Below, in pieces: positions 1-38,289 of a DNA stretch of 38,289 bases. The notes beneath the pieces were generated by a model. It did no database searches, was not told the origin of the DNA, and worked only from the letters and a program-made list of their open reading frames with translations. Within the stretch, counting starts at the first letter, position 1. The number at the start of each line of letters is the position of its first letter. The stretch covers positions 1 to 38,289 of the forward strand of contig JALHOC010000019.1 in the NCBI GenBank assembly GCA_022843225.1, given 5' to 3'. The DNA comes from Hyphomonadaceae bacterium. Its GTDB lineage: Bacteria; Pseudomonadota; Alphaproteobacteria; Caulobacterales; Aquidulcibacteraceae. Position numbers and translations under genes: made by a program.

Positions 1-119
1 CGATGTCCCAATTGGAGCGCGCGAGCGGTTCGGCGATCGTGGCGATAGGTTGGGTGTGGCCTACCGCCGCTGCGGCGCCTTTGCGGAAACTGGGATGCCG
101 CGGCTATGACTGTCGCGCA
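1..119 (+). repeat. Direct repeat, copy 1 (cut by window edge)
   Basis: This stretch matches 5728-5846 with two differences in 119 bases (G/A in the GGTTCGGC/GGTTCAGC segment, C/T in GGCTATG/GGTTATG). Its left end is outside the window, so the true repeat may be longer. It contains a short frame that stays open in both copies and stops at TGA 107-109; across this frame one difference is synonymous (Leu) and one changes Gly to Ser. It also holds a small perfect inverted repeat (CGCCGC-T-GCGGCG, 65-77). The two copies bracket the whole DUF2946/TonB/PepSY module. Confidence 0.95.
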
Positions 120-236
120 ATCGAGACACTCGCAGTGAGGCGTTTGGGGGCGTCGCCCGAATATCGCCGCGCCGGGGAAGAGGCGCGACACTGGAGCGCT
201 GGCGCGTTAATGGGATTCCACGTGACAAGTGAGGAC

Positions 237-671
237 ATGTTGCGGGGGCTACGCCACCATAAGATTGGGTTCGCCCAGGCGCTGACAGCGTTCGCGCTGC
301 TGGCGATGGTTGTGCGTGCGCTCGTTCCGGCCGGCTACATGTTCACGCCGAGCCAGGATCACCGCTTCATCACGGTGACCTTGTGCTCCGGTAATGGACC
401 CGCCGAACTCGTCATGGACCTGACGACAGGCGCCGTCGTTGATCCGGGTTCAACGAACCAAAACGACGCGCCCTCCAAGAATGCGCCCAGCGCCGATGCG
501 CCCTGCGTCTTTGCTGTTGCGGCGGCGCTCTCTGCGCCAGAGCAACCGGCGTCCGTGCCTGTTGTCTTCCGTCTCGGTTCCGCCGACCTTCCGCACGCAA
601 TCGCGATTGCGCCTAGCCGCAGCCTCGCCGCGCCGCCGCCCTGGGCAACAGGCCCGCCCGTTCTTCTCTGA
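237..671 (+). CDS. DUF2946-like membrane-anchored protein
   Basis: A 144-residue protein with an N-terminal hydrophobic segment (about residues 10-28, ending ALVPAGYM), followed by an extracytoplasmic stretch with LCSGNG and a second cysteine in DAPCVF. The layout (short TM, 'LVPAGYM', then a Cys-containing motif) is that of DUF2946 proteins, which often sit beside copper- or metal-related TonB receptors and PepSY proteins. I chose ATG 237 because AAGTGAGG lies just upstream and because the frame upstream runs through the direct repeat with unconvincing composition; ATG 210 is an alternative. It lies 96 bp before the TonB receptor in the same direction. A role in metal handling is inferred from family and context. 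Confidence 0.65.
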   Translation: MLRGLRHHKIGFAQALTAFALLAMVVRALVPAGYMFTPSQDHRFITVTLCSGNGPAELVMDLTTGAVVDPGSTNQNDAPSKNAPSADAPCVFAVAAALSAPEQPASVPVVFRLGSADLPHAIAIAPSRSLAAPPPWATGPPVLL

Positions 672-767
672 CCCCAACAATCGTCGGTGCGGTCCTTCGG
701 GGCAGCGCCCGAGCCCGTTGTCGTGCGCGCGGCATGAATGTCAGTGCGCCGTGTTTAGAGAGTTTCC

Positions 768-2861
768 ATGTCACCCTCATCATTTGCCCGACTCGTCGCC
801 GCGTCGGCGTCGTTGGCCGCGCTGTCGGCTGTCCTTGTCCCTAGCATGGCTCATGCCGAAGCGTTGGACGCCGAAGACCGGCGACCGGACGCTGAGATCG
901 TGGTCGTCGGACAACGCCCGAACCCCGAAGCCGAGGCCGCAACACAAGCCGCCCGCGAACGGCCGGGCAATGTGTCCGTCGTTGCGGCGGAAGAGTTTGA
1001 AGATCGCTACGCCGTCACATTCCGCGACACGCTGCAACTCACGCCCGGCGTCATCGCACAGCCGCGCTTTGGCGAAGAGGTGCGCTTGTCGATCCGCGGC
1101 TCGGGGCTTGCCAACAACGCGCATTTGCGGGGCGTCGAGCTCTTGTTCGATGGCGTGCCGATCAATGGCGCGGATGGCTTCGGCGATTTTCAGGAGCTTG
1201 ATCCAAGCTTCGCCAACTTCATCACCGTCAATCGCGGCGCCAACGCCTTCGCGAGCGGATCGGCGACCTTGGGCGGCGCCGTTGAACTCACCGGCATCAC
1301 AGGCCGCAGCGTCGACGAAGCCGGGTTCTTGCGCGTGGATTTAGGATCTTTCGGCACGGAACGGGTCAACGCTCGCGCCGCTTATGCGGATGATCGCTAC
1401 GACCTGATCATTTCCGCCACCGGTCAGCGCCAGGATGGGTTCCGCCAAAACGCGGAGCAGAGCAATGGCCGGCTGTATGCGCAGGCTGGCATCCGCTGGA
1501 ACGATGCGGTGGAAACGCGCTTCGGCCTTCTCGGCAACGACGTTAATCAACGCATCCCCGGCGCGCTGACCATCGCGCAAGCGACGACGACGTCCGAACT
1601 CGCCAACACGGGCAATTTCAACTTCGCCTTTGCCCGCGACATCAATTCCTGGCGCGGCTGGACACGCACGACGATCAACGCCGGTGCGCTTGGCGATTTC
1701 ACGCTTGGCGCGGCGTATACGGATCGTCAGCTCTATCACCCGATCAGCGTGGTGATCGATCAACGCGTCTCCGATGGCCTACTTTTCGCGCGCTGGGATG
1801 GCGAGACGGAAGCGCTTGGCATGCCGCTCGCCTGGACTGCGGGCGTGCGCTGGCGGGATGCGCGCACGGCCGCGCGGACCTATGCCGCCACGCCGAACCG
1901 TCAAGCCGCCCGCGGCGCCTTGACGGCGCATTCCATTCAGTATGCTGGCGGTCTTGATGCGTTCGCGGAACTGCGACTGAAACCGACCGAGCGGCTGACG
2001 CTGCTTGCCGGTCTCAATAGCATCGACACGGATCGCGAGGCGTTGAACCTGCGCAATCCGGCGGCGAGCGACAGCGAGACTTTCAACCAGATCAGCCCAA
2101 AACTCGGCCTGCTGTGGGAGGCGTCGGACGCGCTGCAGGTTTTCGCCAACGTGTCTGGCGTGTACGAGCCGCCGTCGTTCGGGCAACTCACGCAGGGCGG
2201 TTTTGTTACCTTCGTGCCGATCAAGGCGCAGGAGGGAACGAGTTACGAGATCGGCGTGCGCGGCGATCTCGGGCGCATGCGCTATGAGCTGACCTATTAT
2301 GACGCGCGCCTTGAGAACGAATTCATTTCCTTCCAGGTCAGCCCGCTCATCCCTGCCGCCACGTTCAATGCGCCGAACACGATCCATCGCGGCATTGAGG
2401 CAGGCCTAGGGGCAACACTAGCCGAAGACCTGTTCGGCGGCGCGCTCAACGCCCGCGCGGCTTGGACATGGAACGATTTCACTTTCGATGGCGATCCCGT
2501 TTATGGCGACAATCAGTTGGCGGGCGTGCCGGAAAGCACGCTGGTTGCGGAGTTGGCCTGGAGCGATGGGCGCCTGCGCATTGCGCCCTCGGTGTTCGTC
2601 CAATCCGACACTGTGGTCGATTTCCGCAACACGATGCGCTCGCCTAGCTACACACTGCTCAACATCAGCGGATCTTATGCCGTGACAGACAGTGTGTCGG
2701 TGTTTTTTGAGGGCCGAAATCTGACCGATGAGAAGTATGTGTCGATGGTGTCGTCGATCGCCAATGCACAGGCTCCAGGCGCGAACCTTTCCATCGCGAC
2801 GCCGGGCGATGGGGCGGCGGTGTTTGGCGGTCTGCGGTTGCGGTTTGGAGCGCGGTCATGA
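768..2861 (+). CDS. TonB-dependent outer-membrane receptor
   Basis: A 697-residue outer-membrane receptor. The signal peptide is about residues 1-30 (cleavage after AHA), with a TonB-box-like AEIVVVGQR at about 43-51. A plug domain follows (LQLTPGV, VRLSIRGSG, LFDGVPING, ITVNRGANAF, GGAVELTG), then a 22-strand-type barrel with the NLTDEKY motif and a C-terminal aromatic/basic end (LRLRFGARS). The plug resembles the FecA-type branch of iron and metal receptors. The stop overlaps the start of the PepSY gene (ATGA), so the two are probably translationally coupled. DUF2946 and PepSY neighbours suggest a metal chelate, possibly copper or iron, as ligand; this is inference. The whole module is bracketed by direct repeats. 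Confidence 0.92.
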   Translation: MSPSSFARLVAASASLAALSAVLVPSMAHAEALDAEDRRPDAEIVVVGQRPNPEAEAATQAARERPGNVSVVAAEEFEDRYAVTFRDTLQLTPGVIAQPRFGEEVRLSIRGSGLANNAHLRGVELLFDGVPINGADGFGDFQELDPSFANFITVNRGANAFASGSATLGGAVELTGITGRSVDEAGFLRVDLGSFGTERVNARAAYADDRYDLIISATGQRQDGFRQNAEQSNGRLYAQAGIRWNDAVETRFGLLGNDVNQRIPGALTIAQATTTSELANTGNFNFAFARDINSWRGWTRTTINAGALGDFTLGAAYTDRQLYHPISVVIDQRVSDGLLFARWDGETEALGMPLAWTAGVRWRDARTAARTYAATPNRQAARGALTAHSIQYAGGLDAFAELRLKPTERLTLLAGLNSIDTDREALNLRNPAASDSETFNQISPKLGLLWEASDALQVFANVSGVYEPPSFGQLTQGGFVTFVPIKAQEGTSYEIGVRGDLGRMRYELTYYDARLENEFISFQVSPLIPAATFNAPNTIHRGIEAGLGATLAEDLFGGALNARAAWTWNDFTFDGDPVYGDNQLAGVPESTLVAELAWSDGRLRIAPSVFVQSDTVVDFRNTMRSPSYTLLNISGSYAVTDSVSVFFEGRNLTDEKYVSMVSSIANAQAPGANLSIATPGDGAAVFGGLRLRFGARS

Positions 2862-4183
2862 GCGTGCGCGCAATCCATCGCAAGCTGGCGTGGGTTGCAG
2901 GTCTGGTGGCGGTCCTTTGGGCCGCCACCGGTTTCCTGCATCCGATCATGAGCTGGACCGCGCCGCGCCCAGCCGTGCAGGCGCCGTCGGCGCAAGTGTT
3001 GACACTTGATGGCCTAACTCCGCCAGCCCCCGCCCTGGCCGCAGCCGGCATTGCAGAAACAACGCTTGTGCGGCTGGTGAAGGTGGACGGCAACCCGTAT
3101 TGGTTTGCCGCGCGCGATAACTCCGCGCGCGTCGTCCTTGATGCTCGCTCTGGCGCAGTAGCGCCAGAGATAGAGCAGCGTCACGCCATCGCGCTCGCGC
3201 GCCATTATGCGGGGTTGCCCAATTCGCGGGTTGAAGCCACGCGGCTGATCACCGCGTTCAGCACCGAATATCCGAGCGTGAACCGCCTCTTGCCGGTTTG
3301 GGAGGTCCGTTTCGCAACGCCGGATGGCCTCACGCTCTATGTTGATACAGGGCTTGATCGTCTCGCGGCGGTGGCGAACGATCAGCGGCGCGTTCTCCTC
3401 AGCGTATTCCAGAATATCCATACGCTGAAATTCCTGGAACCGATCGAGCCATTGCGATTGGCGGTGATTTTCGCACTGATCGCGACGGTGATCGCCACAA
3501 CCACATTCGGCGCTGCGATGCTATGGCGCTCACGCGGGCGCGGCTTGCACAGGGCGCACACGATCGCGGCTTGGGTGGCGTTGCCATCGGTGGCGATGTT
3601 CACCCTGTCAGGCACGCTGCATCTTTTCGTCACCTCAAGCCTCTGGGCTGAACCCGCGCCGCGCGCTGCGCTTTTTGGTGTTGCGCAACTTCCGCCCATT
3701 CCTGGAACCGAACCGGGCATCGTCGTCAATGACTTGACCGCGGCGGGCGGCCCACTCTGGCGGCTGCAAATCGAAGAGACAGGATACTATTTCGGTACAC
3801 ATGCGCCGGATACGGACCAAGACCGCGCCCGTGCGCTGGGCGTCGCGCCGGCAGAAGCGTCCGTGTCAATGGTCACCCGCTTCGGCGATGGCTACGGCTT
3901 CATCAACAAACGCCTGCCGGTTTGGCGCGTCGATGCGCCGAGTGGCCCCGTTTTCGTGGACGTCCGCGAAGGCCTGATCGCCGCGCGCCCGAACGAAACC
4001 TGGCTGACACGCCTTGAGGGCTGGACGTTCGACAATCTGCACAAATGGGAGTTCCTCAACCCGCTGGGCCGACGCAACCGCGACTACGCCACCATGGCGG
4101 CCACTGCGGTGTTGATCGCCGTCAGCCTACTCGGGTTTGCCCTCATACTGCGGCGGAGAAAGGGCCGTGACTCTTCGGTGTGA
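2858..4183 (+). CDS. PepSY-associated TM helix protein
   Basis: A 441-residue inner-membrane protein of the PepSY_TM type. Hydrophobic segments are seen at about residues 10-30, 200-222, 236-260 and 411-432, with two periplasmic PepSY-like regions between them (LPVWEVRF and LPVWRVDAPSGPVFVDVREG are typical). Such proteins accompany siderophore or metal TonB receptors and are thought to help reduce or release the metal in the periplasm. The ATG overlaps the receptor stop by 4 nt, with GGAG just upstream, which supports an operon. Conserved His residues near the membrane (e.g. the HRK near residue 8, LHK near 390) could bind haem or metal, but this is not proven by the sequence. Confidence 0.88.
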   Translation: MSVRAIHRKLAWVAGLVAVLWAATGFLHPIMSWTAPRPAVQAPSAQVLTLDGLTPPAPALAAAGIAETTLVRLVKVDGNPYWFAARDNSARVVLDARSGAVAPEIEQRHAIALARHYAGLPNSRVEATRLITAFSTEYPSVNRLLPVWEVRFATPDGLTLYVDTGLDRLAAVANDQRRVLLSVFQNIHTLKFLEPIEPLRLAVIFALIATVIATTTFGAAMLWRSRGRGLHRAHTIAAWVALPSVAMFTLSGTLHLFVTSSLWAEPAPRAALFGVAQLPPIPGTEPGIVVNDLTAAGGPLWRLQIEETGYYFGTHAPDTDQDRARALGVAPAEASVSMVTRFGDGYGFINKRLPVWRVDAPSGPVFVDVREGLIAARPNETWLTRLEGWTFDNLHKWEFLNPLGRRNRDYATMAATAVLIAVSLLGFALILRRRKGRDSSV

Positions 4184-4425
4184 GCCGCGCCGGCACGGCG
4201 GGCGGGTTCGGCGATGACGGACATTTCCGCGCCAGTCTAAGCGCGCACTCAAGTCGGTCGGATAGTTTGGACTCTATCCTCGTATCTTTGACCCTGCATT
4301 TGGGGCCCTAGTCTGGCCGGCGCGCGCCCTTGTGCACGGCCGCCAGGGAGGAGAATGTCGATTTTTGGCCCTGAACCGCCACTCGCCGGTTTGCCCTGAG
4401 CGCCGGGATGAGGTCTTGATTAGGC

Positions 4426-4782
4426 GTGAACTTACTACATCTGTTCTTAGCGAGCGCGGCGGCGACCTACGCGCTGATGTTTCTTCAGCATCTGACCAAG
4501 TCGCGCGTGTTCGGCTTTCTCGCCAGGCTGATGACTCTGTCCACGGTGTTGCTGCTCGCCGCGCTAATCACCGGCGGCACCGCCCTCGTCGCCGCCACCA
4601 TTGGCGCCATCATTGGTGCAGGAGCCGCCATTTATCGGCTTATACGCAACCGCGCTGCGCTCACGCTAAGCACTGCCGATGCGTTCGCCACTGCGGTCCT
4701 TTTCGGCGCGGGCATCGGGATGGCGATAGCGGTGGCGCTGTCGTTTTTCGACCCTTTGTCAGAGCCTTGGGGGAACCACTAG
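4426..4782 (+). CDS. Small hydrophobic membrane protein, unknown
   Basis: A 118-residue protein from a GTG start. About four hydrophobic stretches are visible (residues 2-20, 34-52, 54-72 and 82-107), with a Gly/Ala-rich middle (IGAIIGAGAAIY). No family was recognised. GATGAGG lies 13 nt upstream and TAGG closer, so the ribosome site is only fair. It follows the PepSY gene by 242 bp inside the repeat-bracketed module. A longer overlapping frame at 4332-4814 has Arg/His-rich shadow composition and was not preferred. The gene is plausible because the hydrophobic pattern is coherent end to end, but its function is unknown. Confidence 0.55.
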   Translation: MNLLHLFLASAAATYALMFLQHLTKSRVFGFLARLMTLSTVLLLAALITGGTALVAATIGAIIGAGAAIYRLIRNRAALTLSTADAFATAVLFGAGIGMAIAVALSFFDPLSEPWGNH

Positions 4783-5059
4783 CAACTATAAAGGCGTTTA
4801 GGCCAGGCTGCTGACAGCACGCTCGGATCGATCAAGCTAGTCGCGAATTGTGACTGGTCGGCAGCATTACCGACGACCCGATTGGATCGGGTTAGTCATT
4901 CGGAAGAAAGTGGCGATCAGGCGTGCGATGGCCCAAAACCGACCCTGATGCCGTTACGGTTGGCCCTCGTAGGCGGAGGGGCTCAACTAAGCCTTCCTCC
5001 CTGTTGACTCCTGTGCTTCTTTGCGAGCCGGGCCCAGGCCCGCAGCTAAGGGGGTGTCA

Positions 5060-5620
5060 GTGCCGGATCTCAGCTCATTTTTTGCAATTCCCGCTGATGC
5101 CAGCTTTTGGGACGTCGCAAACTCGCCGGTGCTGGTGACGTTCCTAGCCGCGATTATCGGTTGGCAACTCAACAAGCGGGTCACAAAGGCGGAAGAGAAG
5201 GCCGAGGACGCCCAAAGCTTTGTCACCTTGAAGGAAGGGCTAGAAGAGCGCGAAGCCGAGTTAGATGGCGAGATCGCTGACGTTTCGGAGTCAGGTGCTG
5301 CGGGCCAAAGCGGTGACGATCACCGAACCGAAGCCAGGAAAGTGTTCGATGAAGCCGTAGCGTTTGTTGAGCAGAGAATTCGCGACGACAACGATGGCAG
5401 ACACCAACGCACCTACAAGAGTTTGGGTCGAGTTCGCCCAGCCTTAAAAGCCGCAGCCCTATTCGAACGAGAACAACTTAAGCAGTCGCAGTACGATGCA
5501 GCGGTACAACTGTTCCGGGAATGGACGCAGTATCATCAGGGAAGAGCCGCGAACAAACGGGTACCTTTGGAGGTTTTGGAGAGAATGCAGCAGTCTCTTC
5601 GGGCCTTGCGGTCAGCCTAG
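5060..5620 (+). CDS. Membrane-anchored protein with helical cytoplasmic domain, unknown
   Basis: A 186-residue protein from GTG 5060, chosen because AAGGGGG sits at good spacing upstream; GTG 5054 and an upstream ATG at 5021 are alternatives. One N-terminal membrane segment (about residues 20-36, SPVLVTFLAAIIGW) is followed at once by a Lys/Glu/Arg-rich probable coiled coil (residues 40-75) and a mostly alpha-helical, charged C-terminal domain. No catalytic motif or known family was recognised. It is the last complete gene before the second copy of the direct repeat and has no obvious link to the receptor genes upstream, so it may be passenger cargo of that segment. Confidence 0.6.
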   Translation: MPDLSSFFAIPADASFWDVANSPVLVTFLAAIIGWQLNKRVTKAEEKAEDAQSFVTLKEGLEEREAELDGEIADVSESGAAGQSGDDHRTEARKVFDEAVAFVEQRIRDDNDGRHQRTYKSLGRVRPALKAAALFEREQLKQSQYDAAVQLFREWTQYHQGRAANKRVPLEVLERMQQSLRALRSA

Positions 5621-5683
5621 CTTAGTGTCGCGTTCAGAGAATGAGAGGGCTTTTCTTGCTGATTTGACCCGCTCGGGCGGGCT

Positions 5684-5836
5684 ATGACCGCCATCGGCGA
5701 GATCGCGCCGCATACGAGTCTCTTGCGCGATGTCCCAATTGGAGCGCGCGAGCGGTTCAGCGATCGTGGCGATAGGTTGGGTGTGGCCTACCGCCGCTGC
5801 GGCGCCTTTGCGGAAACTGGGATGCCGCGGTTATGA
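5684..5836 (+). CDS. Short ORF in the direct repeat, possibly leader or gene remnant
   Basis: A 50-codon frame (start MTAIGEIAPH, end TGMPRL, stop TGA 5834-5836) that overlaps most of repeat copy 2. The same frame, with the same stop, is present in copy 1 (to position 109), where its beginning is outside the window. The stop lies only 9 nt before the ATG of the MFS gene, which itself has no clear Shine-Dalgarno site, so translational coupling is possible. No family was recognised. It could equally be the C-terminal remnant of a gene duplicated with the repeat. Confidence 0.3.
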   Translation: MTAIGEIAPHTSLLRDVPIGARERFSDRGDRLGVAYRRCGAFAETGMPRL

Positions 5837-5846
5837 CTGTCGCGCA
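5728..5846 (+). repeat. Direct repeat, copy 2
   Basis: This is the second copy of the sequence at 1-119 (117 of 119 positions the same). Homology stops exactly at the A of the MFS ATG (5846): copy 1 continues into unrelated sequence (ATCGAGAC) and copy 2 into the permease gene. Homology may extend left of 5728 but cannot be judged because copy 1 is cut by the window. Confidence 0.95.
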
Positions 5847-7174
5847 TGACTGCCTTTCATCAACTCTTGGCCAACACCCTCGTTGCCAGCATCACCAATT
5901 TCACGGTCTGGTTTGCGGCGACGTTTTGGGTGTTCCTCGAAACGCGCTCGGTGTTCGCAACCGGGCTCATTGCCGGAATCTATCTTGCACTGACGAGCGG
6001 ACTGGGCATCTGGTTCGGCAGCCTTGTCGATCATCATCGCAAGAAGCACGTGATGATGGCGTCGAGCGCGGCGTCCTTCGCGTTCTATGCCGTGGGTCTT
6101 GCCGCGTGCCTGCTTGTACCCACGTCGACGCTGACCGAGGTTTCGGGCGCGCCGCTTTGGCTGTTCATCGTCGTCGTCATGTTTGGCGTCATTGCCGGCA
6201 ACATCCGCAACATCGCCTTGCCCACGCTTGTAACGGTTCTCGTTCCCGAGGACCGGCGGGATAAGGCGAACGGCCTTGTCGGCATGGTGACGGGCATTGG
6301 CTTTCTAACCACCTCGGCCATAAGCGGCTTTCTTGTCGCCTGGGGCGGGATGGCGGGAACACTCGCGCTTGCGCTCGTCTTCTCGCTTTTGGCGTTTGCG
6401 CATCTTTTATTCGTCACGCTGCACGAGACGATTCCTGAGGCCGATCCAAGCGCGCCCCGACGGATCGATCTCCGTGGAACCGTCGCTGTCATCGCTGCGA
6501 TACCGGGGCTGTTCGCACTGATCCTCTTCGCCACATTCAATAATTTTCTGGGCGGCGTGTTCATGGCGCTGATGGATGCTTACGGACTCTCGCTGATGTC
6601 GGTCGAGCGCTGGGGCCTGTTGTGGGCGGTGGTTTCGACCGCCTTCATCCTCAGCGGTTTTCTCATCTCGCGCACGGGACTGGGCAAAAACCCGCTGCGA
6701 ACACTGCTCATGGTGAACCTCGTTGTATGGGCCGTGAGCATGGTGTTCACAGTACAGTCGTCGATCCCGCTGTTGGCGGCAGGATGCTTCATTTGGCTAT
6801 TCCTCGGTCCCTACGCGGAAGCCGCGGAGCACACGACACTTCAAAAGGTCGTACCGCTGGAACGGCAGGGGCGCGTGTTCGGTTTTGCTCAGTCCGTCGA
6901 GCAAGCAGCTTCACCGCTCACCGCGTTTATGATCGCGCCACTGACGCAGTTCGCGTTTATCCCGCTGATGACCACAGGCGCTGGCGCTGACGCAATTGGT
7001 GACTGGTACGGGCGTGGACCCGAGAGGGGTATCGCGCTCGTTTTCAGCGCGGCCGGATTTGTAGGCGTGATCGCCACCATCGCCGCCTTCAACTCGAAAT
7101 CTTACCGCCAGCTCAGCGCGACATATGCGGCAAGTGCCAAGATGCAAGGCGGCGAAGGCAAGGGGACGGATTGA
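5846..7174 (+). CDS. MFS transporter (MFS_3 / EntS-like)
   Basis: A 442-residue permease with about 12 hydrophobic segments and the MFS motif-A-like loop GSLVDHHRKKHVM after the second helix. It has the general look of the MFS_3 group (enterobactin exporter EntS and related drug or macrolide exporters): N-terminal TNFTVWFAATFWVF and the VLVPEDRRDKANGLVGMVTG signature between helices 4 and 5. The substrate cannot be told. The start lies at the edge of direct repeat copy 2 with no good ribosome site, so coupling to the short frame that ends 9 nt upstream is possible. Its 3' end overlaps the convergent serine hydrolase gene by about 60 bp. Confidence 0.88.
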   Translation: MTAFHQLLANTLVASITNFTVWFAATFWVFLETRSVFATGLIAGIYLALTSGLGIWFGSLVDHHRKKHVMMASSAASFAFYAVGLAACLLVPTSTLTEVSGAPLWLFIVVVMFGVIAGNIRNIALPTLVTVLVPEDRRDKANGLVGMVTGIGFLTTSAISGFLVAWGGMAGTLALALVFSLLAFAHLLFVTLHETIPEADPSAPRRIDLRGTVAVIAAIPGLFALILFATFNNFLGGVFMALMDAYGLSLMSVERWGLLWAVVSTAFILSGFLISRTGLGKNPLRTLLMVNLVVWAVSMVFTVQSSIPLLAAGCFIWLFLGPYAEAAEHTTLQKVVPLERQGRVFGFAQSVEQAASPLTAFMIAPLTQFAFIPLMTTGAGADAIGDWYGRGPERGIALVFSAAGFVGVIATIAAFNSKSYRQLSATYAASAKMQGGEGKGTD

Positions 7175-8417
7175 GGGCGTAAGCTATCCGAAGCCAGGAG
7201 CAGTCGCGAGTGGCCGAAATCGGCGAAAAGCAAACGCCGCCCGCTCGATGCGCCATCCTTAGCTCCTCATAGTCGTGAAGCTCCGGATATATCCACCAGA
7301 ACGGAAACTGCGTCTCGCCCAGCACCAGCGCGGCGACCTCGGGAAAGATGATCTCTGCGCGCACGCTGTTGCCCAGCATCACCAGGCAGCGCTGCTGCGC
7401 CTCCGCACAAATGACCAGATTTCCGGTCCAGTCATTGTGTCCGCCCTTGGAGAAATAACGCCCGTTTGGGCCATCCCAGGTTTCACCCACGAGTGAAGCG
7501 GAGAGGTTGGTCGCTTCGCCGCGTGGGTCGATGGTGTTGTAAAACTGGATCGTTGGAAACTTCTGCGTGGTGCGGATCGGGAATTGTGCGCGCACCCATT
7601 CGGCGCGCGCCGCGCGGGAGAGACCTTCACCAGCAAACATCCCGCGCCACATGCGCGCTTGATCTTCGATTGTGGTGTCCATCGAGCCTGCGGCGGCGAC
7701 GTTGTCGCGGCGATCATGCGGTTCGAATGTTCCATCCATGGCGTAGCCGTCGGCGAGGTTACCGGCGAAATCGTCGCGCCATTGCATCGAGGTGCGCGCC
7801 ATGGCGAAGCGATCGAACACGCGGGTTTGCATCTCCGCACCAACATCGAGGCCCAGGCCCTGTTCAAGCACGGTCTGCAAAATCCAGATGCCTTCGTTCG
7901 AATAGGCGTAGTGCTCACCCGGCGTGAAGTGGAAGCGCAGCCGCTGATCGGCATCCAACCAGCGCATGTTGGCGAAGCCGCTCGTGTGCGAGAGCAGGAT
8001 GCGCGGCGTCAGCTGGCGCCACCGTTCATCCCCGGCGAGATCAGCGTAATCCTCGTACTCCGGTAGCGGGCGCGGCAGATAGTCCGCGATCGAGCGATCG
8101 AGATCGAGCCGGCCCTCATCGACCAGTTGCATCACCATGTACGCAAACGCCGCCTTGGTTAAGGATGCGCCGTACATGATCGTATCGGTCTCAAGCGGCA
8201 GCGCATTCTCGCGATTGCGAGAGCCGTAGGCGCCGACATGCGTAATCTCACCGCGCTCGATCACGGCGACAGCCATGCCGACAACCTGCTCGCGCGCCAT
8301 CAACGCCTCGATGCGTGCATCGAGCGGTTCGCCGCGTAAAGAGGGCTCGGCGACGGTCAAAGTGGTGGTGGCGCAGCTCGCGAGAGCGGCGGCGGCAATC
8401 AAAGCAACGAATTTCAT
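7113..8417 (-). CDS. Serine beta-lactamase-fold hydrolase, probable lipoprotein
   Basis: A 434-residue class C beta-lactamase/esterase-like protein. A lipobox (ALASC, Cys15) suggests export and lipid anchoring. Catalytic motifs of the penicillin-binding fold are present: S85-L-T-K88 (SxxK), Y172-S-N174 (YxN), and KGGHND near 324-329 in place of the KTG box. The family includes beta-lactamases, D-aminopeptidases and esterases, and the substrate is unknown. GAGGACGAA precedes the ATG. It follows the XRE regulator gene by 7 bp, so the two are an operon. The last ~40 residues are Cys- and Arg-rich and overlap the MFS gene in antisense, so the original C-terminus may have ended sooner and the tail may be a read-through extension. 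Confidence 0.88.
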   Translation of the reverse strand: MKFVALIAAAALASCATTTLTVAEPSLRGEPLDARIEALMAREQVVGMAVAVIERGEITHVGAYGSRNRENALPLETDTIMYGASLTKAAFAYMVMQLVDEGRLDLDRSIADYLPRPLPEYEDYADLAGDERWRQLTPRILLSHTSGFANMRWLDADQRLRFHFTPGEHYAYSNEGIWILQTVLEQGLGLDVGAEMQTRVFDRFAMARTSMQWRDDFAGNLADGYAMDGTFEPHDRRDNVAAAGSMDTTIEDQARMWRGMFAGEGLSRAARAEWVRAQFPIRTTQKFPTIQFYNTIDPRGEATNLSASLVGETWDGPNGRYFSKGGHNDWTGNLVICAEAQQRCLVMLGNSVRAEIIFPEVAALVLGETQFPFWWIYPELHDYEELRMAHRAGGVCFSPISATRDCSWLRIAYALNPSPCLRRLASWHLPHMSR

Positions 8418-8424
8418 TTCGTCC

Positions 8425-9135
8425 TCAGGGTCTGCGCCAGCTGATGAAGAAACATCCGAGCCCGCCGATGATCAGCGCAAAGCCCGGGACTAAGGCCCAA
8501 CCAAATCGGGCCGGCACGTTCACCGCATTAGCGCCGACGAGACGCCACATGCGCCGGCCTTCCGGCACGGTTTCGGTGAACACCGGCCCGCGCATGTCGG
8601 GGATGAAAATGGTTTGATCGTCGATGCGTGCGATGAGCGCGTCGCGTCGCGCGATACGTTCGGCGTAATCCGGCGCGGCGCGAACGGGTTCGTCGTCAAC
8701 GCCAGCGAAGACATCGAGGCTCTCGCCCTCTAGGATCACGCCCTCGGATTGGTAGGTATAGTGCGTCGCCGCCCCTCCGCGATCGATCTGCGCCAAGCCG
8801 ATCAGCGCGCCGCCCAGAACGAGCCCAGCCAGCCCCGCATAGAGCCAGCGGCGCGTGGTCGAGCGCGTGTCGTGCTGGCGCTGGAGCAGATGCTTGCGCA
8901 CCGACTCGATCTCGCGGAGGCGGTCGAGTTCGGCGGAGTCAAGGGTCGCGACCATAGCCTCCGTGTCGAGGCTGAACGCCTCCACCAGCCGCCGATAGAC
9001 GTCCTCCGAGGGAAACGACTTCCCGGTCTCAAGCTTCGACAAATAGGATTGCTCGATGCCCGCCTTGGCGGCAGCGTCAGGCTGCGTCCACCTGAGTTCG
9101 GTGCGCCGGTTCTTGAGGTACTCGCCGAATTGCAT
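8425..9135 (-). CDS. Membrane-tethered XRE-family regulator
   Basis: A 236-residue protein with an N-terminal HTH_XRE domain (residues 5-60: WTQPDAAAKAGIEQSYLSKLETGK). A short linker leads to a transmembrane helix (about 97-115), then a ~95-residue extracytoplasmic region and a second C-terminal helix (about 212-232). A DNA-binding head held at the membrane, with a periplasmic loop between two helices, suggests direct envelope sensing without a kinase. AGGACGC just before ATG 9135 supports the start. It is co-transcribed with the serine hydrolase lipoprotein, which is a likely target or sensor partner; that link is inferred from the operon. The region upstream carries phased repeats that may be its operator. 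Confidence 0.85.
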   Translation of the reverse strand: MQFGEYLKNRRTELRWTQPDAAAKAGIEQSYLSKLETGKSFPSEDVYRRLVEAFSLDTEAMVATLDSAELDRLREIESVRKHLLQRQHDTRSTTRRWLYAGLAGLVLGGALIGLAQIDRGGAATHYTYQSEGVILEGESLDVFAGVDDEPVRAAPDYAERIARRDALIARIDDQTIFIPDMRGPVFTETVPEGRRMWRLVGANAVNVPARFGWALVPGFALIIGGLGCFFISWRRP

Positions 9136-9153
9136 GCGTCCTAGTCATTGGCA

Positions 9154-9197
9154 GGAATGCCGGGAATACAACTGGAATAGTCGGGAATAGCGGGAAT
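9154..9197 (-). promoter_or_regulatory. Five phased GGAAT repeats upstream of the XRE-hydrolase operon
   Basis: GGAAT occurs at 9154, 9163, 9174, 9184 and 9193, with spacings of 9, 11, 10 and 9 bp, close to one DNA turn each; three copies share the longer core CGGGAATA. The array lies 19-62 bp upstream of the regulator ATG, in the expected promoter zone. Helical phasing on one DNA face suggests cooperative binding, most simply by the XRE regulator itself. Confidence 0.6.
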
Positions 9198-9328
9198 AGC
9201 GTTGTTCGAAATGAGTGGAGCGTGTCCGGATGGACAGGCAACTGGGTGCTCCGGCTGCCGTCGGCTTGAGCAAAAGCCGCCCCTACTACCGCGTCGGCGC
9301 GGCCGCCGCGCCAGCCAGAATGCCGCCG

Positions 9329-9880
9329 CTACCCTGCGTTCTTCTCAATCCATACTGCAAACGCTTGCGCAAACGTGGCCAGGAACTTCTTGGTGCCGTC
9401 GTTCACAAGTTTGCCCTGCTCATCGAACAGCGTATGCGCCGCGCCGATATAGGCTTCTGGCTGTTGCAGCGTGGGCATGTTGAGGAACATCAGGCTCTGG
9501 CGCAAATGATGGTTGGCGCCGAAGCCGCCAATGCCGCCCATCGACGCCGAGATCACCGCCGCTGGTTTGCCGTTGAAAACACTCTGACCATAGGGGCGCG
9601 AGCCGACGTCGATCGCGTTCTTCAACACGCCTGGCACTGAGCGATTGTATTCCGGCGTCGCGAACAGCACCGCATCGGCGCTATTTACCTCGTCTCGGAA
9701 GCGCGTCCATTGCGCGGGCGCCGTCGCTTCGAGGTCTTGGTTGAAATGCGGGAGATCGCCGATTTCAACAAATTTGAATACTAACCCCGACGGCGCCTCG
9801 GCGATCAGCGCGTCAACGACCTTGCGATTGAGGCTGTCTTTCCGAAGGCTGCCTACGATGACGGCGATTGTCCGGCTCAT
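9329..9880 (-). CDS. NAD(P)H-dependent FMN reductase
   Basis: A 183-residue flavodoxin-fold enzyme. The flavin-binding signature GSLRKDSLNRKV follows the first strand, and TPEYNRSVPGVLKNAIDVGSRP is the typical second motif of the FMN_red family (ChrR/ArsH/azoreductase-like proteins), which reduce flavin, quinones or metals with NAD(P)H. I chose ATG 9880 because GGGAGATAGT stands directly upstream; the frame extends another 22 codons with poor content. It is divergent from a marR gene with a palindromic operator between them, so quinone, electrophile or oxidant induction is likely by analogy. Confidence 0.9.
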   Translation of the reverse strand: MSRTIAVIVGSLRKDSLNRKVVDALIAEAPSGLVFKFVEIGDLPHFNQDLEATAPAQWTRFRDEVNSADAVLFATPEYNRSVPGVLKNAIDVGSRPYGQSVFNGKPAAVISASMGGIGGFGANHHLRQSLMFLNMPTLQQPEAYIGAAHTLFDEQGKLVNDGTKKFLATFAQAFAVWIEKNAG

Positions 9881-9905
9881 ACTATCTCCCCAAGGGCAAA
9901 CTGGT

Positions 9906-9930
9906 GTATTGTTGCACTTGCAACGAATAC
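9906..9930. promoter_or_regulatory. Palindromic operator between FMN reductase and marR
   Basis: GTTGCA (9911-9916), CT, TGCAAC (9919-9924) is a perfect inverted repeat, and it extends imperfectly to GTATT on the left and AATAC on the right. It lies in the 64-bp divergent intergenic region, 15-40 bp from the marR start and 26-50 bp from the reductase start. Its size fits a MarR dimer site. Confidence 0.7.
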
Positions 9931-9944
9931 CCAAATAGAGGCGC

Positions 9945-10409
9945 ATGCGGCAAGTTCAAGCCCCCCAAGACCCACCAGCTAAAGCCTTTGCCCTGCCAAA
10001 GGATCCCACCCAGCGCGCCTGGGTGGCGATTCAGCGTTTTGGCCCGGCGCTGCTGGAGCGCGTCGAGACGCGCCTGAAAACAGCGGGCTTTCCGGCGCTC
10101 GAATGGTATGACGTGCTCTGGGCTATTGAACGTGAGGGGCCGCTGCGGCAACGCGATCTCGCCGGCCACATGCTGGTCGCGCGCTACTCGATCTCGCGCC
10201 TGATCGATCGCATGGAAGCGGAAGGCTATGTGTCGCGCCGCGAATGCCCCGAGGATGGGCGCGGCCAGATGATCCACGCCACAACCGCCGGCCTCAAACT
10301 GCGCAAGGCGATGTGGGTGGTGTACAGCAAGGCCATGCGCGACGCGCTGGCGCCATTGACGGAAAAAGAAGCTCTGCAGCTGGCGGCGCTGCTGGAAAAG
10401 CTCGCTTAA
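9945..10409 (+). CDS. MarR-family transcriptional regulator
   Basis: A 154-residue winged-helix protein. The core runs from about residue 25 to 125, with the recognition region PLRQRDLAGHMLVARYSISRLIDRMEAEGYVSRRECPEDGRG, where the last part is the wing with the DxRG-type motif of MarR. These act as dimeric repressors released by small phenolics, oxidants or drugs. AGAGG lies before ATG 9945. It is divergent from the FMN reductase, with a clear palindrome in between, so it most likely represses both genes. Its stop overlaps the convergent stop of the CCA-adding enzyme by 4 bp. Confidence 0.9.
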   Translation: MRQVQAPQDPPAKAFALPKDPTQRAWVAIQRFGPALLERVETRLKTAGFPALEWYDVLWAIEREGPLRQRDLAGHMLVARYSISRLIDRMEAEGYVSRRECPEDGRGQMIHATTAGLKLRKAMWVVYSKAMRDALAPLTEKEALQLAALLEKLA

Positions 10410-11644
10410 GCCATCCCCTGCGCCACGGCCTTGAGCCGCTCAATGATCGAGAGCTTGTCATCGGGAAAGTCGGCGTCAATCCACCATTCCTCGACCTCAC
10501 GCATCACTTCGCCGACCTTCGGCCCAGCCGCCACGCCCGCCGCCATCACTTCATCGCCGGAGAGCGGCATTCTCGGCGGCGTCCACATCGCGCCATGCGC
10601 GACCAGCGCGCGCCATTGTTGCGCCTTGTCGTTTCCAGCGCTCGCCCACGCGAGCATCACGCGATCGCGGAACACCGCGTTGCCGAGTTTGTAAATCACG
10701 CGCCGCATCTCCCTGAGCGACATGTACGACGTGATTTTCACGTCCTGGCCGAGCGCATCGACGAGGCGATCGCGTTCCTCGTTGGAAAGCTTCAGGCGAC
10801 GCGCCAAAGCGCCCGCGCTGATTTGATCGTTGAGCGCCGCCGCCACCCGCGTCATCGCGTCAACGGGCAACAACAATTCCGCTTCAAGCCGCATGAGCGC
10901 GTCGAGCCGCGCATGATTGGACAATTCCGGCGCGGCGCGCGCGCGCACGTCGATCGCGTCCATGCCTTCCCAGGTCGCGCGCGGATCGGGCGCGGCGAGA
11001 AGTTTCTTGAGCTCCTTCCACACGCGCTCGGCGGAGATCGTGTCGATGCCGGCCATGAGGTCGGCGCAGGCGTGCAGGCCGTGCGGATCGAGCGGCCCCC
11101 GCGCATACCAGGCGTTGAAGCGGAAGAAGCGCAGGATGCGGAGATAATCTTCCTTGATGCGCTGATGCGCGTCGCCGATGAAAATGACGCGGCCAGCGCG
11201 TGCGTCGTCCAAGCCGCCGCCAGTGGGATCGTGAACTGCGCCGCTGGCGTCGGCGTAGAGCGCGTTCATGCGGAAGTCGCGCCGCTGAGCGTCTTCCTCC
11301 CAGCTTTCGGTGAAGGCCACCGTCGCGCGGCGGCCATCCGTGCTCACATCGCGCCGCAGCGTCGTCACTTCGAACGGCTTGTGATTGACCACGACCGTCA
11401 CCGTGCCGTGCTCAACGCCGGTGGGGTGCGCGGCGAAACCGGCTTTGGCGCAAATCTCTGTCACCCGATCCGGCGTCAGCTGCGTGGCGATGTCGATGTC
11501 ATCGACCGGCCGGCCCATCAAGGTATTGCGCACGCAACCGCCCACGAAGCGCGCGCCGCCAGGGCGCGCGGCTTCAAGCGCGGCGATCAGCTTTTGGGTT
11601 TCTGGCGCTTTGAGCCAGGCAGCGTGGGGGATTGCGGCTGTCAT
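10406..11644 (-). CDS. cca: CCA tRNA nucleotidyltransferase
   Basis: A 412-residue class II nucleotidyltransferase that adds or repairs the 3' CCA end of tRNA (or a poly(A) polymerase-like relative). The head domain shows GGCVRN (35-40) and the metal-binding D49-I-D51; RRDFRMNAL and EDYLRILRFFRF are the conserved neck motifs. Length fits bacterial CCA/PcnB-like enzymes. ATG 11644 was chosen, although no strong ribosome site is seen; a TTG at 11671 in frame is an alternative. It heads the minus-strand end of a housekeeping stretch and is convergent with marR. Confidence 0.9.
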   Translation of the reverse strand: MTAAIPHAAWLKAPETQKLIAALEAARPGGARFVGGCVRNTLMGRPVDDIDIATQLTPDRVTEICAKAGFAAHPTGVEHGTVTVVVNHKPFEVTTLRRDVSTDGRRATVAFTESWEEDAQRRDFRMNALYADASGAVHDPTGGGLDDARAGRVIFIGDAHQRIKEDYLRILRFFRFNAWYARGPLDPHGLHACADLMAGIDTISAERVWKELKKLLAAPDPRATWEGMDAIDVRARAAPELSNHARLDALMRLEAELLLPVDAMTRVAAALNDQISAGALARRLKLSNEERDRLVDALGQDVKITSYMSLREMRRVIYKLGNAVFRDRVMLAWASAGNDKAQQWRALVAHGAMWTPPRMPLSGDEVMAAGVAAGPKVGEVMREVEEWWIDADFPDDKLSIIERLKAVAQGMA

Positions 11645-11700
11645 CGCGACTTGTATTCGCGCAGTTTGCAAACGCGTTCAACCACGCTCTCAAGCACCGG

Positions 11701-12129
11701 TCACATCCGCTCGCCCGGCAATTTGCTAGCCTGTTTCACCCATTTCTCGAACTGCGATTCGTCGAGTTCGCCCTCGCGCACATCGTAATAGCGCACTTGC
11801 GGATACTTGGATGTGCCTTCCGGCGGCGGCTTGAGCGAAGAGCCATCGAAGAACGTTACCTTCACGTATTTGGCAAAGCAGTGGACGCTCAAGAACCAGC
11901 GCCCTTCTTCGACGCCGTAGAACGGCGAGTTCCACTTCACCGCTTTGTTCACGCCGGGAACCGCGCGCACGATCGCTGCATCGATGCGGCGCGCCACATC
12001 CTGTTTCCAACCAGGAATAGCGGCGATGTAAGCGGTGACCGGCGCATCGCCGAAGCCTTTAGCGATTTGCGGGTTATCGCCGGAGAGGAGCTTGGGCGCG
12101 GCCTTCGCCGTCTTCTTAGCGCTCGCCAT
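11701..12129 (-). CDS. DUF1801 (YdhG-like) protein
   Basis: A 142-residue protein with the DUF1801 fold: GWKQDVARRIDAAIVRAVPGVNKAVKW, then WNSPFYG and a beta-rich middle with FAKYVKVTFFDGSSL. The family's biochemical role is unknown. Its ATG lies inside the 3' end of the Nudix gene (14-bp overlap), so translation is probably coupled and the two genes form an operon. The Lys/Ala-rich N-terminus (ASAKKTAKAAPK) looks like a disordered tail. Confidence 0.85.
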   Translation of the reverse strand: MASAKKTAKAAPKLLSGDNPQIAKGFGDAPVTAYIAAIPGWKQDVARRIDAAIVRAVPGVNKAVKWNSPFYGVEEGRWFLSVHCFAKYVKVTFFDGSSLKPPPEGTSKYPQVRYYDVREGELDESQFEKWVKQASKLPGERM

Positions 12130-12736
12130 GCAGCCGCTCCCACAGCGCGCGGATCATGCCGGCGGTGGCGCCCCAGATGAAACGACCCTCGTACGGCATC
12201 GCGTAGTATGCGCGCAATTTACCGTTCCACATCGCTTCGCGGCGCTCATGATTGGCCGGGTCCATCAGGAACGAGAGCGGCGTTTCAAACACATCCGCCA
12301 CTTCGCGCGGATTGAGTGAGAGGTCGAAGCCCGGCTCGACGAAGCCGACAATCGGCGTGACACTAAAGCCCGTGCCGGTGTTGTACCGATCCCAGGCGCC
12401 GATGGGCTCGATGAAACGCCGCGCAAGGCCGATCTCCTCTTCAGTCTCGCGCAGCGCGGTGGCGACCGCGTCCGCATCGTGCGCTTCCACGCGTCCGCCG
12501 GGAAACGACACCTGCCCCGGATGCGCGGGCGTCTCGTTGGTGCGCTGCGTGAACAGCACCGTCCAGCCCTCGGGTCGACGCACGATCGGCGCCAGCACGG
12601 CGGCGGGTTTCAGCGGTGCGGCGATGTCGACCCAATCGGGATTCAAATCGCGGTCGGAGCGCGTCGCGCCGTGTGGCGACAACCGATCTAGCGGGTCAAG
12701 GCGCGCGCGAAGGAGGGATTCGAGGGAAGCGCTCAA
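12116..12736 (-). CDS. Nudix hydrolase, CoA pyrophosphatase-like
   Basis: A 206-residue Nudix protein. The motif HPGQVSFPGGRVE followed by ALRETEEEIGL is the Nudix box with the upstream signature of the NudL/CoA-pyrophosphatase subgroup, which cleaves CoA to phosphopantetheine and 3',5'-ADP. The family's usual length is about 190-210 residues. I placed the start at TTG 12736, whose TTGA overlaps the exonuclease stop (TGA), giving tight coupling; the frame is open further upstream but only as a shadow of the exonuclease. The exonuclease, Nudix and DUF1801 genes overlap in series and look like one transcript. Confidence 0.85.
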   Translation of the reverse strand: MSASLESLLRARLDPLDRLSPHGATRSDRDLNPDWVDIAAPLKPAAVLAPIVRRPEGWTVLFTQRTNETPAHPGQVSFPGGRVEAHDADAVATALRETEEEIGLARRFIEPIGAWDRYNTGTGFSVTPIVGFVEPGFDLSLNPREVADVFETPLSFLMDPANHERREAMWNGKLRAYYAMPYEGRFIWGATAGMIRALWERLHGER

Positions 12737-13269
12737 AACTTCTCGCCCATCTGTTCGAGAACCCACCGCAACGCTTCCGCGTTGCCGCGCGCGTCGTCCA
12801 CGGGATTGTGAGTGTGTGCGGTTTCGCGGCGCTTTTTGAAGGCGCTTGTGTTTAGCGGCTCCCCGCGCCGACCGGCATCGAGATCGCCGATGCGGCGCGC
12901 GCTGAAACCCGCAGGACTGGCGCCAACAAACTTGTGGCAGTACCAATTCCAAAATTGCCAATCGAAAGCTGGGTTGTCGGACCAAAAGATAGGCCGCTTG
13001 CCCGCACCGACAACCACTTCGAGCCAAGCCACGGCATCGCTCATGATAATCTCAGCGGAGCGATAACCCGTCTGAACTTCAAAAGAAATTCCGCTGACTT
13101 CGCGAGCGCCAGCGATGCCTGGATTATCGACGACCGGCGCGACTTCACCGAGAAATCCAACCGCTGGGTCGCCCACGCAAACGAGGCCGAACGAGATCAT
13201 GTTGTAGAGGCCCGGACACGGACCATCGGACTCCACGTCCAGTACGATGTGGTGTTTCCATTTCGACAT
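12733..13269 (-). CDS. 3'-5' exonuclease, DEDDh / RNase T fold
   Basis: A 178-residue nuclease with the DEDD metal-binding pattern: D11-x-E13 in VLDVESDG, D103 in NPAFDWQF, and a final motif with His152/154 and D158/D159 (HNPVDDARGNAEAL). This resembles the small exonuclease/RNase T-like proteins that trim RNA or DNA 3' ends; the substrate is not readable. It is the first gene of a probable three-gene operon with the Nudix and DUF1801 genes. No strong ribosome site was seen, but the start matches the expected fold boundary. Confidence 0.85.
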   Translation of the reverse strand: MSKWKHHIVLDVESDGPCPGLYNMISFGLVCVGDPAVGFLGEVAPVVDNPGIAGAREVSGISFEVQTGYRSAEIIMSDAVAWLEVVVGAGKRPIFWSDNPAFDWQFWNWYCHKFVGASPAGFSARRIGDLDAGRRGEPLNTSAFKKRRETAHTHNPVDDARGNAEALRWVLEQMGEKF

Positions 13270-13418
13270 GCCGACATGATCGCGGCTTACAGCGCCCGCG
13301 TCAAAGCTCGGCCGCGCTCAACACCCGCTCGCACCAAAGACCCAGCACCAACCAACCCCTCGCTCAAAAGAGCGAAGAACTGGCCGGCTTTTGTCGCATT
13401 AGCTCTGAACGAGACAGC

Positions 13419-13805
13419 TCACCCCGCGTCGTGTAGCACTTCCCAGGTGTGGCCGTCCGGATCGGTGAAATAGCCCGAATAGACGCCCTCGTCGTCTTCC
13501 GGCGCGGTGGTCGAGCCGCCGGCGCCCTTGGCCTTGGCGAGTACTTGATCCACTTCGCCCCGGCTTTCGGCGAAATAGCTCAAAATTGCGCTCATAGTGC
13601 CCTTGCCGGCGGCGCGCTGGCCGACGCTCTCGGCATAATCACCGAAATCGCCGCGATTGATCAGAACCAGATAGACGCCGTCCAGATTGAAGGCGGCGTG
13701 GTCATCGTCCTGCTCCTCGACCGAAAGCCCCAAGCCTTTGTAGAAGCCCAGCGACTTCTGCAGGTCATCGACGGGCAATGTTACGCAGGAAATCGCAGCA
13801 GGCAT
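13419..13805 (-). CDS. VOC (glyoxalase-like) family protein
   Basis: A 128-residue single-module vicinal oxygen chelate protein: ISCVTLPVDDLQKSLGFYKGLGL at the start and GYFTDPDGHTWEVLHD at the end are the usual family signatures. The group includes glyoxalases, antibiotic-resistance proteins and dioxygenases; the reaction cannot be assigned. The start at ATG 13805 is set by GGAGG ending about 5 nt upstream; the in-frame ATG four codons earlier would contain that site. The preceding 149 bp (13270-13418) hold no recognisable gene. Confidence 0.88.
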   Translation of the reverse strand: MPAAISCVTLPVDDLQKSLGFYKGLGLSVEEQDDDHAAFNLDGVYLVLINRGDFGDYAESVGQRAAGKGTMSAILSYFAESRGEVDQVLAKAKGAGGSTTAPEDDEGVYSGYFTDPDGHTWEVLHDAG

Positions 13806-13882
13806 TCTTACCTCCACCAGACGCCGAGCGCGCCTTCAGGGGCGCATCGGTGAAGGGATTCTCGGAGGCCGAAAAGGCTCGA

Positions 13883-14740
13883 TCAGCCGCCGACGAGGAC
13901 CTCTCCACTGCCGATCACGCGCCGGTTCACCGCGCCGCTGACAGCCCGCACGCGCACGTCGCCGGAACCAACCACAACTGCGTCGAGGCTTTGCGCCGAG
14001 CCCTCGTGCCGGACATCGCCAGAGCCGGCCACGGCGACACTGAGCACAGAGGCGCGCCCGCCGCCGATGGCGACGTCGCCTGAGCCCTGGACGGCGATAT
14101 TGGTGGGCCCATCCGCGCGAACCACAGCGACATCGCTCGACCCGGCTACGGATATCGTAAGCCGCTGCCGCACCAGGCCAATTGAGGCGTCGCCCGAACC
14201 GCCGGACGCCAGGGACAATTCGCCGGCCTCCTCAACAGAGACATCCATCACCCCGCCGAGGCTGATTTCCGCCTCGTCCTCGACGCGAGCGACCTGAGCA
14301 GCCCCGCAGCCCGCGAACGCCAGATGCGCGCTTTGGGACGGCCCCATCGCGAGCCGCATCGCGCCGCTGGCGGCGACGACGGCATCTTGGGGCACGCGCA
14401 GCCGAATGGTCGGTAGCTCAGCCCGCCCGAGCCGTCCCTCGCGCCGCGTGGTGACGGCGAAGGCGCCGTCCGTGTCGCCGGCGCACGATCGGATTTGGCC
14501 GCGCAGCCGCCCGTCAACGATCAGGCGTTGGCCGGACAAACGCACAGAAGGCGCACGCAGCGGCCCCCGGTTGGCGATCGACACGGCGACGTCGGCCCGG
14601 TTCTCCGGCGTGACCACCACATAAGCAGCCACATCGCGTAGCTGAACCTCCCGCGCCGAGGCATATCGGGTTTCAGTCACAGGTTGCGCCAGGACCGGCG
14701 TGGCGGCGCAGACCAGCAGACAAACCAACATAAGGCGCAT
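13883..14740 (-). CDS. GIN-domain (DUF2807) exported protein
   Basis: A 285-residue protein with a cleavable signal peptide (residues 1-18, ending VLAQ) and a right-handed beta-helix C-terminal half made of repeated GSGDV/GSSDV units, the hallmark of the DUF2807 or 'head GIN' domain of putative adhesins. It has a short Cys-containing region (SCAGD, GCGAAQ). A periplasmic or surface location is inferred. GGAGG lies about 10 nt upstream of ATG 14740. The open frame continues far upstream through the opposite-strand outer-membrane gene, but that extension is a shadow. It is divergent from the outer-membrane protein gene. Confidence 0.85.
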   Translation of the reverse strand: MRLMLVCLLVCAATPVLAQPVTETRYASAREVQLRDVAAYVVVTPENRADVAVSIANRGPLRAPSVRLSGQRLIVDGRLRGQIRSCAGDTDGAFAVTTRREGRLGRAELPTIRLRVPQDAVVAASGAMRLAMGPSQSAHLAFAGCGAAQVARVEDEAEISLGGVMDVSVEEAGELSLASGGSGDASIGLVRQRLTISVAGSSDVAVVRADGPTNIAVQGSGDVAIGGGRASVLSVAVAGSGDVRHEGSAQSLDAVVVGSGDVRVRAVSGAVNRRVIGSGEVLVGG

Positions 14741-14983
14741 GTGTTCAGGCCCTCCACGAGCCACCGTCCGTCCTCTCAAAGATGCCTGAGCGCCGCACCA
14801 TGGATGCAGGGCGGATGGAATTCTCCCGAAGCGGGAATTATCAATAATTTTCATGATCTTGGTGTTGCGAACCTGCATCGTTTCGGATGTTTCTGAGCCG
14901 GGCTCGACATGGTAAATTGCGAACTCACCTGCGTTGGCCCATGTAGGCGCTCCCAGAACGGGTAATCCACAAGGTAGAAACTC
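14741..14983. other. Intergenic region between GIN protein and outer-membrane protein genes
   Basis: 243 bp with no convincing gene. It contains an imperfect palindrome (AATT, bulge CT, CCCG, AAG, CGGGAATT; 14819-14839) followed by a short AT-rich run, likely part of the divergent promoters. No clear -35/-10 was identified. Confidence 0.4.
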
Positions 14984-15712
14984 ATGCGTAATTGGATCAT
15001 CGGCGCCGCCGCCCTGCTCGCGGTCGCCGCGCCAGGCGTCGCCGCCGCCCAAACCGGCTATGTCGGCGCCGTCTATGCCGACAGCGAAACCAACAATTTC
15101 GATTCTGAAGCCTATGGCGTCGAAGGCGCGGTTGCGTTTTCGGGCTCGGGCTCGATCGTGTTCGAAGTCAACGCTTCGATCCTCGACAGCGACGACAGCG
15201 ACACCGGCACGGCGGTGACCGGCCACGTCTATTCCCGCAATGACAGCCACCTGTTCGGCGGCTTCGTCGGCATCGCCGACGCCAACGACAGCACCACCTG
15301 GACCGCCGGCCTCGAAGCCAGCAAGTTCTATGATCGCTGGACCCTCGCGGGCGCGGTCGCTTACGGCAACAACGACGACGCAAACGTCGATGGCTACGGC
15401 GTCAACGTCGAAGCCCGCGTGTTCCCGACCGACAATTTCCGCCTCAGCGGCAATATCGGCTGGGCCAATGTCGACGCCGGCGCGGCTGACGACGACGCCT
15501 TCACCTATGGCGTGGGCGGCGAATACCAATTCGCGGCGCTGCCGATCTCGATCGCCGCTGGCTACAATCGCACCGAGTTCGACAATTCCAATGTCGAGAG
15601 CGATGCCGTGACCGTGGCGGTCCGCTACAATTGGGGCGGCTCCTTGTTTGATCGCGACCGCAATGGCGCGAGCCAAGCCAGCATTGCCGGCCTCGCGGGC
15701 ATCGGCCTGTAA
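14984..15712 (+). CDS. Outer-membrane beta-barrel protein
   Basis: A 242-residue protein with a signal peptide (about residues 1-22, AAA-Q cleavage). It then shows alternating beta-strands rich in Asp, Gly, Asn and aromatic residues, as in small 8- to 12-strand barrels; the repeated patterns (VEGAVAFSG, VNVEARVFP, YGVGGEYQF, VTVAVRYNW) each suit one strand. The family was not identified and the function (porin-like, structural) is unknown. AGGTAGAAACTC precedes the ATG. A strong terminator follows immediately, so it is probably a single-gene, well-expressed transcript. Codon use is strongly biased to GC-ending codons. Confidence 0.8.
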   Translation: MRNWIIGAAALLAVAAPGVAAAQTGYVGAVYADSETNNFDSEAYGVEGAVAFSGSGSIVFEVNASILDSDDSDTGTAVTGHVYSRNDSHLFGGFVGIADANDSTTWTAGLEASKFYDRWTLAGAVAYGNNDDANVDGYGVNVEARVFPTDNFRLSGNIGWANVDAGAADDDAFTYGVGGEYQFAALPISIAAGYNRTEFDNSNVESDAVTVAVRYNWGGSLFDRDRNGASQASIAGLAGIGL

Positions 15713-15736
15713 TCACTAAGTTTCTTCGCAAGCCTC

Positions 15737-15769
15737 AGCGCCTCGGCCCCTGGGCCGGGGCGCTTTTTT
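15737..15769 (+). terminator. Rho-independent terminator after the outer-membrane protein gene
   Basis: A 13-bp stem (AGCGCCTCGGCCC with GGGCCGGGGCGCT, one G-T wobble) with a tight loop, followed by six T residues (15764-15769). It stands 25 bp after the stop. Confidence 0.9.
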
Positions 15770-15896
15770 GTGCGAAAACAGAGATCTTGTCGGCGCCTCC
15801 CGCCGTAACAATCATGGCTCTCAACGCTTCGGCGTCGGGGGCCTTTTTCTTTTCGTCACGATTGATGTGCAGAAGAACACATTCAGGGATCAGCGC

Positions 15897-18203
15897 ATGC
15901 GCCTTTTTGTACCGATGCTCGCCGTCTTAGCAGCAGCCCCCGCTGCTTTCGCTCAAGAGCGAAACCAAGACGAAGAGATCGTCGTCACCGCGGAGCGCCT
16001 GCGGGGCAGTGTCCCTGGCAACGTGACCCCGGAAACCACGTTCAGCGCCGAAGATGTCCGCTCCTACGGGGCATCGTCGATCTTTCAAATCCTCGCCGCC
16101 GTCGCGCCGAACACCGGCTCAGCATCGATCCGCGGCGGCGGTTTCCCGATCGTGCTGATCAATGGACGCCGCGTGAGCGGATTTCAGGAAATTCGCGATC
16201 TGCCGGCGGACGTGATTTCGCGCGTCGAAGTGTTCGATGAGCAATTGTCGCTGCAATACGGCTTCTCGCCCGACCAACGCGTGGTCAATCTCGTGCTCGA
16301 ACGCACCTATAGCGCCAGCTCGGCGGAAACTGGCGCCGGCGTCGCGGACGTGGACGCCCGCGCCTCGATGCGCGCCGAAGCTGGCTTCACCGAGATCGAT
16401 GAAGGCGATCGCATCGCCCTCGGCCTGAGCCACGACGCCGCCAGCTCCATCACAGAACTTGAACGCGACATCGCACCCCCGCTATCCGGCCCTGATACAC
16501 GCGCCGCGCGCACACTGTCTCCGGACCAAAACAATTGGCGCGCCAATGCGAGCTTCTCGCGCGCATTGAACGAGCGCGTCACGGGCACGGCCTCGGTGCG
16601 CGTCGAAACCAGCGAGCAAAGCGCGCTTCTGGGGCTCGATAGCGCCTCAACCCCGCGCGACCGCGATAGCGAGTCTCAAAGCGTGCGCTTGGCCGGCGCG
16701 CTCGACGGCTCGCAGGCCGGTTGGCAATGGACCTCGACCGCCACCGCCGACTTCACCCGCCAAGAGAGCACAACCTCGGATTCTGCGCTTCCAGCCCGAA
16801 CGCGCTCGGACCAGACCTTGTACGACATCACCGCCAACGCTAACGGCGCGTTGTTTGATGTGCCGGCTGGGCGCGCGCGCGGCGGCCTGCGGCTGGGCTT
16901 TGAGCAGCGCCAGATCGAAAGCTACGCGTTCGATACGTTCGGTGAACGACGCGCCGACCTTGAGCGCACAACGCCCTCGGGTCGCATTACGTTCTCAGCG
17001 CCAATCACCAGCCGTCGGTTCGAGTTCGGAGAGGCGTTTGGCGACATCTCGCTCAACACCTCGGCCTCATGGAGCGAGCCGAGCGACTTTGCCGCGCTTT
17101 CCAGCTTTGGCTTCGGCGGCTCTTGGTCGCCGATCCGCGCGCTGCGCTTCACGCTTCAGAACGAAAACAGCGAGGCCGCCCCATCGCTGCAGCAGCTTGG
17201 AGACCCCACACTCACGACGCCTGACGTGTCGTTCTTCGACGTGGCGAATGGCCAGTCCGTGTTGGTGACGCGCACAACGGGCGGTAACAGCGCCCTGCTC
17301 GCGGAAGAACGCAACGACCTTGTCTTCAACAGCACGTGGTCACCGCCGCAAGTCCAAGGCATGTCCATCTCATTCAGCTGGGCGCGCAATGAATCGCAAA
17401 ACGCTTTGGCGGCGTTGCCGACAGCCTTGCCCGAAACCGAAGCGGCATTCCCGTCGCGCTATGTTCGCGATCTGGGCGGCGTGCTCACCGCGATCGACAC
17501 GCGCCCGATTAATCTGGCGCAGCGCGACATTGAGAGCATCCGCTGGGGCGTCTCTTACTCACGCTCGATCGGCAGACAGCAACAGCAAGGTCGCCCGCAA
17601 CGTCCAGCCGAAGGCGCGCCAGCGTCAGTAGCTAGCCCCGCAACGCCAGGTGCGCCGAGCCCGACCACGCCCGAAGGCGCGTCACCCGCCGAGCGGCGCA
17701 TGGGTCTCGGCGGCGGCCAGACAGCCGGCGCGGGGCGCTGGAATGTGTCCGCGTTTCATCGCATCCGCCTCATGGATGACGTGACATTAGCCGCCGGCCA
17801 GACGCCGATCGACGTGCTCGATCGTGGCGGCCTCGATGGCGGCGGCGAGCCAGCGAGTTCGATCGAGTTCGAAGGCGGCGTGTTTTATCGCGGTTTGGGT
17901 TTGAGATTTAACGGCGGCTGGACTGACAGCTACTCCATCCCGGTAACGACAGGTGGCGCTCTCGATTTCTCCGATCGCTGGACCATCAATGCGCGCATGT
18001 TCTTGAGCTTCGACGCGCGCCCGAACATCCTCGAAGCCGCGCCTTGGCTGCGCGGCGCGCGGCTCTCGCTCAATATCGAAAACATCACCGACAGCGTCGT
18101 TGAGGTTCGCGACGAAACCGGCGCAACGCCGAGCGCTTATCAAGAGGGCTACCTCAATCCGCTCGGCCGCGTTGTGCAGCTCAGCTTCCGCAAGCAATGG
18201 TGA
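15897..18203 (+). CDS. TonB-receptor-like outer-membrane protein with Pro/Ala-rich insert
   Basis: A 768-residue protein. The signal peptide is residues 1-19 (AFA-Q) and a TonB-box-like EEIVVTAERL lies near 26-35. The plug-like domain is ASSIFQILAAVAPNTG, IRGGGFPIVLINGRRVSG and VISRVEVFDEQLSLQYGFS; here the usual GG-xx-xx-R arrangement of transporters is loosened. A barrel follows, ending in VVQLSFRKQW with terminal Trp. Near residues 558-606 is an unusual Gln/Pro/Ala-rich low-complexity segment. The start is ATG 15897 (CAGGGA upstream); the open frame before it is a shadow. Its stop lies 1 bp from the convergent LysR stop. Ligand unknown. Confidence 0.85.
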   Translation: MRLFVPMLAVLAAAPAAFAQERNQDEEIVVTAERLRGSVPGNVTPETTFSAEDVRSYGASSIFQILAAVAPNTGSASIRGGGFPIVLINGRRVSGFQEIRDLPADVISRVEVFDEQLSLQYGFSPDQRVVNLVLERTYSASSAETGAGVADVDARASMRAEAGFTEIDEGDRIALGLSHDAASSITELERDIAPPLSGPDTRAARTLSPDQNNWRANASFSRALNERVTGTASVRVETSEQSALLGLDSASTPRDRDSESQSVRLAGALDGSQAGWQWTSTATADFTRQESTTSDSALPARTRSDQTLYDITANANGALFDVPAGRARGGLRLGFEQRQIESYAFDTFGERRADLERTTPSGRITFSAPITSRRFEFGEAFGDISLNTSASWSEPSDFAALSSFGFGGSWSPIRALRFTLQNENSEAAPSLQQLGDPTLTTPDVSFFDVANGQSVLVTRTTGGNSALLAEERNDLVFNSTWSPPQVQGMSISFSWARNESQNALAALPTALPETEAAFPSRYVRDLGGVLTAIDTRPINLAQRDIESIRWGVSYSRSIGRQQQQGRPQRPAEGAPASVASPATPGAPSPTTPEGASPAERRMGLGGGQTAGAGRWNVSAFHRIRLMDDVTLAAGQTPIDVLDRGGLDGGGEPASSIEFEGGVFYRGLGLRFNGGWTDSYSIPVTTGGALDFSDRWTINARMFLSFDARPNILEAAPWLRGARLSLNIENITDSVVEVRDETGATPSAYQEGYLNPLGRVVQLSFRKQW

Positions 18204-18204
18204 G

Positions 18205-19119
18205 CTAACCCGGCGCTGACCGCATGCGGTGGAGCTTGGCAAGCCGACGCCGGTCGGCGGCCATCTCCGCGACAAGCCACTCGATAAACGCACCCGTTGC
18301 GGCGTGCGCGCGCGCCGGACGCGGACACAGCGTATAATAAGCCGCGCCGAGCCCCGGCGGTGATGCGAAGGGCACAACGAGCCGCGCAGCCGCTGGCGCG
18401 TCCCACACCAAAGGCGCCCAGGCCAGCGCCACGCCTTGGCCCGCCGCCGCAGCTTCGAGCGCGCTGGGGATCGTGTCCACGATGAGGCTTCCCTTTGCTT
18501 TCAACCCTGCGAGGCCCGCTGCGGCGAGCCAGTTCGGCCAAGCATTGGTGCGTGGCGCGATATGAATCAAAGTAACACCCGCGAGATCGGCTGGCCCTTT
18601 CAGTTTCAGACTTGGCGCACACAGCACGACGGGCTCGACATCGATCAGCTTGCGCGCGGCAAGCCCTGGCGTGGGCGCGGACAAATTCCGGATCGCGACA
18701 TCCACGCCATCGGTTTCGAAATTGGCGAGCGCGTTGGCGGTTTCAATTTCGAGTGCAATGCCCGGGTGACGCGCCTCGAACCGCGCCAAGCGCGGAACGA
18801 GCCAATGTTGCGTGAAAGACGCAAGGGCGCTCACCTTCACCTTCTGCGCGGCTTGGCCACGCGCGCGATCGAGCGCGGCGGCGATTTGAGCGAAGCCCGC
18901 ATCGAGCTCAGCGAACAATTGCGCGCCGGTTTCTGTCAACCGCACGGACCGCGTGCCGCGCGTGAACAGCGACACGCCAAGCGCCGCTTCAAGCCCGCGG
19001 ATTTGATGGCTCACCGCCGAAGGCGTCAGGGAAAGCGCCCGGGCCGCCGCCTGGAAGCCGCCATGCCGCGCGGCTTCGCGAAAAGCCCGCAGCGCGGCGA
19101 ACGGCATAGGTGAATTCAT
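18205..19119 (-). CDS. LysR-family transcriptional regulator (GcvA-like)
   Basis: A 304-residue LTTR: N-terminal winged helix (residues 1-65, ALRAFREAARHGGFQAAARALSLTPSAVSHQIRGLEAALG) and a periplasmic-binding-fold effector domain from about 90. The FEARHPGIALEIET and GVDVAIRN motifs fit the GcvA/AmpR-like subgroup. It is divergent from the DUF4267-alcohol dehydrogenase pair and most likely regulates them. AGGTGAA is the ribosome site before ATG 19119 and is itself the inner part of a 25-bp palindrome that covers the start, so autorepression is plausible. Confidence 0.92.
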   Translation of the reverse strand: MNSPMPFAALRAFREAARHGGFQAAARALSLTPSAVSHQIRGLEAALGVSLFTRGTRSVRLTETGAQLFAELDAGFAQIAAALDRARGQAAQKVKVSALASFTQHWLVPRLARFEARHPGIALEIETANALANFETDGVDVAIRNLSAPTPGLAARKLIDVEPVVLCAPSLKLKGPADLAGVTLIHIAPRTNAWPNWLAAAGLAGLKAKGSLIVDTIPSALEAAAAGQGVALAWAPLVWDAPAAARLVVPFASPPGLGAAYYTLCPRPARAHAATGAFIEWLVAEMAADRRRLAKLHRMRSAPG

Positions 19120-19129
19120 TTCACCTATG
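19105..19129. promoter_or_regulatory. 25-bp palindrome over the LysR start codon
   Basis: CATAGGTGAA (19105-19114), TTCAT, TTCACCTATG (19120-19129) is a perfect 10-bp inverted repeat with a 5-bp centre. It includes the lysR ATG and Shine-Dalgarno sequence. It is a candidate LysR operator for the divergent promoters; LTTR sites are typically around 15 bp with imperfect symmetry, so a perfect 25-bp dyad is longer than usual. Confidence 0.65.
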
Positions 19130-19193
19130 GAGCGCCGAATACGCGCGCGCGCAAGGCCCTTCGTGTTCGAGAAGAGACGCGGAGGACTTCTTC

Positions 19194-19610
19194 ATGACGT
19201 CAATCGCTGCCGCCTTTTCGAGCTTAAGTTGGCCTGGCCGCGTCGGCTATGCGCTGGCGGCGCTGCTGGCTGTGTACATGGCGATCAACACGGCGCGGGC
19301 GCTGATCCAGCCCGAGGCCTTTGCGGCCTATCTCGGCGCGCCGCTCCACGACCCGCGCGATATCGGCTTTGTGCTCGTCTACGCGTTCCGCGCGGCCTTC
19401 TTCGCGATATTCGTCGGCGCGCTGGTGCTGCGCGGCGATGTCGGAACGCTGCGGCTGCTCGCCTTGATCGGGCTGGTGATGCCGCTGGGCGACGCCTGGC
19501 TGACCTGGCGCCATGGCGGCGGCGAAGCGTTCGCCATTCGGCATTTGATTGTCGCCGGCGTGCTGCTGCTCACATGGTTTTTGCTCGGGCTGCGCGCCCG
19601 CACAATTTGA
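19194..19610 (+). CDS. DUF4267 membrane protein
   Basis: A 138-residue protein with about four hydrophobic helices and the conserved core PRDIGFVLVYAFRAAF, LRLLALIGLVMPLGDAWLTW typical of DUF4267. Function unknown. GGAGG stands 8 nt before ATG 19194. The stop (TGA) is followed within 11 bp by the TTG start of the alcohol dehydrogenase, with GAGGAGACGCGG between them, so the two are an operon. Probably under the divergent LysR regulator. Confidence 0.85.
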   Translation: MTSIAAAFSSLSWPGRVGYALAALLAVYMAINTARALIQPEAFAAYLGAPLHDPRDIGFVLVYAFRAAFFAIFVGALVLRGDVGTLRLLALIGLVMPLGDAWLTWRHGGGEAFAIRHLIVAGVLLLTWFLLGLRARTI

Positions 19611-19621
19611 GGAGACGCGGT

Positions 19622-20647
19622 TTGCGCCAGCTCTATTTTGTCGAAAAAGGAAAGTTCGAGTGGCGGGACATCCCGGCCCCGACATTGCAAACCGACGCAG
19701 AAGCGATCGTCCGCCCGCTCAGCGTCGCGCGCTGCGATCTCGATCTCTACATCGCCAACGGCATCGCGCCCTTGAAGGGACCGTTTCCCTTTGGGCACGA
19801 AGCCATCGCCGAAGTCGTCGATGCGGGCGTTGCCTCTGGCTTCGCCCCCGGTGACCGCGTGATCGTGCCTTTCCAGCTAAGCTGCGGGCGTTGCGCTACC
19901 TGCCGGCGTGGCTTCACCGCATCGTGCGAGGCGTTTCCACCGCGCGCCGCGTTCGGCCTCGGCATGGACATTGGCGGCGCGTTGTCGGAGCGCATGCGTG
20001 TGCCCTTCGCCGATCACATGCTGATGCGTGCTCCGGCTGGTTTCAGCAATGCGCAACTTGCTTCAATGCCGGACAACATTCCCGATGGGTGGCGCGCCGT
20101 GGCGCCGCACTTGCGCGCGCGGCCGGGCGCGAGTGTGCTCGTGGTTGGGGGTTTGGCGCAAAGCGTCGGCCTCTACGCTGCGGCGTTAGCGGTTTCGCTT
20201 GGCGCGGGACGGGTGCTTTACCTCGATGACGACGCGCGCCGCCGCGCGGTTGCGACCAGCTATGGCGCAAGCGCAGAACCGCTGGCGCTCAGCGAGGGAC
20301 GCGAGCCGAAGGAGCAGTTCGAGATCACGGTCGATGCCTCGGGCATAGCGCCCGCCTTGCGCCACGCCCTGCTCTCGACAGCGCCGAACGGCGTCTGCAC
20401 AGCGGTCGCGATCTATTTCGAACCGCTTGTCGGGCTTCCGCTTGCGCCGCTGTATTATAAGGGCGCCACTTTCCATACGAGCCGCGTCAGCGCGCGCGCC
20501 ATGTTGCCCGACTTGGTCGAGCATGTTGCGTGCGGGCATTTTCATCCCGAGAAGATGATCACGCGCACCTTGCCGTTCTCGGCCGCCGCCGACGCCATGG
20601 ACGCGCCCGACATCAAGCTGGTATTTGAAACGGACTTCGCGCCATAG
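19622..20647 (+). CDS. Zinc-dependent alcohol dehydrogenase (MDR family)
   Basis: A 341-residue medium-chain dehydrogenase/reductase. Likely catalytic zinc ligands are Cys38 and His59-Glu60 (FGHEAI); the structural-zinc cluster is C88-x2-C91-x2-C94-x7-C102 (SCGRCATCRRGFTASC). The Rossmann region (ASVLVVGGLAQSVGLYAAALAVSLGAGRVLYLDDD) ends in acidic residues, suggesting NAD(H) rather than NADP(H). Substrate unknown. TTG 19622 was chosen because it is preceded by GAGGAGACGCGG and starts the conserved N-terminus (RQLYFVEKGKFEWRD); the frame upstream overlaps DUF4267. It forms an operon with DUF4267, divergent from LysR. Confidence 0.87.
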   Translation: MRQLYFVEKGKFEWRDIPAPTLQTDAEAIVRPLSVARCDLDLYIANGIAPLKGPFPFGHEAIAEVVDAGVASGFAPGDRVIVPFQLSCGRCATCRRGFTASCEAFPPRAAFGLGMDIGGALSERMRVPFADHMLMRAPAGFSNAQLASMPDNIPDGWRAVAPHLRARPGASVLVVGGLAQSVGLYAAALAVSLGAGRVLYLDDDARRRAVATSYGASAEPLALSEGREPKEQFEITVDASGIAPALRHALLSTAPNGVCTAVAIYFEPLVGLPLAPLYYKGATFHTSRVSARAMLPDLVEHVACGHFHPEKMITRTLPFSAAADAMDAPDIKLVFETDFAP

Positions 20648-20686
20648 AACAGGGGCGGTGCTTAGACATGCAGCGACGGACCAAAC

Positions 20687-22186
20687 TCAATCGGTCCTGA
20701 CAACACGAAAACCGCCGAAGTCGAACCGGGCCCCGGGACTGCCCATGCCGGAGTTCGAAGAGCGTTGGGAGAACGCGTCATCGATCCAGGAGCCGCCTGC
20801 GCGGACGCGGTACCGGCAGCCGTCCACAGAACAATCCTCAACCCACTCGCGAACATTGCCATGCATGTCGAAGAGTCCAAACGCGTTCGGCTGGAATGAG
20901 CCGACTGGCAAAGTCCTATTGTTGCAGCGATCAAAATTGGCGCCGTTGCGTACGCTTCGATCACAGACCGGGTCCTCGTCGCCCCAGGAATAGTGTGTCG
21001 TCGTGCCGGCGCGCGCGGCCCATTGCCATTCCGCGGCTGTGGGCAGACGGTACCGCTGACCGGTGCGTTGGCTGAGCCATTGCACATAGGCTTGCGCGTC
21101 GTCCCAATTCACATTGATCACCGGGCGATTGCCACGCCCCCAACCCTCATCGCTGGGTTCGTATCCATTGCAGCCGCCCGCAGCCACGCATGCGTCCCAT
21201 TGCGCGAACGTCACTTCGGTTCGAGCTACTGCTAACCACTGCCCAGGAATGCGCACCATTTCGGGGCATTCTCGGCACTCGGGGAAATTCTGCACCTGAG
21301 CCGGCGCTTGTCGCGACCCGGCAGCCGGCGCTGGCGCCGTGGCCTGCTCTGGCTCTGTTGCGCTTTCTTCGCTGCGCGCATCCGCGCCTACCACCATGAC
21401 AACACGAAAACCGAGACCGCCGCTTCGACCTTGTGGATCGAGGTTACCAGCCTGAGGAAGGTGTCGCGGCGGCGGGTCGTAAAAGCCGCCGCCGCGAACG
21501 CCACGGGTCCAGCAATTGGATTCTGAACAATCCTCGACCCACTCCGAAACGTTGCCTTGCATATCGTAGAGTCCAAACGCGTTCGGCTGGAAGGAGCCGA
21601 CAGGCAAGGCGCCATCGCCACAATAAAAGTTGGCGCCGTTGGGTGCGCTTCGATCGCAGACCGGCTCTTCATCGCCCCAGGAATAGTTCGCTGCTGAGCC
21701 CGCGCGCGCGGCAATCTCCCACTCGGCTGCTGTCGGCAAGCGATAGCGATGCCCGGTGCGTTGGCTGAGCCACTGGATGTACGCCTGAACATCGTCCCAG
21801 GCGACATGAACCACGGGAAGGTTGTCTTCGCCGACAGGCCTGTAGCCATTGCATCCGCCCGCCGCGACGCAGGCGCCCCACTGGGCGAAGGTCACCTCGT
21901 GGCGGCCGACAGCGAAGTTTTGCCCCGGGATGCGCGCCATCTCCGGACAATCCGAACAATCGCGGAATGTCTGCGCGCCTTGCCCCTGTGCGTTTGCATC
22001 GAGCGCATGCTCTTGGACTTGCGATTGGACTTGGGTCGGCGTGGCGTCTTGAGCCTGCCGGGCTGAGGGGGAAGCAAAAAAACTCCATACGCCGAGCCCG
22101 ATCGCCATCAGCGCGATCGCTGCAATCCCGCCGCCGATCAGCAGCCGCCGGGAGCTACTCCCCGTTTTTTCGCCCTGCATATCCAC
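20687..22186 (-). CDS. Membrane-anchored protein with two SUMF1-fold domains
   Basis: A 499-residue protein. An N-terminal transmembrane helix (about 15-38) places two tandem SUMF1/FGE-sulfatase domains outside the cytoplasm (about 80-270 and 305-499), each with the ARxEVTFAQWxACVAAGGCNGY, WDDxQAYVxWLSQRTGxRYRLPTAAEW and PNAFGLxDMxGNVxEWVEDC motifs. The two copies are very similar to one another, so they arose by internal duplication. The paired cysteines of true formylglycine-generating enzymes (C-x4-C just before GFRCA) are absent: both copies read GFRVV. Sulfatase activation is therefore unlikely; a binding or other role is possible. GTG 22186 and ATG 22180 are candidate starts. It lies just after fusA and its terminator. 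Confidence 0.85.
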   Translation of the reverse strand: MDMQGEKTGSSSRRLLIGGGIAAIALMAIGLGVWSFFASPSARQAQDATPTQVQSQVQEHALDANAQGQGAQTFRDCSDCPEMARIPGQNFAVGRHEVTFAQWGACVAAGGCNGYRPVGEDNLPVVHVAWDDVQAYIQWLSQRTGHRYRLPTAAEWEIAARAGSAANYSWGDEEPVCDRSAPNGANFYCGDGALPVGSFQPNAFGLYDMQGNVSEWVEDCSESNCWTRGVRGGGFYDPPPRHLPQAGNLDPQGRSGGLGFRVVMVVGADARSEESATEPEQATAPAPAAGSRQAPAQVQNFPECRECPEMVRIPGQWLAVARTEVTFAQWDACVAAGGCNGYEPSDEGWGRGNRPVINVNWDDAQAYVQWLSQRTGQRYRLPTAAEWQWAARAGTTTHYSWGDEDPVCDRSVRNGANFDRCNNRTLPVGSFQPNAFGLFDMHGNVREWVEDCSVDGCRYRVRAGGSWIDDAFSQRSSNSGMGSPGARFDFGGFRVVRTD

Positions 22187-22289
22187 GAGGCCCCCGTCAA
22201 AATGTGCTGGGGTGTGAATCGCCGCCGATACACACCTGGCGACACCTTAAATCGGCGAAGCCCCGAAACGCCAGCCGACCGCGACATAG

Positions 22290-22320
22290 CAAAAAGGGCC
22301 GCCCTTGCGAGCGGCCCTTG
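22290..22320 (-). terminator. Terminator after fusA
   Basis: Reading on the minus strand, a 9-bp stem (AAGGGCCGC / GCGGCCCTT, loop CTCGCAAG-like 8 nt) is followed by a TTTTT run. It lies 23-53 bp past the fusA stop. Confidence 0.9.
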
Positions 22321-22342
22321 TGAGCTTGAATTAACGCGGCTT

Positions 22343-24424
22343 TTAGGCGCGAAGCTTCGCCAGCACTTCGGCGCTCACCGCGCGCGGCACTTCCTCGTAA
22401 TGGTCGAATTCCATCACGTACGAAGCGCGGCCCTGTGAGAACGAGCGCAGCGTGTTGACGTAGCCGAACATGTTGGCGAGAGGCACCATCGCGTTGATGA
22501 TGGTGGCGTTGCCGCGCATGTCCTGGCCTTGGATCATGCCGCGGCGCGAGTTCAGATCGCCGATCACAGAGCCGACGTACTCTTCCGGGCTCGTGACTTC
22601 GACCTTCATGATCGGCTCAAGCAAGCGCGGATCGCCCTTCTCTTTCAGTTCGCGGAACGCGGCTTGCGCGGCGATCTGGAAGGTCAGCACGTTCGAGTCG
22701 ACGTCGTGGTACTTGCCGTCGACGAGGCGCGCAGTGACGTCGATCACGGGGAAGCCAGCCAAGAGGCCGTTTTCCTTGGCCATGTTGAGGCCCTTTTCGA
22801 CGCCCGGCACATATTCGCGCGGCACGTTGCCGCCGACGATCTTGTTCTCGAACACAAAGCCCGTGCCCGGTTCGCCCGGTTCGAACTCGATCTTCACTTC
22901 GGCGAATTGGCCCGAACCGCCGGTCTGCTTCTTGTGCGTGTAGGTGATCGTCGTCGCACGACCGAGTTTCTCGCGATACGCGACTTGCGGCGCGCCGACG
23001 CTGGCGTCGACCTTGTAGGTGCGGCGCAGGATGTCGATCTTGATGTCGAGGTGCAGTTCGCCCATGCCCTTGAGGATGGTCTGGCCGCTTTCCTGATCGG
23101 TCGAGACGCGGAAGGACGGATCCTCCGCCGCGAGCTTCGCCAGCGCGACGCCGAGCTTTTCCTGATCGGCTTTCGACTTCGGCTCCACCGCCACTTCGAT
23201 GACCGGCTCGGGGAAGATCATCCGCTCAAGAATGACCGGCTTCTGCGGATCGCAGAGCGTATCGCCGGTGCGCACTTCCTTGAGGCCCGCCAGCGCAACG
23301 ATGTCGCCGGCATAAGCTTCCTTGATGTCTTCGCGGTTGTTCGCGTGCATCAGCAGCATGCGACCCGCACGCTCTTTCTTGTCGCGCGTGGAATTGAGCA
23401 GCGCATCGCCCGCATTCAGCACGCCGGAATAGATACGGCAGAACGTGATCGTGCCCACGAAGGGGTCGTCCATGATCTTGAACGCCAGCAGCGAGAGCGG
23501 CTGGTTGTCGTCGGATTCGCGGACGAGTTCCTTTTCCGGGTCGTCCATATCGACGCCCTTGATCGCGGGGCGATCGGTCGGGCTCGGCAGGTAGTCCACG
23601 ACGGCGTCGAGCAAAGGCTGCACGCCCTTGTTCTTGAACGCCGAACCCAAGAGCATCGGATACCAGGCGGCCTTCAGCACCGCGAGGCGGATCAGGCGCT
23701 TCAGAGTGGCGATGTCCGGCTCGTTCCCATCGAGATAGGCGGCCATGACGTCGTCGTCCATTTCGACGGCGGCTTCCACCAGAGCGGCGCGATATTCCGT
23801 CGCCTTCTCTTTCAGGTCATCGGGAATTTCGACGATGTCGAACTTCGCGCCGAGGGTCTCATCCTTCCAGATGATCGCGTTCATCTCGACGAGATCGACC
23901 AGGCCCTTGAACCCGGACTCGATGCCGATCGGCAGCTGCAGCGGCACGGGCCGCGCGCCGAGGCGCTTCTTGATGTCGTCGACGCACATGTAGAAGTCGG
24001 CGCCGGTCTTATCCATCTTGTTGGCGAAAATGATGCGCGGAACCTTGTACTTGTCGCCCTGGCGCCAAACGGTTTCGGTCTGCGGCTCAACGCCCTGGTT
24101 GCCGTCCAGCACCACCACCGCGCCGTCGAGCACGCGCAGCGAGCGCTCCACTTCGATGGTGAAGTCGACGTGGCCGGGCGTGTCGATGATGTTGAGGCGC
24201 TTGCCGTTCCAGAACGTCGTCGTCGCGGCGGACGTAATGGTGATGCCGCGCTCTTGCTCTTGCTCCATCCAGTCCATGGTGGCCGCGCCGTCATGGACTT
24301 CGCCGATCTTGTGGCTCTTGCCGCTGTAAAACAGAATCCGCTCAGTGGTCGTGGTCTTGCCCGCATCAATGTGAGCCATGATGCCGAAGTTGCGATAGTC
24401 TTCGATTTTGTACTGACGAGGCAT
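22343..24424 (-). CDS. fusA: Elongation factor G
   Basis: A 693-residue translational GTPase that drives ribosomal translocation. It has G1 [15 protein letters not shown] (residues 17-31), the effector [17 protein letters not shown] (G3) and NKMD (G4), then domains II-V ending in the EVLAKLRA tail; size and order match bacterial EF-G. It is the last gene of the rpsL-rpsG-fusA set, preceded by a 76-bp hairpin-rich spacer and followed by a terminator; no tuf gene follows, which differs from the classical str operon. Confidence 0.98.
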
Positions 24425-24447
24425 GACAATTCTGTCCTTTGAGGACC

Positions 24448-24490
24448 GCCGGCATCTTGCCGGCTAAGGTCTTGCCGGCTGGAAGCCGGC
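24448..24490. repeat. Two tandem GCCGGC hairpins between rpsG and fusA
   Basis: GCCGGC occurs at 24448, 24459, 24474 and 24485. The first pair makes a stem around ATCTT and the second a 7-bp stem (GCCGGCT / AGCCGGC) around GGA. It fills most of the 76-bp spacer. It has the look of a REP-like palindromic element, or an mRNA structure that tunes the two genes' relative expression; a run of T on the minus strand is lacking, so it is not a classical terminator. Confidence 0.6.
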
Positions 24491-24500
24491 GCTCCAGCGA

Positions 24501-24983
<483 letters not shown>

Positions 24984-25355
24984 TTACTTCGGACGCTTGG
25001 CGCCATAGAGCGAACGGCGCTTCTTGCGATCCTTCACGCCTTGGGTGTCGAGCACACCGCGCAGGATGTGATAGCGCACGCCCGGCAAATCCTTCACCCG
25101 GCCGCCGCGGATCAGCACCACAGAGTGCTCCTGCAGATTGTGGCCTTCGCCCGGGATATAGCACACGGCTTCAATGCCGGTGGTGAGGCGCACCTTGGCG
25201 ACCTTACGCAGCGCTGAGTTCGGCTTCTTCGGGGTCGTCGTATAGACGCGGGTGCAGACGCCGCGCCGCTGCGGGCAGGCCTTCAGCGCCGGCGACTTGT
25301 TGCGCACTGGCTTCGGTGACCGGGGCTTCCGGATCAGCTGGTTGATCGTCGGCAT
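24984..25355 (-). CDS. rpsL: 30S ribosomal protein S12
   Basis: A 123-residue S12 with the hallmarks [31 protein letters not shown] and [17 protein letters not shown]. The Lys residues of KPNSA and GGRVKD are the classic streptomycin-resistance sites and both are the sensitive (wild-type) Lys. It acts at the decoding centre. The start at ATG 25355 follows AGAGGCGAC. It is first of the rpsL-rpsG-fusA operon, with a plausible promoter about 150 bp upstream. Confidence 0.98.
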
Positions 25356-25507
25356 GTCGCCTCTTCTTCGTCCTGTTCCACCAAACTCAATTAGCGCGCC
25401 CGCCGGCCCTTTGGAGACCGCCTGGAGGCGCGCTGCGATAAGTTCCAATCGGCGGGGCCCGGAGCCATGTCGAGGCGTTAAGGGCAGCCGTTCCGAATGA
25501 GGGTGGT

Positions 25508-25536
25508 TGTCTAGGGGCGCACAAGCGGCGCGTCAA
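25508..25536 (-). promoter_or_regulatory. Sigma-70-type promoter for the rpsL operon
   Basis: On the minus strand TTGACG (25536-25531) is followed after 17 bp by TAGACA (25513-25508). The -35 is a near-consensus hexamer and the spacing is ideal; the -10 is weaker but acceptable for alphaproteobacteria. Start of transcription would be near 25500, giving a ~145-nt leader before rpsL. Confidence 0.55.
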
Positions 25537-25605
25537 GGACCCGGATTTTCCGGTTCGCCCTCGTCGCAAAGAAAACGGCGAGCTTCTTGGGCGCCCGCCG
25601 GGGCG

Positions 25606-27153
25606 CTAGCGCAAAATGCCAGCCTCAACCAGGATACGACGTGCGGGTTCGACGCCTGCGCCATAGCGCCTCCACCTGCCCACTGACTTAGTGTTAATCG
25701 GTTCTCGCACCTGAGCGGAGCTAAGCGTGGCAACCGGTGCATCGTTTTCGTGTGGCTGCAAACAAGCCTCGTTCCAAGGCAAGCCGCAGAAGGCGACGAT
25801 CTTGCGGCTCATAGTATCGGGATCACTCACAAGGTCCTCGTAGCCAACCTCCGTGAAGCCATCGGCTGGCAAATTCTCGCGCCAGTGCGCAACCAATCGA
25901 TCAAAGAAGACGAAATAGCGCGCGGTGTCTTCGAGGTCATAGGAATAAGCGTACGCGCTCCCGCCCAGGAATTGCCGGTAATTGCCGACAATTGAATCCA
26001 TCGGATCGCGCCTTAAGCAAAGAATCCGTGCGTTCGGGAGAGCACGATTTATCAAGCCTGAATAAAGAAAATTCAATGGCAGCTTGTCCACAAACCTGGC
26101 TGCGCCGCTGGAAATGCGCTGGCGTGCAGCGTCTTCATACTCCCGACCCAAGACTGCCAAGTCGGCCTTCGCCGCTGCCTGAAAAGCCTCTGAAGAATAG
26201 CTGATTGTGACGTTTGCGTGTTTGTGGATTAGAGCTGGGAATGTCGGTAGTTCGCCCGCGCTCGCCACGTCGGGGTGTGCACTGATGATGCGCTCGACGA
26301 GCGTCGTCCCCGATCTCGGCAATCCGACAACAAAAATGGGCGCCGTCGTGGGATGCCCACCTGCATGAGATTTGCCCGAAGATGTCGCGGCCGACGCGGC
26401 AAAAATCGCGCGCGTTTGGTCAGTCGAAAAGCTGACCTTGTCCTTCATGGCGCGTTTGGCAAACCCTAACGCAGCGAGCGCAAGCTCATATTGCCCTATC
26501 TCTTCATAGGACCTGACTAGCGCGTGACCGATCTGCGCGGCCTCCTCGCCATCCTTACCAAGCCGATTAAACAAGCTCTCCAACTTCGCGACATAGTTGC
26601 GCTCGGGAGTCTGCTTTCGAAGATTGACCAGCGACAGGTAGGCCGGAGTGAAATCGGGATCACATTCGATGCAGGTCTCATAAGCGCGCGCGGCACCGTC
26701 TATGTCGCCCAAAACTGCTAACGCTGCACCAAGATTGAGCCAGTATTGCGCTTGGCCCGGCGCAATCGCTACGGCCTTCTGAAACGCGTCACGGGCGCGG
26801 TCGTAGTGATCGACGCGAGTGAAGACGAAGCCCAATAAATCCCACGTCGGCGCATCGGTCGGCTCCAGAATCAACGCGCGTTCTGCGACAACTCGAGCCT
26901 CTGAAACACGCCCCAGGTCGGCATAGCATTTGGCCAGATAGACGTAGGCCAAGGGGTATTGAGGGAGGCGCAGCACCGCATGGGCGGCAAACTCGCCCGC
27001 AATACGGTGCTGCCCTTTGCGGGATGCGATCCGCGCCGCCAACAGAAAGAAACGTCCGTCGGCGCCGTCCGCCTTGATCCCGGTTTGGCAAACTTCAAAC
27101 GACCGATCCAGCTCGCCTGATGCGAACAGGAGTTCAGCTTGTTGATACGTCAT
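25606..27153 (-). CDS. TPR-repeat sulfotransferase
   Basis: A 515-residue fusion of about five tetratricopeptide repeats (residues 1-245) to a PAPS-dependent sulfotransferase domain. The 5'-phosphosulfate loop is VVGLPRSGTTLVERIISAHP (around 275-294); the 3'-phosphate motif is CLRRDPMDSIVGNYRQ. The catalytic base is probably His291 in SAHP (inferred). Such TPR-sulfotransferases are often found beside long TonB receptors in alphaproteobacteria. Here it lies 145 bp downstream of the 1015-residue receptor on the same strand, with a hairpin-plus-T-run between them. The acceptor (protein, glycan or small molecule) is unknown. The N-terminus has no signal peptide. Confidence 0.88.
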   Translation of the reverse strand: MTYQQAELLFASGELDRSFEVCQTGIKADGADGRFFLLAARIASRKGQHRIAGEFAAHAVLRLPQYPLAYVYLAKCYADLGRVSEARVVAERALILEPTDAPTWDLLGFVFTRVDHYDRARDAFQKAVAIAPGQAQYWLNLGAALAVLGDIDGAARAYETCIECDPDFTPAYLSLVNLRKQTPERNYVAKLESLFNRLGKDGEEAAQIGHALVRSYEEIGQYELALAALGFAKRAMKDKVSFSTDQTRAIFAASAATSSGKSHAGGHPTTAPIFVVGLPRSGTTLVERIISAHPDVASAGELPTFPALIHKHANVTISYSSEAFQAAAKADLAVLGREYEDAARQRISSGAARFVDKLPLNFLYSGLINRALPNARILCLRRDPMDSIVGNYRQFLGGSAYAYSYDLEDTARYFVFFDRLVAHWRENLPADGFTEVGYEDLVSDPDTMSRKIVAFCGLPWNEACLQPHENDAPVATLSSAQVREPINTKSVGRWRRYGAGVEPARRILVEAGILR

Positions 27154-27242
27154 GTGGCGGCACCGTTCCGCGTGAAAGGCGATGTCTAGGGAGTGCTATT
27201 AACGCGTCAAGGCCGCCGGCGGGTCGATCAGCGCCAAAAGAA

Positions 27243-27271
27243 GCGGCGGGCCCCGAGGAGGGACCCGCCGC
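27243..27271 (-). terminator. Hairpin with T-rich tail after the TonB receptor gene
   Basis: GCGGCGGG and CCCGCCGC make an 8-bp stem (27243-27250, 27264-27271); on the minus strand the stem is followed by TTCTTTT. It lies 28 bp past the stop of the receptor gene, before the sulfotransferase, so the two genes may be at least partly uncoupled. Confidence 0.7.
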
Positions 27272-27298
27272 GAAAGAAACAAACCTAGACGCCCGGCT

Positions 27299-30200
27299 TT
27301 AGAAGCTAGCGCGCGCGCCCAAGTAGAAGAACCGCCCGATCGGGCTAACCGGCGTCGCGAAAGATCCGCGATCTGGCAGCTGGTCGGTGAAGTTGTTCAC
27401 GCCGCCATAAAGACTGAACCGATCAGAGAAATCGTACTGCGCATAAAGGTCATGCACCGAACGCTCGGAGAAGTTGAAGTACTGAGAGTCAACGATCTCA
27501 GGCTGGACCGAAATCTGATCTGTCGAGAAACGGGCAGTTTCAGAGAACCAGCTGTACCCGTAGTTCAGACGGAAGTCGCCGTAGGTCCAGGTGGCGTCAA
27601 AGACAACTTGCCAATCGGGATATCCCGGATTGCCCACACTCTCAGACGGCTCGCCACCAGCGGCGTCGATGAACTGAAACGAGTCAAGGCGCGTCGCGTT
27701 CAGGCCGAACTGGAATTGGCCGATGTTACGGTCGATGCCGATATCCGCAGGATCGAGGCGATAGCGTATGCCGATATCGTACCCACTTGTCTCGTACGAG
27801 GCGACGTTGATGAACGTCGTCGTAAAGCCGGAAACACCGCCCGCTGGAATGGATAGTGCAGGAATGCCGGGGACGGTACGGTCCACAAAGTCGCAATACT
27901 GGTTTGGCTGAGGCAGATCGTAGCAGAAGTTGACTATTGTCTGCCCGCTGAGCAACTGAATGGCATTCTCCAACTCGATCGACCAATAATCGACCGAGAT
28001 AGAGAGGCCGGTGAGGATCGGTGGTTCCAGGACGATACCGTAGGTGATCGTCGACCCGGTCTCTGCCTCAAGGTCTCTGTTGCCCGAGGAGAACCCTGGG
28101 ATAGAGGTAGAGGTAGTATTGTTGAACAGATTGGGATCGGCGGGGATCAACGGATTCAAGGCGTTCAGCGCAATGAACTCCGCCGTACAATTGGCCAACC
28201 GATCGGACCCTGGATTTGCGTTCACGCGGTTGTCGTCGCACGGGTCGTTGATTTGGTTGAAAGTCTGCACTTCCGGAGAGAACAATTCCGCGACGTTTGG
28301 CGCGCGCACGGCTTCTGCTTGAGTTCCACGCACCATGAACCACTCTACCGGACGCCAACGCAGGCCATACTGCCACGTGTCGGTTTGCCCCACGGTGGAG
28401 TACTCGGATAGCCGATAGGCGGCATCCGCCGTCAGCGAGTGCGCAAACGGCATATCGGCCAGGAGCGGTATTTCCAGCTCGCCGTATATTTCGGCTACGT
28501 CGAACCGGCCGAAGCTATCCTTGCCGCGGCCATTCCAGATCACATCATATGCTGCCCAATTGACGACAGATTCAGCCGCTTCCGCGATCTCGCCCAGCGC
28601 GGCATGGTCATACTCACTCTCCTCCTCGCGATATTCGACGCCGGCTGAAAATCCGACCGGGCCCGCAGGAAGCGAAAAATAGTCTTCCGTGTCCCCGCTG
28701 ACGAATCCACTGAGCACGAATTGCGATATCGCAATCTCGTGTTGGAGCTCCGTCATGATCCAATCGCGCGCGGCATCGGACATCACGTTATTGCCGAAGA
28801 TGTTGGCAGCGATGCACTCACCTGGGTTGAAAGTCAGGAAGAAAGTCGGAAGTCCCCAATCGGATGGAACCGAAACGCCATCATTGCTTCGGCAGGTTGG
28901 TCCGAGCGGCCCAACGCCATCGGGATCGATCGCATCAATCGCTGCGAACCAGCGTTCGTTGTTACGCGTGCGGTAGCGCTGAGTCGTCTCGGTCCGCCCC
29001 CACACCATCGACGCTTCGTAGCGAATCTTGTCGGTGATATCGCCTTCGAGGCCCAGCACCGTACGATAGGTGTTACGTTCGACGTCTTGAAAAGTCGATC
29101 CAAGGTCGAAGTTGTCGCGAGCCATAAAGACGCCGCCGTAATTGTAGCCGTTCCCGGTCGGGCCGAGCGCATCGGCCACGATATTCGCAGGTATGAACGG
29201 GTTGTCGATCGGTAAGAACATGAAGAAGTCGTACGTGACTTGACCTTCAAACTGGGTCTCGGTGCGTGCCCACTTGGCTTCACCGAACACACGGTGGTTA
29301 TTGTTCAGATCGTAATGGAACCTTGCATTCAGCGTGTAGCGATCAAGGGCGGGCAAGAGCTGATCAACGAACGAATCAAGCAATGAGCCCGAGCCGCCGA
29401 TCATGGTAAAGGCACCCGCTGCGGTGCCGTTCACCCACGGCGTACCGTCCCCTAGGAAGCTTTGACCAAAAAACCCGGTCCCCGTCGTAAAATCCGAAAA
29501 CACCGTCCCCTGAGGCGAGGTATCGATGTAGCGAACATTTCGGAAGAAGTCGAAATCGGGGATCCCGTCATTCAGACCTGTGTCGGCCGGGTTTTCGACC
29601 AGCGTTTCGCGCAGACCAGGCGTCGAGAAATCGCGATCGCGCGAATTCAGCTCTTCGGCTTGAGACATCTCGAACGACAGCGCGATGTTCCCGCGGCCGT
29701 TCGCGAAATTGGTGCCTGCGATCACGCTCGCGAAAAGATCTGCCGCGCCGCCAGCTTCCGGTTCGCCATACTGAAACCGACCCTGCACGCCGCTGAAATC
29801 ATCCCGCATGATGAAGTTGACAACGCCGGTGACCGCATCGGCGCCGTAAATGGCCGAGGCGCCGCCTGTCAGAACTTCCACACGTTCCACGAGATCAATC
29901 GGAATGGTGTTCACGTCGACCGCAGCCGAGCCCTCGTCACCCGCCACATGACGACGACCGTCAACAAGCACAAGTGTGCGCTGCGTTCCGAGGCTGCGCA
30001 GATCGAGCAGGTTCAAGCCCTGGGTTCCACCATTTTCGGTGTCTGCGGAATCTTCCGAGTCGAAAGAGTTCAACAGCGCAGGCATGTCCTGGATGAACGA
30101 GGTCATGTTTGTCGCGCCAGATTGCTGGATCGTCGCGGCGTCAGCCGACGCGACCGGGTTCGACAGAACGAAGTCATTCTGACGAATGCGCGTACCGGTA

Positions 30201-30346
30201 ACGATGATCTCTTCTTCCTCAGCGCTGGCGTCCTGCGCCATAGCGTTCACTGGCGCGAGCGCCATGGCCGCAGCCGCCGCCCCTGCCAAACACGTTGTGT
30301 AGGAAAGGAAGTTCTTGCGGCTACCCGCAGCCATCTTCTTGCTCAT
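27299..30346 (-). CDS. Long TonB-dependent outer-membrane receptor
   Basis: A 1015-residue receptor of the long type common in Caulobacterales and Sphingomonadales. Signal peptide about 1-37 (AMA-Q); TonB box EEEIIVTGTRI (about 43-53). The plug runs with LDLRSLGTQRTLVLVDGRRHV, VDVNTIPIDLVERVEVLTGGASAIYGADAVTGVVNFIMR. The barrel has many aromatic strands, a Cys-containing extracellular loop (NFCYDLPQPNQYC) and the C-terminal FFYLGARASF. AGAGGGG stands before ATG 30346. Ligand unknown; members of this branch often take up glycans or peptides, which is family knowledge, not read from the sequence. The adjacent TPR-sulfotransferase is its likely partner. Confidence 0.93.
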   Translation of the reverse strand: MSKKMAAGSRKNFLSYTTCLAGAAAAAMALAPVNAMAQDASAEEEEIIVTGTRIRQNDFVLSNPVASADAATIQQSGATNMTSFIQDMPALLNSFDSEDSADTENGGTQGLNLLDLRSLGTQRTLVLVDGRRHVAGDEGSAAVDVNTIPIDLVERVEVLTGGASAIYGADAVTGVVNFIMRDDFSGVQGRFQYGEPEAGGAADLFASVIAGTNFANGRGNIALSFEMSQAEELNSRDRDFSTPGLRETLVENPADTGLNDGIPDFDFFRNVRYIDTSPQGTVFSDFTTGTGFFGQSFLGDGTPWVNGTAAGAFTMIGGSGSLLDSFVDQLLPALDRYTLNARFHYDLNNNHRVFGEAKWARTETQFEGQVTYDFFMFLPIDNPFIPANIVADALGPTGNGYNYGGVFMARDNFDLGSTFQDVERNTYRTVLGLEGDITDKIRYEASMVWGRTETTQRYRTRNNERWFAAIDAIDPDGVGPLGPTCRSNDGVSVPSDWGLPTFFLTFNPGECIAANIFGNNVMSDAARDWIMTELQHEIAISQFVLSGFVSGDTEDYFSLPAGPVGFSAGVEYREEESEYDHAALGEIAEAAESVVNWAAYDVIWNGRGKDSFGRFDVAEIYGELEIPLLADMPFAHSLTADAAYRLSEYSTVGQTDTWQYGLRWRPVEWFMVRGTQAEAVRAPNVAELFSPEVQTFNQINDPCDDNRVNANPGSDRLANCTAEFIALNALNPLIPADPNLFNNTTSTSIPGFSSGNRDLEAETGSTITYGIVLEPPILTGLSISVDYWSIELENAIQLLSGQTIVNFCYDLPQPNQYCDFVDRTVPGIPALSIPAGGVSGFTTTFINVASYETSGYDIGIRYRLDPADIGIDRNIGQFQFGLNATRLDSFQFIDAAGGEPSESVGNPGYPDWQVVFDATWTYGDFRLNYGYSWFSETARFSTDQISVQPEIVDSQYFNFSERSVHDLYAQYDFSDRFSLYGGVNNFTDQLPDRGSFATPVSPIGRFFYLGARASF

Positions 30347-30744
30347 CTGCTACCCCTCTTCGTTCGACCAGGGATTTCCCCCCAATCACCCGGACCGCGC
30401 CGCGCGCCGATCGCTCAGCAGGCTGTCCCCAAAAACCCATATCCAGCCCACGACTCGGATCAGCTAGTGGGATTGTCAGCCTAAAGCGGTATCCGAGCCG
30501 TTTGCTGGATGCAAACGCTTGTCGCGGAATCGACCCAATCTCACCACGTTGTTGTTGTTAATTTGTCACAACAGCCTCAGCCATCGACGCGGGCGTGGCG
30601 CACATCGGCAGTTCGTGCGCAGTTTGCGCCTATGCCGCCCGAAAGGCTACGCGGCGGCGGCCTTCAACTACACCGCCGCGATCCGGCCTCGCACCGGCCC
30701 ACGTGCTCATTGGGCCATGCGCCCCAACCTCAAAACTCTTTACG
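30347..30744. other. Intergenic region upstream of the long TonB receptor
   Basis: 398 bp between the receptor start and the reductase remnant. No gene is convincing: the frames seen are short and of low quality. It holds a 19-bp palindrome (see 30499-30517) and CG-rich stretches; it is the likely promoter and leader region of the receptor. Confidence 0.5.
30499..30517. promoter_or_regulatory. 19-bp palindrome upstream of the long TonB receptor
   Basis: CGTTTGC, TGGAT, GCAAACG is a perfect 7-5-7 inverted repeat, 153-171 bp upstream of the receptor ATG. It looks like a repressor dimer site (for example LacI- or GntR-like), but no such regulator is nearby. Confidence 0.45.
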
Positions 30745-31177
30745 GCTCAATCCGTATCTAACGCCTTCATTCCCGCTTCGTCATAGCGCTCGCCCTTGAC
30801 GCGCTCGGCCAGCGCGCCGAGGCGCGCGATGTCGGCGTCGGTAAGCGTCACGCCCGCCGCGCCAAGATTAGTTTGCAAATTGGCGAGCTTGGTCGTGCCC
30901 GGAATGACGTGAACGTTGGGCGCGCGCGCCAGCACCCAGGCCAGGGCAATCTGCGCGGCCTTGGCGTTTTTCTCCACCGCCACCGCTTCGATCTCGCGCA
31001 CAAGCGCGCGGTTGGCCTCGAAGGCATCGCCGGCAAAACGCGGCGACATCACACGGCGAAAGTCTTGCGCGCTGGCTGCCTCCACGGAGAACGCGCCCGT
31101 CAGCATGCCGCGCCCAAGCGGCGAATACGCCACCAGCGAAGCCCCAACCTCTGTGATCGCAGGCAGCACGTTCTGCT
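30745..31177 (-). pseudogene. 3' fragment of an aldo/keto reductase gene (duplicate of 33594-34026)
   Basis: 433 bp that duplicate the end of the intact reductase gene at 33596-34579, same strand. It encodes residues from about 185 to the stop, in frame, and lacks the N-terminal half with the catalytic residues. Only three differences from the intact copy were found, at 30750, 30756 and 30759; all are synonymous and all fall in the last five codons, while 30760-31177 matches without a difference. Homology ends abruptly at 31177, 26 bp from the stop of the TonB receptor gene. An in-frame ATG at 31169 could still give a 140-residue peptide, but it would be inactive. Confidence 0.92.
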
Positions 31178-31203
31178 AGCGGCGGGATGCTGGTGCGCGA
31201 TCG

Positions 31204-33435
31204 CTAGAAGGTGCGCGACACTTGGAGTCTCAGTGTGCGGGGCGCTCCGGGTCGCCCGGCGATCGCTAAGGTATAGTCGGCAGTGCCGACGACGTATTCC
31301 TCGTCGGTCAGGTTGGAGCCAACCAACACGGCTTCCCAATCACCACCCGCTGACGTCCACCCCAGGCGGGCGTTGAGCACGCTATAGCCCTCCTGCTGCT
31401 GTGCGTAATTGCTTACGCCGGCGGCGGCGCCGTCGTTGGCAGCGGTAAAGAAGACGCCCGTCTGGTGGCGCAAGTCAGCGCCCAGAAAAATCTCACTCGC
31501 GTTGCTCAACACCCAAGCATAGCGACCACCGATCGTGAACGCCCATTCCGGCGCGTTGTTCAGCGTATTGCCGTCGGCGCTAAAGGTGCCGAGCGTATTG
31601 GTGAATGCGCCTTCGTAGTCGACGTACGTCGCATCGAGATAGGCTAGATTGGCGAACAGATCGATGTTGGACGCCGGCCGTGCGGTGATTTCCAGCTCAG
31701 CGCCATTTACCTCTGCGGTCGCCGCGTTCTGTGTCAGCGCGCCCAGATTGCGGAAGCTTTGGACCTGTAAGTCCGTGTAGTCGTAATGGAACACAGAAAG
31801 GTTTGTTCGCAGCCTGTCGTCAAACCAAGACGCTTTCACTCCGCCTTCATAAGCCCAAAGGAATTCAGGCCCATAACCTGCGCTCGCATCGACAGCATTG
31901 TTGGAGCCATAATCAAAACCGCCGCTCTTGAACCCGCGTGTCGCCGACACGTAGAGCAAGACCTCGTCAAGGCGATAGTTCAGGCCAAGCTTTGGCGTCA
32001 CGGCCTCGAAATCGCGCTGCGTGTCCACGATGAAGGGGTTTGAGAAGAACGGCGAGCCGATGATAACCGGCCCGTTTTCCGCCACACGCGGATCGAAGGA
32101 GACAGAAGCGGTCCAAAAATCGTTTAGCTGATAGTCCTTTTGGTCTTGAGTCCAGCGGATCCCAGCCACAACGGAAAGCGCGTCCGTCAAGAAATATTCG
32201 CCCTGCGCAAACAGCGCGACCGACTCAGAGACAAGGTCTGGACGCTGAATGTGGGACACGCCGAAAGGAATGACCGCCAACGTCAAAGGTTCTTGGTTTT
32301 CCTCGCGGAAATAGTAGGCGCCCAGCACAAAATTGAAGCGCTCATAATCGCCGATAAGATTGAACTCTTGGCTGATTTGTTCATGCCGGATCGGCGAAAT
32401 CAGATTGCGCAGAATTGGCGACGAACTCGAATCCGCATCCGCTTCAATCGAACCCCGGAATTGGCGATAAGCCGTGAGCGACCGGACTCGCAGGCCGTCG
32501 GTGAGATCGGCATTAAACTCCGCGGCGACGCCCGTGATGCGGGCGATGGTGCGGTTGTCTGCGTCGGCGGCGATTTCGCTGAAATCGCCGAGAATGCTGT
32601 CTTCAAGGGGCAGCCCCGTGGGACGCAGCAATTTGGGATATTGTCCAAGCGCGCTATCCGACGAGGTGTGATCGACACGCAGTGTGAGATCGGCGTTCGC
32701 ACCAATGGGAAACAGGAGCTGGCCGCGCACGCCCCAGAAGTCTTCGTCCTCCAGGTCGGGACCGGTCGAATTGTTGCCCAGATATCCATCATGGACTGAG
32801 CGGTTCAACGCCAAGCTCCCGAGCACGCCGCCATCGCCAATCGGGCCGCTCACATAGCCGGCCGCGCCGAATTGGTTGAAGTCACCTGCGGTCAGCTGGA
32901 CGCGGCCTTCGAACTCTTCGCTTGGCCGGCGCGAGACAATGTTGATGGTGCCGCCGACTGCGTTGCGCCCATATAACGTGCCTTGCGGACCGCGCAGAAC
33001 CTCTATGCGCTCAACGTCCAGGAAATTGCTCAAATAGCTGAGCGGGCGGGCGAGATAGACTCCATCAAGGTGGGTGGTCGAGCTCGGATCCGATCCAATA
33101 AAAACAATGTTGGACCCGACGCCGCGGATGTAAACCTGCGTGTAGCCGCTGAGATCCGACACTTGCAAACCCGGCGCGTAGCCGACTAGGTCCTGTACAT
33201 TCGAGAGTCCCCGCTCCTCAAGATCATCGGCGCTCAGAACACTGACAGCCAACGGCGTCGACTGAACCGCGCTCTCGCCCTGCTTGGTCGCCGTAACGAT
33301 GATCTCCTGGAGCGCCGGCGGGTTGTCCTGGGCCCAGGCGCTGCCGGCCGAAGCCACGAGGGCCGTCGCGGCCAGAAGCAGCGCGCGCAGCGCGCGACGT
33401 GTGGGAAGTGCGGCTAGGGCGTGCATGCGGGTCAT
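31204..33435 (-). CDS. TonB-dependent outer-membrane receptor, bracketed by reductase repeats
   Basis: A 743-residue receptor from ATG 33435 (GGGGGGA upstream; a GTG eight codons earlier is possible). The Arg-rich signal peptide ends AWAQ; the TonB box is LQEIIVTATKQ. Plug motifs are complete: VQDLVGYAPGLQVSD, YIRGVGSN, LDGVYLARP, ERIEVLRGPQGTLYGRNAVGGTINIVSRRP. A barrel with NLTDEEY and C-terminal LRLQVSRTF follows. It belongs to the 'iron complex / other ligand' receptor class with VSVLSADDLEERGLSNVQDL. It lies between a whole and a partial copy of the aldo/keto reductase gene. Ligand unknown. Confidence 0.92.
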   Translation of the reverse strand: MTRMHALAALPTRRALRALLLAATALVASAGSAWAQDNPPALQEIIVTATKQGESAVQSTPLAVSVLSADDLEERGLSNVQDLVGYAPGLQVSDLSGYTQVYIRGVGSNIVFIGSDPSSTTHLDGVYLARPLSYLSNFLDVERIEVLRGPQGTLYGRNAVGGTINIVSRRPSEEFEGRVQLTAGDFNQFGAAGYVSGPIGDGGVLGSLALNRSVHDGYLGNNSTGPDLEDEDFWGVRGQLLFPIGANADLTLRVDHTSSDSALGQYPKLLRPTGLPLEDSILGDFSEIAADADNRTIARITGVAAEFNADLTDGLRVRSLTAYRQFRGSIEADADSSSSPILRNLISPIRHEQISQEFNLIGDYERFNFVLGAYYFREENQEPLTLAVIPFGVSHIQRPDLVSESVALFAQGEYFLTDALSVVAGIRWTQDQKDYQLNDFWTASVSFDPRVAENGPVIIGSPFFSNPFIVDTQRDFEAVTPKLGLNYRLDEVLLYVSATRGFKSGGFDYGSNNAVDASAGYGPEFLWAYEGGVKASWFDDRLRTNLSVFHYDYTDLQVQSFRNLGALTQNAATAEVNGAELEITARPASNIDLFANLAYLDATYVDYEGAFTNTLGTFSADGNTLNNAPEWAFTIGGRYAWVLSNASEIFLGADLRHQTGVFFTAANDGAAAGVSNYAQQQEGYSVLNARLGWTSAGGDWEAVLVGSNLTDEEYVVGTADYTLAIAGRPGAPRTLRLQVSRTF

Positions 33436-33593
33436 TGGGGTCCCCCCTTTGCCCAGCACATCGTGGCGCCGGGGCGTGTTATGACCTCATTTTTACCCTC
33501 TGTTCCTCCCAAAGCGCTGCGCATTCTCTGGGCAAGCGAATTCGCGGGGTCTGCGTGTACCGTTCAGCGGGCAAGCACACCCCCACGCACCAT

Positions 33594-34026
33594 GCTCAGT
33601 CCGTGTCCAACGCCTTCATTCCCGCTTCGTCATAGCGCTCGCCCTTGACGCGCTCGGCCAGCGCGCCGAGGCGCGCGATGTCGGCGTCGGTAAGCGTCAC
33701 GCCCGCCGCGCCAAGATTAGTTTGCAAATTGGCGAGCTTGGTCGTGCCCGGAATGACGTGAACGTTGGGCGCGCGCGCCAGCACCCAGGCCAGGGCAATC
33801 TGCGCGGCCTTGGCGTTTTTCTCCACCGCCACCGCTTCGATCTCGCGCACAAGCGCGCGGTTGGCCTCGAAGGCATCGCCGGCAAAACGCGGCGACATCA
33901 CACGGCGAAAGTCTTGCGCGCTGGCTGCCTCCACGGAGAACGCGCCCGTCAGCATGCCGCGCCCAAGCGGCGAATACGCCACCAGCGAAGCCCCAACCTC
34001 TGTGATCGCAGGCAGCACGTTCTGCT
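33594..34026 (-). repeat. Parent copy of the duplicated reductase 3' end
   Basis: This part of the intact aldo/keto reductase gene corresponds to 30745-31177, 2849 bp away in direct orientation. The two copies differ at three positions, all near the stop codon. Confidence 0.95.
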
Positions 34027-34579
34027 CGACGTCACGAGTGAAAATCGAATACTCGGTCTGGATCGCCGCGATCGGATGCACTTTGGCGCCGCGGCGGATG
34101 TTTTCTGAGCTGGCTTCGGACAAGCCAATCGCGCGCACTTTGCCTTCCTGCACCAACTTCGCCATCGCGCCGATCGTTTCCTCGATGGGGCGGCTTTTAT
34201 CGGGGCGATGCAGATAATAGAGATCGACGTGATCGGTACGCAGGCGCGTCAGCGATTGCTCGATCGCACGGCGCATATTGGTTTCGGAACCATCGACGCC
34301 GAGGCGCCGCCCCGTCGCCCAATCCACCACCGGGCCGAATTTGGTGGCGATGAACACCTTGTCGCGTTTGCCGGCAAAGGCTTCGCCGAGCTGTTCTTCG
34401 TTGGTCATGTAGAGTTCGGCGGTGTCGAAATGATCGACGCCGAGATCGATGGCTTTATGGATCAGCGCATTCACGTCAGCCTGCGTGGTCGGCGGGCCAT
34501 AGAAGGCCGCCAGCCCCATGCACCCCAACCCGATTGGGTTCACGTGCGGGCCGCCCCGGCCGAGTTCGCGCTTCGCCAT
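33596..34579 (-). CDS. Aldo/keto reductase
   Basis: A 327-residue TIM-barrel oxidoreductase using NADPH. The catalytic tetrad is complete: D52, Y57 (FDTAELY), K80 (IATKFG) and H124 (YYLHRPD). NADP-binding motifs near the end (YSPLGRGMLTG, IPGTTKLANLQTNL) fit the AKR11/AKR13-like group. Substrate unknown. It starts 20 bp from the divergent uvrB start. Its 3' part is duplicated downstream beyond the TonB receptor gene. Confidence 0.93.
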   Translation of the reverse strand: MAKRELGRGGPHVNPIGLGCMGLAAFYGPPTTQADVNALIHKAIDLGVDHFDTAELYMTNEEQLGEAFAGKRDKVFIATKFGPVVDWATGRRLGVDGSETNMRRAIEQSLTRLRTDHVDLYYLHRPDKSRPIEETIGAMAKLVQEGKVRAIGLSEASSENIRRGAKVHPIAAIQTEYSIFTRDVEQNVLPAITEVGASLVAYSPLGRGMLTGAFSVEAASAQDFRRVMSPRFAGDAFEANRALVREIEAVAVEKNAKAAQIALAWVLARAPNVHVIPGTTKLANLQTNLGAAGVTLTDADIARLGALAERVKGERYDEAGMKALDTD

Positions 34580-34599
34580 GATCTGCCTCCGTTCGATCT

Positions 34600-36966
<2,367 letters not shown>

Positions 36967-37005
36967 TGACTTGCGCGTATCGATTGAGGCGCGCATTTTC
37001 TGCCG

Positions 37006-38088
37006 ATGTCTGATTCAAAAGATGGGCCAATGAGCGTCTCGCGTCGCCCAGCGCGATCTGGCTCAGTCTCGTACGCGACACCGGTGGTGCTGCACGAAAG
37101 CAGCAAGCGTCAGGTCGTTATGGTGCCATTCTTTATACCTCATTCCGACAAGCACGAACTTGCGATCAAAATTCAAAGTTATCGGAAAGGCGAAGCGCCG
37201 ACGCCCTGGGTTCTCATTGAAGATAAATCCGTCTCGCTGAGGGAAGAAGCCGCAAGGGCGTTACTCAAGGCTTTGCGCACGCATTTACAGGTCGCCCAAT
37301 CGGACGAAGACGGCGACTACATTCTGATCAAGGTCGCCGATGGCGTTGCTGAAATCGGGCGGCACGAGCCCGCCGCGGTAGCCCAAGCGATGATGCGCGT
37401 GCTTGCGCAGGAAGAGATTGCGAATCATCTCGTCAACGCCGAGCTGAGCTCGCAATTCCTTGATGCGTTACGTGGTTCGATCCGACTTGCGGAGATGAAA
37501 AACGCGGTGGCCGAGCTCCGAACAATGCTCGATTTGCAGGACAACGACGAACAAAGATACCAAGAATGGTGCGAGGCGCATTTCTGGGTGTTCGGGAATG
37601 CTTATGTTCTTCGCGACGACTTTCGCCGTTTCTCCGAGGCCGACCAAGCCGACATGCTCATGGCCTGCACGGCCTCAGGGTTTCGCGACATCCTTGAATT
37701 AAAGCGACCGGACATGGATGTCCTGCGGTTCGACGGTGGACACCACAGCTATTTCTTCGCTTCCGACGTGAGCAAGGCGATCGGACAAGTCCACCGCTAC
37801 ATGGACGTGCTTGCCGAGGTTGCGGTTCGAGGTCTCCGAGACAGGCCCGAAGTCGTCGCCTACCATCCCAGAGCAATAATTGTAATTGGGCGTTCTCACC
37901 AGTGGACGGGCGATCAGCACCGCGCGCTTCACGGACTAAACAGGCGCCTGAACGACATAACGATCATGACTTATGACAATCTGCTTCTTCAAGCGGAGCG
38001 CCTTCTGGACATCGTGACGCCTCAACCAGAAACGGACGACGATCCGTTTTCAAGTCCATTCGACTCAGACGACGAAATGCCTTTCTAA
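37006..38088 (+). CDS. Shedu-like (DUF4263) PD-(D/E)XK nuclease
   Basis: A 360-residue protein. Residues 1-180 form a mixed domain not recognised (contains PFFIPHSDKHELAIKIQSYRKG). The C-terminal part shows the DUF4263/Shedu nuclease pattern: helix YQEWCEAHFWVFG (185-197), D216 in the second strand, E231-L-K233-R-P on the third (PD-(D/E)XK core), and Q261-VHRYM. The tail is acidic (PETDDDPFSSPFDSDDE). Shedu SduA proteins are single-gene anti-phage defence nucleases. It follows uvrB by 39 bp on the same strand but has lower-GC codon use than uvrB, suggesting separate origin. ATG 37006 or 37030 could be the start; neither has a strong ribosome site. A hairpin with a T-run follows. Confidence 0.72.
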   Translation: MSDSKDGPMSVSRRPARSGSVSYATPVVLHESSKRQVVMVPFFIPHSDKHELAIKIQSYRKGEAPTPWVLIEDKSVSLREEAARALLKALRTHLQVAQSDEDGDYILIKVADGVAEIGRHEPAAVAQAMMRVLAQEEIANHLVNAELSSQFLDALRGSIRLAEMKNAVAELRTMLDLQDNDEQRYQEWCEAHFWVFGNAYVLRDDFRRFSEADQADMLMACTASGFRDILELKRPDMDVLRFDGGHHSYFFASDVSKAIGQVHRYMDVLAEVAVRGLRDRPEVVAYHPRAIIVIGRSHQWTGDQHRALHGLNRRLNDITIMTYDNLLLQAERLLDIVTPQPETDDDPFSSPFDSDDEMPF

Positions 38089-38099
38089 GCTAACCTGTG

Positions 38100-38121
38100 A
38101 AAGAGTGACACACACTCTTTT
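38100..38121 (+). terminator. Terminator-like hairpin after the Shedu-like gene
   Basis: AAAGAGTG (38100-38107) and CACTCTTT (38113-38120) form a perfect 8-bp stem around ACACA, followed by T and CGCCC. The short T-run is formed by the stem itself, so it could work in both directions, but it is weak. Confidence 0.6.
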
Positions 38122-38172
38122 CGCCCTCACTCTGCCCCTCCCGCAAACGACACAAGCCGCTACAATCCCCCC

Positions 38173-38289
38173 ATGAACAAGCTCTCCGGCGGCGGCGTAT
38201 TCCTCCTCTGCCTCTTCCTCGGCATCATCTTCGACCAGGTCGCGCTTGGGATTATCGCCGGCCTCTTGCTGGGCGCGGGCGTCGGCAAA
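38173..38289 (+). CDS. Small hydrophobic protein, cut by window edge
   Basis: The first 39 codons of a gene starting at ATG 38173 (MNKLSGGGVFLLCLFLGIIF), with two hydrophobic stretches separated by one Asp, and a Gly/Ala-rich second helix (GIIAGLLLGAGVGK). No ribosome site is evident. It is probably a small membrane protein, but cannot be named from the part visible. Confidence 0.45.
   Translation, partial: MNKLSGGGVFLLCLFLGIIFDQVALGIIAGLLLGAGVGK

Follow-up and report, generated by a model that had tools for sequence, protein, structure and literature searches.

The window analysed here, the whole stretch of 38,289 nucleotides from a Hyphomonadaceae bacterium, carries on its minus strand an intact aldo/keto reductase gene, then a TonB-dependent receptor gene, and then a 433-bp copy of the 3' end of the same reductase. 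Repeat search and alignment confirmed this order, which had been claimed in a first-pass annotation of the sequence. The features, in minus-strand order, are as follows.

33596..34579, minus strand: intact aldo/keto reductase of 327 aa, with Pfam PF00248 over residues 16-307
33594..34026, minus strand: first member of the direct repeat, the 3' part of the intact reductase, delimited by sequence alignment
33460..33593, minus strand: stretch of 134 bp separating the reductase from the receptor
31204..33459, minus strand: TonB-dependent receptor of 751 aa, full length, with Pfam PF07715 and PF00593
31178..31203, minus strand: 26 bp from the receptor stop to the joint at 31177/31178
30745..31177, minus strand: partial reductase copy of 433 bp, comprising the 3' end from codon 185 on

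The reductase and the receptor both cover their Pfam models almost fully, and a later ATG at 33435 offers the receptor an alternative start. The unit bounded by the reductase repeat measures 2,849 bp. The two members of the direct repeat (30745-31177 and 33594-34026) are identical at 430 of 433 bp. As had been claimed, the three mismatches (30750/33599, 30756/33605 and 30759/33608) are synonymous third-codon changes (Leu, Asp and Asp) that all fall within the last five codons; between this mismatch zone and the joint the copies are identical over 418 bp. The probability of finding all three differences by chance in the 15 bp at a given end is 3.4e-5, or 6.8e-5 if either end is allowed. The partial copy starts at nucleotide 554 of the reductase (codon 185), where 'AG' opens the shared 433 bp and the preceding bases differ between the copies, leaving the joint at 31177/31178 with no homology on its left side. 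A 9-bp repeat proposed earlier as a mark of the joint does exist, occurring twice in the window, but it lies 15-41 bp away and was rejected as the joint; it carries little weight as evidence because 1.4% of all 40-bp stretches in the window contain some repeated 9-mer.

Within positions 28000-38289 the reductase repeat is the sole repeat family longer than 24 bp, and when the genome itself (2.86 Mb) was queried with 30600-31300, matches were found at the two reductase places alone. Scans of 30300-34700 for promoters (0 versus 0.9) and terminators (7 versus 4.9, sd 2.3) stayed at chance level. A search of 60 genomes of the family with positions 33400-33620 returned, besides the region itself, only two short matches, one of 27 bp to the partial copy and one of 24 bp in G046, and the 134-bp stretch between reductase and receptor thus appears to be without a convincing relative in these genomes. 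The DNA flanking the receptor on both sides likewise gave short matches only in the 60 family genomes and in the three relatives described below.

Receptor-free relatives and the search for a donor

Three genome samples were used, of 30 genomes from the genus, 60 from the family and 385 from the class, the genome under study being counted in each. The reductase has a match at E <= 1e-60 in 12 of the 30 genus genomes, its own included, with an identity of 89-90% in G008, G027 and G029 and of at most 60% in the other eight. A comparison proposed at the outset was with relatives that have an intact reductase and no receptor, and all three relatives at 89-90% are of this kind: in each the reductase adjoins uvrB, and the 14-16 kb stretches around it hold neither a receptor match beside the reductase-uvrB pair (E 1e-10) nor a second piece of reductase. 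The genome of G008 is 57% complete, and the region concerned nevertheless lies on one contig. The receptor is an insertion relative to these three genomes, because they lack both the receptor and the partial copy and because no close match to the receptor was found. Although three of three relatives are receptor-free at the reductase, they are other species, and no exact empty site is seen because each of them has different DNA beyond the reductase stop. Alignment of both reductase copies with the relatives, also proposed earlier, gave a divided answer, in that each copy agrees with some relatives and not with others at the differing codons. The suggestion that the diverged end marks the foreign side finds no support in the tails of the relatives, which fail to tell which copy is native.

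Receptor matches were collected beyond E 1e-60 (genus), 1e-120 (family) and 1e-150 (class), with scoring limited to 36 candidates per genome in the genus, 18 in the family and 2 in the class. Among the matches listed, identity in the 29 other genus genomes (E <= 1e-60) reaches at most 37%, none of the 59 other family genomes has a match at E 1e-120, and two genomes of the class sample besides its own, both from another order, reach E 1e-150 with 48-49% identity. The best matches on GTDB contigs are in Croceicoccus estronivorus (46%) and C. ponticola (42%), and the best on a plasmid is in Niveispirillum cyanobacteriorum (40%). The nearest receptors anywhere searched are 42-49% identical among the matches listed, and as a possible donor nothing in the genus, family and class genomes, GTDB contigs or plasmids exceeds 49% identity over the length of the receptor among those matches. 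The genomes, GTDB contigs and plasmids searched yielded no donor in which a receptor adjoins this reductase. A foreign composition of the receptor was not seen either, its codon-usage distance being the smallest of the 17 genes compared. As to substrate, all NCBIfam matches fall below the cut-offs and the best PDB match is the pesticin receptor (E 3e-27), while the neighbours of three distant relatives share no common clue except a short-chain dehydrogenase beside two of them.

A variable slot between the reductase and the str operon

Beyond the partial copy, the DNA between the reductase and the str operon forms a slot whose further genes and borders are these.

27299..30346, minus strand: second, larger TonB receptor of 1015 aa (Pfam)
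25606..27153, minus strand: TPR-sulfotransferase of the slot (Pfam)
24984..25448, minus strand: rpsL, which forms the far, conserved border of the slot ahead of rpsG and fusA (Pfam)
34600..36966, plus strand: the conserved near border, which we take to be uvrB from its translated sequence

Positions 25448-33596 were compared with the corresponding stretches of the three relatives (L017, L018 and L019). Within the stretches compared, the border genes uvrB, reductase, rpsL, rpsG and fusA are all conserved; the identity of uvrB is 97% in G029 (523 aa aligned), 94% in G027 (95 aa) and 84% in G008 (107 aa), the aligned lengths being limited by the ends of contigs or of the stretches compared. The distance from the reductase stop to rpsL is about 8.1 kb in the window, or 5.3 kb without the receptor unit, and about 11.2 kb in G008, 12.1 kb in G029 and 13.8 kb in G027. 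The slots of the three relatives are filled by large TonB receptors together with genes for a sulfotransferase, an Asp/Arg hydroxylase or a 2OG-Fe(II) oxygenase. Five large slot receptors from the four species, the two of G029 included, are pairwise 25-36% identical, and the 1015-aa receptor of the window is 25-28% identical to the large receptors in the slots of its relatives. Part of the content may be common to the relatives, because G008 and G029 share a hydroxylase at 56% identity. Within the genus the best match of the 1015-aa receptor is in G021, at 55-59%, where it adjoins a TPR-sulfotransferase of 62% identity; neither uvrB nor rpsL was matched in the 18 kb examined near that receptor. 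In the 400 bp downstream of the reductase stop, the five sequences compared share matches of 18-25 bp only. The differing content and these short matches indicate that the reductase stop marks one edge of a receptor slot that undergoes turnover of its content.

Two observations concern the surroundings of the slot. In G029, on the other side of the str operon beyond fusA, a sulfotransferase-like match (40% to that of the window) and a receptor match (29%) are found at one locus (L078:4661-5956 and 9772-11868). In the window, a protein of the Shedu family (SduA, DUF4263) is encoded beside uvrB at 37006-38088 (PADLOC PDLC00402, E 8e-145; Pfam PF14082).

Possible routes to a receptor bounded by reductase sequence

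The partial reductase copy seems to be the scar of a receptor gain, as is left when a DNA circle recombines into a chromosome. We put the probability at about one half that a circle derived from a very close relative integrated into the resident reductase by a single crossover. A fragment of donor DNA, reaching from reductase codon 185 to 26 bp past the receptor gene, would have been joined at its ends inside the cell into a circle of 2,849 bp, and one homologous crossover with the resident reductase would then leave the reductase intact and followed by the receptor, with a partial copy linking the receptor to the resident DNA downstream. The event could be reversed by recombination between the identical 418-bp stretches, which would remove the receptor and leave the reductase intact. 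The circle was also the reading of the first-pass annotation, and it is favoured by the layout, by the existence of receptor-free relatives and by the lack of a close receptor in the genus, but the crossover does not, as first proposed, account for divergence at one end only. In its support the insert is bounded by the 433-bp direct repeat, so that direct repeats of the target sequence flank an insert as in Campbell-type integration; the joint has no homology on its left side, and another receptor of the window is likewise bounded by repeats. What counts against it is that the searches above gave no donor, that the codon usage of the receptor does not look foreign, and that the donor reductase must have been identical over 418 bp and yet have differed in the tail. 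A single crossover keeps all differences between donor and recipient, and the donor reductase would therefore already have matched except in its last 15 bp; the crossover by itself cannot confine the differences to that segment. The simplest addition, we infer, is an earlier linkage of each tail to a different slot content, since recombination would keep the reductase cores alike but not the last bases beside unlike DNA, and on this account the three tail differences would have been linked to the receptor allele before integration.

The identical 418 bp and the diverged 15-bp tail would both follow from one event if the incoming DNA crossed over at the very end of the resident reductase while its other end was joined, without homology, to a point halfway along the reductase of the sister chromosome, so that 418 bp of resident DNA became duplicated. 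Such homology-facilitated illegitimate recombination has been described in three naturally competent species, according to the sections of the E. coli study drawn on here (PMC3240628). The joint at 31177/31178 is of the end-joining type it would produce, and one homologous and one non-homologous joint are indeed found, a combination equally compatible with a circle. The crossover would, however, have been needed within about 15-20 bp of the end of homology, as judged from the alignment, and the same sections predict a deletion of resident DNA (PMC3240628), whereas no loss between the joints is seen and the reductase is duplicated. We regard this route as rather unlikely.

The variable slot invites another explanation, in which a tandem duplication arose in a lineage with reductase and receptor and the second receptor copy was later replaced by other slot content through exchange with a receptor-free strain. 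The steps are ordinary, they account for the repeat as well as the tail difference, and the joining of two slot alleles suits the nature of the slot; but two events are required and no intermediate was found among the genomes searched. We judge this sequence of events improbable.

It must also be asked whether the arrangement is a product of assembly, made from a reductase with its native downstream DNA and a separate 2,849-bp circle, from a tandem array or from a mixture of strains. The genome is in 117 contigs, and the window contig (C19) shares an exact 119-bp end overlap with contig C70, as is found in graph-based short-read assembly (the assembler itself is presumed from this pattern). 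The exact 418-bp repeat is longer than the 119-bp overlap, and the path through it consequently rests on further support. The same overlaps would result from a free circle or an array of the 2,849-bp unit, and the layout is read from the assembly. Against an artefact, the joint and both tails must occur in the reads, and the contig traverses the repeat twice, a path that assemblers normally take only when read pairing supports it. We think an artefact of this kind has only a small chance of being the cause. A site-specific integrative element was considered and rejected: Pfam gave no integrase family in the 17 window proteins scanned, there is no tRNA gene, and the repeat, at 433 bp, is not a short attachment-site repeat. 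The frames between the repeats are the receptor and shorter overlapping ones of at most 219 aa.

A second receptor locus lies at the other end of the window, where a TonB receptor gene is situated between two copies of another repeat.

768-2861: TonB receptor between the copies of the second-locus repeat

Positions 1-119 of the window repeat 5728-5846 with two mismatches, the latter copy sitting just upstream of an MFS gene (5846-7174). The end of C70 that overlaps the window start carries a longer form of this repeat, 153 bp (C70:1-153, L084), with two mismatches to 5694-5846. In addition, window positions 4191-4371 repeat C70:2593-2773 over 181 bp at 97%, upstream of a GGDEF/EAL gene. C70 and the window contig are probably neighbours, because of their exact end overlap, and the second locus looks as if two versions of a single region had been joined in tandem with a receptor enclosed. 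A search of the three relatives with the MFS gene, made without a positive control, yielded nothing at E 1e-60. Elsewhere in the window, the gene at 7113-8417 belongs to the Pfam Beta-lactamase family (PF00144), which is a family assignment only, and a gene with an FGE-sulfatase domain at 20687-22186 contains an internal repeat (20829-21079 versus 21525-21772, 81%) and two Pfam stretches. Conceivably, though we would not expect it to prove correct, receptors are gained and lost at both the slot and this second place by recombinase-free exchange, as repeat-bounded cassettes that could be excised without a scar or amplified when the repeats on either side recombine.

The reductase locus offers a readable and tidy natural example of a complete receptor added beside a conserved gene that is left unbroken, and it also shows how such an addition could be undone. 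Were repeat-scarred receptor slots common in the genus, the route of receptor change would be traceable from genome sequence.

Comparison with known systems

The kind of event proposed is already known, and the locus would be a natural instance of it; the comparisons below draw on selected sections of the papers cited. An E. coli lacZ assay used a linearised plasmid of which one end was homologous to the target; among 60 Lac-minus recombinants, 56 gave the PCR product expected of a duplicated part of the lacZ 3' segment, and the duplications measured 109-950 bp in the 14 that were sequenced (PMC3240628). The authors' reading was partial degradation, re-circularisation and a single crossover, and homology-facilitated illegitimate recombination was assigned to 4 of the 60 clones (PMC3240628). 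The latter process has also been put forward, though with reservation, to explain effector arrays in Vibrio (PMC5361080). With homology-facilitated illegitimate recombination the present locus shares one homologous joint and one without homology, as well as the position of variable genes downstream of a conserved gene (PMC3240628, PMC5361080, PMC2884548), and it differs in that resident DNA is duplicated here where its loss is predicted in the E. coli assay (PMC3240628).

Partial duplication during uptake of partly homologous DNA is likewise seen in the merodiploids that arise by transformation in Streptococcus pneumoniae, but those duplications are in tandem, lie at repeats and span about 100-900 kb, with the exception of one 3,276-bp case without flanking repeats (PMC3784515). 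The closest likeness is to the Campbell-type integrations at lacZ, in which the insert also lies between a copy of the target gene and a partial 3' copy (PMC3240628), and the 433-bp duplication falls within the 109-950 bp of those clones (PMC3240628). The first gene copy is intact here and broken in the lacZ clones, and in this respect the locus matches those single crossovers of the assay that left the gene intact (PMC3240628). Unlike the assay, it presents a natural and unselected case, in which the circle is known by inference only, of a duplication related to those obtained in E. coli (PMC3240628).
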